A DNA stretch of 64,000 nt. It comes from Flavobacterium silvisoli. Its GTDB lineage: Bacteria > Bacteroidota > Bacteroidia > Flavobacteriales > Flavobacteriaceae. Shown here in pieces: positions 1 to 64,000 of this stretch. Below the pieces are notes generated by a model that saw only the letters and a list, made by a program, of their open reading frames with translations, searched no databases and was not told the DNA's origin. Numbering within the stretch: the stretch's first letter is position 1; the number at the start of each line of letters is the position of its first letter. Where the stretch lies: positions 1 to 64,000 of the forward strand of contig NZ_SJPE01000005.1 in assembly GCF_004329815.1 (NCBI RefSeq), read 5' to 3'. Both the position numbers and the translations under genes were made by a program.

Positions 1-480
1 CTGAGTTTAATAACCGATGCTTATTCAAGAAAAATAATGGGATATAGTTTTCGTCAGGACCTGGCAGCAGAAGGCTGTATTGAAGCTTTAAAAATGGCAT
101 TGAATAACAGACGGTATGGTCAATCGATTATTCATCATTCCGATAGAGGCTCTCAATATTGTTCTCATAACTACGTTGATTTATTAATGAAAAATAATAT
201 TGCTATAAGTATGACTGAGAACGGAGATCCCTATGAAAATGCATTGGCAGAGAGAGTTAACGGCATCATTAAAACAGAGTTCAACCTTTACAGTAGCTCG
301 TTAGGCTTTGATCAAACAAAACATAGAATAAGTAAAAGCATTAAGTCTTATAATGAACTAAGGCCACATGCCAGTTGTGATTATTTAACCCCTAACCAAG
401 CACATTTACAATCAGAAATATTAAACAAGAGATGGAAAAACTATAATAGAAGTTTTAATCATGAAAAAGCAATTGTATAG
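1..480 (+). CDS. IS3-family transposase OrfB, 3' part (5' end outside window)
   Basis: This is the C-terminal part of a DDE transposase/integrase-core protein. The frame is open from base 1 (LSLITDAYSRKIMGY), so the gene starts upstream of the window. Visible motifs are HHSDRGSQY, carrying the second catalytic Asp, and ENALAERVNGIIKTE, carrying the catalytic Glu, followed by the usual NELRPH..LTPNQAH tail of IS3-type OrfB. The first catalytic Asp must lie upstream. The stop at 478-480 falls inside the IS 3' end, which is duplicated at 17.5 kb. Family assignment is firm; whether the element is intact cannot be judged here. Confidence 0.9.
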   Translation: MSLITDAYSRKIMGYSFRQDLAAEGCIEALKMALNNRRYGQSIIHHSDRGSQYCSHNYVDLLMKNNIAISMTENGDPYENALAERVNGIIKTEFNLYSSSLGFDQTKHRISKSIKSYNELRPHASCDYLTPNQAHLQSEILNKRWKNYNRSFNHEKAIV

Positions 481-546
481 CAACTTTAGGATTAAAAAGT
501 ATATTTGTATAGCTATAATAGGATTTATTTAATAACCTGTATAGTT
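465..546 (+). repeat. IS 3' end, copy 1 of an 82-bp direct repeat
   Basis: Positions 465-546 and 17469-17550 match over 82 bp with one mismatch seen (aaaagcAattg versus aaaagcGgttg-type change at the fourth-last codon). Both copies carry the last codons and stop of the transposase and end at ctgtatagtt, after which the sequences diverge. This places the IS right end near 546. Confidence 0.9.
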
Positions 547-588
547 ATTTTAGGACGGGTCACCTATATAGATAAAACATACCAAAAG

Positions 589-619
589 CATAGATAGTGT
601 ATGAGGAGTGTATGAAAAG
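589..619 (+). repeat. 30-bp dispersed repeat next to IS end, copy 1
   Basis: The segment gcatagatagtgtatgag... at 589-619 recurs at 17591-17620 with one mismatch. It lies about 42 bp outside the IS end in both places, so it is flanking sequence and not part of the IS. Confidence 0.7.
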
Positions 620-763
620 CAGCAGGATTACTACCCTAAAATGTTTTATGATTATTTCAGGGACCTGCCGGGAGCAACAAAGCAAATACCTCATTTTGAA
701 ACTTCACTGTATGAGCAAATCTATACCGACTTCAAGGTAGTTAATTATCTCGGCGGGGTGTAA
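605..763 (+). pseudogene. C-terminal remnant of an unidentified coding sequence
   Basis: A frame from 605 to the stop at 761-763 reads GVYEKQQDYYPKMFYDYF..., ending FKVVNYLGGV. Its composition looks like real protein, but the frame is closed upstream by a stop at 602-604 and has no start. It may be the tail of a gene cut by the IS or by the repeat at 589-619. The family is not recognised. Confidence 0.4.
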
Positions 764-1299
764 GATTTCAGAATGAAAAGAAAAAACATTACCTTCTTTT
801 TGTGTGCCTATGGCATTCTTAGTTTACTTAAACACTTTTCTCTTTTCTAAATTAATGATTTAATAAAAACAAATCTAAAAATCTATTAAAACATATCGAG
901 AATCCAACCATAATAATCCCCTTATCAGTAATATCATTTTTTGAGCCCACTTAAAAGACAATCGCACAAAAGCAGAAAGCCCATAAATCCCTAGCCTCTT
1001 CAACAGAATCAGGGAGACAATCTATTGATGGATTAGGATTTGTGTGCAAAAATCCTTCTGCGGATACCAAAGGCATTTACATCTTTTAAAACGAAATAAG
1101 AACCATCGGAACCTATGAATTGAGGGTAAATTCAGAAACCCTCAACATAACTTGTCTTCATATACTTATCGCTTTAGGATTTAATTATTTTCTGTTACAG
1201 ATAAGATTTATCTAAGGCAAGCAACAACTAACTATTGCTTGAAAACCGCTGGTGTTCTTTTTTATTTTTTACCGAACTCTTTTATGATTAGGGTAATTG
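764..1299. other. Intergenic stretch without a recognisable gene
   Basis: Only very short frames are present, for example a 25-codon ATG frame at about 773. Fragments such as GFVCKNPSADTKGIY near 1040 look like decayed coding sequence but are interrupted by stops. No RNA, promoter or repeat could be supported. Confidence 0.5.
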
Positions 1300-1923
1300 T
1301 TAGAAGTTATACCCAAAATGCAATCCAGGCTGTCCGTAGAAAAATCTTGGCCATTTATCGTCAACCTGTTGAAACGTGTCAGGCATTTTTGATTGATAAG
1401 GGCGATGAGTTATCGCAATTGAGGGTTGTATAAAAAAACGATCATTGAATAGTTTAATGTGATAACCAATCGAATAAGTGTTAAAGATTTGAAAGCCATT
1501 ACCAATTGAGTTACTGTCTTCATTCACGAATTTTTGCCAAGCCGGCATCACGTCAACTTGGGCAAAAAGACCTTTCCATATGAACCTGTAGTAAGCGAGT
1601 GAAAAACCATATTCTCGAATGTGACCGGGAAACCCCTCACCGTCTGCTTCATACGATTTGCCATAAGGAATGCCAATTGGCCAACCATATTTCCATGTTT
1701 TTAATTCAAGTGAAATTACGTCTTTCCCTGTGAGGCGATAACCGAAGTTCAAATAAACCATACCCGGCGGATTATTATCAGGTATTAAATCGGCGAGCAT
1801 AAATAAGGTACTCCCTATAAAATACTTTTTATAAGTACTATTCCCTTTTTCATATTGCGCATTCGCCTTTAAGCTATTTGCTATAACAAGTGCAAGTCCA
1901 ATCCGTAAAATCTTCTTTTTCAT
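1300..1923 (-). CDS. Outer-membrane beta-barrel-like protein
   Basis: This is a protein of about 207 residues. The frame is open further upstream, but the Met at 1923 is preferred because it starts a clear signal peptide (MKKKILRIGLALVIANSLKANA, cut before QYEKG). The mature part alternates polar and aromatic residues in short strands and ends in a strand finishing HFGYNF, with the C-terminal Phe typical of outer-membrane barrels. It lies directly downstream of a Crp/Fnr-type regulator on the same strand, so co-transcription is likely. The ligand or role is unknown. Confidence 0.65.
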   Translation of the reverse strand: MKKKILRIGLALVIANSLKANAQYEKGNSTYKKYFIGSTLFMLADLIPDNNPPGMVYLNFGYRLTGKDVISLELKTWKYGWPIGIPYGKSYEADGEGFPGHIREYGFSLAYYRFIWKGLFAQVDVMPAWQKFVNEDSNSIGNGFQIFNTYSIGYHIKLFNDRFFIQPSIAITHRPYQSKMPDTFQQVDDKWPRFFYGQPGLHFGYNF

Positions 1924-2008
1924 ATCTTTTTTACTTGATGTTAAACGATATTGCAAAGAAAGTTTGGCAATAGACTTAAAATTGTTCACTTAAGTTAAGA
2001 AATGGGTA

Positions 2009-2590
2009 TTAATCTTTATTTTTTTCAAAAATCCTCGCTCTTAACCGGCTTAATGATTGTGGTTTTATACCCAAATAACTGGCTAATTGGTGCTGAGGGA
2101 CACGTTGAATAAGGTCCGGTCTTGATTGCAATAAATTCAAATACCGCTGCTCTGGCGAAGACGTTTTAAACTCATCAAAATCCATTTGTTGTTTGGCTAA
2201 CAATTCTTCAGACAAAATTCTGCACATCATCTCAAACTTTGGAAATTTACTATTTATTTCTGCTTCCATATCAGAAGTTGAAATTGTCAGAATACTGTCT
2301 TCAATACAGCTTATATAATATAGGGATGGAGTTTTACTAATTACACACGGGGGTGTTAAAGCATCCATTTCTGTATAAAAAGCAGTAGTTTTCTCCTCAC
2401 AGTCTATCATATAATAGGTACGAATACAGCCCTTTAGAACAAAATAACTCTCGTTTGATTTTTGCCCTTCTTTCAGCAAAACAGTCCCTTTCTTTACTGT
2501 GCGAAACAGATCTAATGAAAGTAATGCACCCTTCTCATCCTCAGTCAAAGAGATATATTTTGATATAAAGTCAAATAGAATATCCTGCAT
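2009..2590 (-). CDS. Crp/Fnr-family transcriptional regulator
   Basis: It has an N-terminal cyclic-nucleotide-binding-like domain (residues about 20-120: FRTVKKGTVLLKEGQ, SYFVLKGCIRTYY) and a C-terminal helix-turn-helix ending VPQHQLASYLGIKPQSLSRLRARI, as in the Bacteroidetes Crp subgroup. The start is placed at the ATG at 2590; a longer TTG-initiated form to 2623 is possible. The conserved cAMP-contacting residues are not evident, so the effector is unknown. The barrel gene at 1300-1923 follows it and is the most natural target or partner. Confidence 0.85.
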   Translation of the reverse strand: MQDILFDFISKYISLTEDEKGALLSLDLFRTVKKGTVLLKEGQKSNESYFVLKGCIRTYYMIDCEEKTTAFYTEMDALTPPCVISKTPSLYYISCIEDSILTISTSDMEAEINSKFPKFEMMCRILSEELLAKQQMDFDEFKTSSPEQRYLNLLQSRPDLIQRVPQHQLASYLGIKPQSLSRLRARIFEKNKD

Positions 2591-2868
2591 TTTTTTAATA
2601 TTGTTACTCGTTGGACTACCCAACTACGTTCCGCGCTTTCTGCAGTGGTAGCACGTTAATGAAAATGTAAGAAGCGGTTGTAACGATCAATGTATTTTCT
2701 ATGAATGAAAATCTGGCTATTAGGTCAAACCGCTGTCAAAGGTAGTTTTTATTCTATAGTTTTAAAATTTTATAATTTATCCTTTTCAGAAAATTCAGTT
2801 TTGTCATAGAATCTATAACTGCCTTCACTGGGATTGTATACTGAATATTATCTAATTTATAGTGTTAA

Positions 2869-2892
2869 ACTATACCTTTTTTCAGGTATAGT
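2869..2892. promoter_or_regulatory. Palindromic operator candidate, site 1 (ACCTT-N4-CAGGT)
   Basis: ACTATACCT and AGGTATAGT form perfect 9-bp inverted arms around a 6-nt spacer. The core is ACCTT-TTTT-CAGGT, matching the spacing of sites at 4883, 8909 and 14822. It lies 55 bp upstream of the secreted propeller gene at 2947, in an otherwise gene-free stretch (2591-2946). Confidence 0.55.
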
Positions 2893-2946
2893 ATAATTGC
2901 CTTTCTGAAATTAAGTTTACATATTGAATTTATCTAAAAGTTAAAA

Positions 2947-4035
2947 ATGAAAAAGTGTAACAGATTACCCGTTTTAATAATTATGTGCATTGCTTTTTTT
3001 ACTGCAACTGCTCAAATTACCGTAGTTGCATCAGGTTTATCAGGTCCGTATGGGCTGGCCTTTGATCAAACAACAAACAGATTATACGTATCCCAATCTG
3101 CGGATGCTCTTAATTACAAAGTATCATATATTATACTGAATACTACAGAACCCCAAATAGTTGATTTATTATCAACTAATATCATTAAACCAACGCGTCT
3201 TAAAATTTCAAACGACTCTTATTTATACGTAGTAGAATCGGATCCGAATATGGGTAAAATTTCAAGAGCTAACATTAGTGGAACAGATACTCCACAAATA
3301 ACACCCTATATAACCGGTGGTTTAGTGACCCCGATGGGACTAGATCTTAAAAATGGTAATCTCTATATTGGAGATTTTGGAAATTATGCCATAAAAAAAT
3401 TGACTCCTCAAGGTTCCTCTTTCCAAACAACCCTATTAAGAAATGATTTGGCTAGTGATCTGATAATAGATGGTAACATCTATTACTATTCAAACCCTTA
3501 TTATGGGGTTTTTTCAAATAGTATCACTAATCCAAGTCCCGTATCTACCCAAATAACAACCGGTATCTCTAATCCTTCCTCTTTACTGCTTAATGGAGAC
3601 TGGCTATTCATATCCGATAGCCAGAACGGTAGCGTCTACAGAGTTAATCTCTACACAGGCTCCTCGTCTGCTCAATTACTGATTACAGGACTAAACCAAC
3701 CTCAAAGCATGGTTGTATACAATAATGAGCTTTACATCGCAGAGAGTGGTGCCAATCGTATTGTAAAGTTTGATTTAAACAGTCTAAATACAAAAAAATT
3801 TGAATCTAATCTAATCGTGACAATTTCACCCAATCCTGCCAATGATAAACTAAATATACAAACAGAGTCAGATATTAAAGACATTTCCGTATATGATATC
3901 TTAGGCAAAAAAGTTAGCATTAATCTAATTTCTGTCAATCAAATCGATTTAACCCGACTGCTGAATGGCTTATATTTCATTAAAATTACTGCCGAAAACA
4001 ATGCTGTATTCTTAACAAAGTTCATTAAAAATTAA
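2947..4035 (+). CDS. Secreted NHL/SMP-30-like beta-propeller protein with T9SS type A sorting domain
   Basis: The protein has 362 residues. The signal peptide (MKKCNRLPVLIIMCIAFFTA) is followed by repeated blade-like units (SGPYGLAFDQTTNRLYVS, TPMGLDLKNGNLYIGD, QPQSMVVYNNELYIAE) typical of NHL or gluconolactonase-type propellers. The last 80 residues are a T9SS type A domain: ISPNPANDKLNI, ISVYDILGKKV, LLNGLYFIKI, ending TKFIKN. It should be exported and attached to the cell surface or released. No catalytic residues are evident, so an enzymatic role is unproven. It is preceded by palindrome site 1. Confidence 0.85.
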   Translation: MKKCNRLPVLIIMCIAFFTATAQITVVASGLSGPYGLAFDQTTNRLYVSQSADALNYKVSYIILNTTEPQIVDLLSTNIIKPTRLKISNDSYLYVVESDPNMGKISRANISGTDTPQITPYITGGLVTPMGLDLKNGNLYIGDFGNYAIKKLTPQGSSFQTTLLRNDLASDLIIDGNIYYYSNPYYGVFSNSITNPSPVSTQITTGISNPSSLLLNGDWLFISDSQNGSVYRVNLYTGSSSAQLLITGLNQPQSMVVYNNELYIAESGANRIVKFDLNSLNTKKFESNLIVTISPNPANDKLNIQTESDIKDISVYDILGKKVSINLISVNQIDLTRLLNGLYFIKITAENNAVFLTKFIKN

Positions 4036-4157
4036 AGGTGACCCCTGAGGCAATTTAATTGTTTTAAAGATTTAAATTTAAAAAATAAAACCAAAATACT
4101 TACATGTTGAATTGAATCCTTAAAATGACAACAGGTTGTTGTTTTGTAAACATACAT

Positions 4158-4571
4158 ATGAATAACCCGAACACAATGACAGTACTTTGCTCCAATTTTA
4201 TATTGCGTATCGCTCTAGCGGTAATTTTTCTGTCCCATAGCTTACACGGAATTTTCACGAATAACGATGTTAACGATTTTGGGAACCTGTTTTTAAATAA
4301 AATTGGATTTGCTCCTTTTGGAAATTTAATTGCTTGGTCAGTTGTAATCCTCCAAATTATTACCTCTTTTTTACTGATCATTAACAGATATTGCAAAACG
4401 GCCTGTGCAATAAATATTTTCATTCTCACAGCCGGTATTCTAACCGTTCATTTACGTGAAGGTTGGTTTGTAGTAGGTGGAGGTAGAAATGGTATGGAAT
4501 TCAGTTTCTTACTTATCTGTGTATTACTGTCAATCATCATATCAAAAAATTATAAAAAACATGTTTCATAA
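4158..4571 (+). CDS. DoxX-family integral membrane protein
   Basis: A small membrane protein of about 137 residues with four predicted hydrophobic segments (FILRIALAVIFLSHSLHGI, FGNLIAWSVVILQIITSFLLII, CAINIFILTAGILTV, FSFLLICVLLSIIIS). The spacing and the G-R-N-G-M-E-F/S-FLL pattern fit DoxX/DoxD-like proteins. Met at 4158 is chosen as just ahead of the first helix; an ATG at 4125 is also in frame. The function is not established. No close operon partner is seen. Confidence 0.75.
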   Translation: MNNPNTMTVLCSNFILRIALAVIFLSHSLHGIFTNNDVNDFGNLFLNKIGFAPFGNLIAWSVVILQIITSFLLIINRYCKTACAINIFILTAGILTVHLREGWFVVGGGRNGMEFSFLLICVLLSIIISKNYKKHVS

Positions 4572-5001
4572 TTTAAAAAAATATTAGAAACCTGCCGGTT
4601 TTAGTCAATTATCATTCCATGACAATTATGACCAAATTAATATCCAAAAACTCCATACAGGAAGTTACTTTTAAATATTCAGTCAGACAATAATACACTG
4701 GAAACCTATAACAATAACAAATACCGTCTGCCCAATAAATAAGTATAGAAGCTTTACATTTTTCAGAACAACACATCATAGTATACAGTTTTTCAATTGT
4801 TGATTCTGGTAAACTTCCATACTGTATTTAATTGTAATCAAACTTTAATTTAAAGTCAAATAACTCTCGATATAAAAGTAAATACCTGATTACAGGTATA
4901 AAACTTCACTACTTTCTAGGTATAGCAAAATCAATTTGTCACCGGTAAATTTGTCTTTCAACTTAAAAACAAACACTTTAATTAAAAATTAATCAAATGC
5001 T
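4572..5001. other. Intergenic stretch, regulatory only
   Basis: No coding frame is supported. The right end carries the palindrome at 4883-4898 and a further half-site (AGGTATAG at 4917-4924) ahead of the lipoprotein gene at 5002. Confidence 0.5.
4883..4898. promoter_or_regulatory. Palindromic operator candidate, site 2 (TACCTG-N4-CAGGTA)
   Basis: This is a perfect inverted repeat TACCTG-ATTA-CAGGTA, 103 bp upstream of the lipoprotein gene at 5002. It has the same core and spacing as the site at 8909. Confidence 0.6.
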
Positions 5002-5400
5002 ATGAAAACAAGATTAAACACGCTATTAATGATTCCGGTTACGATTTTTGCACTTATTTTCTCATTGCTCTTATCATCCTGCAGTAGTGATAGTAGTTCA
5101 AATACAACTTCATATCCAAAGAATGTTGAAATCATGTATCGGGTTACCAGTACAACTACCAACAGCACTGCAATAGTCCAATACAAAAATGAAACCGGCG
5201 GCAATACTGATGTAACCAATGCTTCACTGCCTTACACAAAATCACTTCAAAGAACAGTCAATAAAAATGATGTATTATCATTGGGCTATGGTACTAACAC
5301 GAATCAAACGGTAAAACTGGAAATACTGGTCGGAAACACTGTAGTAAAATCTCAGACCTTTCAGAGCACATCAGGGGCAGTAACTTATTTGTTCGAATAA
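5002..5400 (+). CDS. Small lipoprotein, MmpS-like fold suggested
   Basis: The protein has 132 residues. A lipoprotein signal (hydrophobic stretch to LLLSSC, Cys at about residue 27) is followed by a Ser-rich linker. The globular part (VEIMYRVTSTTTNSTAIVQYKN..., LPYTKSLQRTVNKNDVLSLGYG, LEILVGNTVVKSQTF) resembles the beta-sandwich pattern of MmpS-type periplasmic accessory proteins, but this is a pattern match only. It is probably anchored in the inner or outer membrane. The gene stands alone behind palindrome site 2. Confidence 0.7.
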   Translation: MKTRLNTLLMIPVTIFALIFSLLLSSCSSDSSSNTTSYPKNVEIMYRVTSTTTNSTAIVQYKNETGGNTDVTNASLPYTKSLQRTVNKNDVLSLGYGTNTNQTVKLEILVGNTVVKSQTFQSTSGAVTYLFE

Positions 5401-5432
5401 AAGGCAGACATTTGTGTAACAAATAATTTGAT

Positions 5433-5520
5433 TGAACTTCTATTGACTACTTCTTTCACTTTTAATCTGTATATTCAGTAAATTTGAAGTGTAGATAAAA
5501 GAAGTTCAGTCTTTTTTATT
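5433..5520 (+). terminator. Possible terminator with long imperfect stem
   Basis: TGAACTTC near 5433 pairs with GAAGTTCA at 5501-5508, followed by a T-rich tract (ctttttta). The loop is long and the stem imperfect, so this is tentative. It would end the lipoprotein transcript. Confidence 0.3.
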
Positions 5521-5580
5521 TTCTGAAATACCATAATGATAATCGTCAAAAACAAAAAAAGATTTAATTTAAAAAAGATT

Positions 5581-5937
5581 ATGCTCCTTAACATAAGCCC
5601 AAAATTACCCATGAGAGACCGGAATGTCAGTATTGACTTTTATGTCAATAAATTAGGTTTCGAAAAAATAGACAGCGAGGAATATGAATATTACCTTATG
5701 GTAAAAAAAGATAACGTAGAAATACATTTTTTTGAATTTAAAGAGCTGGATATCAATGAAAATTATGGTCAGGTCTATATCAGAACTGATGCAATTGAAC
5801 AACTATTCATATCATTTTTGGAGAAAGATATCGTGATACATCCAAATGGTCATCTGTCTAAAAAATTATGGGGCCAAAAGGAATTTTCTATTCTTGACCC
5901 CGATAACAATTTACTTACTTTTGGCCAACCAATTTAA
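5581..5937 (+). CDS. VOC-family protein (bleomycin-resistance/glyoxalase fold)
   Basis: The protein has about 118 residues from the ATG at 5581, preceded by an A/G-rich ribosome site; the frame is open further upstream to 5536. It begins with ISPKLPMRDRNVSIDFYVNKLGF and ends with FSILDPDNNLLTFGQPI, the paired beta-alpha-beta-beta-beta signature of bleomycin-binding VOC proteins, and has an internal VEIHFFEF strand. It could bind a drug-like or metabolite ligand; drug resistance itself is not demonstrated. Confidence 0.8.
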   Translation: MLLNISPKLPMRDRNVSIDFYVNKLGFEKIDSEEYEYYLMVKKDNVEIHFFEFKELDINENYGQVYIRTDAIEQLFISFLEKDIVIHPNGHLSKKLWGQKEFSILDPDNNLLTFGQPI

Positions 5938-6050
5938 AGACAACAGTTAAATAACTAATCTAAATATACAAAATCAGGAAGCTCTTTTCGATGATTGTAT
6001 TTGAACTGAAATATATTTATAACCCGTAAGAGTAATTCAAATTGAAATCT

Positions 6051-6683
6051 ATGCATCTGAAAAAAAAGATAGCGATACTTGATGATCATCCCCTAATAAT
6101 AGAGGGATTAGTAATGCTTTTTTCAAAATCTGACGATTATGAAGTAATAGCCGGTTTTCAAAACAGTACTGACTTATTGACTTATAAAAAAATTAATACC
6201 GTTGATGTATTATTATTAGATGTTTTTCTCTCAGATGAAAATGGAATTGATGTCTGTCAAAAAATAGCCAAGAAACATCCCAGGATAACGATACTCGGGA
6301 TGAGTAGTCAGGCAGAAAGAAGTATTGTGTTACAAATGATTAAAAATGGGGCTAGTGGTTATTTATTAAAGAGTGCCAGTCTTGATGAATTTTTATTTTG
6401 TATCAAAAAAGCTCAAAACGGAACCGTGGTGTTTAGTAAAGAAGTCAAATCTTTAATGGATAAAGCTCAGTTTTCAGACCTGAAAAGTGTTCCGAGATTG
6501 ACTCGAAGGGAAAAAGAAATTCTAAAATTATTAATAGAAGGTAAATCCACTCAGGAAATATCAGACATCCTGTTTTTAAGTTTTTTAACCACTCAAACAC
6601 ATCGCAGAAATTTACTGAACAAATTTCAGGTTAAGAATGTAGCAGAATTAGTTAGTTTTGTTATCAAAAATGCCCTAATTTAA
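6051..6683 (+). CDS. NarL/FixJ-type response regulator
   Basis: A receiver domain (residues about 5-120: IAILDDHPLIIEG, phospho-acceptor Asp in LLLDVFLSDENG at about residue 57, conserved Lys in GYLLKSAS) is joined to a LuxR/GerE helix-turn-helix (LTRREKEILKLLIEGKSTQEISDILFLSFLTTQTHRRNLLNKF). The ATG at 6051 is preferred over a TTG three codons upstream. The kinase at 6852-8855 is convergent with it and is the likely partner. GerE-type domains bind dyads such as the ACCTG...CAGGT palindromes nearby, so this is the prime candidate regulator for them; that is inference. Confidence 0.9.
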   Translation: MHLKKKIAILDDHPLIIEGLVMLFSKSDDYEVIAGFQNSTDLLTYKKINTVDVLLLDVFLSDENGIDVCQKIAKKHPRITILGMSSQAERSIVLQMIKNGASGYLLKSASLDEFLFCIKKAQNGTVVFSKEVKSLMDKAQFSDLKSVPRLTRREKEILKLLIEGKSTQEISDILFLSFLTTQTHRRNLLNKFQVKNVAELVSFVIKNALI

Positions 6684-6851
6684 AAGGGCAGGAGTCCTTA
6701 AATTTAGAGTCTGATTATCGCCAAAACCGCTTTATATAAATTACCTCACTCTTTGCATTCCTTATTTTATTACTGTTTTTTTGGCATCATTTATTGTTTA
6801 TTTAGTTGTAACTGTTTTTAAAATTTCAGAGCCAACAACAAACAGCTTATC

Positions 6852-8855
6852 TCATTCATTATTTATCTGCAATTCAATATTAAAAACACTCCCCATATTT
6901 GGAATTGATTGTATTTCCATTTTTCCGTTAAGTAATGCTATACGGTTCTTAATATTATTAATTCCAAGACCTGTGACAATTTGATCCTCATCATTCTTGA
7001 ACCCTTTTCCGTTATCTTCAACTACAATTAAGAAAAGATTGTTGTTTTGACTACAATCAACTATAACCTCCGTACATCCCGAATGTTTTAAAGCATTATT
7101 AATGAGTTCTTGCACTATTCTGAAAATGGTAATCTGATCGTTAGACTTTAAATCTGTTTTAATTTCATTAGCGGTAAAATAAATCTTGATAGTTTCTGTC
7201 GACATGGAACAACACAAATCTTTTAATGCTGCTTCCAGTCCCAATTTTAAAAGCGCTTCGGGCACCAAATTAAAAGCTACTTGTCTGAGTTCTGTTATCG
7301 AAACGGTCAATAGATTAATCAACTCATTAAACTCATTCTTATTCTCAACGCCTTCGATTTTTTGGGCCATCTGCATCTTCAACGATGACAACCTACTCCC
7401 TACTCCATCATGTAAATCACGAGCCAATCTGGTCCGTTCTTTTTCCTGCCCATCAATCATGGCCTGCATGACATCTAAAGTTTTCTGTGATTTTAGGCTT
7501 TCTAAATTTTGAATATAGTTAATCTCTTTTTGTTTAGCTAACTTCCCTTTATTCTTTGAATATCTCCATAAAAAAACCACAATAACTAACAATAAAACAG
7601 CAACCAAAATAAGTAGTAAATGATACCATTTGTTTCGCTCCGCATCCAAAATCATCATCTTCTTTTGGATTTCCAAAAGATGAATTTTCTTTTGATTTTC
7701 TGCGTCTTTATACTTTGCTTCCAACGAAGCTATTTCCTTTTCATAAGACTCTGTATTTAAACTATCGCTAAGTTTAATATACTCATCAATATAAAATAAT
7801 GATTTGGGAAGGTCGTTTAGTTTTTTACATAGCCAGGATAGCTCCCTTATACAATTTTTTTTATCAATGATATGAATATCTTTACTGTTTATAACAGTCA
7901 GCAATAAATCTCTTGCCTCAGTAAATCTTTTAAGCGCTTTAAGAGTATCGTACTTTATCAAATTTATCCTTACTACTGAAAAGTTATCCTTGTTTAATTT
8001 GGCTAATCTTATCCCTTCGTCGTAGGCTATGAGTGCTTCCTTATATTTTCCCTTACTATGCTCAAAAAGCCCTTTAGTATAATAGTAGGATGGGTAAAGA
8101 TTTGAATTGGGATGCTGTTGCAATTTCTTCTGAGTCTTTCGCAAAAGATTATCCACATTTTGAAACTTACCTTGTGTAATAAGTATTTCCGAATAAAGCA
8201 AATAACTTTCAATTAAACTTTCACTATAAGTAGAACTGGAATAAGTCTTTTTTTCAATATTCTTAATGCACTCTTTAATATAAAACTCAGCCTTATCAAA
8301 TTTAGAATCGTTGTAAAATGTTATTGCAATTGATTTACACAAAATTCCCATCATTTCTGAATCATTTGCATTTTTGGCCATAGGAACAGCCTTTTCAAGT
8401 AATATCTTAAATCCTAACTCAGGCTTATTCATCATGGTTAGATTGATATACTGACTCCTGTACAACATTGACCTCATCGAATAAACTTCCCGAAGAGAAT
8501 ATTTACGCAAATGACTGTCTGCTTCTTCTAATGCCCTTTGATACAAAGCCCGATTCTTGGTAAAAATGTACTTTGAACTACTGAAATAATACGAGATATC
8601 ATTTAGATAGTTATTTCCCGCTCCAAATCGTTGACCTGCTTTCAAATATTTTAAATACAACTTTTCATTTCCGTCTTTCAAATAAATGTTGGATAGTTTA
8701 AAGCTAAGTATTGCCTTAATACTATCCGTTTTGGCATGATTAATCTCAGTCTTTAAACTATCAATCATACCCTGGTCATCATATAATGAGTAAAAACTCT
8801 GAGCAGAAATCAGAGCGGTATAAAACAAAAAGAAAGGCAAAAAATAATATTTCAT
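6852..8855 (-). CDS. TPR sensor histidine kinase, NarX/DesK type
   Basis: The protein has 667 residues: a signal peptide (MKYYFLPFFLFYTALISAQ), a long alpha-helical tetratricopeptide region to about residue 390, a transmembrane helix near 402-425 (WYHLLLILVAVLLLVIVVF), and a HisKA_3 dimerisation domain with LARDLHDGVGSRLSSLK (His at about 480). A HATPase domain follows, with NNALKHSGCTEV and DNGKGF...GLGINNIKNR. It should sense a periplasmic or membrane signal through the TPR region and phosphorylate a NarL-type regulator, presumably the convergent gene at 6051. Palindrome site 3 sits 54 bp upstream of its start, suggesting control by the same system. Confidence 0.9.
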   Translation of the reverse strand: MKYYFLPFFLFYTALISAQSFYSLYDDQGMIDSLKTEINHAKTDSIKAILSFKLSNIYLKDGNEKLYLKYLKAGQRFGAGNNYLNDISYYFSSSKYIFTKNRALYQRALEEADSHLRKYSLREVYSMRSMLYRSQYINLTMMNKPELGFKILLEKAVPMAKNANDSEMMGILCKSIAITFYNDSKFDKAEFYIKECIKNIEKKTYSSSTYSESLIESYLLYSEILITQGKFQNVDNLLRKTQKKLQQHPNSNLYPSYYYTKGLFEHSKGKYKEALIAYDEGIRLAKLNKDNFSVVRINLIKYDTLKALKRFTEARDLLLTVINSKDIHIIDKKNCIRELSWLCKKLNDLPKSLFYIDEYIKLSDSLNTESYEKEIASLEAKYKDAENQKKIHLLEIQKKMMILDAERNKWYHLLLILVAVLLLVIVVFLWRYSKNKGKLAKQKEINYIQNLESLKSQKTLDVMQAMIDGQEKERTRLARDLHDGVGSRLSSLKMQMAQKIEGVENKNEFNELINLLTVSITELRQVAFNLVPEALLKLGLEAALKDLCCSMSTETIKIYFTANEIKTDLKSNDQITIFRIVQELINNALKHSGCTEVIVDCSQNNNLFLIVVEDNGKGFKNDEDQIVTGLGINNIKNRIALLNGKMEIQSIPNMGSVFNIELQINNE

Positions 8856-8908
8856 TTAACGCCAAATTTAATTCATTGATTCAAAACGATAACTAAAAAC
8901 GATAAAAA

Positions 8909-8924
8909 TACCTGAATACAGGTA
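8909..8924. promoter_or_regulatory. Palindromic operator candidate, site 3 (TACCTG-N4-CAGGTA)
   Basis: A perfect dyad TACCTG-AATA-CAGGTA in the 135-bp divergent region between the kinase gene (minus strand) and the lipoprotein operon (plus strand). It could regulate both. Confidence 0.65.
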
Positions 8925-8990
8925 AATACAAATACTGCTTATAAGCGATTTTCAATGCGCTTGGAACTCATTAATTTTGAATTAAAAACT

Positions 8991-9986
8991 ATGAAAAATT
9001 CAATTTATCTTTTGGCAGCTATTACCCTGTCAGTATTCTATTCCTGCAGTAGTGATTCAACAAACAACACCGAGACCATCCCTGATTTATCCTTAAGTAA
9101 CCTGATTACAATAAATGCAAACATTCCTCAGGACTACTATGACGGTTTAACTTTTACCGATGAAAATACAGGCTATGCAGTTTCAAGATTAGGCAAGATT
9201 GTCAAAACAACTGATGGTGGTGTCAATTGGAATCTACTGAATTCTAATGTCACTTTTCCTCTGAAGGAAATTCAATTTGTAACCCAAAATACAGGGTTTG
9301 TAATAGGAGGAGACAATACGGGGAGTTACCTTCTGAAAACTACTAATGCTGGCCAATCATGGACAACTATCAATTTAAACAATACCGCAAACGGCGCCCC
9401 AAACGGAATGTTCTTTAAAAATGAAAATGAAGGATTTATAACCGGAAATAAACTATTCATAAAAACAACTGACGGAGGATTAACTTGGACCTCTGTTTTA
9501 GCCAATGCAGACGAAAATTTTAATGATGTAAAATTTAGAGACAGCAATTATGGTATAGCAACGGTAAATAGTAGCGCTTACTATAAAACAATAGATGGAG
9601 GACAAAATTGGCAATCAATTGACTTAATCAACCAAAACAATCTAAGTAGCATTTATTTTGTTTCCGGGAAAACAGTAGTTAAAAACGAAGGAAAGTTGAT
9701 TAATCTTTTGGATAATAGTTCCATTACATTACCTAACCCTGTAAATAAACTGCTATACTTAAATGCGTTAAAATGCATAGGTATTGGCCAACACTATGAA
9801 AATAGTTTCTTTCCTTATGGAGATATCTTATTGACCAACAATAATTGGGGTACTTTTCTGCAAAAAAGCTACCAACCCTCAAGTGAAGCGATGAACTTTA
9901 CTGCTGTAGCCAAAATGGATAGTCATAAAATTATGATATTAGGAAATGGTCAATTACATACAATGGTTGTAAAACTTAACTATTAA
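8991..9986 (+). CDS. Lipoprotein with YCF48/BNR-type propeller repeats
   Basis: The protein has about 331 residues from Met at 8991 (MKNSIYLLAAITL... with lipobox FYSC); an ATG at 8955 is in frame but would disrupt the signal. Repeated blades of the form TTDGGVNWNLL, TTNAGQSWTTI, TTDGGLTWTSV and TIDGGQNWQSI, each after a GFV/GYA..K segment, are the Asp-box-like repeats of YCF48 or sialidase-like propellers. It is probably surface-exposed or periplasmic and non-catalytic. It begins a tight run of three secreted-protein genes (gaps of 11 and 24 bp). Confidence 0.85.
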   Translation: MKNSIYLLAAITLSVFYSCSSDSTNNTETIPDLSLSNLITINANIPQDYYDGLTFTDENTGYAVSRLGKIVKTTDGGVNWNLLNSNVTFPLKEIQFVTQNTGFVIGGDNTGSYLLKTTNAGQSWTTINLNNTANGAPNGMFFKNENEGFITGNKLFIKTTDGGLTWTSVLANADENFNDVKFRDSNYGIATVNSSAYYKTIDGGQNWQSIDLINQNNLSSIYFVSGKTVVKNEGKLINLLDNSSITLPNPVNKLLYLNALKCIGIGQHYENSFFPYGDILLTNNNWGTFLQKSYQPSSEAMNFTAVAKMDSHKIMILGNGQLHTMVVKLNY

Positions 9987-9997
9987 AAAAATAAAAA

Positions 9998-11194
9998 ATG
10001 AAAAAAGTGATCAAAATTTTTACCGCATTACTAATCGTAACAAATGCCTTCGCAACAGACCGCATCGTGCAGGAAAACGGAGCAGCAGGAACATACCCGA
10101 CGATTTCTGCCGCGATTACGGCAGCCGTTGATGGTGACCGAATCATTGTATATCCAAAAATTGGTGACAATCCATTCATTGAAAACATCACTATCAATAA
10201 ATCTCTGGAATTTGCTACTGCTGAAGATGGGGTGCGATACAAAATTCAGGGAAACATTTCATTGGAAGCTTCAAACAACAGGGTTATTACCATCATAGGA
10301 GCACACCTAGTATCCGGAAATATTCAGGGATTAACTTCAGGATGGCGCACTAACGTTAACATTATGGGATGCTTACTCGAAGGGGGAAATATCAATTTCA
10401 GTAATCAATACTATGTCAATGTCGTTTCAAACATTTTATCAAATGGCAACATCAATATTTCTCACGGAAAGGTAATTGGAAATGAAATCAGCAACCAGAT
10501 AAACCAAATTGCCATTCAGAATTCCACTTCAATTTCAAATGACACTGTAGATATCATTGCTAATAAAACGCCCAGAATAATGTGTTCGGGAAATGTCTTT
10601 TTAAACATCCAAAACAATTTTATAAAAGCACTGAATCCAGATTCATCAAATGCTTTCTTTTCCATATATTATTTCTACTCCACAACAACCAACATGATGA
10701 ATATAATCAACAATACCATAATTGTTCCTTATGGTACGAGTTCCTTCTCTTCGGAAAGACCAAAATATTTCAACCTCAATGCACCGGCCAGGATTAAAAA
10801 TAACATAATTCAGGTATCATCAACCACCACATCATATAATCCGAATGTATTTATTACAGCAGGAAGTAGCAGTTCGTATAATTTCATTATCAATACCGTA
10901 GGACAATACAACTCCTTATCGTCTACAGACACAATTGTAGCCTCACCTATGGTTGATCAAACTACGGGTCAGTTAGTACAGTCATCACCGGCAAAAAACG
11001 GTGCTGATCCAAGTTTTGAATTTTATGATCTAGATCTCACACGTGGGGATGCAGGATGCTACGGAGGTTCATATTCCTTAGAAAACTATTTCCCAATAAC
11101 CGGTAGTTCAAGAATATATAATATTGATATGCCTTTTGGCATTTCTACCTCAGGGGGACCGCTAAACATAAAAGCAGATGGATTTGACAGATAG
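9998..11194 (+). CDS. Secreted right-handed beta-helix-like protein
   Basis: The protein has 398 residues with a signal peptide (MKKVIKIFTALLIVTNAFA). The opening TYPTISAAITAAVDGDRIIVYPK is the usual first rung of pectate-lyase-like beta-helices. Many Asn-rich short turns follow (NINISHGKVIGNEI, NNFIKALNPDSS, MNIINNTIIVPYG), consistent with stacked coils. No polysaccharide-lyase active-site residues could be assigned. Unlike its neighbours it has no obvious T9SS domain at its C-terminus. It lies in the middle of the operon that starts at 8991. Confidence 0.7.
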   Translation: MKKVIKIFTALLIVTNAFATDRIVQENGAAGTYPTISAAITAAVDGDRIIVYPKIGDNPFIENITINKSLEFATAEDGVRYKIQGNISLEASNNRVITIIGAHLVSGNIQGLTSGWRTNVNIMGCLLEGGNINFSNQYYVNVVSNILSNGNINISHGKVIGNEISNQINQIAIQNSTSISNDTVDIIANKTPRIMCSGNVFLNIQNNFIKALNPDSSNAFFSIYYFYSTTTNMMNIINNTIIVPYGTSSFSSERPKYFNLNAPARIKNNIIQVSSTTTSYNPNVFITAGSSSSYNFIINTVGQYNSLSSTDTIVASPMVDQTTGQLVQSSPAKNGADPSFEFYDLDLTRGDAGCYGGSYSLENYFPITGSSRIYNIDMPFGISTSGGPLNIKADGFDR

Positions 11195-11218
11195 CAGTAG
11201 ATAGTAAAAAATAATATT

Positions 11219-12529
11219 ATGAAACATATACTGGTATCCACTATACTACTATTCACAATATGGGCGCATGCACAGTCAATTGTAACCGCTGAATATTTTT
11301 GGGATGTTGACCCCGGACAAGGCAATGGCAATGCCTTATACGCAGCTGATGGAAATTTTAATCAGGCAATTGAAAGTATCTTGGAAGCTACTGCTTCACT
11401 TCCTAATCCGGGTAACCATATTTTAGGAATTAGAATTAAGACAAATGACGGTAATTGGGGAATTGTCTGTAAAAGAGTGTTTAGGGTAGCTAACGATAAT
11501 CATTCAAATAATCTTGTCAAGATAACTCAGGCTGAATATTTTTGGGATGTTGACCCCGGACAAGGCAATGGCAATACAATGTTAGCATTTGACGGTAATT
11601 TTAATCAAGCGCTGGAGAATATACTAAGCAATAATACAATACTGCCAACCTCCGGAAATCACATATTAGGAATCAGAGTAAAAGCAGATGATGGTAATTG
11701 GGGCGCTGTTTTCAAAAAGGTGCTGAAAGTTTCCGAAAACAACAGCTCAAATAACTTGGCAAAAGTAACTGAAGCCGAATACTTTTGGAATTTAGACCCT
11801 GGACAAGGTAACGGCAATACAATGTTGGCATTTGATGGTAATTTCAATCAGGCATTTGAAACCATAAGTGTTGCTGATGCTCTACTGCCTACACAAGGGT
11901 TAAATGTTATACATGTCAGAATTAAAGCCAATGATGGTAGTTGGGGACCTGTTTTTTCCAAAGTAATTGGTTTGAATATTACCTTCAACAGCCCTGTTTT
12001 ATTAATATCTCCCGCAAATAATGCAACCCTTGTATCATTAAACAACCATTTTGTTTGGAACGAGGTTTTCGGGGCTAATACCTATGAATATCAATGTGCA
12101 ACTGACAATTCTTTTTCTAACATAGTCCAATCAGGAATCACAGGTGAATTGACGGCCGCATTCAACACACTCTTACCTGACACGACTTATTTCTGGAGGG
12201 TACGGGTCAATATGCTTGAAAATGTCAGTTTATGGTCTGAGACATGGAGTTTTACAACTGACGAATCATTGGGGAATGATGATTTGGATACAGAACATCA
12301 GATAATACTGACTCCAAACCCTGCTTCAGACTACATCAGTATAAAACTTTCAGCGCTTACTAATTATTATCATTATGAAATATATGCTTCTGATAGTCGA
12401 ACGGTAGCCAAAGGCATAAGTCATAATAATGACATGATCAACATAGAAAAAATTGCTTCCGGAATGTACATAACCAAAATCACAACGGATACCGGTGAAA
12501 CCTACTCTCTCAAATTTATAAAATCATAA
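11219..12529 (+). CDS. Secreted triple-repeat protein with fibronectin-like domain and T9SS type A domain
   Basis: The protein has 436 residues. A signal peptide (MKHILVSTILLFTIWAHAQ) is followed by three tandem units of 81 residues starting AEYFWDVDPGQGNGN and ending in NDGNWG..-K-V. A fibronectin III-like segment follows (SPANNATLVSLNNHFVWNEV...TTYFWRVRVN). The C-terminal sorting domain reads LTPNPASDYISIKL...ASGMYITKI...LKFIKS. It is probably cell-surface attached. It is the third gene of the 8991-12529 run. Confidence 0.8.
   Translation: MKHILVSTILLFTIWAHAQSIVTAEYFWDVDPGQGNGNALYAADGNFNQAIESILEATASLPNPGNHILGIRIKTNDGNWGIVCKRVFRVANDNHSNNLVKITQAEYFWDVDPGQGNGNTMLAFDGNFNQALENILSNNTILPTSGNHILGIRVKADDGNWGAVFKKVLKVSENNSSNNLAKVTEAEYFWNLDPGQGNGNTMLAFDGNFNQAFETISVADALLPTQGLNVIHVRIKANDGSWGPVFSKVIGLNITFNSPVLLISPANNATLVSLNNHFVWNEVFGANTYEYQCATDNSFSNIVQSGITGELTAAFNTLLPDTTYFWRVRVNMLENVSLWSETWSFTTDESLGNDDLDTEHQIILTPNPASDYISIKLSALTNYYHYEIYASDSRTVAKGISHNNDMINIEKIASGMYITKITTDTGETYSLKFIKS
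11288..12016 (+). repeat. Three tandem 243-bp coding repeats
   Basis: The repeat starts at 11288, 11531 and 11774, exactly 243 bp apart. Copies 1 and 2 share an identical 45-bp stretch at their start. Copies 2 and 3 share a different stretch (acaatgtt-gcatttga-ggtaat) just after it. The patchwork suggests recent duplication or gene conversion. Confidence 0.85.
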
Positions 12530-12631
12530 CACCAAGTTAAATTTAATTAAGTTAGCCACAAATACCCCTCCCTTAAACTAAATAGTTCAAGTTATCATTA
12601 AAGAATCAATAATATAATCAGATTACAGATT

Positions 12632-13813
12632 ATGAAGTCACTTTCGAATATAATAATCCTTTTTTTTGCTCTTACTCTCCAAGCTCAAACAGAGAAAGAA
12701 ATGTATCTGTTTTCAGATGATATAGCCGCAAAAATTGAAAAAGATACCGTATCCTGGAAATATCAAATTGGAGCAACGGACTATTCTATAAGTGGTTATC
12801 ATAATCAGGCTTTGACAACTTGGGATAAAAACGGTTCAAGAAAACCTAAAATAACCAAAGAGGATAGTTTATACTTTAAAAATTTCACAGCCCACAATGC
12901 TAAAGAATACATAATCAAACGGTCAAAAAAAGAGCAAATAATAATTATAAATGAAGCACATCACAATGCAGGTCATAGAGTGTTTACCACCTCATTGCTA
13001 AACGATTTATACCAAAATGGATATCGGTTTTTAGGGTTGGAAGCAATCAACGATACTTCAATTAACAATCGTAAGTTTGCTACAAAAGATAGTGGCTATT
13101 ATACAAATGAACCTCAATTGGCCAACATGATTCATCAGGCAATACAGATTGGTTTTACAATTTTTAATTATGAAGCTTCTGAAGAAAAAAACGGCAAAGA
13201 AAGAGAGATTGAGCAGGCTGAAAATATTGCCGAAATCATTGAAAAAAATCCACGTTCAAAATTTTTGATTCACTGTGGATATGACCATGTTATTGAAGGA
13301 ATTCCGGGTAATAAAAGTTGGGAGAAAGCAATGGCCGGGAGACTAAAAGATTTAGTTAATATTGACCCTTTTACTATAGATCAGGTTTCATATACTGAGC
13401 ATGGAAATGCTGAGTTCAACTCCCCATATATTCAAATGCTTAACAAGGATTTCCCTTGCATATTAGCCGATAAAAATAACAACCTATTCACTGGAAATCC
13501 CACTAACAAGCAAACCGATTGTAGAATTATTCATTCTAAAACAAAATACAAAAAGGGACGACCTACTTGGTTAACCTTAAACGGTCAAAGAAAATATTTC
13601 AACATTCCAAAATCAAAAATCAAACAATTCCCGGCATTAGTTTTAGCATACCGAATGGGAGAATACGAACAAAACGGTATTCCGGTAGACATACTTGAAA
13701 TCCAAAACAATCAACAAAACACTACTCTAATCTTAGAAAAAGGAAGATATAACATTATTGTAAAAAACAAGGATTATCAGGTTATAGAGCATTTTGAACA
13801 GATTATAAAATAA
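12632..13813 (+). CDS. Secreted protein, possibly ChaN/EreA-like
   Basis: The protein has 393 residues with a signal peptide ending LTLQAQ. The segment IIINEAHHNAGHRVFTTSLL, followed by GYRFLGLEAI and later KFLIHCGYDH, resembles the metal-binding His/Glu layout of ChaN, TIKI or erythromycin-esterase-like proteins (E-x-H near the N-terminus, H later). The match is weak and no substrate can be named. The C-terminal 120 residues look like a separate beta-rich domain. It is preceded by a 102-bp AT-rich gap without the palindrome. Confidence 0.5.
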   Translation: MKSLSNIIILFFALTLQAQTEKEMYLFSDDIAAKIEKDTVSWKYQIGATDYSISGYHNQALTTWDKNGSRKPKITKEDSLYFKNFTAHNAKEYIIKRSKKEQIIIINEAHHNAGHRVFTTSLLNDLYQNGYRFLGLEAINDTSINNRKFATKDSGYYTNEPQLANMIHQAIQIGFTIFNYEASEEKNGKEREIEQAENIAEIIEKNPRSKFLIHCGYDHVIEGIPGNKSWEKAMAGRLKDLVNIDPFTIDQVSYTEHGNAEFNSPYIQMLNKDFPCILADKNNNLFTGNPTNKQTDCRIIHSKTKYKKGRPTWLTLNGQRKYFNIPKSKIKQFPALVLAYRMGEYEQNGIPVDILEIQNNQQNTTLILEKGRYNIIVKNKDYQVIEHFEQIIK

Positions 13814-13839
13814 CTTTTAACACCCAAAAACAACTTTTT

Positions 13840-13847
13840 CAGGTATA
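13840..13847. promoter_or_regulatory. Half-site resembling the palindrome (CAGGTATA)
   Basis: TTTTTCAGGTATAAA matches the right half of the sites at 2869 and 4883, but the left arm is absent. It lies 94 bp before the barrel gene at 13941. Confidence 0.25.
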
Positions 13848-13940
13848 AAAAGTACTTCTTTGGTGATTACTCGAAAATAATAAACTGGCTGTTTTAAACG
13901 AAAATTAATACTTCTTAATAATATCTAAATAAAAACCAAA

Positions 13941-14546
13941 ATGAAAAAATCAATTTTAACTACACTACTTTTAGCATCTAATTTTATAATGTTAGCACAG
14001 GAGGGAGAAAATAATACTAAACAATTAACAGAAGTACATTCAACCGCTTTTGCAATTAAAACAAAACTAGGATTCTCTCAATTAGAAATTGACGATTATG
14101 GAATCATAAATGGAAATTCAACACAAATAGATTTTGCTGTGCTCTCCAAAATCAACAAACATTTGGATATTGACTATGGTTTAGGATATAATGAATTTAA
14201 TACAAACTATTTTTCAGACAATAAATCTAATCCTATAAAAAATAAATACTTAAGGATTCCGGTAAATTTGATTTATAAAAGCCAGTTCTCAAACCAACTT
14301 ATTTTTAATACCGGAGTAGGGCTGTTCGGAAACTATCTTTTTAAAAGCAACGTTAGTAATGTTACAAATCAAAAGGATCATTATATGAATATGGGAGTCA
14401 GTGTTTTCTCCGGAATTGTTATAAAAGTTGACCCAAAAGTCAATTTTGGTATTATGATCGAAGGTCAATCTGAATGCTTTAAAGGGAACAAGCAAATACT
14501 AAAACAAACTTCTTTGATTTCAATTAATTTCATCTACCTCTTGTAA
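13941..14546 (+). CDS. Outer-membrane beta-barrel protein (PorT/OMP_b-brl type)
   Basis: The protein has 201 residues. A signal peptide (MKKSILTTLLLASNFIMLAQ) is followed by alternating strands: AFAIKTKLGFSQLEID, FAVLSKINKHLDIDYGLGYNEF, KYLRIPVNLIYKSQ, LIFNTGVGLFGNYLF, MGVSVFSGIVIKV. The 'KYLRIPVNLIY' strand is typical of Bacteroidetes outer-membrane beta-barrel domains. Its function is unknown. A good terminator lies 160 bp downstream. Confidence 0.75.
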   Translation: MKKSILTTLLLASNFIMLAQEGENNTKQLTEVHSTAFAIKTKLGFSQLEIDDYGIINGNSTQIDFAVLSKINKHLDIDYGLGYNEFNTNYFSDNKSNPIKNKYLRIPVNLIYKSQFSNQLIFNTGVGLFGNYLFKSNVSNVTNQKDHYMNMGVSVFSGIVIKVDPKVNFGIMIEGQSECFKGNKQILKQTSLISINFIYLL

Positions 14547-14706
14547 AAAAATAGTAGAATAACTACTACTTATAAAATTTAGGCTTGACATTAGCATAAT
14601 ATAGTCTATATAGTTTTTATTTGATAAAATAACAGTAGTGAGATATTTGAGAAAAAAATCTTTCTGGTAAATGGTTAAATAATTATCGAGAATACCTCCT
14701 ATTTTG

Positions 14707-14737
14707 AAAGACAATCCGTATGGGTTGTCTTTTTTAT
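14707..14737 (+). terminator. Rho-independent terminator
   Basis: AAAGACAA (14707-14714) pairs with TTGTCTTT (14725-14732), extended by a CC/GG pair inside, and runs into TTTTTATTTA. It probably ends the 13941 gene. Confidence 0.7.
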
Positions 14738-15022
14738 TTATCAGCAATACTATTACTCCAATAATATTTAGTACAAAAAATACATATTATGATATGTTTT
14801 GCTCGGTAAAGCCGCCAAAAAAACCTGTTTTCAGGTAGTGCAAAATACCCTTTTTAAGGGATTCCATGTCTGATGTATTAAGAATAGATTTGAACATAAA
14901 CATCTATCAAGAAAAGTATGCTGTTCTTTTTACTATAATATGCCATAGCTCACATTATTATGGTTTAAGAACAATAATGAAAAATATATTAAAATAAAAT
15001 ACAAAACCTAAAAAATATAGCT
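14738..15022. other. Upstream region of the 15023 gene
   Basis: No coding sequence is seen. It contains the dyad at 14822-14835 and AT-rich leader sequence with a purine-rich ribosome site just before 15023. Confidence 0.4.
14822..14835. promoter_or_regulatory. Palindromic operator candidate, site 4 (ACCTG-N4-CAGGT)
   Basis: The dyad ACCTG-TTTT-CAGGT has the same arms and spacing as the sites at 4883 and 8909. It lies 187 bp upstream of the surface-protein gene at 15023. Confidence 0.55.
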
Positions 15023-17230
15023 ATGAAAAGAAAACAAAAAGTAATTCTAACAATTCAATTATTGGTCTCATTATTAATAAATGGGCAAGAATGGACTTAT
15101 TACAAAGATTTCCCAAATAACATATCAACCAAAGAAATTGTATTGAATGATGCAGGGACTTTGTTTTTGTGGACATCGGATAATAGGTTTTTTTATAAAA
15201 CTATTACTAATGGTAGTTGGATAGAATTTAGTAACGAACAGTCAAATTCACCTATAAACCCACGCTGTATTTCCGTTGATAAAAGCTCCAATCGATTTTA
15301 TGTTGGCGACAGTTATAGCGGAGGTTTATACTACACATCAGACTATGGGCTTACATGGCAACAAAGTTTCTTCGCTAACAACACTGAGACTGGTCTTCAT
15401 GAACCGATTACAAAATTATCAAATATCAAAAACCAAAATAGATTCTATGGAGCAACTATCGGAGAAATTGGTTCCGAAAATATGATTGTAAAATACACTA
15501 ATTCAGGGCAACAAGCTGAATTTATTGAATATGACCCGAGCATGAATCCAGATAATGCAATATCCGAATTATTTTATACTACAAACCAAAAATTATTGAT
15601 CGGAACTAAAGCCGGTGGAATATGGGTTGGCGATAACAACGGTACAAGTTTTAATCAATCGAACTTCAACCATTACAAAATATCATGTTTTACAGAAGAT
15701 TCAAGTGGAAGAGTGTATGCACTGGGGAATGACGAAAATGCTGGAACTCCATTCTTAATTTATTCCGATAATTACATCGACTGGCAATATATAGCTCTAC
15801 CGAATCAAACAGAACATTACACAACAATTCATTACGATTTATTTTCACAAAACTTATGGTTAGGTAGTGAAACAAAAATATATAAAACAACGATAATCAA
15901 TAATGCAACTAGTATTTGGTACAATGCGTTATTTAATAATGGGGAACAATCTGAAATTAAAATAATAGGAGACAATAACGGAAATCTCTATAATTTTTCT
16001 AAACAAAAAATAGCACAAAAACTTAATGCAGAGGGAGATAATTGGATTAATATCAACAATGGTTTGTCTGGCACCATAACTAAAGCATTATTTAACTCAA
16101 ACAATCAAATTTTTGCTTCTAATTATACAACAAATAACATATCAATAGCATTAAATCAATTCGCAGATTGGACAAATGTCAACATTGGGGGTAATAATAA
16201 CTCGGGTATACGAAATATGTTTATGACAACTAATGGAATTCTGTACGTTAATACAGGAGCAAAAATAAAAAAATCAACTAATAGTGGATTAACATATACT
16301 GATATTACTCCTCAAAACACAAACTATATCTTTCAATTTTATGTAGGTGAAGCAGGTGATTTATTCATTGTAAATTTTAATCAACAAGATACAGTTTATC
16401 ATTCAACAGACCAAGGTCAATCATGGTCTCTACTTCATACATTTCCATCTTTTTTCTCCTTTTTCCCCGATCCAATAAAAACTATTGCTCAAGACAGTAA
16501 TGGCGTTATTTATGTAACTATGTCTACAATTGAAATTTTCAGCGGAATTTATAAAATTTATTATTCAACTAACGGCGGTTTAACTTGGAATACCAAAGTA
16601 ATTGACGACCCTAATATAGACCATTATGATGTGGCTGTATTTACAAAAAACAACAAAACATTTGTCCAACTTGGAGGATTTGTATATTCGTTTAACTATG
16701 ATCAGCCAAATGATTTAGTAATAGTTAATGCTCCATCAGTATTTGATCATTTAAATTATTTATGGGTAGATAATTTGGATAATTATTATATATATGATTC
16801 TGGACTGTACAAGTCAAGTGATGGTGGTGAAAACTGGACTTATTTAGGCAAACCAGATTCCCTCCCAACAGACGCAATGATAGATGATTTACTTTTTGAC
16901 AGCAATAATAGGGCTTACATTGTTGCATCACATACAACTTTACCTTCACAAAGAGGTTTCTATTATGTTTCAGAACTACTATCTGTCGAAAATCCTGTTA
17001 ACAAAAATGATTGGATTGTATTTCCTGTGCCGGCCGAAAACACGCTTAATCTTAATACTTATAATCAAATTAAAAAAGTTTCAATTTATGATATGTTAGG
17101 GAAAAAAATTGAACAAATTGATAATCCGACTAATACTATTGATATAAGCAAACTGGCAAGCGGTAACTATTTATTGTCAATACATGATTTCAATTCACAA
17201 GTACGCTCAGTCAAATTTGTAAAAAAATAA
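15023..17230 (+). CDS. Secreted BNR/Asp-box propeller protein with T9SS type A domain
   Basis: The protein has 735 residues. The signal peptide ends LLINGQ. Asp-box-type repeats recur throughout (YTSDYGLTWQQS, KSTNSGLTYTDI, HSTDQGQSWSLL, YSTNGGLTWNTK, KSSDGGENWTYL), as in sialidase-like or Vps10-type propellers of 10-plus blades. The C-terminus carries FPVPAENTLNL, VSIYDMLGKKI, LASGNYLLSI and ends VKFVKK, a T9SS type A sorting domain. No sialidase catalytic Arg triad or RIP motif was found, so a binding or structural role is more likely. It is the last gene before the IS remnant. Confidence 0.85.
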   Translation: MKRKQKVILTIQLLVSLLINGQEWTYYKDFPNNISTKEIVLNDAGTLFLWTSDNRFFYKTITNGSWIEFSNEQSNSPINPRCISVDKSSNRFYVGDSYSGGLYYTSDYGLTWQQSFFANNTETGLHEPITKLSNIKNQNRFYGATIGEIGSENMIVKYTNSGQQAEFIEYDPSMNPDNAISELFYTTNQKLLIGTKAGGIWVGDNNGTSFNQSNFNHYKISCFTEDSSGRVYALGNDENAGTPFLIYSDNYIDWQYIALPNQTEHYTTIHYDLFSQNLWLGSETKIYKTTIINNATSIWYNALFNNGEQSEIKIIGDNNGNLYNFSKQKIAQKLNAEGDNWININNGLSGTITKALFNSNNQIFASNYTTNNISIALNQFADWTNVNIGGNNNSGIRNMFMTTNGILYVNTGAKIKKSTNSGLTYTDITPQNTNYIFQFYVGEAGDLFIVNFNQQDTVYHSTDQGQSWSLLHTFPSFFSFFPDPIKTIAQDSNGVIYVTMSTIEIFSGIYKIYYSTNGGLTWNTKVIDDPNIDHYDVAVFTKNNKTFVQLGGFVYSFNYDQPNDLVIVNAPSVFDHLNYLWVDNLDNYYIYDSGLYKSSDGGENWTYLGKPDSLPTDAMIDDLLFDSNNRAYIVASHTTLPSQRGFYYVSELLSVENPVNKNDWIVFPVPAENTLNLNTYNQIKKVSIYDMLGKKIEQIDNPTNTIDISKLASGNYLLSIHDFNSQVRSVKFVKK

Positions 17231-17245
17231 TAATTTAAAAATAGT

Positions 17246-17305
17246 GAGAGGTTTGTAATTTGGATAATTTCATAATTGGTGTAAGTTGATTGTCAAAAAC
17301 CTCTC
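17246..17305 (+). terminator. Possible terminator (long-loop inverted repeat)
   Basis: GAGAGGTTT (17246-17254) is complementary to AAACCTCTC (17297-17305), followed by a weak T-rich tract. The 42-nt loop makes it uncertain. Confidence 0.35.
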
Positions 17306-17468
17306 CTATTTATAAATCATTTTTTTATAAAAATAAATCGGCATCTGAATCATAAAGCAAGTTTCATTTCATAAATTAAGTGTTCAATTCAGTACTCCAA
17401 TGTACATGTTTAATGATAGACACTTAACAAAACTAACCAGATTGCCTTGTCTTGAAATAGCTATTCAC

Positions 17469-17550
17469 AAAAGCAGTTGTATAGCAACTTTAGGATTAAA
17501 AAGTATATTTGTATAGCTATAATAGGATTTATTTAATAACCTGTATAGTT
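17469..17550 (+). mobile_element. Remnant of IS3-family 3' end, copy 2
   Basis: This matches 465-546 over 82 bp with one mismatch, including the last transposase codons (K-A-V-V-stop), but no further transposase sequence lies upstream. The rest of the element has been lost or never existed here. Confidence 0.85.
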
Positions 17551-17590
17551 GTCAATCCTATAGCAAAGGCATAGCTAAAGCATAGCAAAG

Positions 17591-17620
17591 GCATAGATAG
17601 TGTATGAGTAGTGTATGAAA
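17591..17620 (+). repeat. 30-bp dispersed repeat next to IS end, copy 2
   Basis: It matches 589-619 with one mismatch. Upstream of it are further related units (tagcaaaggcatag, ctaaagcatag), suggesting a short host repeat family. Confidence 0.65.
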
Positions 17621-17750
17621 AATACACATTATGTAAAATGAGAAAGACACATTTGTCTAAAACTAAGAAAAAAAACTACTGGGTAAAAATCAAAAAAACA
17701 GCCAAAACCTAAGTCCTGCCTGTCTTTCAACCAATTGTAAAACTAAACAT

Positions 17751-18152
17751 CTAATCCCACCGGTGTTCGCTGGAAACCGCCAAACGGCCGCCACCGGTAA
17801 AAAACAACCCCAAGGCTACCAGTATATAAAGGGCTAACAATTCAACCGCCCAGCCGCCATAGGCATTCAGCGTAAAGACAGCTCCGGTTTGTGTGAGCAA
17901 CAAAGCCACCAGGCTGTTGAGGGCAAACAACAAACCCGCCAGGCGCGTGCGGTATCCCACCAATAAAGCTATGGGAGCCACAATTTCCCCCAAATAAACG
18001 CCATAGGCTACAAACGAAGGCATCCCCAAAGCGGTCAACAGGTCTTTGATAAAACCGATGTCGTTAATCAATTTACTGATTCCGTACACCAACATCGGGA
18101 AGGCAATCGCCACCCGGATGACAAACAATCCAATACTGTTTTCTTTTTTCAT
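17751..18152 (-). CDS. DoxX-family membrane protein
   Basis: The protein has 133 residues and four hydrophobic helices: IGLFVIRVAIAFPMLVYGISKL, FVAYGVYLGEIVAPIALLVGY, LAGLLFALNSLVALLLT, LLALYILVALGLFFTGGGRLAV. The layout and the C-terminal GGGRLAV match DoxX/DoxD-like proteins. It is the last gene of a minus-strand group with a barrel-like gene (16-bp gap) and a Crp/Fnr regulator, so redox- or stress-linked regulation is plausible but unproven. Confidence 0.85.
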   Translation of the reverse strand: MKKENSIGLFVIRVAIAFPMLVYGISKLINDIGFIKDLLTALGMPSFVAYGVYLGEIVAPIALLVGYRTRLAGLLFALNSLVALLLTQTGAVFTLNAYGGWAVELLALYILVALGLFFTGGGRLAVSSEHRWD

Positions 18153-18168
18153 TTTTAATTATTTAAGG

Positions 18169-18789
18169 TTAAATCGTATAACGGATAAACACACCCAGAT
18201 TGGACAGCTTTTTCGCAGCATTCGCAAATTGGTCAAAGTTCCCGGCCAAACCATAGCGAAGCTTGTCCTGCTTAAGTCCTACCCGTACTTGCTGTACACC
18301 CCTCATATACGATTCCTTGCTGATGTTGGCCACGCCCTGCACCCGAAAAAACAAGTGCCGGCCGGCGCTTACGGGAGTGTTGTATTCCAACAAAACAAAA
18401 GGTTCAAAACTAAATTCCCGCTGGTAGGTAACGCCCCCACTGCACATCAGGACAATCCGTGAGCTGCTGTAATGGTACAATACCGAAGCCGTACCAAAAG
18501 CGCCCGGATTCTTGACACCGTGCGCCACACTGAAAACAATGCTTTTAGAAGCCGCATAAGCCAGAGTATTGCGAAAAAAATACAGTACGGCTTTGGGGTC
18601 ATCATAGGCTGCATCGTACAGGGAGGTATTGCGCAGTTTCAGTTTATCAGTCAACAAAAAGGTCAGCTCGTGCTGATAAAACGAGGAGCGGTGGCCCAAA
18701 ACCACTTCGGGAGTCACCGTCAGAGGCTGTGCGGCTAAAAAAGAGCACTCCGCAAACAGGAAACACAAAACAAGGCGTACCATCTTCAT
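18169..18789 (-). CDS. Secreted barrel-like protein, family not recognised
   Basis: The protein has 206 residues with a signal peptide (MKMVRLVLCFLFAECSFLAAQ). The mature part is a series of amphipathic strands (LTVTPEVVLGHRSSFYQHELTFLL, AVLYFFRNTLAYAASKSI, FEPFVLLEYNTPV, HLFFRVQGVANI, LRYGLAGNFDQF) ending GVFIRYTI, which suggests an outer-membrane barrel. It sits between a Crp/Fnr regulator and a DoxX gene on the same strand. An inverted repeat overlaps its start codon. Confidence 0.6.
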   Translation of the reverse strand: MKMVRLVLCFLFAECSFLAAQPLTVTPEVVLGHRSSFYQHELTFLLTDKLKLRNTSLYDAAYDDPKAVLYFFRNTLAYAASKSIVFSVAHGVKNPGAFGTASVLYHYSSSRIVLMCSGGVTYQREFSFEPFVLLEYNTPVSAGRHLFFRVQGVANISKESYMRGVQQVRVGLKQDKLRYGLAGNFDQFANAAKKLSNLGVFIRYTI

Positions 18790-18809
18790 AATCGATTATC
18801 ATTATGAAG
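18784..18809. promoter_or_regulatory. Inverted repeat over a start codon, with -7-like element beside it
   Basis: CTTCATAAT (18784-18792) and ATTATGAAG (18801-18809) are perfect 9-bp arms around 8 nt. The minus-strand start codon (18787-18789) lies in one arm. A minus-strand TAGTTTTG (18817-18810), matching the TAnnTTTG -7 element, abuts the other arm. No -33 TTG is found at the expected distance, as might be seen at an activator-dependent promoter. Confidence 0.4.
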
Positions 18810-18849
18810 CAAAACTAGAGGAGGTGAAGCAGAAAAAAATTAAGATATC

Positions 18850-19449
18850 TTAAGAAAGACGGGAGGCGTATTTTTTTCTCAGGTAACTGAGGTTTTCGGG
18901 AGTAGTGCCCAAATAGGAGGCAATAATATATTGGGGCACCCGCTGTTCGATATGACGGTATTGCGTACAAAACTTCACGTACTTTTCAAAAGTATCGGTA
19001 CTCATATTGTCGAGGGTACGCTCCTGCAAAGCCACATAACCGCTCTGTATCTTAAGCCTGAAAAAGGTATTCATGGCAGGAATCTCGCGGTAAAGTTTTT
19101 CCAATACGTCACGGTGAATCTGAAGCACCAACGTCGGCTCCAAAGCCTGCAGGTACATGCGCGAAGGTTGTTGGGTCAGGTAACTGTACAGGTCGTTAAT
19201 CCACCAGTGCTCAACACCTATTTGTAAAGTATGCTCCTCCGAATCTTCGGTCAGGTAATAACTGCGCATACAGCCCGATGCTATATACCGCATGTGACTC
19301 GACACCTGCCCGGCAGTAAACAGGAACTCCTTCGGCTGAAGTGTGGCAAAGGTAACGCTCGAAGCCAACAGCGCAGCCTCATCATCCCTAAGGTCAACTA
19401 CTGTTCTGATGTGGTCCGTAAACTGACTGATGGCGGCGGCGGTTTCCAT
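18850..19449 (-). CDS. Crp/Fnr-family transcriptional regulator
   Basis: The protein has 199 residues. The N-terminal cNMP-binding-like beta roll (LQPKEFLFTAGQVSSHMRYIASGCMRSYYLTEDSEEHTL) is followed by the dimer helix and a C-terminal winged helix (VPQYIIASYLGTTPENLSYLRKKY). It is the same subgroup as the regulator at 2009, though clearly diverged. It is the first gene of the minus-strand group with the barrel and DoxX genes and probably controls them. Confidence 0.88.
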   Translation of the reverse strand: METAAAISQFTDHIRTVVDLRDDEAALLASSVTFATLQPKEFLFTAGQVSSHMRYIASGCMRSYYLTEDSEEHTLQIGVEHWWINDLYSYLTQQPSRMYLQALEPTLVLQIHRDVLEKLYREIPAMNTFFRLKIQSGYVALQERTLDNMSTDTFEKYVKFCTQYRHIEQRVPQYIIASYLGTTPENLSYLRKKYASRLS

Positions 19450-19553
19450 AGGCTAAAAATACAGCTAAAATTCGCAAATCTCAAAACAGAAAGACACAAA
19501 ATACTCAAGAAATTCAGTTGTTTTATTCTCTCACCACAACAGCCCCCTATCAA

Positions 19554-19665
19554 TCTATCATCTATCCGTCTATCATCTATCCGTCTATTATCTATTATCT
19601 ATCAGTCTATCATCTATCCGTCTATCATCTATTCGTCTATCATCTATCCGTCTATCATCTATCAC
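19554..19665 (+). repeat. 15-bp tandem repeat array (TCTATCATCTATCCG)
   Basis: Units begin at 19554, 19569, 19606, 19621, 19636 and 19651, with a 22-bp variant unit at 19584-19605. Each 15-mer is itself two related 7-8-mers (tctatca + tctatccg). The array ends 71 bp before the lipoprotein gene at 19737. Confidence 0.9.
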
Positions 19666-19736
19666 CCACCAACCGTAACATTTTCCCCCTTACAGCTACT
19701 CATGCCTCAAAATAACATCAATCAAATCAACAGCAA

Positions 19737-20525
19737 ATGAACAAAATCACCGCCTTTTCAGTGCTGAGCCTCATCATGGCTGCCTGCACCCCTTTCAAAC
19801 CGGCTCTCAACAATGCCGATGCCCTGACCGAATACCCCGTAAAAGGACGGCAAGGCCTGCTCATCAACCAAAAAATCAGTTTCGACACTTACACCTCCTC
19901 CAGGGTAAAACGCTCCTGGACCAAAGGAGGCAACACCCGCCTGCCGGTAGCCGTCAATCCGGTGGTCGATTTCTGGTACCCCGAACTGCTGGCTGTAGAC
20001 GCAACCGATAAATCGCAAACCTTCTGCTTTCAGTTGAGCGACGGACTTCAAAACCATAGCGATGCCTACGCCTCCGCCCATTTTGAAACCGAAAGACTGC
20101 TCGTGGGCAACAACCCCAACAGCGTGGTAAACATCATGCGGGATGTGATGAGCGTTGACATCGACCGGGAAAACATGTTTTATGCTCAGGTATTCATCAA
20201 TCAGGACGCCAAACCCTGGCAATTGGTCTTAGACAACATCGAGTCGCAAAAAAACGCCAAACAATACACCGGCCTGTTTGAATACGACAAAGGCCGCTAT
20301 TACCAACTGAAACCCATCACCCATTTACAAACCTCTCAAGGGCCCAAAGCCGTGTGGATGGGCTCAGTAGGATACGAAATCAGCAATCCCGCCGGACAAA
20401 CCGTAGCAGCCGTTTCCCTGATGGACAAAGGCATGGTTTACCTGTCAAACGCCAACGCTGAAGAGCGCTTCCTGTTAGCCAATTTGTGCACCATCCTGCT
20501 GTTGCAGCAAAATTTAGCCGAGTAA
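19737..20525 (+). CDS. Lipoprotein, family not recognised
   Basis: The protein has 262 residues. The N-terminus MNKITAFSVLSLIMAAC is a clear lipoprotein signal with the Cys at 17. The body is mixed alpha/beta (KGRQGLLINQKISFDTY, NPVVDFWYPELLAV, HFETERLLVGNNPNSV, KAVWMGSVGYEISNP), ending in a hydrophobic helix with LANLCTILLLQQ. No domain is recognised. The upstream tandem repeat could influence its expression by length change. An imperfect hairpin (agagccgc/gcggctct, 20568-20590) follows it without a T-tract. Confidence 0.7.
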   Translation: MNKITAFSVLSLIMAACTPFKPALNNADALTEYPVKGRQGLLINQKISFDTYTSSRVKRSWTKGGNTRLPVAVNPVVDFWYPELLAVDATDKSQTFCFQLSDGLQNHSDAYASAHFETERLLVGNNPNSVVNIMRDVMSVDIDRENMFYAQVFINQDAKPWQLVLDNIESQKNAKQYTGLFEYDKGRYYQLKPITHLQTSQGPKAVWMGSVGYEISNPAGQTVAAVSLMDKGMVYLSNANAEERFLLANLCTILLLQQNLAE

Positions 20526-20747
20526 AGCACGGCTTAAAATACACCATACTTATAGCCATCAACAGTAAGAGCCGCCTGAATGAGCGGCTCTCGTTGCAAA
20601 TGGGAAAACTTAACTGAGGTATAAAAAAGTAATGCATCCACCCGCAAAGTGTTTTCCTAACAAAAGGTTTTATAAAAACTTTGCTTACCTTTAGCAGCAC
20701 TAACTGTGGTATGGTGAACACTACCATACCCCATAACACCAAAAGCC

Positions 20748-20912
20748 ATGCGAATATTCATGCCTATAGTATTCTTCATCCTCTTTGCAGGTTGGGTACT
20801 CTACCGCTTACTGCTGAAAAAAGACCTACTGAAACACAAAGCCGAATTATACCTGGGCATTTTTTTTATAGCGGTTTGGGCAGTCCTTTACTACTGGATT
20901 GAGCTCTTTTAG
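20748..20912 (+). CDS. Small two-helix membrane protein
   Basis: This is a 54-residue frame, MRIFMPIVFFILFAGWVLY..., with a short charged loop (KKDLLKHKAE) and a second helix (LGIFFIAVWAVLYYW) ending IELF. Helix-loop-helix topology and codon use match the neighbours, so it is probably a real gene. Similar tiny membrane proteins are common in Flavobacterium; the function is unknown. Confidence 0.6.
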   Translation: MRIFMPIVFFILFAGWVLYRLLLKKDLLKHKAELYLGIFFIAVWAVLYYWIELF

Positions 20913-21012
20913 CCTGCCACCACTGAATAACGGCAAACCTTCTCTGCTAAACAGCTCAGACAGCAATCCTGATACAGCTACTATTGTTAACCTCAGATAA
21001 ACTACTACTTTT

Positions 21013-22410
21013 ATGAAAAAAATAGCCTTATTTGCTTTGGCTTTATGCTCCTCAATTATTGTTTCGGCCCAAGACATCACCGGACAGTGGAACGGACTTC
21101 TGACAGTACCCGGCGCCAAACTCCGTTTAGTGGTACACATTACCAAAACCACAACAGGATACACCGCCACCATGGACAGCCCCGATCAGGGAGCCAGCGG
21201 TATCCCGGTAACCACCACCACTTTTGAAAGCAACAAACTGAGTTTAGCCATTCCGGCCGGACGCATAACGTACGACGGCGAACTTAAGGACAACCAAATA
21301 ATGGGTACTTTTAAACAAAACGGAATGGAATTTCCCATGAACCTATCTCGCGAAGCAATCGCCAGGCAGGAAATCAAAAGACCTCAGGAACCCAAAGAAC
21401 CGTTTGGGTATTACACCGAAGAAGTAACGTTTACCAACAGCAAAGACAACATCACTTTAGCCGGAACCTTATCCTTACCCAAAAAAGAAGGGGCTTTTCC
21501 GGTAGTGGTACTAATAACCGGGAGCGGCCCGCAAAACCGCAACGAAGAACTGCTGGGACATAAACCGTTCCTGGTATTGGCCGATTACTTAACCCGACAC
21601 GGCATAGCTGTCTTGCGATACGACGACCGCGGTGTGGCTGCCTCAAAAGGAAACTTTGAAACCGCTACCACCGCCGATTTGGCAACCGATGCGCAAAGCG
21701 CCGTAGCCTACCTCAAAACCCGAAAAGAAATCAACCCCAAAAAAATAGGACTCATAGGCCACAGCGAAGGCGGCATCATAGCCCCCATGGTAGCCGCGGC
21801 TTCCAAAGACGTGAGCTTTATAGTGCTCTTGGCAGGAACCGGGTTGCGGGGCGACCAACTGTTGTTGTTGCAACAGGAATTGATTGCCCGTGCCGAAGGC
21901 GCCACAGCCACCGAAATCAAAGACACGCAAATAATGAACAGCTACTGTTTCAACAAAGTCCTGAATTCAAAAGACGATACAACGCTCAAAAGCGAACTGA
22001 CCACCTATTTGAGCGGCATTCTGAAGGACACTCCCAAAGAGCAAAAACCGGAAGGCCTCAGCGATGAAGAAAACGTAGCCCAGCAGGTCAAACAAATCAC
22101 CAGCCCGTGGATGCTGTATTTCCTGCGCTTCAACCCGGCTACCGTATTGGAAAAAGTAAAATGTCCGGTACTGGCCGTTAACGGCGAAAAAGATTTACAG
22201 GTACCGCCCAAAGAAAACCTGGAAGCCATCACCAAAGCGTTGCAAAAAGCCGGCAATAAAAAGCTAACCACCAAAGTATTCCCCAACCTCAACCACTTGT
22301 TTCAGGAATGCAAAACCGGCTCACCCAACGAGTACGCCGAAATTGAACAAACTTTCGCCCCCGTAGTGCTCGAATATGTTACCCAATGGATCAGCAATCA
22401 GACTAAATAA
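21013..22410 (+). CDS. Secreted alpha/beta hydrolase with N-terminal beta domain
   Basis: The protein has 465 residues. The signal peptide (MKKIALFALALCSSIIVSAQ) is followed by a lipocalin-like or DUF-type beta domain (ITGQWNGLLTVPGAKLRLVVHI, about residues 20-115). The alpha/beta hydrolase domain (about 140-460) carries the nucleophile elbow GHSEGG (DNA near 21760), the oxyanion region ITGSGPQNRNE, an acid in VNGEKDLQVP and the catalytic His in NLNHLFQ. Periplasmic esterase or peptidase-like activity is likely; the substrate is unknown. Confidence 0.9.
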   Translation: MKKIALFALALCSSIIVSAQDITGQWNGLLTVPGAKLRLVVHITKTTTGYTATMDSPDQGASGIPVTTTTFESNKLSLAIPAGRITYDGELKDNQIMGTFKQNGMEFPMNLSREAIARQEIKRPQEPKEPFGYYTEEVTFTNSKDNITLAGTLSLPKKEGAFPVVVLITGSGPQNRNEELLGHKPFLVLADYLTRHGIAVLRYDDRGVAASKGNFETATTADLATDAQSAVAYLKTRKEINPKKIGLIGHSEGGIIAPMVAAASKDVSFIVLLAGTGLRGDQLLLLQQELIARAEGATATEIKDTQIMNSYCFNKVLNSKDDTTLKSELTTYLSGILKDTPKEQKPEGLSDEENVAQQVKQITSPWMLYFLRFNPATVLEKVKCPVLAVNGEKDLQVPPKENLEAITKALQKAGNKKLTTKVFPNLNHLFQECKTGSPNEYAEIEQTFAPVVLEYVTQWISNQTK

Positions 22411-22574
22411 CGGTCTTTTAACCAATCTGCCGATGAGAATCGATACAATTAATCGTTAAAAAACAATCAGATACCATCGATAATTCGTAAATTTGAGGTC
22501 ATTCTGCTCCACTTGTTCACAGTCCTGAACAACATGACCTACGACCTTTTATTAACGGTTAACAGCAAAAAATC

Positions 22575-23420
22575 ATGGAACAACAACTCGAAGAAATCCG
22601 GGAACAGCAAAAAGCCTCATGGAATAAGTTTTCCCCCGGATGGAAAAAATGGGACGCCCTCATGATGGAGTTTCTCAAACCCATGGGCGATGAAATCATC
22701 GGTGTACTGAACCTTCAACCCACCGATACGGTTTTAGACATAGCGGCAGGAACGGGAGAACCCGGACTTACCATAGCCACCAAAGTGCCCAAGGGCAAAG
22801 TAATCCTCACCGACCTCTCGGAAGACATGCTGGCCATAGCCCACGAAAATGCTCTGTCGAGAAACATCAGCAACATTGAAACCCGGGCCTGTGACGTATG
22901 CGAACTGCCTTTTGAAGACAATACTTTTGATGCCATCAGCTGCCGGTTTGGCTTCATGTTTTTCCCCGACATGCTACTGGCTGCCAAAGAAATGGCCCGT
23001 GTCTTAAAACCGGGCGGACGCATAGCCACCGCAGTATGGAACGGTCCCGAGAAAAACTTTTGGGTAACTGCCGCCATGGGAACCATCAACCGCAACATGC
23101 AATTGCCGCCACCGCCACCGGGTGCACCGGGCATGTTCCGCTGTGCCCAAGACGGATTCATGGCCGATTTGTTCAAACAGGCCGGTTTGCAAAATACCCA
23201 ACAAACAGAAGTAACCGGTAAACTCAACAGCCAAACCGCAGATAACTACTGGACCATGATGACCGAAGTAGCGGCTCCCATAGTGGCAGCGCTGAGCAAG
23301 GCCGATGAAGCCATGAAAGCTAAAATAAAAACAGAGGTCTATGAAGCCCTGCAGCAGCAATACCCCGACGGAAAGGTCTGCATCGACTCGAGTGCCTGGG
23401 TCATTTTCGCAGAAAAATAA
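22575..23420 (+). CDS. Class I SAM-dependent methyltransferase (UbiE/Methyltransf_11 type)
   Basis: The protein has 281 residues. Motif I VLDIAAGTGEPGLTIA, motif II region ILTDLSEDMLAIA, and later LPFEDNTFDAISCRFGFMFFPD and LKPGGRIATAVW define a Rossmann methyltransferase. A TAAATTTG -7-like element lies at 22488. A strong terminator (23444-23478) separates it from the catabolic genes, so it is probably not part of that pathway. The substrate is unknown. Confidence 0.9.
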   Translation: MEQQLEEIREQQKASWNKFSPGWKKWDALMMEFLKPMGDEIIGVLNLQPTDTVLDIAAGTGEPGLTIATKVPKGKVILTDLSEDMLAIAHENALSRNISNIETRACDVCELPFEDNTFDAISCRFGFMFFPDMLLAAKEMARVLKPGGRIATAVWNGPEKNFWVTAAMGTINRNMQLPPPPPGAPGMFRCAQDGFMADLFKQAGLQNTQQTEVTGKLNSQTADNYWTMMTEVAAPIVAALSKADEAMKAKIKTEVYEALQQQYPDGKVCIDSSAWVIFAEK

Positions 23421-23443
23421 ACAGATTACACCTTCAAAAATAC

Positions 23444-23478
23444 AAATAGGGATAAAATAAAAGTATCCCTATTTTTTA
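23444..23478 (+). terminator. Rho-independent terminator
   Basis: AAATAGGGATA (23444-23454) pairs perfectly with TATCCCTATTT (23464-23474), followed by TTTTAT. It ends the methyltransferase transcript and marks the left edge of the catabolic cluster. Confidence 0.8.
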
Positions 23479-23549
23479 TGCTTATAAATTAAATACTGAG
23501 TAAAAAAATAACAAAAAATAACGTTAATTTGTAATAAACAAACAACACT

Positions 23550-24155
23550 ATGCAATTTGATCCCAAAGAACTGGAGCATACTGCCGTATACAAACTACTG
23601 ACCGGAGCCATTATCCCAAGACCCATCGGCTGGGTTTCAACCATCAGTGAAAACGGCATCAACAACCTGGCACCTTTCTCCTATTTTAACGCTGTAGGCG
23701 AAGACCCGCCACACGTCATGTTTTCTACAGGCCGCGGAAATAACACCAACAAAGACACCTTAAACAATGTGTTGACCACCAAACAGTTTGTCGTAAACAT
23801 GGTAACCGAAGAACTGGCCGAACAGATGAATATAACCGCACAATCGGTCCCCGAACACGTGGACGAATTCGAACTGGCCGGAGTAACTCCCATCCCCTCT
23901 CACAAAATAAAGCCCATGCGGGTAAAAGAAAGCCCTATCGCTTTCGAATGCGAACTGGTACACCACTATTTTCTGGAAGGACACCAACACGGCGGTGCCT
24001 GCGTAATCATCGGAAGGATTGTCATGATGCATTTTGCTGATGAAGTGCTGTCAGAGCATTACAAAATCAACTTAGACGCTTACAAACCCATTTCAAGATT
24101 GGCAGGGGCTAATTATGCCAAATTAGGCGAGTTATTTGCCATCAAAAGAAACTAA
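23550..24155 (+). CDS. Flavin reductase-like FMN-binding protein (DIM6/NTAB family)
   Basis: The protein has 201 residues. TGAIIPRPIGWVSTISENGINNLAPFSYFNAVGEDPP is the typical FMN-binding split-barrel start of this family, followed by FVVNMVTEELAEQMN and the HxGGACVIIGRIV strand. Such proteins reduce flavin with NAD(P)H or act as small oxidoreductases. As first gene of the cluster it may supply reduced flavin to an oxygenase or handle an intermediate. It lies 50 bp upstream of the fused monooxygenase. Confidence 0.88.
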   Translation: MQFDPKELEHTAVYKLLTGAIIPRPIGWVSTISENGINNLAPFSYFNAVGEDPPHVMFSTGRGNNTNKDTLNNVLTTKQFVVNMVTEELAEQMNITAQSVPEHVDEFELAGVTPIPSHKIKPMRVKESPIAFECELVHHYFLEGHQHGGACVIIGRIVMMHFADEVLSEHYKINLDAYKPISRLAGANYAKLGELFAIKRN

Positions 24156-24205
24156 CCCAAAAATTGATACAGCACAATTATCAATAATCAATTACCAATT
24201 GAACC

Positions 24206-26506
24206 ATGAAAATAGCAGTTATAGGTGGAGGTCCGGGAGGACTCTACTTTTCGATACTTACTAAAAAAGCAATGCCGCACTGTCAAATTGATGTGTACGA
24301 ACGCAACAAACCCGATGACAGTTTTGGTTTCGGAGTGGTGTTCTCCGATGAAACGCTGGGCGAATTCCTCAAACGCGACATGCAGTCGTATGAACTCATC
24401 CGCACCAATTTTGCCTACTGGGACGACATCATCGTAGCACGCGACGGACAGGAAGTCAGCATAGCCGGTAACGGTTTTTGTGGTTGCTCCCGAAAAACCC
24501 TCCTGCAGTTGTTGCAACAGCGTTGCCGTGAAGAAGGCGTTACCCTTCATTTTGAACAAAATATTGAAGACCTGAGCCCATTCAAAGAGGCCGACATCAT
24601 CATAGCCGCCGATGGTATCGGAAGCCAAATCAGAACCCAATACGAAAAAGAATTTGGGACAAAAATAGCGCTGAAACAAAACCGATTCGTCTGGTTAGGT
24701 TCTACCAAACCCCTCGATGCCTTTACCTATTTCTTCCGCAGTACCCCTCACGGGACCATAGTAGCCCACACCTATCAATACGAAGCCGGCATGAGCACCT
24801 GGATTTTTGAATGCAGCGATGAAACTTGGCAAAAGCACGGCTTTGAAGTCACCAATGAAGCCGACACCATGGCCAAGATAGCTGAAATATTCAAGGAGGA
24901 ACTCGACGGCCATCCGCTGATTTCCAACAAATCGCATTGGCGCCAATTTCCGCATGTAACCAATGAAAAATGGTATCATAATAATATTGTACTCCTGGGT
25001 GATGCGAAAGCCACCGCCCACTACTCTATCGGCTCGGGAACCAAACTGGCCATGGATTGTGCCATTGCCTTATCGGATGCCGTAATCGCCAACCCAACCC
25101 ACGTGCAGGCAGCCTTCGAACAATACGACAAAACGCGAAGAAACACCGTAGAAATGATTCAACATGCAGCATTAGTTTCCCTGGATTGGTTTGAACACAT
25201 GGACCGTCACATGCAGCATCCGTTTTACCAATTCGCCTTTGGCTGTATGACCCGCTCTAAAAAAGTAACCTATGAGAACTTGAGATTACGCGACAAATCG
25301 TTTACCGATAAAGTATTAGCCGAGTTCAATACCACACAGCACAGCATTACAAAACAAACACCAGCAGCTTTTACTAAATTCCGTTTGCGTGCACTCGAAC
25401 TGCAAAACCGCATCGTCATGGCTCCCATGGGGCAGTACACCGCCGAACACGGCAATATAACCGACTGGCATTTGGTGCATTACGGCAGCAGAGCCACCGG
25501 AGGAGTCGGACTCATACTGACCGAAATGACAGCGGTATCCGAAACCGGTCGCATTACTCCGGGTTGTGCAGGCCTATACACTCAGGAACAAGTGAGTAAA
25601 TGGAAAACGGTTACCGATTTCATCCACCACCATTCCTCAACCAAAATAGGCGTACAACTGGGGCATTCGGGTAGAAAAGGAGCCGTAAAAAAACCGTGGG
25701 AAGGAACAAATGAACCTATAGAAGTACCTTGGGAATTGCTTTCGGCCTCTCCTATAGCCTACAACGACCAAATGCCGATTCCACGGGAAGTAACCCGTGA
25801 AGACATGGATAGGCTCGTTGCCCAATTTGTACAGGCCGCCAAAAATGCGGACCATGCTGGTTTTGATATGATTGAATTACAAGCCCATCACGGATTTCTG
25901 CTGGCTTCCTTCTTGTCGCCCTTAACCAACCTGCGCAAGGACGAATTCGGCGGCAGTATCGAAAACCGATTGAAATTCCCACTGCGCGTATTCACCGAAA
26001 TGCGAAAAGCCTTCCCGAAAGACAAACCAATGTCGGTCAGAATCTCTGCCTGCGATTGGGCCGAAAACGGGATATCCGAAGAAGACGTCATTGCCATAGC
26101 CACCGCTTTCAAAAATGCCGGTGCCGACATCATCAATGCATCTACCGGAAACACCGTAGCCCACCAAAAACCGCAAATCGGACGCATGTGGCAAACGCCT
26201 TTTGCGGATGCTATACGCAATACGGTTCACATCCCGACGATAACGGCCGGCTACATACAAGACCTTGACCAAATCAATACCATACTGCTCAACGGCCGAG
26301 CCGATTTGGTAGCCTTGGGCAGACCGTTATTGGCCGACGCTAATTTTGTCCGCCATGCTCAAGCATACGAACAATGGGAAGCTAATGATATTCCGAACCC
26401 ATACAAAGCAGGAAGTTCTCATTTATATCCGTTAAAAGCAACCGAACGCAAACAAACCGAAGGCATGAAAAAAGCCTTGAAACCAAAAAGCAATAAGAAG
26501 AATTAG
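24206..26506 (+). CDS. Bifunctional aryl-CoA monooxygenase/OYE-type reductase (2-aminobenzoyl-CoA or salicylyl-CoA 5-hydroxylase type)
   Basis: The protein has 766 residues in two domains. Residues 1 to about 385 are an FAD monooxygenase: dinucleotide motif GGGPGG (8-13), DG motif region IIIAADGIGSQIR, and GD motif VLLGDAKATAHYSIGSG. Residues about 390-745 are an old-yellow-enzyme TIM barrel (ALELQNRIVMAPMGQY, GVQLGHSGRKG, FLSPLTNLRKDEFGGS). The architecture matches 2-aminobenzoyl-CoA monooxygenase/reductase and salicylyl-CoA 5-hydroxylase. In the OYE half the usual HxxN/H-G-Y motif reads Q559-A-H-H562-G-F564, so the substrate-binding His and proton-donor Tyr are replaced. The stop codon lies inside the inverted repeat at 26501. 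Confidence 0.88.
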   Translation: MKIAVIGGGPGGLYFSILTKKAMPHCQIDVYERNKPDDSFGFGVVFSDETLGEFLKRDMQSYELIRTNFAYWDDIIVARDGQEVSIAGNGFCGCSRKTLLQLLQQRCREEGVTLHFEQNIEDLSPFKEADIIIAADGIGSQIRTQYEKEFGTKIALKQNRFVWLGSTKPLDAFTYFFRSTPHGTIVAHTYQYEAGMSTWIFECSDETWQKHGFEVTNEADTMAKIAEIFKEELDGHPLISNKSHWRQFPHVTNEKWYHNNIVLLGDAKATAHYSIGSGTKLAMDCAIALSDAVIANPTHVQAAFEQYDKTRRNTVEMIQHAALVSLDWFEHMDRHMQHPFYQFAFGCMTRSKKVTYENLRLRDKSFTDKVLAEFNTTQHSITKQTPAAFTKFRLRALELQNRIVMAPMGQYTAEHGNITDWHLVHYGSRATGGVGLILTEMTAVSETGRITPGCAGLYTQEQVSKWKTVTDFIHHHSSTKIGVQLGHSGRKGAVKKPWEGTNEPIEVPWELLSASPIAYNDQMPIPREVTREDMDRLVAQFVQAAKNADHAGFDMIELQAHHGFLLASFLSPLTNLRKDEFGGSIENRLKFPLRVFTEMRKAFPKDKPMSVRISACDWAENGISEEDVIAIATAFKNAGADIINASTGNTVAHQKPQIGRMWQTPFADAIRNTVHIPTITAGYIQDLDQINTILLNGRADLVALGRPLLADANFVRHAQAYEQWEANDIPNPYKAGSSHLYPLKATERKQTEGMKKALKPKSNKKN

Positions 26507-26896
26507 GAATTACGAATTGTGAATTATGAAAAAAGATAATGTTGTTCAGGTGAAGAGTTATGCGTTTGCTGTTAAGGTTATAAAAACGTATCAACAGTTA
26601 TGTGCCTCCCGAAAAGAATTCGTACTGAGTAAACAACTCTTACGTTCCGGAACCTCTATCGGAGCTAATATTGAAGAAGCTATTGGCGGACAATCAGAAA
26701 AAGATTTTTATGCAAAACTAAGCATAGCGTATAAAGAAGCCAGAGAAACAAATTACTGGATAAGACTGCTAAAAGATACCGATTATCTCAATGAAGAAGA
26801 ATCGGACAGTCTGTTAAACGATATTGATGAATTACTGAGGATTATTGGCTCCATCCAAAAAACACTTCGTAATTCCTAATTTATAATTCGTAATTA
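26501..26896 (+). mobile_element. Inverted-repeat-bounded four-helix-bundle insertion
   Basis: AATTAGGAATTACGAA (26501-26516) is the perfect reverse complement of TTCGTAATTCCTAATT (26866-26881). Additional aattacgaatt-like units sit inside each end. The pair encloses the four-helix-bundle gene and interrupts the monooxygenase-ligase junction. The inserted unit is inferred from the repeats; no target-site duplication was identified. Confidence 0.65.
26526..26879 (+). CDS. Four-helix bundle protein (23S rRNA intervening-sequence protein family)
   Basis: The protein has 117 residues, all helical, with the family signature: KVIKTYQQLCASRKEFVLSKQLLRSGTSIGANIEEAIGGQSEKDFYAKLSIAYKEARETNYWIRLL. These proteins are encoded within rRNA intervening sequences or as small dispersed genes between AT-rich repeats; an RNA- or DNA-binding role has been proposed. 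The last codons (R-N-S-stop) fall in the right inverted repeat. It has no obvious link to the aromatic pathway. Confidence 0.9.
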   Translation: MKKDNVVQVKSYAFAVKVIKTYQQLCASRKEFVLSKQLLRSGTSIGANIEEAIGGQSEKDFYAKLSIAYKEARETNYWIRLLKDTDYLNEEESDSLLNDIDELLRIIGSIQKTLRNS

Positions 26897-26899
26897 TTT

Positions 26900-28489
26900 A
26901 TGAAACATTATGACGACAATTTCGCGCACGACCACTTGCCAAGTCCCGACTTGCAACCCGATTATGTGTTCTTAGACGCACCGCAGTTTAACCGGCCGGA
27001 AATGCTCAATTGTGTGCACCGTCTGTTAGATTACCATATAGAAAAAGGCCATGGAGATGCGGTAGCCATCCGTACTTTTGATACCGTCTGGACCTACCGT
27101 GAACTATATGAAAAAGCCAATCAGTTAGCCCATGTACTGGTTGAAGATATGGGACTGAAATCGGGAAATCGCGTTTTAATTCGTTCGGCCAACAACCCGA
27201 TGATGGTAGCCTGTTGGTTTGCCATACTCAAGGCAGGCGGAATTGTAGTGGCCACCATGCCGTTGCTTCGGGCTAAAGAATTAACAACAATCATTGATTG
27301 TGCCGAAATAACGTTGGCGTTATGCGACAGCGAATTGGCCGATGAAATGCAGTTGGTAAAATCCGATTACCTCAAAAAAACAAGGTATTACGGCAATGCA
27401 CAACTGGAAACGCTGATGGCCGGCAAACCAAAGACGTTTACCAACTACCATACTAAATCCGATAGCATAGCACTGATTGGATTTACCTCCGGAACGACCG
27501 GCTTACCCAAAATGACGGCACATTTTCACAAAGACATTTTGAACATCTGTGAAGCCTTTCCGCAATACTCCTTGCAACCCACCCCGGAAGATATTTTCAC
27601 CGGAAGTCCGCCACTGGGCTTTACGTTCGGATTGGGAGGTTTGGTGTTGTTTCCGTTGTATTTCGGAGCGTCAACGTTCTTAATTGAAAAACCGACTCCC
27701 GATATGCTCCTGCAGGCCATACAAGAGTATAAAATTACCATTTGCTTTACCGCACCCACCGCCTGGCGTGTGATTACGTCAAAAGTGAAAGAGTTCGATA
27801 TCTCCAGCCTGCGCAAATGCGTTTCCGCGGGTGAGACCCTGCCGCTTAAAGTTTGGCAGGATTGGTATGATGCGACCGGGTTAAAAATCATTGACGGCAT
27901 TGGTGCTACCGAAATGTTGCATATCTTTATATCTTCAAACGAAACCAATATGAAACCCGGCGCTACCGGTGTAGCCATAACCGGTTACGAAGCCAAAATT
28001 GTAGACCCTGAAGGCAAAACGGTACCGGCTAACGAACCGGGAAGATTAATGGTTCGGGGGATTACAGGGTGTAAATATCTGAACCGTGAAGACAAACAAC
28101 GCGAATACGTATCCGGGGGCTGGAATTTTACCGGTGACATCTTCCGCCAAGATGAAGACGGCTATTTCTGGTTCGTGGCACGCGGCGACGATATGATTAT
28201 TTCTTCGGGGTACAACATTGGCGCCATCGAAGTGGAAAGTGTATTACTGACCCACGAAGAAATAGCGGAATGTGCGGTAGTGGGGTTGCCCGATCAGGAA
28301 AGAGGAATGCTGGTTTGTGCCCACATCGTGCTGAAAGACAAAACCAAAGCTACCGATAACATGAAAAATCATATCCAGCACTGGTTCAAAGAAGTTGCGG
28401 CACCCTACAAATATCCGAGAGTGATTTATTTTACCGATGCCCTGCCCAAAACAGAAACCGGTAAGATTCAACGATTTAAATTAAAATAA
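26900..28489 (+). CDS. Aryl-CoA ligase (2-aminobenzoate/benzoate-CoA ligase type)
   Basis: The protein has 529 residues. AMP-binding motif FTSGTTGLPKMTAHFH (about 195-210), DGIGATEMLHIF, FTGDIFRQDEDGYFWF, DDMIISSGYNIGAIEVE and the C-terminal Lys in PKTETGKIQRFKLK define an acyl-adenylate/CoA ligase. The DGIGxTEMLHIFISN-like segment is characteristic of benzoate and 2-aminobenzoate CoA ligases. Its place next to the CoA-thioester monooxygenase supports activation of an ortho-substituted benzoate. It ends one base before the next gene. Confidence 0.9.
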   Translation: MKHYDDNFAHDHLPSPDLQPDYVFLDAPQFNRPEMLNCVHRLLDYHIEKGHGDAVAIRTFDTVWTYRELYEKANQLAHVLVEDMGLKSGNRVLIRSANNPMMVACWFAILKAGGIVVATMPLLRAKELTTIIDCAEITLALCDSELADEMQLVKSDYLKKTRYYGNAQLETLMAGKPKTFTNYHTKSDSIALIGFTSGTTGLPKMTAHFHKDILNICEAFPQYSLQPTPEDIFTGSPPLGFTFGLGGLVLFPLYFGASTFLIEKPTPDMLLQAIQEYKITICFTAPTAWRVITSKVKEFDISSLRKCVSAGETLPLKVWQDWYDATGLKIIDGIGATEMLHIFISSNETNMKPGATGVAITGYEAKIVDPEGKTVPANEPGRLMVRGITGCKYLNREDKQREYVSGGWNFTGDIFRQDEDGYFWFVARGDDMIISSGYNIGAIEVESVLLTHEEIAECAVVGLPDQERGMLVCAHIVLKDKTKATDNMKNHIQHWFKEVAAPYKYPRVIYFTDALPKTETGKIQRFKLK

Positions 28490-28490
28490 A

Positions 28491-30071
28491 ATGAGAAAAG
28501 CATTTTTAGTTTTTGCGATTACTACACTGTCTATCATGGGACTACTAACCTATGTCAACTGGAAGTTTAGTTTCTTAGGGTTAATATTTATTCCGCTAAT
28601 CCTGATGGGGTTTTTCGACATGTTCCAATCCAAAAGAACCATTCGCAGGAACTTTCCCTTGTTGGGCAGAATGCGCTACTTATTAGAAGCTTTGGGACCG
28701 GGAGCCCGACAGTATTTTATTGAAAGTGATACCGACGGCAAGCCGTTCAACCGTTTGCAGCGCAGTTTGGTATACCAACGCAGTAAAAAGGAAATTGACA
28801 CCATGCCTTTTGGTACCCAACTCAACGTTTACGAACCGGGCTACAAGTGGATCAACCACAGCATCAAAGCCATTCCGTTTGCAGAGGTTGATGCCAATCC
28901 AAGGATAAAAATCGGTTCCTCGCAATGCGAAAAACCATACGAGGCCAGTTTGTTCAACATCAGTGCCATGAGTTATGGCTCTTTGAGTAAAAATGCCATC
29001 ATAGCGTTGAATGACGGTGCCAAACAGGGCGGCTTTTATCACAATACCGGAGAAGGCGGCTTATCGCCTTACCATTTACGCGGTGGCGATGTAGTGTGGA
29101 ACATCGGAACCGGTTACTTCAGCTGCCGTGGCAAAGACGGGAAATTCTCTTATGAGGAATTTGTCAAAAGAGCCACCTTGGACAATGTGAAAATGATTGA
29201 AATCAAATTCTCCCAAGGTGCCAAACCCGGACACGGCGGTATCTTACCCAAAGAAAAAGTAACCGACGAAATTGCCACTATTCGTTTGGTTGACAAAGGA
29301 CACGATATCATATCCCCTCCCACCCATTCCGCTTTCAAAACGCCATTGGAACTGATGGAATTCATCAAACTATTGCGTAAAGGTTCGGGCGGAAAACCCA
29401 TCGGTATGAAAATCTGTATTGGGAATAAATCTGAGTTCTTAGCCATTTGTAAAGCCATGGTGGCCACACAAACGTATTTCGACTTCATTACCGTAGACGG
29501 TGGCGAAGGCGGTACCGGGGCGGCTCCTCAGGAATACTCCGATCATGTGGGCATGCCCCTGCGCGAAGCCTTAGCTTTTGTATACGACAGCCTCAACGGT
29601 TTCGGCATCAAAAACGAAATCAAAATCATCGCCAGCGGCAAAGTCATCACCGGTTTCGATATTATCAAATGCTTATCAATCGGTGCCGACCTCTGCAATT
29701 CAGCCCGTGGTATGATGTTCGCCTTAGGTTGCATCCAGGCGTTGGAATGCCACAAAAACACCTGCCCGACCGGAGTAGCCACCCAAGACCCGCGATTGAC
29801 CAAAGGTCTGGTACCCGAAGAAAAAAGCATCCGCGTGGCGCGTTTCCAACACGAAACCGTGAAAAGTGCTATGGAACTCATGGCCTCGGCCGGACTCAAA
29901 CATCCGGATGATGTCGACAGATCAGTAGTCAGCGCCCGCATCAGCGGCACCAAAATTGAAACCTATTACGAAACCTATCCCGAAATCGAAACGGGTTGCC
30001 TCTTACACGAAAATACCGTTCCTAAGGAATATTTGTATTTTTGGAAGAAAGCAACGGCTGAAAGTTTTTAG
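28491..30071 (+). CDS. Membrane-anchored FMN-binding glutamate-synthase-like protein
   Basis: The protein has 526 residues. Two hydrophobic helices at the N-terminus (FLVFAITTLSIMGLLTYV, FLGLIFIPLILMGFF) precede a GltS central/FMN barrel: NISAMSYGSLSKNAIIALN, NTGEGGLSPYH, DGGEGGTGAAP, and a Cys cluster CHKNTCPTGVATQDP near residues 420-430 that could hold a [3Fe-4S] centre. There is no glutaminase domain, as in archaeal-type GltB2. Released ammonium or an electron-transfer role may explain its place in the cluster. This is inference. Confidence 0.85.
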   Translation: MRKAFLVFAITTLSIMGLLTYVNWKFSFLGLIFIPLILMGFFDMFQSKRTIRRNFPLLGRMRYLLEALGPGARQYFIESDTDGKPFNRLQRSLVYQRSKKEIDTMPFGTQLNVYEPGYKWINHSIKAIPFAEVDANPRIKIGSSQCEKPYEASLFNISAMSYGSLSKNAIIALNDGAKQGGFYHNTGEGGLSPYHLRGGDVVWNIGTGYFSCRGKDGKFSYEEFVKRATLDNVKMIEIKFSQGAKPGHGGILPKEKVTDEIATIRLVDKGHDIISPPTHSAFKTPLELMEFIKLLRKGSGGKPIGMKICIGNKSEFLAICKAMVATQTYFDFITVDGGEGGTGAAPQEYSDHVGMPLREALAFVYDSLNGFGIKNEIKIIASGKVITGFDIIKCLSIGADLCNSARGMMFALGCIQALECHKNTCPTGVATQDPRLTKGLVPEEKSIRVARFQHETVKSAMELMASAGLKHPDDVDRSVVSARISGTKIETYYETYPEIETGCLLHENTVPKEYLYFWKKATAESF

Positions 30072-30076
30072 GAGCT

Positions 30077-30160
30077 GGTTCCCGCTGTCCGTGCTACACG
30101 GTAGCTTGCTCCCATCGGGGCTATTTAAAGTTAAAAGAAGGACAACCGCTGGTTGTCAGG
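30077..30160. repeat. Hairpin-rich dispersed element, degenerate copy
   Basis: It contains CCGTG-CTA-CACGG (30089-30101) and GACAACC-GCT-GGTTGTC (30141-30157). The segment ttcccgctgtccg...gctcccatcgggg resembles, in reverse orientation, parts of the palindromic element at 34731. It fills the only sizeable gap (108 bp) between the glutamate-synthase-like and thioesterase genes. Confidence 0.45.
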
Positions 30161-30179
30161 CACAAAAACAAAAATATTA

Positions 30180-30602
30180 ATGAACAACTATTTTACTAAA
30201 CAAGAAAAAATCCGTTTCAAACATGTTGATTACGCCGGTATCGTTTTTTATCCGCGTTTCCTCGAAATGCTCAACGACTTGGTTGAAGACTGGTTTGAAG
30301 AAGCACTTGACCGACCTTTCTCCAAAATCCATGAAACCAATGGCATTCCAACCGTCGATTTGAAAGTGCAATTCAAAAAAGCCGCCCGCATTGGGGAAAT
30401 CCTCACCAAAAAACTCTGGGTCATCAAACTGGGAGGATCCTCTGTACATTGTGGTTTCCGCTTTGAAGACGAACAAGGCAACACTTGTTTGGAAGGCGAA
30501 GTAACCTTAGTTAATGTTGCCATTGCAGCCGACAGACACAATATAAAATCAGAACCTTTTTCGGAAGAAATAAAATCAAAAATCGCTAATTATACATTAT
30601 GA
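30180..30602 (+). CDS. Acyl-CoA thioesterase, 4-hydroxybenzoyl-CoA thioesterase family (hotdog)
   Basis: The protein has about 140 residues from the ATG at 30180; an upstream in-frame start at 30153 would fall in the repeat. FKHVDYAGIVFYPRFLEMLNDLVEDWFEE is the hotdog active-site region, with the catalytic Asp in HVDYAGIVFYPRF. In the pathway it could release the hydroxylated aromatic acid from CoA before ring cleavage. It overlaps the next gene by four bases (ATGA), indicating translational coupling. Confidence 0.88.
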   Translation: MNNYFTKQEKIRFKHVDYAGIVFYPRFLEMLNDLVEDWFEEALDRPFSKIHETNGIPTVDLKVQFKKAARIGEILTKKLWVIKLGGSSVHCGFRFEDEQGNTCLEGEVTLVNVAIAADRHNIKSEPFSEEIKSKIANYTL

Positions 30603-30952
30603 AAAAGTACTTATTACTCTTATTGCTCTCTGTTTCGCTCAACGGAATGGCTCAGGAAAAAAACCATTATAAAAAGGTTTTCAATTATGGCGAATACAAA
30701 ACTGATTGGGCTTTAGTGCAAAACATCACCGGAACGTATGGCTTTATCAACAAAGAAGGTAAAGAAGTGGTGCCGGCAATCTATTTAAAAATTTACCCAT
30801 TCGAAACTCACAAAAATAAAAAGTACGCCCTGATCAAAAATGTGGCCGGTGCCTACGGGTTCATCGATGAAAACGGACAAGAAGCGGTAAAAGCCATTTA
30901 CTGGAAAAAAGAAGAAGCCACCCAACAGCTAACCATGCTTACCAAAAAATAA
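30599..30952 (+). CDS. Short secreted WG-repeat protein
   Basis: The protein has 117 residues. A signal peptide (MKKYLLLLLLSVSLNGMAQE) is followed by two WG-like repeats: WALVQNITGTYGFINKEGKEVVPAIYLKI and YALIKNVAGAYGFIDENGQEAVKAIYWKK. WG repeats are structural, and only two remain here. Its ATGA overlap with the thioesterase and five-base gap to the nitrilase put it firmly in the operon, but its role there is unclear. Confidence 0.8.
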   Translation: MKKYLLLLLLSVSLNGMAQEKNHYKKVFNYGEYKTDWALVQNITGTYGFINKEGKEVVPAIYLKIYPFETHKNKKYALIKNVAGAYGFIDENGQEAVKAIYWKKEEATQQLTMLTKK

Positions 30953-30957
30953 ACGTC

Positions 30958-31938
30958 ATGACCTTCAAAAAATTCAAAGCCGCCACCGTACAAACGGCAC
31001 CTGTTTTTCTCAACGTAGAAAAAACAATAGCCAAAGCGATTGCTTTTGTCAAAGAAGCTAGCGAAAACGGGGCACAACTCATCGCTTTTCCCGAAGTCTT
31101 CGTAGCCGGTTACCCGTACTGGAACTGGATTATGACACCGGTACAGGGGAGCAAATGGTATGAGCAATTGTATAAAAACTCCGTTGCCGTAGACGATGCG
31201 GCGATGCAACCGCTGTACCAAGCTGCCAAAGACCATAACATGCATATCGTTATCGGCATCAATGAGAGAGGAACAAGCTATGGCGAAATTTACAACACCA
31301 ACCTCATCATTGATAACCACGGAAAACTCATTGGCAAACACCGCAAACTAGTCCCAACCTGGGCCGAAAAGCTCACGTGGACCTCCGGCGATGGTTCATC
31401 CTTGAAAGTGTATGATACCGAAGTAGGTCCCGTCGGCACCTTGGCTTGTGGCGAAAACACCAATACCTTAGCCAGATTTACGCTGTTATCGCAAGGCGAA
31501 TTGGTACACATCGCCAATTACATTTCCCTGCCCGTAGCCCCACCCGATTATGACATGGCCGAAGCCATTAAGATTCGTGCTGCGGCGCATTCCTTTGAAG
31601 GCAAATTGTTTACGATTGTTTCTTGTTCCACCATTTCGCAGGAAATCAAAGATGCCTTGCGTGCGGATGTGCCCAATGTAGACGAATTGTTATCGCGCAA
31701 AAGTTCGGCCTTCTCCGGATTTATCGGTCCGAACGGTGCGGTGATTGGTACACCGTTAATTGACGATGAAGGAATTGCATACGCGGATATTGATTTAGAA
31801 AAATGCATCCAACCGAAACAAATGCACGACATTCTTGGGCATTACAACCGCTTTGATATTTTTGATTTAAGGGTAAATACCGCTCCGACCAGAAAGATTA
31901 CCTTTGTAGACAACCACGAAGAGTTTAATAAACCCTAA
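30958..31938 (+). CDS. Nitrilase-superfamily hydrolase (branch-1 nitrilase type)
   Basis: The protein has 326 residues. The catalytic triad is visible: E46 (FPEVFVAGYP), K130 (GKHRKLVPT) and C164 (TLACGENTNTLARF). The CGENTN context and the GE-x-VHIANY segment are those of true nitrilases, although related enzymes act as amidases. In this cluster it could hydrolyse an aromatic nitrile feeding the pathway, or deaminate maleamate formed from an amino-substituted ring. The final stop codon (31936-31938) lies inside the REP palindrome. Confidence 0.88.
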   Translation: MTFKKFKAATVQTAPVFLNVEKTIAKAIAFVKEASENGAQLIAFPEVFVAGYPYWNWIMTPVQGSKWYEQLYKNSVAVDDAAMQPLYQAAKDHNMHIVIGINERGTSYGEIYNTNLIIDNHGKLIGKHRKLVPTWAEKLTWTSGDGSSLKVYDTEVGPVGTLACGENTNTLARFTLLSQGELVHIANYISLPVAPPDYDMAEAIKIRAAAHSFEGKLFTIVSCSTISQEIKDALRADVPNVDELLSRKSSAFSGFIGPNGAVIGTPLIDDEGIAYADIDLEKCIQPKQMHDILGHYNRFDIFDLRVNTAPTRKITFVDNHEEFNKP

Positions 31939-31963
31939 CAGGGTTTAAAACCCTGTTAGGGTT
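31931..31963. repeat. REP palindrome 1, left of the RAYT gene
   Basis: Arms 31931-31946 and 31948-31963 (aaccctaacagggttt and its reverse complement) form a 16-bp stem with a one-base loop. Confidence 0.9.
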
Positions 31964-31980
31964 ATAATTAAAGAAAAATA

Positions 31981-32526
31981 ATGTCAGAAAAAAAAGAAAC
32001 TATCGAACAAGGATGCTATTACCACATTTACAACCGTGGAAATAATGGCTGTGATGTTTTCTTTGATACAGAAAGTTATAATTACTTTCTGAGACTTTAT
32101 GATAAATATATTTCACCGGTAGCGGATACATTTGCCTGGTGTTTACTTAAAAATCACTTTCATATTTTAGTTTATATCAAACTTAATCATGAAGTTGATA
32201 TAGAAAAAATGGAGTTCTCAACAGTTAAACTGCCTAAAGTCATTTCGCCATCAAGACAATTTTCCCACTTATTCAATGCTTATACCCAAGCCATAAATAA
32301 AAAATTTAATCGCACCGGAAGTTTATTCGAAACCACGTTTGAAAGAAAAAAAGTTACTTCTGATGCTTATTTACAAAAGCTGATTTTTTATATTCACAAC
32401 AATCCCGTACACCATGGATTTACACAACATTTAAATCTTTATCCTTGGTCGTCATATGACACAATACTTTCAGATAAAACAACTAAACTAAAACGGAATG
32501 ATGTTATTGATTTTTTTTGGGAGTAA
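31981..32526 (+). CDS. REP-associated tyrosine transposase (RAYT, Y1_Tnp/IS200-like)
   Basis: The protein has 181 residues. GCYYHIYNRGNNGCDVFFD at the start, WCLLKNHFHILVYI (the H-x-H metal site with hydrophobic flanks), FNAYTQAINKKFNRTGSLFE and the Tyr in FYIHNNPVHHGF match TnpA-REP family proteins, Bacteroidetes type. These enzymes cleave and join single-stranded REP DNA. It is bounded by two palindromes built from the same 11-mer, and interrupts the nitrilase-dioxygenase junction. Confidence 0.92.
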   Translation: MSEKKETIEQGCYYHIYNRGNNGCDVFFDTESYNYFLRLYDKYISPVADTFAWCLLKNHFHILVYIKLNHEVDIEKMEFSTVKLPKVISPSRQFSHLFNAYTQAINKKFNRTGSLFETTFERKKVTSDAYLQKLIFYIHNNPVHHGFTQHLNLYPWSSYDTILSDKTTKLKRNDVIDFFWE

Positions 32527-32595
32527 AAGTAATTTTGTAGAAATTCACAACTCAAAACAAAACTTAGAAGATATAACCAATTTAATCATCGAATA

Positions 32596-32629
32596 AAACC
32601 CTGTTAGGGTTTGAAACCCTAACAGGGTT
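32596..32629. repeat. REP palindrome 2, right of the RAYT gene
   Basis: Arms 32596-32612 and 32614-32629 are built from ccctgttaggg and ccctaacaggg, in the inverse order of REP 1. The pair therefore forms a BIME-like flank around the transposase. Confidence 0.9.
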
Positions 32630-32644
32630 AAATAAAAACAACCT

Positions 32645-33754
32645 ATGGAAACCAACAACTACTCAGATGACGTCATCGGCCGTGCCCGAGTACAAGATAC
32701 CCCCGAACTCGAAGCTTATTATAAAGAATTAGAAACTTTGGGAGCGGGCGCACTTTGGAAGGTGGCCAACGATATCGAACCCTGGGAACCCCGAACCAAC
32801 TCGATACCCATGTTGTGGAAATACGACGACTTACGCAGTTTGGTCTTAAAATCTTCCGAACTCGTAACTCCGGAACAAGCGGGACGCCGTGTGGTGTATT
32901 TGGTTAACGACAAACGCAAAGACGTTTCGGCCGCTGTGGGTTGGTTGTACACCGGAATTCAAGTCACCCGCCCGGGCGAAAGTACTTCGGCACACCGCCA
33001 TCGCGCCTCAGCTTTACGCTTTATTATGGAAGGCTCTAAAGGCTACACCGTGGTGGATGGAAATAAAATCATGTTAGAAGTCAACGACTTTGTCATCACA
33101 CCCAACTCCGCTTGGCACGAACACGGGGTAGAACCCGACGGACAAACCTGCATTTGGCAGGACGGACTGGATATACCACTCGTAAATGCTTTAGAAGCCA
33201 ATGATTATGCGGTATACGATGGCAAACAGCCCTTAGTAAAACCCATCAATCATTTGCCGTTGAGTTACAGTTGTGCGGGTTTAATTCCGGCCGACAAAAC
33301 TTGGGACAAACCGTATTCGCCTCTATTCAAATATTCGTGGAGTAAAGTGTACCCTGCTCTTTTAGACGCTCAAATCGTAAACCATCCGGATCCGTTTGAC
33401 GGGATATTGATGCAGTACTCCAATCCGCTTACCGGCGGTCATGTGATGCAAACGATGGGCGCTGCGATGCAATTACTACCGGCCGGTTTCAAAGGGAAAG
33501 CGCACAAACACACAGGGTCTTTTGTGTACCAATGTGCCAAAGGGAGCGGCTACACCATCATCAACGGACAACGTTTTGACTGGAAGGAACGCGATATTTT
33601 TTGCGTACCGTCATGGGCGTGGCACGAACACCACAATTCTTCAGACACCGAAGACGCCTGTTTATTCAACTTCAACGACCTGCCGGTAATTGAAGGCTTG
33701 GGCTTATTTCAAGGCAGAGACTATACTGAAAACAACGGACATCAATTAATTTAA
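32645..33754 (+). CDS. Bicupin ring-cleaving dioxygenase, gentisate 1,2-dioxygenase family
   Basis: The protein has 369 residues. The N-terminal cupin carries the Fe(II) ligands: H117 and H119 in STSAHRHRASALRFIMEG and H158 in NSAWHEHG, with the same 39-residue spacing as in gentisate dioxygenases. The second cupin (KAHKHTGSFVYQC...WAWHEHHN) is also well preserved. These enzymes open gentisate between C1 and C2. Relatives accept 5-aminosalicylate, 5-nitrosalicylate or hydroxyanthranilates, so the true substrate here is open. The FAH hydrolase follows 46 bp downstream. Confidence 0.9.
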   Translation: METNNYSDDVIGRARVQDTPELEAYYKELETLGAGALWKVANDIEPWEPRTNSIPMLWKYDDLRSLVLKSSELVTPEQAGRRVVYLVNDKRKDVSAAVGWLYTGIQVTRPGESTSAHRHRASALRFIMEGSKGYTVVDGNKIMLEVNDFVITPNSAWHEHGVEPDGQTCIWQDGLDIPLVNALEANDYAVYDGKQPLVKPINHLPLSYSCAGLIPADKTWDKPYSPLFKYSWSKVYPALLDAQIVNHPDPFDGILMQYSNPLTGGHVMQTMGAAMQLLPAGFKGKAHKHTGSFVYQCAKGSGYTIINGQRFDWKERDIFCVPSWAWHEHHNSSDTEDACLFNFNDLPVIEGLGLFQGRDYTENNGHQLI

Positions 33755-33800
33755 CAAACAGACCCATCAGAGACTTTGCTACTCTGCAACTTTAAAACAA

Positions 33801-34715
33801 ATGAAACTACTAACCTACATTACCAAAGACACCGAACCCCGATTGGGCTTTCTTCACAACAACCAAGTCATCGATATGGAAGACTTTGGTGAGATTTCCA
33901 ATTTTCCCTTGCCGTCTGATATGCTCGATTTGATTGACATGGGCATTGAAATTATAGAGGAATTAAACGAAATGGTGGCCGATACTCCCGAAAACTACTT
34001 CAACGAAATTGCTTATGCTATGGATGAAGTAACCCTACTCGCCCCGATTCAAAAACCGAGAAAAAACATCATTGGGATTGGGTTGAATTACACCGAACAC
34101 GTAGCCGAGAGTGCCCGGACTTTAGATACCACCGGTAAATTACCGCAAAAACCGATTATTTTTTCCAAACCGCCTACCACTGTAACCGGAACGAATACTG
34201 AGATTATTAAAAACACCAAACTCACTTCGCAACTGGATTGGGAAGTGGAATTGGCAGTGGTCATAGGCCAACACGGCAAGTACGTTCCTAAAGCGGAGGC
34301 CTTGGATTATGTGTTTGGCTATACGGTGATTAACGATATTTCGGCACGCGATTGCCGCAGAGAAGGCCAATGGATTGTATCGAAAGGACAAGACACTTTT
34401 GCACCTATGGGACCGATTTTAGTGACCAAAGACGAAATTGAAAACCCGCACAACCTGAATTTATCGCTGAAAGTGAACGGTGTAGAAAAGCAAAACTCCA
34501 ACACCAAATTCATGTTGTTCAACATCAACGACTTGATTGAAGACTTGAGCACGGTGTTTACCTTAGAACCCGGAGACATCATCGCTACCGGAACACCCGC
34601 GGGTGTCGGTGCCGGTCGTGACCCCCAGGAATGGTTGTACGACGGCGATGTGGTGGAAGCCACAGTGGAAGGCATAGGAACCCTCGTGAATACGGTAAAG
34701 GAGATTTCTAAATAA
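33801..34715 (+). CDS. FAH-family hydrolase (maleyl/fumarylpyruvate hydrolase type)
   Basis: The protein has 304 residues. IGIGLNYTEHVAES, PIIFSKPPTTVTG, LDWEVELAVVIGQHGKYV (metal-binding E-x-E), GYTVINDISARDCR and GDIIATGTPAGVGAGRDP are the hallmark segments of fumarylacetoacetate-hydrolase-fold enzymes. After a gentisate-type cleavage it should hydrolyse the beta-diketo product to pyruvate and a C4 acid. No maleylpyruvate isomerase gene is seen nearby, which favours direct hydrolysis to maleate or maleamate. Confidence 0.9.
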   Translation: MKLLTYITKDTEPRLGFLHNNQVIDMEDFGEISNFPLPSDMLDLIDMGIEIIEELNEMVADTPENYFNEIAYAMDEVTLLAPIQKPRKNIIGIGLNYTEHVAESARTLDTTGKLPQKPIIFSKPPTTVTGTNTEIIKNTKLTSQLDWEVELAVVIGQHGKYVPKAEALDYVFGYTVINDISARDCRREGQWIVSKGQDTFAPMGPILVTKDEIENPHNLNLSLKVNGVEKQNSNTKFMLFNINDLIEDLSTVFTLEPGDIIATGTPAGVGAGRDPQEWLYDGDVVEATVEGIGTLVNTVKEISK

Positions 34716-34730
34716 ATGACTTACTGCGTT

Positions 34731-34838
34731 GGGGATTGCAGTGGAAATCCTTTTTAAATTGCCATGGGTTTTAACCCGGGGCATTTTAAAAAGATTGTAA
34801 CGGAAAGCCCAACCCGCCAAAGGCGGGTAACGCCCAAA
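34731..34838. repeat. Imperfect palindromic dispersed element
   Basis: CTTTTTAAATTGCC (34750-34763) faces GGCATTTTAAAAAG (34780-34793) around a GGGTT-TT-AACCC hairpin (34766-34777). An ACCCGCC-AAA-GGCGGGT hairpin follows (34812-34828). The flanks ggggattgcagtgg and gattgtaacgg resemble a repeat common in Flavobacterium intergenic regions. It fills the gap before the isomerase gene. Confidence 0.6.
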
Positions 34839-34878
34839 AAGTTAAACTCACCGCTAACTACTTGAAACTTGAAACAAA

Positions 34879-35631
34879 ATGAACAAAAAATATAGAATAG
34901 GACAAATAGTTCCGTCGTCGAACGTGACGATGGAAACCGAAATACCGGCCATTTTCAGGGCCCGAGAAACGATATTGCCGGAGCGTTTTACGTTTCACAG
35001 CAGTCGCATGCGGATGAAAAAAGTGACCAAAGAAGAATTGGAGGCCATGGATGCCATGAGTTTGAAGTGTGCCGAGGAATTGTCGGATGCGCATGTAGAT
35101 GTGATGGGCTACGCTTGTTTGGTAGCGATTATGAGTATGGGACGCGGCTATCATTGTGTGTCGGAAGTGAATTTGCATCAGGAAACGGTGGCCAACGACT
35201 TCCCTACTCCGATTGTAACTTCGGCCGGTGCTTTGATTAACGGATTGAAAGTATTGGGCGCAAAAAAAGTATCGATTATTACGCCCTATATGCGTCCGCT
35301 GACCGACTTGGTTGTGGATTATATTGAGCATCAGGGTTTTGAGGTGGTGGACAGTATAGCGTTGGAAATTCCGGATAATTTGGAAGTGGCTGCGCAAAAC
35401 CCGATGAATTTATTGGCGATTTACAAACGTTTGGATTTGACCGGTGTGGATGTGATTGTGGCTTCGGCCTGTGTGCAAATGCCTTCGTTGGAAGCCATTG
35501 ATTTGATACAAAAAGAAAGCGGCATTCCGGTGACTTCGGCGGCGGTGTGCACGACCTACGAAATGATGAAGAAATTGGGCATTGAGGCCAAATCAACTAT
35601 TGGAGGAGAATTGCTCAACGGTGATTACTAA
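34879..35631 (+). CDS. Maleate cis-trans isomerase (Asp/Glu racemase superfamily)
   Basis: The protein has 250 residues. The two catalytic cysteines are present: C80 (MGYACLVAIMSMG) and C198 (IVASACVQMPSLEA), 118 residues apart as in characterised maleate isomerases. IGQIVPSSNVTMETEIPAIF at the N-terminus and VTSAAVCTTYEMMKKLG near the C-terminus are typical. It would turn maleate into fumarate for the TCA cycle, completing the cluster. A terminator lies 200 bp downstream. Confidence 0.92.
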   Translation: MNKKYRIGQIVPSSNVTMETEIPAIFRARETILPERFTFHSSRMRMKKVTKEELEAMDAMSLKCAEELSDAHVDVMGYACLVAIMSMGRGYHCVSEVNLHQETVANDFPTPIVTSAGALINGLKVLGAKKVSIITPYMRPLTDLVVDYIEHQGFEVVDSIALEIPDNLEVAAQNPMNLLAIYKRLDLTGVDVIVASACVQMPSLEAIDLIQKESGIPVTSAAVCTTYEMMKKLGIEAKSTIGGELLNGDY

Positions 35632-35712
35632 CATGCTGTAAGATTTGAAATACTAACGCGTTAATTAATCGTTAAAGCATTAATTACAAGCACAATACGT
35701 CAAATTTAATTG

Positions 35713-35860
35713 TAAATTTGTGTGTGATTTTGATTAATTACTTGAAGATTCTCAAAAAGAAAATTCAATAGTTGGATGTACAAAAACGGTACAAGTTAAT
35801 AATGATAAATCAAAATCATGATGTTTAATGAGGAGGTTCAAGCGAACCTCCTTTTTTTTA
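35713..35860 (+). ncRNA. Candidate small RNA or long 3' UTR
   Basis: A -7-like TAAATTTG at 35713-35720 is followed by about 110 bp of non-coding sequence and a strong terminator (35831-35860). No -33 TTG is found at the 21-bp spacing used elsewhere. The region may be an independent short transcript or just the 3' UTR of the catabolic operon. Confidence 0.25.
35831..35860 (+). terminator. Rho-independent terminator
   Basis: AGGAGGTTC (35831-35839) and GAACCTCCT (35844-35852) form a perfect 9-bp stem with a 4-nt loop, followed by a run of seven T. It ends the plus-strand catabolic cluster and meets the convergent gene at 35858. Confidence 0.9.
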
Positions 35861-36958
35861 TCCCATAACCGAAACCCCAATCAGTTTTCCGATTCCGAAA
35901 GTAATCGCGGCTGCCATTAACCCAAACAAGACTTGGCGCATGCCGGAATACCAAACGCTTTTCCCGGTAAATAACGTAATGGCAGCCCCTATCAGAAACA
36001 AACCTCCGGCACTCAATACAGTACTGATTATAACGGCCTCCATGCCTCCCCAAAAGAAAAACGGAAACACCGGTATAATGGCACCAATGGCAAAAAGGAA
36101 AAAAGAAGTCAGGGCGGCTTCCATAGCCGAACCTTTTAAATCTTCCGGGTTAATACCTAATTCTTCTTTGATTAAGACCTCGTGGGCATGGTCTTTATTT
36201 TTTATGATATCGGCAGCCATTACACGAGCCTGATCTTCGGGTATGCCTTTGGCCATGTATATCAAAGCCAACTCTTTTTCTTCGCCTTCCGGATTGGTTT
36301 CCAGTTCCTCCATCTCCAACTGCATTTGGTTTTCATACAATTCCAATGAACTCTTCACCGATATCCATTCGCCCAAAGCCATAGAAAGCGCTCCGGCTAG
36401 TAATCCGGCCATTCCGGCTAATAATACTTCTTCCTGACCGCTGGTAGCTCCGGCTATTCCCATCACCAAACTGAAATTGGACACCAACCCGTCATTACCG
36501 CCTAAAACCGCGGCTCGCAGGGCATTTCCACCCACAGAGCGGTGGCGTTTTTCAAAACGCGCCAAGTTGGGCCCCGACACTTTTTTATCGTTATTGAGGA
36601 TATTTTTTAAAATGGTGACATGTGCCGTATCCGATAATGATTCGGCAGTATTCGTCTTTTTACGGGCACTGAGCACTGAAGAAGAAATGCTTTTTTCGGT
36701 GTCTAACAAAACGCCCAGTATATAATCATACCCCAAAATTTTACCTATGAAATGTAACGTCTTGGCCCTGCCCGAAGGAGGAGGCAAATGTGAGCTGTCT
36801 TTGCCGTATTTGGCCAAAAAAGCAATAGCATGTTGGTGTTCTATCTCACTCATTTGGTGGAATACACGAGCCACATTCTCATCCTCTTCATGGTCGCCCA
36901 ACACTTTATATAAGTAACTGGCATCAACTTCGGTCTGGATATTTTTTAGATTAATCAT
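35858..36958 (-). CDS. Ferritin-like/VIT1 fusion iron transporter (MbfA-like)
   Basis: The protein has 366 residues. The N-terminal ferritin-like four-helix domain (to about residue 140) has the E-x-x-H iron motif in MSEIEHQHAIAFLAKYG and an earlier acidic helix. The C-terminal half is a VIT1/CCC1 domain: RAAVLGGNDGLVSNFSLVMGIAG, GALSMALGEWISVKSS, then three hydrophobic helices. Rubrerythrin-VIT fusions export Fe(II) or Mn(II) across the inner membrane and protect from iron and peroxide stress. It ends convergent with the catabolic operon. Confidence 0.9.
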   Translation of the reverse strand: MINLKNIQTEVDASYLYKVLGDHEEDENVARVFHQMSEIEHQHAIAFLAKYGKDSSHLPPPSGRAKTLHFIGKILGYDYILGVLLDTEKSISSSVLSARKKTNTAESLSDTAHVTILKNILNNDKKVSGPNLARFEKRHRSVGGNALRAAVLGGNDGLVSNFSLVMGIAGATSGQEEVLLAGMAGLLAGALSMALGEWISVKSSLELYENQMQLEMEELETNPEGEEKELALIYMAKGIPEDQARVMAADIIKNKDHAHEVLIKEELGINPEDLKGSAMEAALTSFFLFAIGAIIPVFPFFFWGGMEAVIISTVLSAGGLFLIGAAITLFTGKSVWYSGMRQVLFGLMAAAITFGIGKLIGVSVMG

Positions 36959-37008
36959 AAGCTTGGATTATTATTTTTAGGTACTTATCTGATTTTAAAT
37001 TGTAAGTT

Positions 37009-37839
37009 TTAAGCTACTTTTACCGAAGTCATGCTGAGACTGCCGGCTACCATTTTATCGTTAAACAAACTCAGGTTTTCTCCTTTTTGTTGCAGTCCTA
37101 ACGTATAAAGTAAAGGCAGGTAATGATCAGGCGAAGGGATGGCCAGATTAAAGGCTTTCCCCTGTCGGTCATAATCCAACAAAGGTTGGTAATCTCCCTG
37201 CAACAGATAACTGTTTATGGTTTCACGAGCTTCCAAGGCCCAATCGTATCCGTAATCTTCCTTGTTAAAATTATGAAAATCAACCAAACGCAGGTTGTGA
37301 ACTATATTACCGCTACCAATAATCAACACTCCCTTATTGCGCAGTGCCTGAAGCTGTTTACCCAAACCAAAATGAAACTCTGCCGGTTGAGTATAATCAA
37401 TGCTCAACTGAATAACCGGAACATCCGCCAACGGATACAAATGCTTAACAACCGACCAAGTGCCGTGGTCGAGCCCCCATTCCTCATCGAGTGTTACCGA
37501 AACAGGTTGCAATAATTGTTGGGTTTCCTGAGCCAAAAGCGGACTCCCCGGTGCCGGATACAGCACGGCAAACAACTCTTTAGGGAAACCACCGAAATCG
37601 TGAATAGTTCTCGGCATAGACATAGCCGTAACTTTTGTCCCGCGGGTGAACCAGTGTGCGGATATACAGACTATAGCTGTTGGCTTTTGCAGGTCTTTTA
37701 CACTGTTGCGAAACCCTTGCACAAACTGATTTTCTTCTATGGCATTCATCGGACTGCCGTGACCAAAGAAAAACACAGGCATCTTGTCTGTGTTGGGAAA
37801 CGTTTGAGCAATGTAGTGCAAGTCGTTTAACGTTGTCAT
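37009..37839 (-). CDS. ygiD: 4,5-DOPA-extradiol-dioxygenase-like protein
   Basis: The protein has 276 residues. MPVFFFGHGSPMNAIEENQF, CISAHWFTRGTKVT, ARTIHDFGGFPKELF-like, EEWGLDHGTWSVVKHLYP and IGSGNIVHNL carry the metal-binding His residues of the class III LigB-type family, most like YgiD. It opens catechols such as DOPA in vitro; the physiological role is uncertain. It stands alone, 50 bp from its upstream neighbour, and is probably not part of the gentisate-type pathway. Confidence 0.9.
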   Translation of the reverse strand: MTTLNDLHYIAQTFPNTDKMPVFFFGHGSPMNAIEENQFVQGFRNSVKDLQKPTAIVCISAHWFTRGTKVTAMSMPRTIHDFGGFPKELFAVLYPAPGSPLLAQETQQLLQPVSVTLDEEWGLDHGTWSVVKHLYPLADVPVIQLSIDYTQPAEFHFGLGKQLQALRNKGVLIIGSGNIVHNLRLVDFHNFNKEDYGYDWALEARETINSYLLQGDYQPLLDYDRQGKAFNLAIPSPDHYLPLLYTLGLQQKGENLSLFNDKMVAGSLSMTSVKVA

Positions 37840-37907
37840 TATTGGGTGTTTATAATTAGGATAAAGTTAAACTTTTTTCAATGACAACCGACTTTATTTC
37901 CTGTATT

Positions 37908-40019
37908 TTAAACGACAGCGTTACCGTTCCCTAGGTATTTCTTCAATAAAACAAATAGTTTTTCTTTATCCAACGGCTTAGTGATATAATTGGTAAATCC
38001 GGCCGAGAAAATACGCTCTTCGTCTTCTTTGGAAGCATAGGCCGTTTGAGCAATTACAGGTAGCCCGGGACGAAACGAATGAATGATTTCAAGAGCCTGA
38101 AACCCGTTCATAACCGGCATTTTAATATCCATCAACACCAAACTTACCGTAGGATCCTCGAGGCAAATGGTTACCGCTTCCTGACCGTTTAAAGCCCTGA
38201 TGATGTTGAAATTTTGCAACTTCAGTATTTTTTGTAACAGGAGGAAGTTGATGTTATCATCTTCAGCAACAAGTACTGTAGCGGTACTTTCGGTATGAAT
38301 CTCGCGGACTAATTTGACCGGCTCTTGCGGTAAAACCGGCATGCGGTCGTATTGCAACGGAATGGTAAAGGAAAATACCGAACCTTTACCCGGGATAGAA
38401 TTCAGAGTTATGGTTCCTTTCAATATTTCGACATAAGCTTTGGTTATGGCCAATCCCAGTCCTAACCCGCCTTCACGTATGGCTAAATCGGTATCAACTC
38501 GTTTAAAACGGTCAAAAATATACTTCTGATTTTCTTCAGAAATCCCTAAACCGGTATCCTCTATGCGGAACTGCAACTCCTGTTTCTCTTCATTCAATGT
38601 ATACCCAAAACTTACCGTTCCGTTTTCGGTATATTTGATACCGTTGGTAACCAAATTGGTAAGTATTTGCTTGAGTTTGGTTTCGTCGGTAACGATGTTG
38701 CGTTGGGGCAATGTAGCCGTTTCATTGATACACAACATTACTTTTTTGGTTTTCGGTATGGTAATTTTAATAGTTTCGTACAATTCATGAATACAGGCTT
38801 CCAGATTGATGCTTGAATAGTTAGGAGTCACCTGATTGGAATCAATTTTCGACATCTCAATCAAATCGTCAATAATTGACACCAAATTTTTACCGCTTTT
38901 GTCGATGATTTTTAAATATTCCTCTCTTTCCTGTTGCGGCGGATCGGTAGTCATCAACAAATCCGTGAACCCATTGATGGCATTCATCGGCGTTCTGATT
39001 TCGTGAGAGAGGTTGGCCAAAAAGGATGATTTCAACTGATCGCTTTCCTCTGCTTTTATCTTGGCATCAACCAATTCTTTTTTCTGCTCGTTATTTTCCT
39101 CAAAAAGGTTACCTATATCTCTGAATTCACCCGTGGTATTCTTGAGTGCTGTAATCGATTTTTTATCACCGGTCTCCAATACATTGCGAATCAAATGAAG
39201 CGGATAATAAACCCAATTACGGGTAAGCATCAAACTAAGCATCAGATTGACAAAAAAGGTAAAAATAATTAGGTATAATATGGTTGTAGTATTCTCAAAA
39301 TACACCTCAAAATTGCGCTGAAACTGCAAACAACCGCTGACGGTATTGTCATAATTATTTAGAATAATCTGAGCCGTGATGATGTTTGTGTTTTCATCAA
39401 CAGGCTTACACTGGTTTTGCAAAGCAATCTTAGCTCCGGTCAACTTTTGGAGGGTATTCAAATAGGCGGCATCCAACAAACGTACTACAAAGAAATAACC
39501 ACCGGGAGGAGTCTTATCTTTGTGTAAATCAAATGACGGGTGTACTGAAGCTCCAAAAACTTCAGCTGTACCGTAAGGGGTTTGCATGTAAAAATGACTC
39601 AAGCCTTTGCGATTCAACGCCGTCATGGCTTGTGGTGGTATGCGCAGTTTAGAGTTGATTTTTGGAGTGAGGGTATGGGTAACAAACTGCTTTTGGGCAT
39701 CGTAAGCCACCATATAATCCGCCTTGTATATTCCGAGCTCTTTGGCAATAATTTGATTGTACCAAACGGTGTCTCTTTTTCGTATGAATGCTCCAAACTC
39801 ATCCCAATTGGTATCGTTGTTTATATATACCGCTGGAGGCCTCGCATTCAGTTCAAGCAACTGGGCAATCTGGCTTTGGAATTGTTGGGTAGAATCAGCG
39901 TATACTTGTTCCTGTACTTTCAAATTGTAATAATACAATGAAGCATAGAGCAGTATAAAAATAATACTGGAGGAAAAAATCAACAGTACTATTTTGGGAT
40001 ATGTTTTTTTAACTACCAT
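37908..40019 (-). CDS. Hybrid sensor histidine kinase with CHASE4-like sensor and receiver
   Basis: The protein has 703 residues. TM1 at about 10-30 and TM2 near 245-265 (LYLIIFTFFVNLMLSLML) bracket a periplasmic CHASE4-like sensor (NDTNWDEFGAFIRKRD). HisKA has LANLSHEIRTPMNAINGF (His at about 341). The HATPase shows N/G boxes (TNLVTNGIKYTENG, DTGLGISEENQ, GLGLGLAITKAYVE). The C-terminal receiver has VAEDDNINFLLLQ and LMDIKMPVMNG (Asp at about 628). No output regulator is adjacent, so phosphotransfer must go elsewhere. Confidence 0.93.
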   Translation of the reverse strand: MVVKKTYPKIVLLIFSSSIIFILLYASLYYYNLKVQEQVYADSTQQFQSQIAQLLELNARPPAVYINNDTNWDEFGAFIRKRDTVWYNQIIAKELGIYKADYMVAYDAQKQFVTHTLTPKINSKLRIPPQAMTALNRKGLSHFYMQTPYGTAEVFGASVHPSFDLHKDKTPPGGYFFVVRLLDAAYLNTLQKLTGAKIALQNQCKPVDENTNIITAQIILNNYDNTVSGCLQFQRNFEVYFENTTTILYLIIFTFFVNLMLSLMLTRNWVYYPLHLIRNVLETGDKKSITALKNTTGEFRDIGNLFEENNEQKKELVDAKIKAEESDQLKSSFLANLSHEIRTPMNAINGFTDLLMTTDPPQQEREEYLKIIDKSGKNLVSIIDDLIEMSKIDSNQVTPNYSSINLEACIHELYETIKITIPKTKKVMLCINETATLPQRNIVTDETKLKQILTNLVTNGIKYTENGTVSFGYTLNEEKQELQFRIEDTGLGISEENQKYIFDRFKRVDTDLAIREGGLGLGLAITKAYVEILKGTITLNSIPGKGSVFSFTIPLQYDRMPVLPQEPVKLVREIHTESTATVLVAEDDNINFLLLQKILKLQNFNIIRALNGQEAVTICLEDPTVSLVLMDIKMPVMNGFQALEIIHSFRPGLPVIAQTAYASKEDEERIFSAGFTNYITKPLDKEKLFVLLKKYLGNGNAVV

Positions 40020-40454
40020 CGGTTGTTTTTAGATTTCGGGGGAATGAAAGTAATAAAAAAACTTTATAAACTGTATTTACATTATGTTAATACCATACTT
40101 TTCCTCTCGAAAACAACCTACCTGAGCTGTCAATAAGAGCTTATTTTGAACGGAATGATTTTTATCGCTATACCTAAAAAAAACAAGTATTACTGCCCAA
40201 AAAAACCTATCAAACCAAGGCCTGATCCGATTAAAAAAAAGAAAAGATTTTATCGGCAAAAAAATAAAAATAAAGAAAAAACCATACCTTAAATCTGACC
40301 TTTCAACCTATTTCGGGAGATAAACCTTACCTGTGCAGCAGGAACACGAACCGTTTATCTAAAACCGCTACTTCGCAAAACGAATACCAATCTAAATCAG
40401 CGTTTTTTTTATACTTTTAACTTCAAAAACAACCTTGTTTAAAAACAAAACATT
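40020..40454. other. AT-rich intergenic region
   Basis: No gene is supported. It holds the divergent upstream regions of the kinase (minus) and the AlkD-like gene (plus), with poly-A/T runs but no clear promoter pair or hairpin. Confidence 0.5.
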
Positions 40455-41162
40455 ATGACTGTAGCCGAAATCATGACTGAACTTGAAGTCAAAGGCAGTG
40501 ACAACATCAAAAAAATATTCCTGAAACACGGAGTAAAAGAGCCCTTTTTCGGAGTAAAAATTGAATACCTGAAAGCCCTTGAAAAGAAAATAAAAAAAGA
40601 TCACGCGCTGGCACTGCAACTGTACGCTACAGGTAATGCCGACGCCATGTACCTGGCCGGATTGATATCCGATGACGATAAAATGACCCGGAAAGATTTA
40701 CAGACTTGGGCACAACAGGCTATATCTACCAACATTAGCACTTATACCCTGCCGTGGGTAGCAGCCGGAAGCTCCTTAGGTTTTGAATTGGCTCTGCAAT
40801 GGATTGAGGCCAAAGAAGAACACATAGCCGTGGCAGGCTGGGCTACATTAAGCGGTATGGCAGCCCTGAAAGAGGATGTCGAATTAGATCTCGTTGTCTA
40901 TAAAAAATTACTACACCGCGCAGGGGCGGAAATTCACTCAGCTCGAAACTCTGAAAAACAAGCCATGAACAGTTTTATCATAGCCGTTGGCACATACATT
41001 GTAGCTTTAAATGAAGAGGCCAAAGCCGTTGCAGATAGTATAGGAACAGTTCGCGCTGATATGAATGGCACTGCCTGTAAAGTCCCTCTTGCTTCGGATT
41101 ACATCCAGAAAGCAATTGACAAAGGCATCGTTGGCCGAAAGAAAAAGAAACTCAAATGCTAA
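40455..41162 (+). CDS. DNA alkylation repair protein (AlkD-like HEAT repeats)
   Basis: The protein has 235 residues, all helical, beginning FLKHGVKEPFFGVKIEYLKALEKKIKKDHALALQLYATGNADAMYLAGLISDD, the AlkD/COG4912 start. AlkD proteins are HEAT-like glycosylases that remove bulky or cationic alkylpurines. The C-terminus GTVRADMNGTACKVPLASDYIQKAIDKGIVGRKKKKLKC suits the subgroup in which glycosylase activity is not proven. Nothing in its context adds to this. Confidence 0.85.
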   Translation: MTVAEIMTELEVKGSDNIKKIFLKHGVKEPFFGVKIEYLKALEKKIKKDHALALQLYATGNADAMYLAGLISDDDKMTRKDLQTWAQQAISTNISTYTLPWVAAGSSLGFELALQWIEAKEEHIAVAGWATLSGMAALKEDVELDLVVYKKLLHRAGAEIHSARNSEKQAMNSFIIAVGTYIVALNEEAKAVADSIGTVRADMNGTACKVPLASDYIQKAIDKGIVGRKKKKLKC

Positions 41163-41181
41163 CGACTTCTGTAATGGGTTG

Positions 41182-41213
41182 TTGCAAAATGAGTTGGTTT
41201 ATACTTATCTTTG
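41182..41213 (+). promoter_or_regulatory. Bacteroidetes-type promoter (TTG-N21-TATCTTTG)
   Basis: TTG at 41182-41184 and TATCTTTG at 41206-41213 fit the -33/-7 consensus with a 21-bp spacer. The gene starts at 41241. Confidence 0.6.
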
Positions 41214-41240
41214 CCCCGTTAAAAATTAAAACAAAACCTT

Positions 41241-41684
41241 ATGAAATTTGTTGCATCGCGCCTTTCTTCGGGCAATAAACTGTTTCCGGCCGAGATTTAT
41301 TTGGAACCTACTGGAGTAACCATCAAGATTCCGGGACTTTTCAGTGGAGAAACCAAGCATTTCGACTACGATCATATTGCTTCGGTAGAAATAGACACCC
41401 CACTGGTGGGCTTTTCTTCAATAACTATATTTGCCGGGGGCACGATGATGGCCGCTAATGGGTTTACCAAAGCGGAAGTGAAACAAATCAAAGAAGGTAT
41501 TGAAAAAGGGAAAACCGACATCAAAAATCAACAACGTGAAATGGCTCAAAACCAGACTCCAACTTCAGCAGTAACAGGAAACAGTTTGGCTGATGAGTTG
41601 AAAAAGCTCAAAGACCTGATGGACGCCGGCGTTATCACAACGGAAGAATTTGAACAACAAAAAAGAAAAATGCTGGGACAATAA
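41241..41684 (+). CDS. SHOCT-domain protein with PH-like N-terminus
   Basis: The protein has 147 residues. The N-terminal part (FPAEIYLEPTGVTIKIPGLFSGETKHFDYDHIASVEIDTPLVGFSSITIF) has the strand pattern of a bacterial PH-like domain. The C-terminal 28 residues, ADELKKLKDLMDAGVITTEEFEQQKRKMLGQ, are a textbook SHOCT helix pair. The function is unknown; such proteins are often single-gene units, as here, between a promoter at 41182 and a strong terminator. Confidence 0.85.
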   Translation: MKFVASRLSSGNKLFPAEIYLEPTGVTIKIPGLFSGETKHFDYDHIASVEIDTPLVGFSSITIFAGGTMMAANGFTKAEVKQIKEGIEKGKTDIKNQQREMAQNQTPTSAVTGNSLADELKKLKDLMDAGVITTEEFEQQKRKMLGQ

Positions 41685-41704
41685 AATCGTTCCAATCCTA
41701 TACG

Positions 41705-41737
41705 AAGAGGCGCACTGATTGCGCCTCTTTTGTTTTG
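41705..41737 (+). terminator. Rho-independent terminator
   Basis: AAGAGGCGCA (41705-41714) pairs with TGCGCCTCTT (41720-41729) around a 5-nt loop and runs into TTTGTTTT. Confidence 0.9.
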
Positions 41738-41790
41738 GTAAATATCCTGTCTGTGGTTAAACTTTTGTTACTTTAGCTAAAAAAAAGAAT

Positions 41791-42816
41791 ATGCTGCAAC
41801 AACAATTGGAACTGACCCATGAACAAACCTCTCCGTTGTTCAGAATCATGTGGATACAAAACCCAGACGAACCTCATCGTCGTCATTTTGAAAACAACAT
41901 TTGTGCATTCCACATCGGAAACGGATTGATTCTCACAGTAGCACATAATTTGAGAACCGAAGCCAAAGCATTTAAATCGATCGAACAATCACTTTTCGAA
42001 ACCGCAGTTTTACCCCGGTTGAATTCGGTTCAGGCACAATTTTTTGAGACTTGTTTTGTTTTAGATACCACTACAAACAAAAGATATTGGAACAGCTCCA
42101 ACCCTGCTGATTATCAGTTAGCCGTTGATATTTTGAGGCAAATCCATTTTGACACTCGTTGGATAACATTGATGGATAAAAACATGGCCAAGCCCCATTT
42201 AATTATTCAATTTAAAAACAATCAGTTTTACAATGACGAAACTTTGACAAAGCATTTTGGCACGGAAAGGTATTTTGAAGAACCGGGCATCAACAGGCAT
42301 ACTTTTTTGCTCGAATTAGAGTTGAAAGAAGCATTCTACAGTGAAGATATCGCTTTGTATAAAATTATAAATACACCTGCTGAAATAATTCAGGCAATGC
42401 CTTATCTTGAAGTTGATTTTTCTGTTTTGAATGACAACCAGGAACGGTATTACTGTTTGCAAAGTTCCCCTACCAGTGAAATCGGTAAGCTGCTTAACAA
42501 AGCACAAATAGAAGGGTACACCGATCATTTTAGTTTCTTTCAGGATGCTATTGGGGGCAACTATACTTTTGAAGGGTTGCGGTATTTAATAAAGGGATAT
42601 TTCCGATTTGGTTCCTCGGGGGCGCCTTATGTTTTTTATGATGAGCAAACTAAGCGATTTAAGGTAAATGCCATTCAAAGTGAAGCCTGTCCCATTCAAC
42701 TTTCCATTGAAAACAAAAGAGATGGGAATTTTCAATATGTCAATGCCTTGGCTTCTCCCTTATATATAATTAAGGAACAACTGGAAAGATATCTGACAGT
42801 TTCAAATAATTCATAA
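41791..42816 (+). CDS. Trypsin-like serine protease-fold protein without signal peptide
   Basis: The protein has 341 residues. A catalytic triad can be proposed: His52 in GNGLILTVAHNL, Asp near 186 in SEDIALYKI, and Ser near 274 in FGSSGAPYVFYD (G-x-S-G-x-P context). The first 40 residues are polar, so it should be cytoplasmic, which is unusual for the family. A long insertion lies between His and Asp (about 60-170). Such proteins sometimes act in defence or signalling modules, but no partner gene is seen here. Confidence 0.7.
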   Translation: MLQQQLELTHEQTSPLFRIMWIQNPDEPHRRHFENNICAFHIGNGLILTVAHNLRTEAKAFKSIEQSLFETAVLPRLNSVQAQFFETCFVLDTTTNKRYWNSSNPADYQLAVDILRQIHFDTRWITLMDKNMAKPHLIIQFKNNQFYNDETLTKHFGTERYFEEPGINRHTFLLELELKEAFYSEDIALYKIINTPAEIIQAMPYLEVDFSVLNDNQERYYCLQSSPTSEIGKLLNKAQIEGYTDHFSFFQDAIGGNYTFEGLRYLIKGYFRFGSSGAPYVFYDEQTKRFKVNAIQSEACPIQLSIENKRDGNFQYVNALASPLYIIKEQLERYLTVSNNS

Positions 42817-42846
42817 AAAAAAACCACCACATAAAGTGATGGTTGG
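42815..42846 (-). terminator. Rho-independent terminator for the minus-strand gene
   Basis: On the minus strand AACCATCAC...GTGGTGGTT forms a stem (one G-T pair), followed by eight T. It lies 25 bp past the stop of the 42871 gene. Confidence 0.8.
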
Positions 42847-42870
42847 TTGATAATGATAACAGGGTTAATG

Positions 42871-45423
42871 TTAGTTCATCAACGTTTTTTTGATTATTGT
42901 TACATCGTTATCCAATGTTATTTTCACCAAAAGAGCCTGTGTTCCCACTAACAAGTTTCCGGATTGGAAATGATTAGTGTTTAAGCCTTTCTGAGATAAG
43001 ATTTGTTTTCCTAAAATATCAAATACTTCTACTTTGGCAATTGGCATAGCATCGCAAAGCACTGTCAATTGGTTTTGGTTGGCTACAACAATAACTGCTG
43101 CATTGTAATCCGGAGTTACAGTACCTAAGGCGCTGTTGGTAAAATGAAGTTCAAAGCGATCGTCAAAGGTACCACTGGCAGTGTTGAAATCAACCGGGCC
43201 TGCTTTAATATCGTGATAAATACCGGTTACTTTGTCTAACAAGTACACGTTTTGAGTTTCGAATAAACCGTCTAAATTATCCAAAGAAAGTGTAAGCGTT
43301 CCGTTAGTAGTTGAACTGTATCCTACTGGAATTACCTCGTTTTCTGAAAAAGGTAAGCTTCTTCCTTGAATTGATAAATCGTACTCTCCTACTTTAGTAT
43401 AAATAGCTACAGGATTTCCTACCGGCATGGTTTTACCATCAAACATAGCATCAAAATCATTGGTAGCTCCTTCAACATAGCCCAACAACATTTGGTTGTA
43501 AGCTCCTTGTGCATCGGTTAGTGACAACCATAATCTGTGTCTTTCAAGGCTACCTGAAACAGAAGAAGTGGCTGCACTGTTACTGTTTCTGAAGAATTGA
43601 GCATTGTTTCCTGCCACACGCATTGAATTTTTGAATGAAGCTGTATAGGTTCCGTTAGCCTTAGCCGAATTGGCTTCGATGAAAAACCCTTGACCGGCTC
43701 CGATTTTTCCGGTTGGCAGAACACCTCCGGAGAGGGCTGCTGTTGAAGTTCTCACACTACCTGTAAAATTGTATTTGGCATAATCATTAATGGTGTAGTT
43801 ATTATTGGTAATGCTGGTATTGTGTGTCCAAAAATATACGGTTCCGTTAACAACTCCTGAATTGGCAGCATCAGTCAAAAACAAATCAACATCGATAGCT
43901 GACGGGTAAGGATTTCCGATAAGGTTGTAAGTTCCTGCACTTTTAACAATAGGTACATTAACTACTCCATTATTAGGTACTCCAACAAAATTTGTTTTCA
44001 ATGTAGCAGACAATAGAGGATCCGGAGTTCTTCCTATATAACCAACACCCGGAGTCATAGTAGTTGAGTTGGCTTGGTACACCCAGTTATTGATGCTTGG
44101 ACTGAATGAAAAACACAACGAATTAGTAGCTAATTGACTCAAAGTAGCGTTAGCCACCGGTGAAGACCAATATGTATAGTCATATAATTTAAGTGGAGAC
44201 GTTTCTCTTCTGTATGTAATATTACCCGAGTTAACAGCAGCGTCATTAGTTTGTACTAAACTGGCTGTATCATCAAAAGACAATGATCCTCCGGTAACTT
44301 TTACTTCATTAACAACACTCAAGGTAGTACCCGTAGTAAAAACCACAGTTCCTGAAGTAACATGACAAGAACAACCGGTCACATCAGATGAAGAAGCATA
44401 ATCACCGGCAAAAACAATTTTTTGAGCACTTGTAGGCGGTGTTCCGGTTGACCATGAAGTACCATTCCATGTATTAGTAGGAACGCTCAATGTTATATTG
44501 CTAGCAGAAGACACACATCCTGCACTATTTTTTACTGTAACATTATAAGTACCGGCAGCAACGGATGTAAAACTACCTGTCGAATTTGTGTAGGTTGAAC
44601 CATCTATACTGTATGTATATCCTGCTCCTGTTGGTGCAGTGACAGTGATAGACCCTGTAGAAACACTACAAGTGGGATTCACCGGAGTTAAACTAGGAGA
44701 AGTAGGTGTCGGAGTTACAGTAACTGTTACGGCTTTTCTTGGTGTAGTCGTTGATCCGGTAGTAGCCTCAACATAATATGTAGTATTGGCAGATAACACT
44801 GGCGTAGTGTAAGTAGTAGAATAAGGACTAGAACTAACCGTAGTAGTTAAGAAAGGGCTTCCTGATGTGGCTACAGTATACCATTTATAAACTGTTGAAG
44901 CTGTTGGTGTAGGATTTTTAACAGCTGTAATAGTAGCTGTCCCAGAACCACATATAGTTGAAACGGTAGTATTTACTGTGTTGTATCCTCCTCCGGAAAC
45001 CAAAGCCGGAAAATCCATTAAAACTCCACCGCCGCTACCATTACATGAAGCTACTTTTACGCTTCCTATTTTTATCAAATCTGAAGCACTACAGTTGGTA
45101 CCTGCGCTTAAATTTCCTCCCGGTTCAACGATTATAGAAGAATTGGCCGCAAATGACAAATCATAATTTCCATTGGAGAAATCAATATTGGCGTTGTTTC
45201 TGATAATAAACTGGATGGCCCCCAAACAAGTCAAATCCAAATTAGCATTAATGTTCAAGACAGTGCTGTTGGTTCCGTCGCCAAGATAAATAGTCGTACA
45301 AGAGGCCAATGATGTACAAGTTAAAGTACTTGAATTAACGGTAGCTCCGGTTATGGTACATTGCGCTGAAGCTGTAACTGAATAAGCTAAAGTAGTCAAT
45401 AATAAAAGTAATGCTTTTTTCAT
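42871..45423 (-). CDS. Large secreted protein with SprB-like repeat and T9SS type A domain
   Basis: The protein has 850 residues. A signal peptide (MKKALLLLLTTLAYSVTASA) is followed by an Asn-rich beta-helical start, an Ig-like segment (TVYKWYTVATSGSPF...NTTYYVEATTG), a SprB-type repeat (GYTYSIDGSTYTNSTG, AGTYNVTVKNSAGC) and a long domain with NLIGNPYPSAIDVDLF common in Flavobacterium surface proteins. The C-terminus (PIAKVEVFDILGKQIL...VKITLDNDVTIIKKTLMN) is a T9SS type A sorting domain. It is expressed from its own strong promoter at 45466-45497. Confidence 0.88.
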   Translation of the reverse strand: MKKALLLLLTTLAYSVTASAQCTITGATVNSSTLTCTSLASCTTIYLGDGTNSTVLNINANLDLTCLGAIQFIIRNNANIDFSNGNYDLSFAANSSIIVEPGGNLSAGTNCSASDLIKIGSVKVASCNGSGGGVLMDFPALVSGGGYNTVNTTVSTICGSGTATITAVKNPTPTASTVYKWYTVATSGSPFLTTTVSSSPYSTTYTTPVLSANTTYYVEATTGSTTTPRKAVTVTVTPTPTSPSLTPVNPTCSVSTGSITVTAPTGAGYTYSIDGSTYTNSTGSFTSVAAGTYNVTVKNSAGCVSSASNITLSVPTNTWNGTSWSTGTPPTSAQKIVFAGDYASSSDVTGCSCHVTSGTVVFTTGTTLSVVNEVKVTGGSLSFDDTASLVQTNDAAVNSGNITYRRETSPLKLYDYTYWSSPVANATLSQLATNSLCFSFSPSINNWVYQANSTTMTPGVGYIGRTPDPLLSATLKTNFVGVPNNGVVNVPIVKSAGTYNLIGNPYPSAIDVDLFLTDAANSGVVNGTVYFWTHNTSITNNNYTINDYAKYNFTGSVRTSTAALSGGVLPTGKIGAGQGFFIEANSAKANGTYTASFKNSMRVAGNNAQFFRNSNSAATSSVSGSLERHRLWLSLTDAQGAYNQMLLGYVEGATNDFDAMFDGKTMPVGNPVAIYTKVGEYDLSIQGRSLPFSENEVIPVGYSSTTNGTLTLSLDNLDGLFETQNVYLLDKVTGIYHDIKAGPVDFNTASGTFDDRFELHFTNSALGTVTPDYNAAVIVVANQNQLTVLCDAMPIAKVEVFDILGKQILSQKGLNTNHFQSGNLLVGTQALLVKITLDNDVTIIKKTLMN

Positions 45424-45465
45424 ATCTTTTAATTTTAATTATAGATTTGGGTAAAAACTACTCTG

Positions 45466-45497
45466 CAAAGCTACCTTCATATCAACACTTTACACAA
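45466..45497 (-). promoter_or_regulatory. Bacteroidetes-type promoter (TTG-N21-TAGCTTTG), minus strand
   Basis: On the minus strand TTG (45497-45495) and TAGCTTTG (45473-45466) are separated by exactly 21 bp, about 43 bp ahead of the start at 45423. Confidence 0.75.
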
Positions 45498-45716
45498 GTA
45501 AGTCGATATTTAACCGAAAAACTCTACAAACGACACAAAAACGACACTTATTAACAATTCAACCCTAGTTATGAACACTTCGCCGACTACCTGTTTGACT
45601 ACTTATTATTCATACACAAAACCTACACATTTATGCTTATTTCATTAAAAAACAAATAAAAAATCAATAAAAAAATAAAAAACTTAAATGTTTTTTAACA
45701 AAACTCTTAATTCATT

Positions 45717-45748
45717 TTGAAATTTATTATTCAATTTATTACATTTGA
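45717..45748 (+). promoter_or_regulatory. Bacteroidetes-type promoter (TTG-N21-TACATTTG), plus strand
   Basis: TTG at 45717-45719 and TACATTTG at 45741-45748 with a 21-bp spacer, 28 bp ahead of the gene at 45776. It should drive the 45776-46260 pair. Confidence 0.75.
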
Positions 45749-45775
45749 ATTAAGTTTTTATTAACATTTAATTTC

Positions 45776-46252
45776 ATGATTTATATTCTGAAAACAAAGA
45801 CAATCAAGGCTATAGCAAGCAAGCATACGCTGATAGGTCTTCTTGTATTTATTTGTAGCGATATGAACGCAGTTAATTTTTATGTTAATGACAACTGTTT
45901 GAAGGGCGATTTGTACACTCGATCTATTGGTAATGATGGTAACGACGGTCTTACGCCCGATACTCCTAAACTAACCCTGACAGCAGCGTATCGCTTAGCC
46001 AAAGAAGGGGATATCATTTATGTAGATTACGGCAACTACAAAGAATTAAACGCTAGTGGAGAATTACTGTTCGAAAACGAAAAGAGAGTACTTTTTGTCA
46101 TAGCCGGTACATCAAGTAAAGTATTTTCTAAATTACCGTTTCCGACGAACGAAAAAATTGCACCCGAAATCTTTTACATAAAAAATGACCTACCTGTCAG
46201 CAGAGAAACCTACTTGAAACATTTGCCAAGTAATTCTAAAAAGACTAATTAA
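45776..46252 (+). CDS. Short secreted protein resembling the first rung of a beta-helix (DUF1565-like)
   Basis: The protein has 158 residues. A hydrophobic stretch (HTLIGLLVFICSDMNAV) is probably a signal anchor. Then SIGNDGNDGLTPDTPKLTLTAAYRLAKEGDIIYVDYGNYKE matches the N-terminal module that usually opens long beta-helical surface proteins; here the protein stops soon afterwards (ISRETYLKHLPSNSKKTN-like tail). It lies 7 bp upstream of the giant adhesin gene and shares its promoter, so it may be an accessory or a split-off N-terminus. Confidence 0.65.
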   Translation: MIYILKTKTIKAIASKHTLIGLLVFICSDMNAVNFYVNDNCLKGDLYTRSIGNDGNDGLTPDTPKLTLTAAYRLAKEGDIIYVDYGNYKELNASGELLFENEKRVLFVIAGTSSKVFSKLPFPTNEKIAPEIFYIKNDLPVSRETYLKHLPSNSKKTN

Positions 46253-46259
46253 GACGGGG

Positions 46260-49200
46260 ATGAAGACGTTAATTTTACAGGCACTCTTATGTTTAAATCT
46301 TATCGGTTTTTCAAACATACTTTATGCACAACCTGCTAATGATGCTTGTTCATCTGCCACACCTATAACAGTAACTGTCGGGAGCTGTAGCTCAACTTTA
46401 TATACCAATGTAGCGGCAACTTCAGTGGGAGACCCGTCAATACCCTCCTGTTGGTTACCTAACAGTTTGAGTCATAGTGTTTGGTTTTCTTTTGTGGCGA
46501 CCACCGCAGACATTGAAATTTCAACCAATTTCAGCGGATCATTAGCCAACACTCAATTAGCGGTATACAGCGGATCTTGTGGCTCTTTAACTCAAATCGC
46601 CTGTCAGGAAGACATTAACGCAGCCTCAGGATTATTTCATACAGATGTTGTATTGCATGGTCTGACCATTGGAAACACGTATTACCTAATGGTTGACGGT
46701 AACGGAAACACCACCGGTACATTTGGCATTTGCGCACAAGAAGCACTACCCATTGGTCCTACCTTACCCGTTCAAGATTGTGTGACTGCCTTAACATTGT
46801 GTAATCTCAACAGTATATCGGTTCCGAACGGAACCGGTAGTGTGGGAATCAATCAGGAAAGCCCCTCTTGTTTTGGGGCTCCGGGAGAACGTTCTTCTAA
46901 TTGGTACAGCTTTACGGTTGCTACATCCGGGATATTGCAATTTGCTATAACCCCAAATTCGGTCATCGATTATGATTTTGCGGTTTTCAACACCACTTCA
47001 TCCTGTCCGGGAACAGAAATATCATGCAACTGGAACGGTACAACAGGACCTGGTGGTGTTACCGGGTTGGGATGTTCCGGACCACAGTGTAATCCCACTA
47101 TCAATGTTACCGCAGGGCAAACCTACACCATCCTTGTAGACCGATTCACCTCTACTTCATCGGCAGGATTTACTCTTGATTTTACCGGGACGACAGCTAC
47201 CGTCACAAGTCCGAATCCCTCTTTTACTGCAACAACTGTCTGTATAGGTTCGCCTACACAATTCACAAATACCACTAACGGAAATTATACATACAATTGG
47301 AACTTCGGTGATGGATTTACCTCAACATTGGAGAATCCGTCACATACTTATGCCAGTGCCGGAACCTATAATGTGACACTGTTATTGACGGCTGTACCCG
47401 GTGGATGTCAAAATGCTATTACATTACCGGTTACTGTAAAACCCTTACCGATTGTAGATGCGGGAACTGCAGCTCCTGTCTGCTCTGGCGGATGTACAAC
47501 ATTAAACGGATCAACTAATGCACTCGGTGCCATTGAACCGTTTTCATTTTCCAACAATAACACCTATGCTATTCCTGACAACAGTACCACTGGTGTTTAT
47601 TCACCTGTAGCTGTAAGCGGAATCATTCCTGCAACAATTAACAACACATCAATCGCCTCCGTTTGTTTGTCTATTGCCCATGCCTGGGACGCTGATGTAG
47701 ACATTTTTTTGGTATGTCCTAACGGAACCCAAATAGAATTATCAACCGACAATGGTGGTTCGGGCGACAACTATACCAATACTTGTTTTACGCCTACAGC
47801 CGTTAATCCAATTACTTCAGGAGTTCCTCCTTTTACAGGAACTTATGCCCCAGAACAAGCTTTCAGTTTATTAAACGGATGCAATGCTAACGGAACCTGG
47901 CAGCTTTTCGTAAGAGATGATGCCGGGGCAATAACCGGAAATATAACCGGTTGGACCATAACTTTTAACAACAATATACCGCCTTACACATGGTCACCTA
48001 CAACAGCCATGACCAATTCTACTACATTAACCCCTATGGTTTGCCCGAGCTCAACCACAACTTATACTTTAACCGCCAGTAATGGTACCGGATGTACCAC
48101 TACTGATACGGTTACGGTAACTGTAAACACACCGGTTACCCCAACTTTTACGGCTGTCTCACCTATTTGTTCCGGGGCAACATTAGCCGCATTACCAACT
48201 ACTTCTAACAACGGTATCACCGGTACGTGGTCACCAGCACTTAATAATACAGCTACTACGACCTATACTTTTACACCTGCGGTTGGACAATGTGCAGTAC
48301 TAACAACATTAACCATAGTAGTTAACCCAAATATTTCTTCGGTATTCAGCGGTGTCACTCCTATATGTTCAGGAGCAACATTAACTCCGCTACCCACTAC
48401 TTCCAACAATGGTATAACGGGAAGTTGGTCCCCGGCATTAAACAACACCACTACTACTACGTATACTTTTACACCAACTGCGGGGCAGTGTGCGACTATC
48501 ACAACTTTGACCATAACGGTAAATCCAAACGTAACTCCTGCATTTACGGCAGTAACTCCTGTTTGTTCAGGAGCAACAATAACAGCGTTACCAACTACTT
48601 CAAACAATGGAATCACAGGAACTTGGGCACCGGCTTTAAACAATACTGTTACAACAACGTATACTTTTACACCAAACTCAGGGCAGTGTGCAACTTCAAC
48701 CGGTTTGACGGTTACTGTTAATCCCAACATTACCCCAACATTTACAGTTGTAGCGCCTATTTGCTCCGGAGCTGCTTTAGCTGCCTTGCCAACAACTTCC
48801 AACAACGGGATTAGCGGAACATGGTCACCTACCATAAACAACACTGCCACAACACCTTACACCTTTACCCCTACTATCGGGCAATGTGCTACAACCGCTA
48901 CTACATCTATTACAGTCAACAGTAACCCAATCATAACAGGCACATTGACATTTTGCAACGGTAGTACATCTCAACTCAACGGTTCAGGAACACCCGCAAC
49001 AGTCAATCCGTGGATTTCATCTAATACCGGAGTGGCAACCGTAAGCAGCACCGGTTTGGTAAGTGGTATTTCCAACGGAACTTCGACCATTACTTACACC
49101 GACAGCAATGGCTGTTCAACCACAACTACCGTAACAATAGCTACTAATATAATTCCAACCTTTACGGCAATTGCTCCTATCTGTTCAGGAAGTACTCTAT

Positions 49201-52200
49201 CGGCTTTGCCCAATACTTCTAATAACAGCATTACAGGAACATGGACACCCGCTATAAACAATACCGCCACTACAACATACACTTTTACCCCAAATACCGG
49301 TCAATGTGCTCAAAGCACTACCTTGACAATAACCGTCAATCCTAATATTGTACCTACTTTTACGGCTATAGCTCCAATTTGTTCAGGAGCAACTTTATCA
49401 GCATTACCAACTCTTTCTAATAATGGCTTTACCGGAACTTGGTCACCGGCACTTAATAACACTTCAACAACCACATATACCTTTACTCCAACGGTTGGTC
49501 AATGTGCTACAACCACTACCTTGACAATATCGGTTAATAATAACGTTATTCCAACGTTTACAGCAGTAGCACCTATCTGTTCAGGAGCTTCTCTTTCGGC
49601 TTTGCCAACCACTTCAAACAACGGTTTCACGGGAACTTGGTCACCGGCATTGAACAACACAGCAACGACAACTTATACCTTCACACCTACAACGGGGCAA
49701 TGCGCTACTACAACTACTTTGACCGTGACAGTTAATTCAAATACAATTCCAACATTTACGGCAGTAGCTCCTATCTGTTCAGGAGGAACGCTGAGTGCAT
49801 TAACGACTACATCCAACAATGGTTTTACCGGAACTTGGTCGCCGGCATTAAACAATACAACCACTACAACTTACACTTTCACTCCGACCGTGGGACAGTG
49901 TGCCACAACAACTACATTGACAATAAACATCAATCCGAATATTACTCCAACTTTTACCGCAATACCGCCCATTTGTTCAGGAGGAACACTTAGTACATTA
50001 CCTACAACTTCAACCAATGGATTTACGGGCAGTTGGTCTCCGGCATTGAACAATACCACTACTACAACTTATAGCTTTACCCCAACGGCAGGACAATGTG
50101 CCACTACCGGAAGTTTGACTGTAACTGTAAACCCAAATATTACCCCGACTTTTAATGCCGTTGCGCCAATATGTTCGGGAAGTACTTTATCGGCTTTGCC
50201 CAATATTTCTACCAATGGATACACAGGTAGCTGGTCTCCGGCTTTGAATAATACGACAACTACAACTTATACCTTTACCCCGACAATAGGACAATGTGCT
50301 ACCTCAACAACAATAACGGTAAATGTCAATAACAATCCAACCATCAGTGGGAGCTTAACCTTTTGTAACGGAAGCTCCTCACAACTTAACGGTACAGGAA
50401 CACCAGCAATTGTGAACCCTTGGATTTCTTCCGATACCAGTGTGGCAACCGTAAGCAGCACCGGTTTGGTAAGTGGTATTTCCAACGGAACTTCGACCAT
50501 CACTTACACCGACAGCAACGGCTGTTCAACCACTACAACAGTAACAATAGCTACTAACATACTGCCGACATTTGCCGCAGTAGCACCAATCTGTTTCGGA
50601 GAAACTTTGACGGCATTACCAACAACTTCAATTAACAGCATAACCGGAATTTGGTCACCGGCTTTAGACAACACTAATACTACAACTTATACTTTTACAC
50701 CTAATGCCGGACAATGTGCCTTGACTACCACTTTAACTATCACTGTTAATCCGAATGTTGTCCCAACGTTTACAGCCATAGCACCTATATGCTCAGGAAC
50801 AGCAATTTCACCATTACCTACCACTTCAAATAATGGATATACCGGAACCTGGTCTCCGGCATTGAACAATACGGCCACTACAACTTATACATTTACGCCT
50901 ACCTCCGGTCAATGTGCCACTACAACTACTTTAACCATAACCGTTAATCCGAAAATCACACCAACGTTTACAGCTGTTGCTCCAATTTGCTCTGGAGCTA
51001 CCTTATCAGCTTTACCAACCACTTCAAACAACGGTTTTACCGGAACTTGGTCACCGGCCCTGAACAATACGGTAACAACTACATACACCTTCACGCCTAC
51101 TGCAGGACAGTGTGCCAATATCAAAAAACTAACCATCACGGTTAATCCTAACGTTACACCAATATTCACAGCCGTGCCGCCAGTTTGTTCAGGAGAAACT
51201 ATAACACCCTTACCAACCACTTCTACTAATGGATACACAGGGTCTTGGTCTCCGGCTTTAAACAATACAGCTACCACTACCACTACCTATACTTTTACTC
51301 CAACGGTTGGTCAGTGTGCAACCACTACAACCTTAACTGTGACTGTTAATCCAAACATTACTCCTACCTTTACGGCAGTAACTCCTATTTGTTCGGGAGG
51401 TACTTTGACACCTCTTCCTACTACTTCAAACAATGGATATACAGGAAACTGGTCACCGGCTTTAGACAATACTAATACCACAACTTATACATTCACCCCT
51501 ACCGCAGGACAATGTGCAACTTCGGCAACATTAACAATAACTGTTAATCCGAATATTACTCCAACCTTTACGGCTGTAAGCCCGATATGCTCTGGCGGAA
51601 CTTTATCATCCTTGCCAACCACAGCCAACAATGGGTATACCGGAACTTGGGATCCGGCTTTGGATAATACCGCTACAACAACCTATACTTTTACCCCTAC
51701 TGCGGGACAGTGTGCTACTCCCACTACTTTAACCATAACTGTTAATCCGAAACCTACCATTTCCGGAAATCTGACATTCTGTAGCGGCAGTTCCTCACAA
51801 TTAACAGGAGTTGGGACTCCTGCGTCAGCTAACCCTTGGATTTCATCAAACACAGCCGTCGCTACAGTAGATAATTCAGGATTAGTAACCGGAATTAGTG
51901 GCGGAACGTCTTCAATAACTTATACAGATGAGAATGGGTGTTTTGTAAAAGCAACCGTTTCAATTGTTACGAACATTCTACCTAACTTCTCAGCAGTGTC
52001 ACCTATTTGTTCCGGAGCTGCGTTATCTGCTTTACCTACAACGTCAAATAACAGTATTACCGGAACTTGGTCACCAGCTCTGGATAATACCGCTACTACA
52101 ACTTACACCTTTACTCCAACTGCGGGTCAATGTGCTACTGTCTCTACTTTAACTATAATCGTTAACCCTAACATTACACCAACTTTTACGGCTGTGACTC

Positions 52201-55200
52201 CAATTTGTTCAGGAGGCACCTTATCGGTTTTGCCTACTACCTCTAATAACGGATACACCGGAAGCTGGACACCGGCTTTGAATAACATGGCGACTACCAC
52301 CTATACTTTCACTCCAACAACGGGGCAGTGTGCCATAACGACAACTTTGACGATAACCGTAAATTCAAACTTAACTCCCACTTTTACAGCTGTTCCATCG
52401 ATTTGCTCGGGAGCAACTTTATCGGCTTTGCCCACCATTTCAAACAACGGATTCACCGGAACGTGGGCTCCGGCATTGGATAATACCGTTACAACAACTT
52501 ACAGTTTTACTCCTGCAATAGAGCAATGTGCCACTTCAACCACACTGACAATCACAGTTATTCCCAACGTAATACCTACCTTCAATGCTATCGCACCAAT
52601 TTGTTCGGGAGATGCATTATCGGCGTTACCTATTATTTCCAACAACGGTTATACCGGAACATGGACTCCTGCTCTCAATAATACCGCAACAACAACTTAC
52701 ACCTTCAATCCGACGGCAGGACAATGTATTACACCGACAACATTAACCATAACCGTTTATGCTTTACCACAATCAAATTCGGTTCCGCCATTGTATTATT
52801 GCGATCCTAATAATGACGGTTTCGGCGTTTTTGATTTAACGCAGGTAATTCCTGTCATAACCGGTGGAAATCCTTATCCGGTAAGCTTTCATGAAACGAT
52901 AACAGACGCTGAGATCAATGGGACAGTCATTCCTAATCCTTCGGCTTACCCTAATATTTTTGAAAACCATCAAATCATTTACATAAGAGTCGAATCAGTT
53001 GAAACACCTATGTGTTATAAAGTTATCACTTTGGAACTGATTGTAAACCCAACACCGGAAGCCCAAAAACCGAATGACTATCATGTATGTGACAACAATT
53101 ATGATGGCTTTGCCAATTTCAATCTGACAACAATCACTTCTGAAGTAATGGGCTCCATAAATCCGGCTACTCATAGTATTGTTTACTACACTAATTTAGC
53201 AGATGCTACATCCGAAACCAATCCGATTACTAACCTTGTTGACTTCACCAACCAGACTGTTAACGCGCAAACGTTATGGATTAGGGTTGAAAATATCGCT
53301 ACCGGTTGTTATGATATTGTTACTTTACAGCTGATAGTCGATCCGTTGCCAACCACTATGCAGCCAAGTTATACTCCTTACAGTCTTTGTGATACTTCTT
53401 TGCCTGACCAATATGAGATATTTGATTTAGGCTCTAAAATTCCGGATATTCTGATGGGGCAAACTGGAGTGAATGTAACGTTCTATTTCAGTCAGGCAGA
53501 TGCTTTGGCCGGAATAAATGAATTACCGTTGCTTTATACCAATGCTGTTCCTGCCGTACAAACGTTGTGGATTAGATTAGAAAATAACGACAGTGGATGT
53601 TTTGTTCTTTCTACTATTGACATACGCGTTGAACCTATACCGAGTCCGATTCCCCCGGATGAGCCTTATACCATTTGTGATACCAATCAGGATGGCATCA
53701 GTGCTTTTAATTTAAACACATTGACTTCCGATATTCTGCAAGGGGCAAATTATACAATAACGTATCATGAAACTCTTACCGATGCGGAATTAGGAAATAA
53801 TCCTTTGGTGAGTCCGTATTTTAATCTGTATCCCTTTGTGCAATTTATTTACGCTGCTGCGGTTGATAATACCAACGGTTGCCGAAGTGTGATTCCGATT
53901 GAACTGCATGTTGATCCTCAACCTGAAATCCCTGTAAACATTGATTCAGTGATTCAGTGTGATCAAGACAATAATCCGCAAAACCAATCGATGGTTTTTA
54001 ATTTAACACAGATTACTCCTTTGGTATTGGCTGAGCAAGACTTACCGGCCTCGAGTTATAGTGTTACCTATTACACGACACAAACTAATGCGATTTCCGG
54101 ACTGAATCCGATCATCAATACCACCAGCTATACCGGGTTTAACCATCAAATCATTTGGATTAGAATAGAAAATAACAGCACCTATTGTTTTGCCATTGGT
54201 TGGTTTGAATTGTTAATCAATCCGCCATTGGCTTTGACCACGCCTACACCGCTTAACATGTGTGACGATGACAATGTACCCAACAACTTATATACTGTTT
54301 TCGATTTAACTGTAAAAAACAGTGAAATCACTCAAGGGCAGCCCAACATGATTGTGACCTATTATCCGAGTCATCCTGTAACAGCTTCGAGTATTCCTAT
54401 TCCGAATCCGACGGCATATACCAATACAATACCTGCCGTACAAACGTTGGGCGTTATGGTTACAAATGCTCAAGGCTGTCGAAGCTATACAACATTAGAC
54501 ATTAGGGTTTTACCTATTCCGACACCTAATAACCCGCATATCACTGTTCCGGAAATGGTTTTGCCTGCTCAATGTGAAACCGTTGCCGGGTCGGATGTGG
54601 CTGTTTTTGACTTAACAACTTACCAAAACTACATTACGAATGGTGATCCAAATGTTGAGCTGCATTACTTTCCATCACATACAGATTTGGTTAACAACAC
54701 CAACGAAATAGTAAACCCCGGTTCAGCTACCGTTGGTGATGCCTCTATTGCAGGCATCACTATTAATCAAATCCAATACGTTTATGTAGCTGTATCAAGC
54801 AAGGTTTTTGCTGATTATATGGGAAGAAAATGCTACAAAGAAGTACAACAGGGCTTTATTGTTAATCCATTACCGGTGGCAGCCGCTGTCTCGGATTATC
54901 AGATATGCGAAAACGATCCTTCGGGTATCAACGATGGTATTGAAATCTTCGATTTAACTTCACAAACAACCGCATTATTAGCAGGTAATCAAACTACACC
55001 CACGTCAAATTACAGCATACGATTTTATGAAGACAGTACTTTAACACAACCCATTAATACCCCTTCAAATTACACCAACATAACCAACCCGCAACTCATT
55101 TTTGTACAGATTACCAATACAACCACCGGATGTAAAAGTGCTGTTGGCAGTTTTACCATCAAAGTCAATCCGAAACCAACCGCTACCGCTCCGGCCAATT

Positions 55201-56234
55201 TTGAAACTTGTGACACGGATGGAGTTAATGATGGATTCTATACTTTAGATTTAAGCACCTACATCAGCGGAATTATTGGTAGTCAAACCAATGTGAACAC
55301 AACTTTTTATAACAATTTATCCGATGCACAAAATGGGGTTAACGCGATAATAGATTTAATTAATTATCAGGCATATACTCATACGCTTTGGATTCGGGTA
55401 GAAGATATGACCACTGGATGTTACCAGTTAGCCCGGTTCGTTTTGGTTGTTGAGAAACTGGCTGAACCCATAATTACCTCTGAAAGCGATACCATTTGTG
55501 TAGCTTATGGCAGCAATACGCTAATCAGCGGAACACAATTGAACAGTGGTATAACTAACAATAACTATACTTTTTCCTGGTCATTGAACGGCACGGTAAT
55601 TCCGAATGCAACCGGACCGACACATCTTGTAAACACTGCTGCTCCCGGAAACTATACAGTTGCAGCCACGAGCAACAATCCTCCTCTATTAGGCTGTACT
55701 TCTCTTGTCTCAAATACTTTTACGGTAATCCAATCGGGACCTCCTGTGGCTTCAAATCCGGCCTATACAATCAGTAATGCTTTTGAAGACAACCAAACGG
55801 TAACAGTCAATGTTTTTGGATTTGGGGAGTATGAATACAGTTTGGATGACGGTCCATTCCAAAGCAGCAACATCTTTCAAAATTTATCATCTGCTCCGCA
55901 TACCATAACTATTCGGGATGTTAAAACAAATAACAGCTGCGGAGAAATTGTTTTGGTCGATATTCAAACGATAGATTATCCGCATTATTTCACGCCTAAT
56001 AATGATTCTTACCACGACACCTGGAATGTGACCGGTCTGGAAAATAAACCGGCACGCTTGTACATATTTGACCGTTACGGAAAATTGCTGAAACAACTCA
56101 GCACATCAGGCGATGGTTGGGACGGGACATACAACGGACACGAACTACCGGCCACTGATTATTGGTTTAAGGTAGAATATCCTGAAGGGTCAGAATGGAA
56201 AGAATTTAAAGCTCATTTCTCGCTCAAACGGTAA
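46260..56234 (+). CDS. Giant repetitive surface protein (adhesin-like) with T9SS type B domain
   Basis: The protein has 3324 residues. In order: signal peptide (ending ILYAQ); two PPC-like modules (ANDACSSATPI..., DCVTALTLCN...); a PKD domain (YNWNFGDGFTSTLENPSHTYASAGTYNVTL); a proprotein-convertase P domain (SIAHAWDADVDIFLVCPNG...NGTWQLFVRDDAG); twenty 66-residue Ig-like repeats broken by three 74-residue Big-2-like domains (48138-52769); nine C-D-x-N-x-DG-x-x-x-FDLT modules of about 90-100 residues; an Ig-like domain; and a CHU_C/type B end (HYFTPNNDSYHDTW, FDRYGKLLKQL, HFSLKR). It should be exported by T9SS for adhesion or gliding. Its stop abuts the convergent gene's stop. Confidence 0.92.
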   Translation: MKTLILQALLCLNLIGFSNILYAQPANDACSSATPITVTVGSCSSTLYTNVAATSVGDPSIPSCWLPNSLSHSVWFSFVATTADIEISTNFSGSLANTQLAVYSGSCGSLTQIACQEDINAASGLFHTDVVLHGLTIGNTYYLMVDGNGNTTGTFGICAQEALPIGPTLPVQDCVTALTLCNLNSISVPNGTGSVGINQESPSCFGAPGERSSNWYSFTVATSGILQFAITPNSVIDYDFAVFNTTSSCPGTEISCNWNGTTGPGGVTGLGCSGPQCNPTINVTAGQTYTILVDRFTSTSSAGFTLDFTGTTATVTSPNPSFTATTVCIGSPTQFTNTTNGNYTYNWNFGDGFTSTLENPSHTYASAGTYNVTLLLTAVPGGCQNAITLPVTVKPLPIVDAGTAAPVCSGGCTTLNGSTNALGAIEPFSFSNNNTYAIPDNSTTGVYSPVAVSGIIPATINNTSIASVCLSIAHAWDADVDIFLVCPNGTQIELSTDNGGSGDNYTNTCFTPTAVNPITSGVPPFTGTYAPEQAFSLLNGCNANGTWQLFVRDDAGAITGNITGWTITFNNNIPPYTWSPTTAMTNSTTLTPMVCPSSTTTYTLTASNGTGCTTTDTVTVTVNTPVTPTFTAVSPICSGATLAALPTTSNNGITGTWSPALNNTATTTYTFTPAVGQCAVLTTLTIVVNPNISSVFSGVTPICSGATLTPLPTTSNNGITGSWSPALNNTTTTTYTFTPTAGQCATITTLTITVNPNVTPAFTAVTPVCSGATITALPTTSNNGITGTWAPALNNTVTTTYTFTPNSGQCATSTGLTVTVNPNITPTFTVVAPICSGAALAALPTTSNNGISGTWSPTINNTATTPYTFTPTIGQCATTATTSITVNSNPIITGTLTFCNGSTSQLNGSGTPATVNPWISSNTGVATVSSTGLVSGISNGTSTITYTDSNGCSTTTTVTIATNIIPTFTAIAPICSGSTLSALPNTSNNSITGTWTPAINNTATTTYTFTPNTGQCAQSTTLTITVNPNIVPTFTAIAPICSGATLSALPTLSNNGFTGTWSPALNNTSTTTYTFTPTVGQCATTTTLTISVNNNVIPTFTAVAPICSGASLSALPTTSNNGFTGTWSPALNNTATTTYTFTPTTGQCATTTTLTVTVNSNTIPTFTAVAPICSGGTLSALTTTSNNGFTGTWSPALNNTTTTTYTFTPTVGQCATTTTLTININPNITPTFTAIPPICSGGTLSTLPTTSTNGFTGSWSPALNNTTTTTYSFTPTAGQCATTGSLTVTVNPNITPTFNAVAPICSGSTLSALPNISTNGYTGSWSPALNNTTTTTYTFTPTIGQCATSTTITVNVNNNPTISGSLTFCNGSSSQLNGTGTPAIVNPWISSDTSVATVSSTGLVSGISNGTSTITYTDSNGCSTTTTVTIATNILPTFAAVAPICFGETLTALPTTSINSITGIWSPALDNTNTTTYTFTPNAGQCALTTTLTITVNPNVVPTFTAIAPICSGTAISPLPTTSNNGYTGTWSPALNNTATTTYTFTPTSGQCATTTTLTITVNPKITPTFTAVAPICSGATLSALPTTSNNGFTGTWSPALNNTVTTTYTFTPTAGQCANIKKLTITVNPNVTPIFTAVPPVCSGETITPLPTTSTNGYTGSWSPALNNTATTTTTYTFTPTVGQCATTTTLTVTVNPNITPTFTAVTPICSGGTLTPLPTTSNNGYTGNWSPALDNTNTTTYTFTPTAGQCATSATLTITVNPNITPTFTAVSPICSGGTLSSLPTTANNGYTGTWDPALDNTATTTYTFTPTAGQCATPTTLTITVNPKPTISGNLTFCSGSSSQLTGVGTPASANPWISSNTAVATVDNSGLVTGISGGTSSITYTDENGCFVKATVSIVTNILPNFSAVSPICSGAALSALPTTSNNSITGTWSPALDNTATTTYTFTPTAGQCATVSTLTIIVNPNITPTFTAVTPICSGGTLSVLPTTSNNGYTGSWTPALNNMATTTYTFTPTTGQCAITTTLTITVNSNLTPTFTAVPSICSGATLSALPTISNNGFTGTWAPALDNTVTTTYSFTPAIEQCATSTTLTITVIPNVIPTFNAIAPICSGDALSALPIISNNGYTGTWTPALNNTATTTYTFNPTAGQCITPTTLTITVYALPQSNSVPPLYYCDPNNDGFGVFDLTQVIPVITGGNPYPVSFHETITDAEINGTVIPNPSAYPNIFENHQIIYIRVESVETPMCYKVITLELIVNPTPEAQKPNDYHVCDNNYDGFANFNLTTITSEVMGSINPATHSIVYYTNLADATSETNPITNLVDFTNQTVNAQTLWIRVENIATGCYDIVTLQLIVDPLPTTMQPSYTPYSLCDTSLPDQYEIFDLGSKIPDILMGQTGVNVTFYFSQADALAGINELPLLYTNAVPAVQTLWIRLENNDSGCFVLSTIDIRVEPIPSPIPPDEPYTICDTNQDGISAFNLNTLTSDILQGANYTITYHETLTDAELGNNPLVSPYFNLYPFVQFIYAAAVDNTNGCRSVIPIELHVDPQPEIPVNIDSVIQCDQDNNPQNQSMVFNLTQITPLVLAEQDLPASSYSVTYYTTQTNAISGLNPIINTTSYTGFNHQIIWIRIENNSTYCFAIGWFELLINPPLALTTPTPLNMCDDDNVPNNLYTVFDLTVKNSEITQGQPNMIVTYYPSHPVTASSIPIPNPTAYTNTIPAVQTLGVMVTNAQGCRSYTTLDIRVLPIPTPNNPHITVPEMVLPAQCETVAGSDVAVFDLTTYQNYITNGDPNVELHYFPSHTDLVNNTNEIVNPGSATVGDASIAGITINQIQYVYVAVSSKVFADYMGRKCYKEVQQGFIVNPLPVAAAVSDYQICENDPSGINDGIEIFDLTSQTTALLAGNQTTPTSNYSIRFYEDSTLTQPINTPSNYTNITNPQLIFVQITNTTTGCKSAVGSFTIKVNPKPTATAPANFETCDTDGVNDGFYTLDLSTYISGIIGSQTNVNTTFYNNLSDAQNGVNAIIDLINYQAYTHTLWIRVEDMTTGCYQLARFVLVVEKLAEPIITSESDTICVAYGSNTLISGTQLNSGITNNNYTFSWSLNGTVIPNATGPTHLVNTAAPGNYTVAATSNNPPLLGCTSLVSNTFTVIQSGPPVASNPAYTISNAFEDNQTVTVNVFGFGEYEYSLDDGPFQSSNIFQNLSSAPHTITIRDVKTNNSCGEIVLVDIQTIDYPHYFTPNNDSYHDTWNVTGLENKPARLYIFDRYGKLLKQLSTSGDGWDGTYNGHELPATDYWFKVEYPEGSEWKEFKAHFSLKR
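48138..52769 (+). repeat. Twenty 198-bp coding repeats in a 4-6-6-4 pattern
   Basis: The 66-residue unit (PTFTAVAPICSG...TGTWSPALNNT...YTFTPTAGQCATTTTLTITVNPNI) occurs four times (48138-48929), then a 74-residue domain (48930-49151), six times (49152-50339), a 74-residue domain (50340-50561), six times (50562-51755; one unit two residues longer), a 74-residue domain (51756-51977) and four times (51978-52769). The units have diverged at synonymous sites, but several stretches are nearly identical. Confidence 0.95.
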
Positions 56235-56648
56235 TTAGTGAGGCAATTTATCTTTGAAAAAACCATATAGAAAAGTTCCGAAAACCGCACCAAACAAAAC
56301 CAATCCGACACTTAAAAAGCCTGAGCCTAGAAGAATGAAAATAGGACCCGGACAAGAACCTACCATAGCCCAACCCAACCCAAACAATAGCCCCCCGATA
56401 AGGTATTGAGCGGTCCCTTTTTCTTTGTCTTGTATAACTATCGGATTACCTTCAATGTCTTTTAATTGTTTTCGTTTAATGATTTGAATCCCTATTGCTC
56501 CGGTAGCAATGGCCACCATGATGATACCGTACATGTGGAACGACTGAAACTGAAACATTTCATAAATGCGGTACCAGGAAACCGCTTCGGCTTTGGTTAA
56601 TACAATTCCGAAAATAAAACCCACCAATATAAATTTCAATAATTTCAT
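56235..56648 (-). CDS. YeeE/YedE-family half transporter (DUF6691), subunit 2
   Basis: The protein has 137 residues and four hydrophobic segments. GLGWAMVGSCPGPIFILLGSG has the Cys and GSCPGP motif of the sulfur-transporter half proteins. With the neighbour at 56652 it forms a two-gene pair with a 3-bp gap that together equals one full-length TsuA/YeeE protein. Thiosulfate or other sulfur-compound uptake is inferred. Its stop is adjacent to the stop of the giant adhesin gene. Confidence 0.85.
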   Translation of the reverse strand: MKLLKFILVGFIFGIVLTKAEAVSWYRIYEMFQFQSFHMYGIIMVAIATGAIGIQIIKRKQLKDIEGNPIVIQDKEKGTAQYLIGGLLFGLGWAMVGSCPGPIFILLGSGFLSVGLVLFGAVFGTFLYGFFKDKLPH

Positions 56649-56651
56649 AGC

Positions 56652-57209
56652 TTAAAAAATCAGAGGTAAAATAAAATGTGCCATAATCAATCCGCCAACA
56701 AAGAAACCGATGACCGCTTTTAAAGACGGTAATTGCAAGTTACTCATCCCTGAAATGGCATGACCGGAGGTACATCCGCCGGCATATCTTGAGCCAAAGC
56801 CAATTAGCATACCTCCTACTATCAAGATTAAAATCATTTTAGGTGATTGAAATACCTGATTACCGAATAAAGCATCAGGCAATACTTTTCCGTTAGGAGC
56901 CTCAATGTTCATTACCGCTAACTGTTCTACCGTTTTGGGGTTTAAGGTAACATTGGAAGGATCGTTCAAAAAATGAATGGCCACATGTCCTCCCAACATA
57001 GCTCCGACTACAACAGCCAAATTCCAGCGTTGCGATTTCCAGTCCCAATCAAAGAAAGGCACTCTTTTACCAATTCCCGTCATGGCACATAGCGAACGAA
57101 GATTCGAGGACATTCCAAATACCTTTCCGAAGTAAATAAGAGTCAGCATTATTAGACCTATCAGAAAACCTGAAATAGCCCAATGCCATGTGTGAGTAAT
57201 ATATTCCAT
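56652..57209 (-). CDS. YeeE/YedE-family half transporter, subunit 1
   Basis: The protein has about 185 residues from Met at 57209 (MEYITHTWHWAISGFLIGLIML); the frame continues upstream to 57248, but that part is polar. FGSRYAGGCTSGHAISGMSNLQLPS carries the second key Cys motif (GGCTSGH) of the YeeE/TsuA family. The split arrangement is common in Bacteroidetes and Proteobacteria. It pairs with the 56235 gene. Confidence 0.88.
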   Translation of the reverse strand: MEYITHTWHWAISGFLIGLIMLTLIYFGKVFGMSSNLRSLCAMTGIGKRVPFFDWDWKSQRWNLAVVVGAMLGGHVAIHFLNDPSNVTLNPKTVEQLAVMNIEAPNGKVLPDALFGNQVFQSPKMILILIVGGMLIGFGSRYAGGCTSGHAISGMSNLQLPSLKAVIGFFVGGLIMAHFILPLIF

Positions 57210-57311
57210 TTGTTGTTTTTTTTTTGCAAAAATAGCAATATTAACCATTTATACCTTTATTCCTTTTTGGTAAAAATAAAGTACTTTTGGTTCCAAATTA
57301 GTAAGTCAAAA

Positions 57312-57791
57312 ATGAAAAACTATTCAATTGAAATAAAATGGGCCATTCGCTTTAGTCTACTTACGCTGGCTTGGGCCATTGGTGAAAAATTCGTAGGATT
57401 GCATGACGAACGCATAGCCGACTATGCCCTTTACACCAACCTTTTCGGATTACCGGCCTTGTTATTCTTTGTTATGGCTTTGAAAGAAAAGAAAAAATAT
57501 TTCTTCAACGGAACTATGACGTGGACGCAGGGATTTGTCAGCGGTGTAATACTGTCGTTTATCATTGCACTATTGACTCCGTTGACGCAATACGTGATTT
57601 ACAAAAGCATCACCCCTCATTTTTTTGAAACTATTATTGCCTACAAATTAAAAAGCGGTTTCATTACCGAGGCAGTAGCCCAACAGTATTTTAATCTGAA
57701 AACTTATATGTTTCAAAATTCGTTCAGTAACTTATCGCTTGGGATTTGTACCGGTGCCCTGGTTTCATTATTTATTCGAACAAAAAAATAA
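57312..57791 (+). CDS. DUF4199-like membrane protein
   Basis: The protein has 159 residues with four helices: WAIRFSLLTLAWAIGEKF, LFGLPALLFFVMALKEK, GFVSGVILSFIIALLTPL, and LSLGICTGALVSLFIR. The order and the K-x-W-A-I start fit the DUF4199 family of Bacteroidetes. ATG at 57312 is chosen; the frame is open upstream but not coding-like. A TACTTTTG -7-like element is at 57282. Confidence 0.8.
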   Translation: MKNYSIEIKWAIRFSLLTLAWAIGEKFVGLHDERIADYALYTNLFGLPALLFFVMALKEKKKYFFNGTMTWTQGFVSGVILSFIIALLTPLTQYVIYKSITPHFFETIIAYKLKSGFITEAVAQQYFNLKTYMFQNSFSNLSLGICTGALVSLFIRTKK

Positions 57792-57832
57792 AGTTGCACG
57801 GTTATTGTGTAATCTCAAAAAAACATTTTATC

Positions 57833-58291
57833 ATGAAAAAAATAATCAAACTAAGCTGTTTTATTGCACTAACTGTTCTTTTAAATTCTTGTGTGAGTAC
57901 CAAATCTACTCTGAAAAATGTAGACGATAACGCTCCGATTCCAACGTTGACCAAAGACAATACTTTTTTACTGACCGAATACAGCAAGGATAAAAAATAC
58001 GGGTATGATCCTGATTATCCTATCAATGTTTTTTATAAAAACACCAAAGACGAAAATCTAAATGCCGAACGCTTCTTAAATGCTTTAGCCGGACCCAAAG
58101 GCGAAAAAATAACGTTTACCAAATTAGAAAGTTGTTGTCCTTTTCCCACTAAGAGAAGCGAAATGGGTGCCGGCTTTTTAGATGTATACGAATTGACCTG
58201 GCCGGGGCAATCAACTCCGGTAAAGCTTTACCTAAACATTTATGAAAGAGGATATTTATTAGTGCCCCTAGGCCTTTCCGTTAAAAGATAA
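57833..58291 (+). CDS. Lipoprotein, family not recognised
   Basis: The protein has 152 residues from ATG 57833, with a lipoprotein signal (MKKIIKLSCFIALTVLLNSC). The mature part includes YSKDKKYGYDPDYPINVFYKNTKDENLNAERFLNALAGPKGEKI and KLESCCPFPTKRSEMGAGFLDVYEL, with a conserved-looking CCPFPT motif; it resembles small Flavobacteriaceae lipoproteins of unknown function. It lies 41 bp after the DUF4199 gene and may be co-transcribed. Confidence 0.75.
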   Translation: MKKIIKLSCFIALTVLLNSCVSTKSTLKNVDDNAPIPTLTKDNTFLLTEYSKDKKYGYDPDYPINVFYKNTKDENLNAERFLNALAGPKGEKITFTKLESCCPFPTKRSEMGAGFLDVYELTWPGQSTPVKLYLNIYERGYLLVPLGLSVKR

Positions 58292-58360
58292 CTTAACACA
58301 ATAGCTCTCAGAAAGTAAGCAAATTATTCATAACTTAGCGGTTTTTAAATCCTAAATATT

Positions 58361-59179
58361 ATGAATATTAATGCTATTCCACAAATCAAAAATACGGATA
58401 GTGGAAATTTCTTTGTTCTTGCCGGTCCTTGTGCCATAGAAGGCGAAGAAATGGCAATGCGAATTGCTGAAAAATTGGTCAGTGTAACTGACAAACTACA
58501 AATTCCTTATGTTTTCAAAGGTTCATTCAAAAAAGCAAACCGTTCCAGAATAGACAGTTTTTCCGGAATAGGCGATGAAAAGGCCCTTAAAATTCTCCGA
58601 AAAGTTTCCGAAACATTTCACGTTCCCACTGTAACCGACATTCATGCTCATGAAGATGCAGCCATGGCCGCCGAATATGTTGATATGCTGCAAATACCGG
58701 CTTTTTTGGTTCGCCAAACGGATTTGGTGGTAGCGGCAGCTAACACAGGCAAAGTAGTCAATCTTAAAAAAGGACAATTCATGAGTCCGGAAAGCATGAA
58801 ACACGCGGTACAAAAAGTATTGGACTGCAACAACCAAAACGTTATGGTAACCGACAGAGGCACTATGTTTGGATATCAGGATATGATTGTAGATTTTCGC
58901 GGAATTCCTACCATGCAAAACTACGCTACCACCGTACTTGATGTAACGCATTCATTACAACAACCCAATCAAACCGCAGGAGTAACCGGCGGAAGACCCG
59001 ATATGATTGAAACTATCGCCAAAGCGGGAATTGCTGTAGGTGTTGACGGTATTTTTATAGAAACGCATTTTGATCCGGCTCATGCCAAAAGTGATGGCGC
59101 CAATATGCTACACCTTGATTATTTTGAAGGACTTATGACCCGTTTAGTTGCTATACGAAAAACCATTAATCAATTTTAA
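58361..59179 (+). CDS. kdsA: 3-deoxy-8-phosphooctulonate synthase
   Basis: The protein has 272 residues, close to the family length. It condenses phosphoenolpyruvate with arabinose 5-phosphate to KDO-8-phosphate for LPS. Diagnostic segments: FFVLAGPCAIEGEEMAM, YVFKGSFKKANRSRIDSFSGIG, VPTVTDIHAHEDAAMAAE, QIPAFLVRQTDLV, VTDRGTMFGYQDMIVDFRGIP, DVTHSLQQPN and GIFIETHFDPAHAKSDGANML. It has no Cys at the metal site near the N-terminus start of the barrel, so it is of the metal-independent type by pattern (Asn in KKANRSR). Confidence 0.95.
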   Translation: MNINAIPQIKNTDSGNFFVLAGPCAIEGEEMAMRIAEKLVSVTDKLQIPYVFKGSFKKANRSRIDSFSGIGDEKALKILRKVSETFHVPTVTDIHAHEDAAMAAEYVDMLQIPAFLVRQTDLVVAAANTGKVVNLKKGQFMSPESMKHAVQKVLDCNNQNVMVTDRGTMFGYQDMIVDFRGIPTMQNYATTVLDVTHSLQQPNQTAGVTGGRPDMIETIAKAGIAVGVDGIFIETHFDPAHAKSDGANMLHLDYFEGLMTRLVAIRKTINQF

Positions 59180-59189
59180 TATTCTTGTT

Positions 59190-60035
59190 TTGAAAACATA
59201 TAAATTTCTTTTACTCTCTACTTTTTGGGGCCTTACCCAATTAGCTTCGGCACAAGAACAAATGACTACCTCGGATAAGTATACGGCACATAACAAAGGT
59301 AAATTTTATGTGTTTTGGGGTGGAAATCGGGAAAGTTTTACCAAATCTGATATTCATTTTACAGGTGATGATTATGATTTCACTTTATACGATGTAGTGG
59401 CACATGACAAACCCAAAGGTTGGCAAATGGATTATGTAAATCCTGCCAGAATGACCATCCCGCAGACCAACCTTAGAATAGGATATTTTATAAATGACCA
59501 CTACAACATTTCAATTGGCTTAGACCACATGAAATATGTGATGTATCAGGATAGAGCTGTAGATTACAGCGGTTACTATCCAAATCAGGGAAGTTACGGA
59601 GAGCAATTGCCAAATAACCAACTATTGCTTACTGAAGCATTTCTTAAATTTGAACATACCGACGGATTGAACTACATCAATACAGAGTTTTGCCGGGTAG
59701 ATGATATTTCAAAATTATTCACAATTACCAATACGGATAAATTCCAGGTGAACATCACTGAAGGAATCGGAACAGGTATTTTGCTTCCTAAAACCAACTC
59801 TACACTTTTAGGCAAAGAAAGACATGATGATTTCCACATTTCGGGTTATGGTGTTTCGGCAAAATTAGGTTTGAACTTAACCTTCTTCAAACACTTTTTT
59901 ATGCAAGCAGAATTAAAAGGAGGCTACATTAACATGCCGGATATCAGAACCACCAACGATCCGGCGGACAGAGCTTCTCAACACTTTTTATTCCTCCAAA
60001 GAATCATTGCTTTCGGAGGAGTTTTCAAGGTATAA
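59190..60035 (+). CDS. Secreted beta-barrel-like protein, family not recognised
   Basis: The protein has about 281 residues from a TTG at 59190 that starts a signal peptide (KTYKFLLLSTFWGLTQLASA); no ATG fits. The mature part is strand-rich (GKFYVFWGGNRESFTKSDIHF, NLRIGYFINDHYNISIGLDHM, VSAKLGLNLTFFKHFFMQAELKGGYI) and ends RIIAFGGVFKV. It may be an outer-membrane barrel. It begins 10 bp after kdsA, so LPS-envelope expression coupling is possible. Confidence 0.65.
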   Translation: MKTYKFLLLSTFWGLTQLASAQEQMTTSDKYTAHNKGKFYVFWGGNRESFTKSDIHFTGDDYDFTLYDVVAHDKPKGWQMDYVNPARMTIPQTNLRIGYFINDHYNISIGLDHMKYVMYQDRAVDYSGYYPNQGSYGEQLPNNQLLLTEAFLKFEHTDGLNYINTEFCRVDDISKLFTITNTDKFQVNITEGIGTGILLPKTNSTLLGKERHDDFHISGYGVSAKLGLNLTFFKHFFMQAELKGGYINMPDIRTTNDPADRASQHFLFLQRIIAFGGVFKV

Positions 60036-60068
60036 TTTTCACTGAGCTATTGACCAAAACCAATTATT

Positions 60069-63000
60069 ATGAAAAGAATTACATTATTGCTATTACTTTT
60101 ATTCTTGTCTGCCAGCAGCTATTCTCAAATGGCTGTAGAAGGATTTGAATCGACTACAGGACCTGATGCTTTACCATCAACGAACTGGACATTGGGAACA
60201 GGAAACTGGGCTGTTTTTGACAATGGAGTCGGAACAGGACAACGATGGGGGATTAACAATACTGTAATTACCCCTCCTATAGTTTACCAAGGAAGTAATG
60301 CGGCTTATGTAAATCGTGAAAATATTGGTTTAGGGAATACTTCTGAAGATTTTTTGGCAACTCCGCTAGTTACCATACCAACCAATGGTCAGTTGCACTT
60401 TTATACCCGCTCATTTACTAGTGGTAATCAAGGAACTATTTATCAAATCAGGGTAGCACCTGCTTCAGCCACTCAAACAAATCCGGCTGGCTATACCACA
60501 ATTCAACAGTGGACAGAAGCGCAACTTACAGCTGTGTTTAACATTTATGAAGAAAAAGTAGTAAACCTTTCAGCTTACGCCAACCAACAGGTTTATGTTT
60601 CTTTTGTAATGGTATATACCCAACCTACAACTGCTTTAAGTGGCGATCGCTGGTTGGTAGATGATGTGAGTATAGTACAACAATGTTTAGATCCAACAAA
60701 TTTAACCGCAACAAATATCACGCTGACCTCCGCTAATTTAAATTGGGCAAATCCCAGTGGAGCCTCTTCATGGGAAATTGAAGTATTACCGGCAACGGAT
60801 ACCCCTTCAGGAGTTGGGGTAATTTACAACGGCTCTTTACCTTATTTTGCTACAACTACTGCATCAGGAGCTCCGCTGACACCGTCAACCTCGTACATTT
60901 ATTACGTAAGAGCTTTGTGTTCTGCCACTCACAGTGTTTGGATAGGACCATTTCCGTTTAAAACAGCTTCTCCCGGAACCAGTTGTAATACGCCAATACA
61001 AATAACGTCTTTACCATATAGCACAACTGACAACACCTCAAATTACACCGATAATCCTGCTATAGAAGGAAGTCCTGGTGCCAGCGGTTGCGGATCGACT
61101 AATAATTATTTGGCAGGGAATGACGTCGTGTACGCATATACCGCTACCAGCACAGGAACCATCAATGTTACCATGACTCCTAACTCCACTTATTCAGGAA
61201 TTTTTGCTTACAATAGCTGTTCCAACATAGGTGTCAGCTGTTTGGGCGGAGTGGCAAATGCCGGATCAACCCCCAGAGTTTTTGATTTGCCCGTAACTGC
61301 CGGAACAACGTATTATTTTGTAATCTCTACTTGGGCAAATCCTACTCCTAATACCGTAGCCTACACTTTAGTCATACAAACCGTAAATTGTGCTCCTCCA
61401 ACTAATTTGAGTGCCACAAATATAGGGCAAAATTCAGCTGATTTATCTTGGTCAAATCCAAGCGGAGCCACGTCTTGGGAAGTAGCAGTCCAGCCTGCGG
61501 GAGATCCAATTCCTTCGGGTTCAGGTGTGACGGCATCAACCAATGTAAATTTTCAAGCCGGAGGTTTAACCGCTGCGACTGCCTATCAATATTATGTCAG
61601 AGCCGATTGTGGTAACGGGACCTTTAGTGCTTGGTCAGGCCCTTTTCCCTTCAATACCAAAATATGTGATGTAGCTCAACAGTGTAATTACACTTTTATT
61701 ATGAGAGATTCATTTGGTGACAGTTGGACTGGGGGCACCATGCAAATAAAACAAAACGGGATAGTAGTAGCCACGTTAACCGGCCCCACTACAGCACAAG
61801 GAACTACTCCGGTGAGTGTAACCGTTGCTATGTGTACTAATTTATCTTTTGATTTGGTTTGGAGTACGGGTGGCACATTTCCGACTGACATGGGAATTAC
61901 CGTTGTCAACTCATTTGGCCAAACCTTATTTGTCAAACAACCAAATACGGGAACTACCGGCTTGGGAGGCATACTATACAGCGGTGTGGTTGATTGTTTA
62001 ACTCCGGCCTGTTTGCCGGCAACAACTTTAACCGTTACAAATATATCAGATACATCAGCTTCTTTGGGATGGACCTCCAACGGACCAGAAACTTCATGGC
62101 AGGTAATTGTATTGCCGACAGGTTCAACACCTCCTGCTCCTTCGGAAACAAACTGGGTTCCAGCACCCTCAAATCCGTTCACTTACAACAATCTGACACC
62201 GGGAACTACTTATGATTTTTATGTAAGACCCGTGTGTTCTGCCACCAATACGGGAGCTTGGAGTGCTGTTAAAACCTTTACAACGGCATTGTGTCCGCTA
62301 TCCAATCAGTGTAATTATTCATTTATAATGACCGATTCTTTTGGAGATGGCTGGACAGGAGGTACTATGCAAGTAAAACAAAACGGAATTGTTGTCGCGA
62401 CCTTAACCGGACCAACAGCTGCCCAAGGCACAACCCCAGTTACAGTAACGGTTCCGTTATGCCACGGAATACCATTTGAATTGTATTGGAGTACCGGAGG
62501 AACCTTCCCTGGTGATATGGGAATTTCCATAAAAGAAGCACTTGCTCCACAAACAACAATATATACAAAACCTTCGGGTACGGGAGTTCCTTTGACAACA
62601 TTATTTACAGGCACTGCCGAATGTTTTCCTGCTACATGTCCTAAACCAATCAACATTGTTTTCAGCGGAATATCACAAACGGGAGCCACCGTTACCTGGA
62701 CAGAAGCCGGCACTGCAACTCAATGGGAAGTAATCATTTTACCGGGAGGCTCACCGGCTCCGACAGCTACATCTACCGGTGTTTTTACTACCTCAAATCC
62801 ATTTGTTTTCCCAACACTTTCACTTACTCCGGCAACAACTTATGACGTGTACATCAGAGCTATTTGCTCGGCAACAGATATCAGTTTTTGGTCAAATAAA
62901 AAATCTTTCACGACTTTGATAGCCAATGATGAATGTAGTAATGCTACTGTCGTACCTGTAAATTCTACTATCAATTGTGTCGTAACAGCATCAGGTAGTT

Positions 63001-64000
63001 TGTTGGGAGCCACAGCATCTATTCAGGGAAATACTTGTGCCAATACTGCGGATGATGATGATGTTTGGTTTCAGTTTACTGCTACCAGCACACAACACTC
63101 AATTTCTTTATTGAATCTGGTTGGGAGCACTACCGACTTATATCACGTACTATACTCAGGAACCTGCGGCAGTTTAACACAGCTTACCTGTAATGACCCG
63201 AACTCAAGTATTGCTAATAACTTAGTAATTGGTCAAACCTATTTCATCAGAGTATATTCCAACTCAACTGTTGGGGGTCAAACTACCACTTTTAATGTTT
63301 GTGTAGCTACTATACCTCCTCCTATTAAGACGAGTACAACACAATACACTGCAAAGCAATTGATTGAAGATGTATTTTTGAACTCAAGTTGTGCCAGTGT
63401 AACCAACATAACCTCCTCGACAGGAACCAATTTCAGTTCAACAAATGGAATTGGCTATTTTAACAAAAACGGTTCTAACTTTCCTTTTAACGATGGTATT
63501 GTTTTAACCACCGGAAATGCGCTGAATGCACCGGGACCTAACAGTACAACTTTGAGTGATGGAGCCAATGGATGGCCTGGTGATGCTCAACTGGAAGCCA
63601 TTGTTCTGGCAGCTACAGGTAACCCTATGAATTCTAAGAATGCAACTAAACTCGAATTTGATTTTGTTCCATTGGTGAACACTATTAATTTCAACTTTAT
63701 TTTCGCTTCGGAAGAATACGGAACTTTTCAATGTTCATACTCTGATGCCTTTGCCTTTTTACTTACGGATATTGCCACTGGTATTACCACAAACATTGCT
63801 GTAATCCCATCCACAACCACACCTATATCAGTAGTCACCATTCGGGACCAATTGTATAACGGCAGTTGCGGATCAGTAAATCCCCAATATTTTGGAGAAT
63901 ACTATGGAGCAGGTGGATTAAATCCATTAGCCTCTCCTACGAATTTCAATGGTCGTACAGTACCTCTGACTGCCACCGCTAATGTTACTGCAGGAAATCA
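60069..64000 (+). CDS. Very large secreted surface protein, 3' end outside window
   Basis: At least 1310 residues, open to the window end. In order: signal peptide (MKRITLLLLLLFLSASSYS); choice-of-anchor J-like domain (GFESTTGPDALPSTNWTLGTGNWAVFD, to about 200); fibronectin III domains (NLTATNITLTSANLNWANPSG; NLSATNIGQNSADLSWSNPSG; further copies); a PPC-like module (NTPIQITSLPYST...); two copies of an FGDSWTGGTMQIKQNG module about 624 bp apart; another PPC-like module; and a choice-of-anchor L domain (NSTTLSDGANGWPGDAQLEA, NFNFIFASEEYGTF). A T9SS sorting domain is expected beyond the window. It probably acts as an adhesin or secreted enzyme carrier. Confidence 0.9.
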   Translation, partial: MKRITLLLLLLFLSASSYSQMAVEGFESTTGPDALPSTNWTLGTGNWAVFDNGVGTGQRWGINNTVITPPIVYQGSNAAYVNRENIGLGNTSEDFLATPLVTIPTNGQLHFYTRSFTSGNQGTIYQIRVAPASATQTNPAGYTTIQQWTEAQLTAVFNIYEEKVVNLSAYANQQVYVSFVMVYTQPTTALSGDRWLVDDVSIVQQCLDPTNLTATNITLTSANLNWANPSGASSWEIEVLPATDTPSGVGVIYNGSLPYFATTTASGAPLTPSTSYIYYVRALCSATHSVWIGPFPFKTASPGTSCNTPIQITSLPYSTTDNTSNYTDNPAIEGSPGASGCGSTNNYLAGNDVVYAYTATSTGTINVTMTPNSTYSGIFAYNSCSNIGVSCLGGVANAGSTPRVFDLPVTAGTTYYFVISTWANPTPNTVAYTLVIQTVNCAPPTNLSATNIGQNSADLSWSNPSGATSWEVAVQPAGDPIPSGSGVTASTNVNFQAGGLTAATAYQYYVRADCGNGTFSAWSGPFPFNTKICDVAQQCNYTFIMRDSFGDSWTGGTMQIKQNGIVVATLTGPTTAQGTTPVSVTVAMCTNLSFDLVWSTGGTFPTDMGITVVNSFGQTLFVKQPNTGTTGLGGILYSGVVDCLTPACLPATTLTVTNISDTSASLGWTSNGPETSWQVIVLPTGSTPPAPSETNWVPAPSNPFTYNNLTPGTTYDFYVRPVCSATNTGAWSAVKTFTTALCPLSNQCNYSFIMTDSFGDGWTGGTMQVKQNGIVVATLTGPTAAQGTTPVTVTVPLCHGIPFELYWSTGGTFPGDMGISIKEALAPQTTIYTKPSGTGVPLTTLFTGTAECFPATCPKPINIVFSGISQTGATVTWTEAGTATQWEVIILPGGSPAPTATSTGVFTTSNPFVFPTLSLTPATTYDVYIRAICSATDISFWSNKKSFTTLIANDECSNATVVPVNSTINCVVTASGSLLGATASIQGNTCANTADDDDVWFQFTATSTQHSISLLNLVGSTTDLYHVLYSGTCGSLTQLTCNDPNSSIANNLVIGQTYFIRVYSNSTVGGQTTTFNVCVATIPPPIKTSTTQYTAKQLIEDVFLNSSCASVTNITSSTGTNFSSTNGIGYFNKNGSNFPFNDGIVLTTGNALNAPGPNSTTLSDGANGWPGDAQLEAIVLAATGNPMNSKNATKLEFDFVPLVNTINFNFIFASEEYGTFQCSYSDAFAFLLTDIATGITTNIAVIPSTTTPISVVTIRDQLYNGSCGSVNPQYFGEYYGAGGLNPLASPTNFNGRTVPLTATANVTAGN

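Follow-up and report, generated by a model that had tools for sequence, protein, structure and literature searches.

The cluster at positions 23550-35631 of the window, i.e., the whole stretch of 64,000 nucleotides of Flavobacterium silvisoli DNA analyzed here, raises the question of which aromatic acid is degraded by its products, and of whether a nitrogen substituent is removed before or after the ring is opened. According to the open reading frame list and family profile searches, eight core genes, all in one direction (+), span this interval in the order flavin reductase, fusion of an FAD hydroxylase with an old-yellow-enzyme (OYE) domain, CoA ligase, thioesterase, nitrilase-family hydrolase, bicupin dioxygenase, FAH hydrolase and maleate isomerase; the genes that a sequence-only reading had named here were recovered as open frames with profile matches to the expected families. 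The interval contains:

23550-24155, + strand, flavin reductase, core gene 1 (Flavin_Reduct PF01613, 88.9 bits)
24206-26506, + strand, FAD monooxygenase (N-terminal) with OYE domain (C-terminal) (PF01494, PF00724, NF006101)
26526-26879, + strand, four-helix-bundle protein of the 23S rRNA intervening-sequence type (TIGR02436 / PF05635), in 1/14 congeneric clusters, not core
26900-28489, + strand, AMP-binding ligase (family profile match; best solved relative 4wv3)
28491-30071, + strand, glutamate-synthase-like FMN protein (PF01645), accessory, in 3/14 congeneric clusters, not core
30153-30602, + strand, 4HBT hotdog thioesterase (PF13279 / PF03061), in 14/14 congeneric clusters, likely start at ATG 30180
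30599-30952, + strand, short WG-repeat-like ORF (repeat type assigned by eye), no match in 15 congeneric loci, not core
30958-31938, + strand, CN_hydrolase of the nitrilase superfamily (PF00795)
31981-32526, + strand, inserted ORF resembling what we take to be a REP-associated tyrosine transposase, no match in 15 congeneric loci, not core
32645-33754, + strand, bicupin ring-cleaving dioxygenase (best solved relative 3bu7, 504 bits)
33801-34715, + strand, FAH-family hydrolase (FAA_hydrolase, PF01557, 236 bits)
34879-35631, + strand, maleate cis-trans isomerase (closest solved relative 4fq7, 318.8 bits, E 1.7e-94)

The locus was compared with 15 congeneric loci, judging the gene set as far as each sequence extends. 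On this basis the same gene order was found in 14/15 loci, and the co-occurrence of the eight genes therefore exceeds chance. The full set in identical order was present in 12 congeneric genomes; L031, covered for 20 kb around the locus, displays six core genes, L032, which ends at a contig edge, displays four and part of the nitrilase, and the 15th locus (L035) holds the hydroxylase and flavin reductase only. The flavin reductase, found in 15/15 loci with 64-78% identity, possibly supplies reduced flavin to the hydroxylase. The glutamate-synthase-like, four-helix, WG-repeat and REP-transposase ORFs fall outside the core in this comparison; the first had been assigned a working role in the handling of ammonium, which is not borne out, as its presence in three relatives only makes it no conserved part of the set. 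Some intergenic gaps of the relatives hold other, non-matching ORFs.

We consider it quite likely that the locus is a complete aerobic anthranilate-mineralizing operon in which the ring is cut before nitrogen is removed. What the sequences themselves show is which genes are present, how they are ordered and conserved, their active-site residues and their linkage; all substrates and products are those that we infer. In this route, the ligase would convert anthranilate into anthraniloyl-CoA, and the flavoprotein would hydroxylate C5 to give 5-hydroxyanthraniloyl-CoA, the ring staying aromatic because the ene-reductase (OYE) domain is altered; the thioesterase would presumably free 5-hydroxyanthranilate. 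The bicupin iron dioxygenase, proposed as a 5-hydroxyanthranilate 1,2-dioxygenase, would cleave the C1-C2 bond and, with the amino group still on C2, this carbon would become an amide, yielding maleamylpyruvate. The FAH-family enzyme, a candidate maleamylpyruvate hydrolase, would split the latter to give maleamate and pyruvate. From maleamate, the nitrilase-fold hydrolase would release ammonia and form maleate, or it would act one step earlier, on maleamylpyruvate, and the maleate isomerase would deliver fumarate to the TCA cycle.

Regarding the entry step, among solved structures the ligase matched 4wv3 ('Anthranilate-CoA ligase') best, with 292 bits, benzoate-CoA ligases reaching at most 221 bits. 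It is also 47.5% identical to the ligase on plasmid pAL1 of Arthrobacter Rue61a, which adjoins a hydroxylase of the same family and which we equate with an assayed anthranilate-CoA ligase; the product of 26900-28489 is probably an enzyme of this activity. The Rue61a study reports, by assay, anthranilate-CoA ligase activity for the products of two genes, and a presumed hydroxyanthraniloyl-CoA thioester found only in anthranilate-grown cells (PMC3534580); it also describes a thioester consistent with ring reduction and no growth on 5-hydroxyanthranilate or gentisate, two observations that speak against the proposed route.

To assess the linkage of the lower genes in other taxa, 80 relatives of the dioxygenase were retained from bacterial genomes and their fetched flanks were scanned. 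These flanks include a nitrilase from the same clade as that of the window in 69/80 loci (median gap, 104 bp), FAH in 76/80 and the maleate isomerase in 59/80. No nitrilase match was found in seven of the 80 loci with full flanks (six from Achromobacter, one from Reyranella), and four further loci lack a same-clade nitrilase: L099, L111 and L116 lie on short or cut contigs, and L133 carries another nitrilase lineage. On plasmids, nine of the best 10 nitrilase records (at least 53% identity) carry one of the best 17 dioxygenases, at most 1.4 kb away. The neighbors of this block vary: ligase and hydroxylase constitute the entry module in 44/80 loci; genes for tryptophan dioxygenase (TDO), kynureninase and an amino-acid permease adjoin the block in Paraburkholderia, Burkholderia and Pseudomonas gessardii; iorAB, in some cases accompanied by a cyclase-family gene, adjoins it in Ruegeria, Shinella, Sagittula and Caballeronia, plus 10/80 loci; and none of the entry modules sought was found at 16/80 loci. 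The synteny with kynureninase genes suggested as a check is therefore seen in other bacteria, although the kynureninase of the window's own genome lies on a different contig; an ordinary 3-hydroxyanthranilate dioxygenase is also found in the genus (32/37), a point against the proposed route. The arrangement is not specific to Bacteroidota, since homologous clusters are present in Actinomycetota and Pseudomonadota.

Salicylate represents the main alternative substrate. The CoA pathway from salicylate to gentisate comprises, in a linear set, a ligase, a CoA-ester 5-hydroxylase and a gentisate-type dioxygenase, all three with counterparts in the window. The locus could accordingly be read as leading from salicylate through salicylyl-CoA, gentisyl-CoA, gentisate and maleylpyruvate to maleate plus pyruvate, and on to fumarate, the nitrilase being unrelated or producing salicylate from a nitrile or amide. 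In agreement with this, the NCBIfam family matched by residues 1-750 of the hydroxylase is named 'bifunctional salicylyl-CoA 5-hydroxylase/oxidoreductase' (NF006101; 1005.1 bits, slightly below the curated cut-off of 1078), and the dioxygenase has gentisate-binding residues: a three-His iron site (H117, H119, H158) together with residues for the carboxylate and the 2- and 5-substituents, mapped by motif. The iron-site, second-cupin (H287, H289, H327) and mapped substrate residues are invariant in 105 aligned dioxygenases, except H289 (102/105) and Y102 (99/105); H117, H119, H158, R81, Q106, R125, H160 and D173 are kept in 105/105. Substrate-residue roles were transferred by motif mapping from a report in which an Asp is said to contact a 5-OH group (PMC10306065); the Asp is retained in the window enzyme and would fit either 5-hydroxyanthranilate or gentisate. 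Given these residues, and that 3bu7, identical to the Ruegeria cluster protein across the aligned part, was deposited as a gentisate 1,2-dioxygenase, gentisate may well be accepted. Conversely, the enzyme scored 296.9 bits with the gentisate 1,2-dioxygenase model TIGR02272, under its curated cut-off of 442.1; the ligase resembles an anthranilate-CoA ligase; the salicylate pathway carries no nitrogen, so an amidohydrolase is unnecessary there, and yet the nitrilase recurs beside the lower pathway with differing entry modules; and TDO-kynureninase and iorAB neighbors, which point to anthranilate sources, would be unexpected. With all this, degradation of salicylate appears unlikely.

A second alternative is a 2-aminobenzoyl-CoA pathway of the Azoarcus type, with a flavoprotein that hydroxylates and reduces the ring, beta-oxidation finishing the thioester and the dioxygenase block serving another substrate. 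The N-terminal FAD monooxygenase fused to a C-terminal OYE domain (the architecture of 2-aminobenzoyl-CoA monooxygenase/reductase, ACMR) is present in the window hydroxylase, and also in the Ruegeria enzyme (47.9% identity), whose gene lies beside those for enoyl-CoA hydratase, acyl-CoA dehydrogenase and RidA; we take the Azoarcus enzyme to share this fusion. The OYE signature in the window is Q-H-F, compared with H-H-Y by motif, the residue set for ring reduction being presumably H-x-x-H-G-Y. Among the sequences compared, which share ancestry, the H-H-Y triad is intact in 10/10 hydroxylases from other contexts and altered in 66/67 of the cluster set, which would fit hydroxylation without loss of ring aromaticity; the product of 24206-26506 is probably an anthraniloyl-CoA 5-hydroxylase. 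On the Ruegeria megaplasmid, the sole hydroxylase match is of the OYE-intact type and lies inside a beta-oxidation cluster. Two of the ten intact controls (Rue61a and Rhodococcus BG43) accompany a single-cupin protein, FAH and a thioesterase, so that ring cleavage may occur alongside an OYE domain whose triad is intact. The pathway of Azoarcus evansii likewise starts with an anthranilate-CoA ligase and a hydroxylase-OYE-type flavoprotein, but is described as proceeding by ring reduction and beta-oxidation of the product; the window enzyme, by contrast, has an altered OYE triad, and its cluster continues with thioesterase, nitrilase, bicupin, FAH and maleate isomerase. As the core conserved in the congeneric loci holds neither beta-oxidation nor RidA genes, and a dearomatized ring would make the ring-cleaving dioxygenase useless, this alternative is very improbable.

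With respect to nitrogen release, which under the anthranilate route would follow ring cleavage, the nitrilase-family protein is proposed as a maleamate (or maleamylpyruvate) amidase. Its catalytic E46-K130-E137-C164 residues (Glu-Lys-Cys triad plus second Glu) are invariant in 88/88 aligned sequences. By score, the protein lies nearest to true nitrilases and to enzymes that degrade cyanide (220 bits), Nit2 reaching only 33.7 bits, so that hydrolysis of a C4-acid amide is an extrapolation; the score with the Nit6803 nitrilase model TIGR04048 was 232.2 bits, under the curated cut-off of 502.6. The isomerase is 84-96% identical across 12 congeneric loci, and its alignment with 4fq7, which we take to be the maleate isomerase of Pseudomonas putida S16, covers residues 3-250 with both conserved cysteines aligned (80 and 198, presumably the catalytic pair). 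The nicotinate/nicotine route also ends with maleamate, maleate and fumarate, as proposed here, although its known maleamate amidase is isochorismatase-like, in contrast to the nitrilase-fold candidate of the window. Enzymes of the nitrilase superfamily attack the carbon of a nitrile or an amide and are not known to act on aryl amines. For this reason, and because the conserved set holds no other candidate deaminase and a hydrolase acting after ring cleavage requires no new chemistry, deamination of 5-hydroxyanthranilate to gentisate before cleavage, whether by the nitrilase-fold protein or by an enzyme encoded elsewhere, is the least probable alternative, even though the dioxygenase fits gentisate and such a route is reviewed for Nocardia opaca (PMC4539516).

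Anthranilate is thus favored over salicylate by the nitrilase-dioxygenase linkage in other phyla, the TDO-kynureninase or iorAB-cyclase neighbors, the likeness of the ligase to an anthranilate-CoA ligase, and the altered OYE triad; the same features support, at the level of sequence, the original idea that an amino group on C2 would yield an amide upon cleavage and that the nitrilase-fold enzyme would free ammonia ahead of the maleate isomerase. In the portions of the open-access literature consulted, we found no description of the segment from ring cleavage to maleamate, and no enzyme of the present clade reported as assayed with 5-hydroxyanthranilate or maleamate. The iad loci of Variovorax, Bradyrhizobium and Achromobacter, which convert indole-3-acetate to anthranilate (PMC9613470), resemble the proteobacterial neighbors of the lower block in their iorAB homologues and in IadI, annotated as kynurenine formamidase; they are described with anthranilic acid as the end point.

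On balance, we favor the view that 5-hydroxyanthranilate 1,2-dioxygenase, maleamylpyruvate hydrolase, nitrilase-fold maleamate amidase and maleate isomerase constitute an undescribed, horizontally spread lower pathway, joined in several phyla to differing upstream modules that feed it from free anthranilate, from tryptophan or 5-hydroxytryptophan via kynureninase, and from isatin or indole-3-acetate via an IorAB making anthraniloyl-CoA from isatinate. If so, a common product of tryptophan and auxin breakdown would be mineralized with ring cleavage preceding nitrogen removal, maleamate would be a new physiological substrate for a nitrilase-like clade, and the altered reductase domain of the cluster hydroxylases would be explained. 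Many 'salicylyl-CoA hydroxylase', 'cupin dioxygenase' and 'carbon-nitrogen hydrolase' labels would hide a specific, different job. Furthermore, anthranilate would gain a fate in auxin-degrading bacteria, and the step that follows it there would become directly testable.

Besides antisense ORFs, 23550-35631 contains 12 open frames of at least 90 residues on the + strand. Ten of these 12 were characterized by family scans, and the scans, together with the nearest solved relatives, showed the gene list of the sequence-only reading to be right.

Open frames on the + strand of 23550-35631 (family scans unless stated; ordinals count the scanned ORFs)
First, +: flavin reductase
Second, +: FAD monooxygenase fused to an old-yellow-enzyme domain (hydroxylase-OYE), 766 residues
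Third, +: four-helix protein
Fourth, +: AMP-binding aryl-CoA ligase
Fifth, +: glutamate-synthase-like FMN protein
Sixth, +: 4HBT thioesterase
Seventh, +: CN hydrolase (nitrilase)
Eighth, +: bicupin (dioxygenase)
Ninth, +: FAA hydrolase (FAH)
Tenth, +: arylmalonate-decarboxylase-family protein, nearest solved relatives maleate isomerases
30599, +: WG-repeat-like ORF (open frame)
31981, +: REP-transposase-like ORF (open frame)

Among 60 related genomes searched, 16 of the 37 from the genus, the window's own included, encode a full-length relative of the hydroxylase-OYE protein (at least 63% identity), and none of the 23 outside it does, these giving only partial matches or nothing. Up to 20 kb around each of the 15 other copies were compared, and 14 of these congeneric loci share, as far as their sequence reaches, the order flavin reductase, hydroxylase, ligase, thioesterase, nitrilase, dioxygenase, FAH and maleate isomerase, with other ORFs in some intergenic gaps. 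All eight core genes are present in 12 loci; the sequence of L031 ends after the dioxygenase, the contig of L032 ends inside the nitrilase, and L035 has only the hydroxylase and, about 3 kb away, a flavin reductase. Thus, the nitrilase is as constant as the ring-cleaving enzyme. The glutamate-synthase-like gene occurs only in L024, L025 and L026, the four-helix protein only in L024, and the WG-repeat-like and REP-transposase-like ORFs have no match in the 15 loci. Given this poor conservation, we dropped the ammonium-assimilation role previously proposed for the glutamate-synthase-like protein. Immediately downstream, 37009-37839 on the opposite strand encodes a LigB-family (extradiol dioxygenase-like) protein; it has no match in the 15 loci either and so is probably unrelated to the cluster.

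Elsewhere in the window, G+C content is 33% at 1-18 kb versus about 45% in the cluster, with an abrupt change near 18 kb, and in the low-G+C part three of the scanned proteins bear sorting tails for type IX secretion. A 3324-residue ORF (46260-56234) combines PKD, Big_2 and P-domain regions with a CHU_C type IX secretion signal and is predicted from these domains to be a giant secreted or surface protein.

The best solved relative of the ligase is an anthranilate-CoA ligase (292 bits), benzoate-CoA ligases reaching at most 221 bits, and it shares 47.5% identity with the ligase of Arthrobacter Rue61a plasmid pAL1 and 51.7% with the Ruegeria ligase from a cluster linked to tryptophan dioxygenase (TDO). 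According to the accessible portions of PMC3534580, Rue61a has two genes with anthranilate-CoA ligase activity, one of them plasmid-borne, which from its position we take to be the pAL1 gene compared here; a presumed hydroxyanthraniloyl-CoA thioester was detected solely in anthranilate-grown cells, as was a second thioester, perhaps derived from ring reduction, and salicylate, gentisate and 5-hydroxyanthranilate did not support growth.

The OYE site of the hydroxylase was examined in 67 cluster enzymes (the window's, 15 congeners and 51 others), counting L035, which is not dioxygenase-linked, after removal of eight duplicated fragments and a misaligned OYE reference. In OYE enzymes, the motif His-x-x-His-Gly-Tyr provides the substrate-binding and proton-donor residues. 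This H-H-Y triad is kept in all 10 relatives from other contexts (Ruegeria, Roseivivax, Leisingera, Paracoccus, Phyllobacterium, Mesorhizobium, Pseudochrobactrum, a Thalassospira enzyme accompanied by kynU, and Rhodococcus and Arthrobacter enzymes from quinolone/quinaldine plasmids) and in one stand-alone OYE, whereas 66 of the 67 cluster hydroxylases have lost at least one triad residue. The window and all 15 congeners have Q-H-F; the other 51 have Q-H-H (30), Q with Y, F, R, Q or N (17), H-H-H (2) or H-H-F (1), and only L114 is intact. L035 also has the altered triad, though the remainder of the operon is absent within its 20 kb. The contrast is to be taken as a pattern rather than an independent-sample test, because the sequences share ancestry. 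It fits an enzyme that no longer reduces the ring, which a ring-cleaving dioxygenase acting next would require; against this, the Rue61a and Rhodococcus clusters pair an intact enzyme with a single-cupin protein, FAH and thioesterase, and the sole hydroxylase match on the Ruegeria megaplasmid is of the intact beta-oxidation type.

The dioxygenase retains, as mapped by motif, the gentisate-binding residues named in the accessible part of PMC10306065, including the Asp contacting the 5-OH, and a 5-hydroxylated ring is therefore its expected substrate; its active-site residues do not separate OH from NH2 at C2, i.e., gentisate from 5-hydroxyanthranilate. The nitrilase, nearest to nitrilases and cyanide-degrading enzymes, belongs to a set in which Glu46-Lys130-Glu137-Cys164 is kept in 88 of 88 sequences.

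The association of both enzymes extends across phyla. About 85,000 species genomes were scanned with a dioxygenase alignment and at least 571 relatives were confirmed; the best 80 loci, as judged by similarity to an actinobacterial member, were retained, a choice that over-represents Streptomyces. At fixed bit thresholds, these loci contain FAH (76), nitrilase (69), maleate isomerase (59), hydroxylase (49) and ligase (47); nitrilase and dioxygenase are separated by a median of 104 bp, by at most 300 bp in 55 of the 69 loci, and by up to 6.8 kb. The 11 nitrilase-less loci include short contigs (L099, L111), L116, whose nitrilase is cut at the contig end, and L133, with another nitrilase lineage about 6.5 kb from the dioxygenase; in L130, L134, L136, L137, L139, L140 and L141 the nitrilase is absent despite full flanks. 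In Achromobacter L134, a gene with the amidase signature lies upstream of the dioxygenase; it was considered as a replacement for the nitrilase and rejected, as no other examined locus has one. The second nitrilase lineage, which shares 30-32% identity with the nitrilase of the window, lies near dioxygenase and FAH in Novosphingobium L060, Aminobacter L144, Tistrella L145 and Nitratireductor L133; maleate isomerase has no match in L133 and L060 and none listed in L144 and L145.

Among 72,556 plasmids, 201 records had any dioxygenase match, and among the 40 listed the best 17 show at least 53% identity and the next at most 42%; for the nitrilase (875 records), the best 10 of the 20 listed show at least 53% and the next at most 47%. 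Nine records fall in both best groups, with the two genes at most 1.4 kb apart; the tenth nitrilase plasmid (Polaromonas) has no dioxygenase among the matches listed within 8 kb, and, low-ranked unlisted fragments aside, such a nitrilase is present in at most one of the remaining 184 records with a dioxygenase match. Neighbourhoods were examined in 11 of the 17 dioxygenase plasmids (the others being H3, H4, H5, H12, H14 and H17), those of H1, H2 and H16 being read from ORFs, as these records have no gene table. Six of these neighbourhoods contain a nitrilase of the same clade (H2, H7, H9, H10, H13, H16) and three one of a different lineage (H1, H11, H15); H6, where insertion sequences adjoin, and H8, where RidA is present, have none.

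Dioxygenase and nitrilase distances correlate at 0.93 (thinned set, 43 loci), which shows co-inheritance, not function. Midpoint-rooted trees were built for 105 dioxygenases and for 88 nitrilases, and in each the window groups with 13 congeners in a single clade (support 1.0), consistent with the block having been acquired once; the sister group is not the same in the two trees, being Rhodobacterales plus Shinella (0.92) in one and Vogesella (0.85) in the other. In 395 genomes drawn across Bacteroidota, a dioxygenase of at least 79% identity was found in six, own genome counted, all of the same genus; six more matches were short pieces of 29-37% identity.

The lower block (dioxygenase, FAH, nitrilase and maleate isomerase) recurs across loci, and the upstream part varies. 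Ligase and hydroxylase accompany it in the window, in the congeners and in most of the Actinomycetota retained. The 80 loci comprise 44 with ligase and hydroxylase, 3 with ligase only, 2 with hydroxylase only, 6 with iorA, 3 with iorA and hydroxylase, 5 with TDO/kynureninase, 1 (L109) with iorA and a putative kynureninase (27% identity, counted here but left out as support), and 16 with none of these. The suggested search for the cluster beside kynureninase genes proved positive: TDO, kynureninase and an amino-acid permease precede the nitrilase in Paraburkholderia L118, Burkholderia L112 and L123, and Pseudomonas gessardii L122. The kynureninases of L112 (298 bits) and L122 (297 bits) exceed the curated cut-off (246 bits), and the permease was seen in both; TDO was confirmed by Pfam in L122 and in Streptomyces L063, the 240-residue L122 piece scoring 246 bits versus the 391 required by NCBIfam, and the L118 and L123 calls come from similarity search alone. 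No hydroxylase or ligase match was found within the 10 kb fetched in these four loci, so a start from 5-hydroxytryptophan, or unlinked genes, is possible, and the clusters could degrade 5-hydroxytryptophan or 5-hydroxykynurenine.

Within the genus, phylogenetic profiling by kynurenine genes was defeated by their near-ubiquity: of 37 genomes, 36 have a TDO-family gene (every score below the curated cut-off) and 32 have 3-hydroxyanthranilate dioxygenase, and the pathway therefore does not separate genomes with the cluster from those without. Kynureninase, searched in the window's own genome only, is present on a different contig.

The third entry, with iorA in 10 of the 80 loci, brings together iorAB, a thioesterase and MarR regulators, sometimes joined by a cyclase-family gene (PF04199 in both scanned cases), in Ruegeria, Shinella, Sagittula and Caballeronia; the Caballeronia row reads iorAB, thioesterase, hydroxylase, dioxygenase, FAH, nitrilase and isomerase, after which come a divergently oriented MarR gene and the cyclase. 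An apparent mutual exclusion of IorAB and ligase does not hold, as L107 has parts of both. These clusters share iorAB homologues with the published iad auxin loci, whose route, in the accessible text, runs via isatin and isatinate to anthranilate (PMC9613470, PMC12633357, PMC11630574), its early steps having been revised by isotope work (PMC12633357). On our reading, IorAB would convert isatinate into anthraniloyl-CoA. All three entries would thus yield anthranilate, its CoA ester or 5-hydroxyanthranilate, and none would yield salicylate. Metagenome bins labelled Bifidobacterium breve (L111, L117, L121) carry the aerobic ring-cleavage dioxygenase and iorA; the labels are probably wrong, or the contigs misbinned.

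The four aerobic anthranilate routes listed in the accessible part of PMC4539516 proceed through catechol, gentisate via 5-hydroxyanthranilate (Nocardia opaca), 3-hydroxyanthranilate or 2-aminobenzoyl-CoA, and PMC8383072, likewise seen in excerpt, cites Claus and Kutzner (1983) for indole-3-acetate to gentisate via anthranilate in Alcaligenes; in contrast to the route proposed here, none of these, as described there, retains the amino group through gentisate-type cleavage to maleamate. We found no description of such a cleavage in the mostly open-access literature searched, and this is weak evidence of absence; PMC10005059, a candidate description, concerns, in its accessible text, pyridine and aniline gene counts in Rhodococcus and not this route. 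The enzyme families are ordinary, and it is their combination for which no description was found in that literature.

Taken together, the core operon quite probably encodes conversion of anthranilate through 5-hydroxyanthranilate to maleamate, with substrates deduced from gene content and context. This reading gives a role to every conserved gene, the flavin reductase loosely, and is supported by the cross-phylum linkage. The Ruegeria pomeroyi megaplasmid (L055, L148) carries the nitrilase-dioxygenase block by iorAB and, elsewhere, a hydroxylase-beta-oxidation-RidA cluster by TDO, and constitutes a natural test bed for both pathways.
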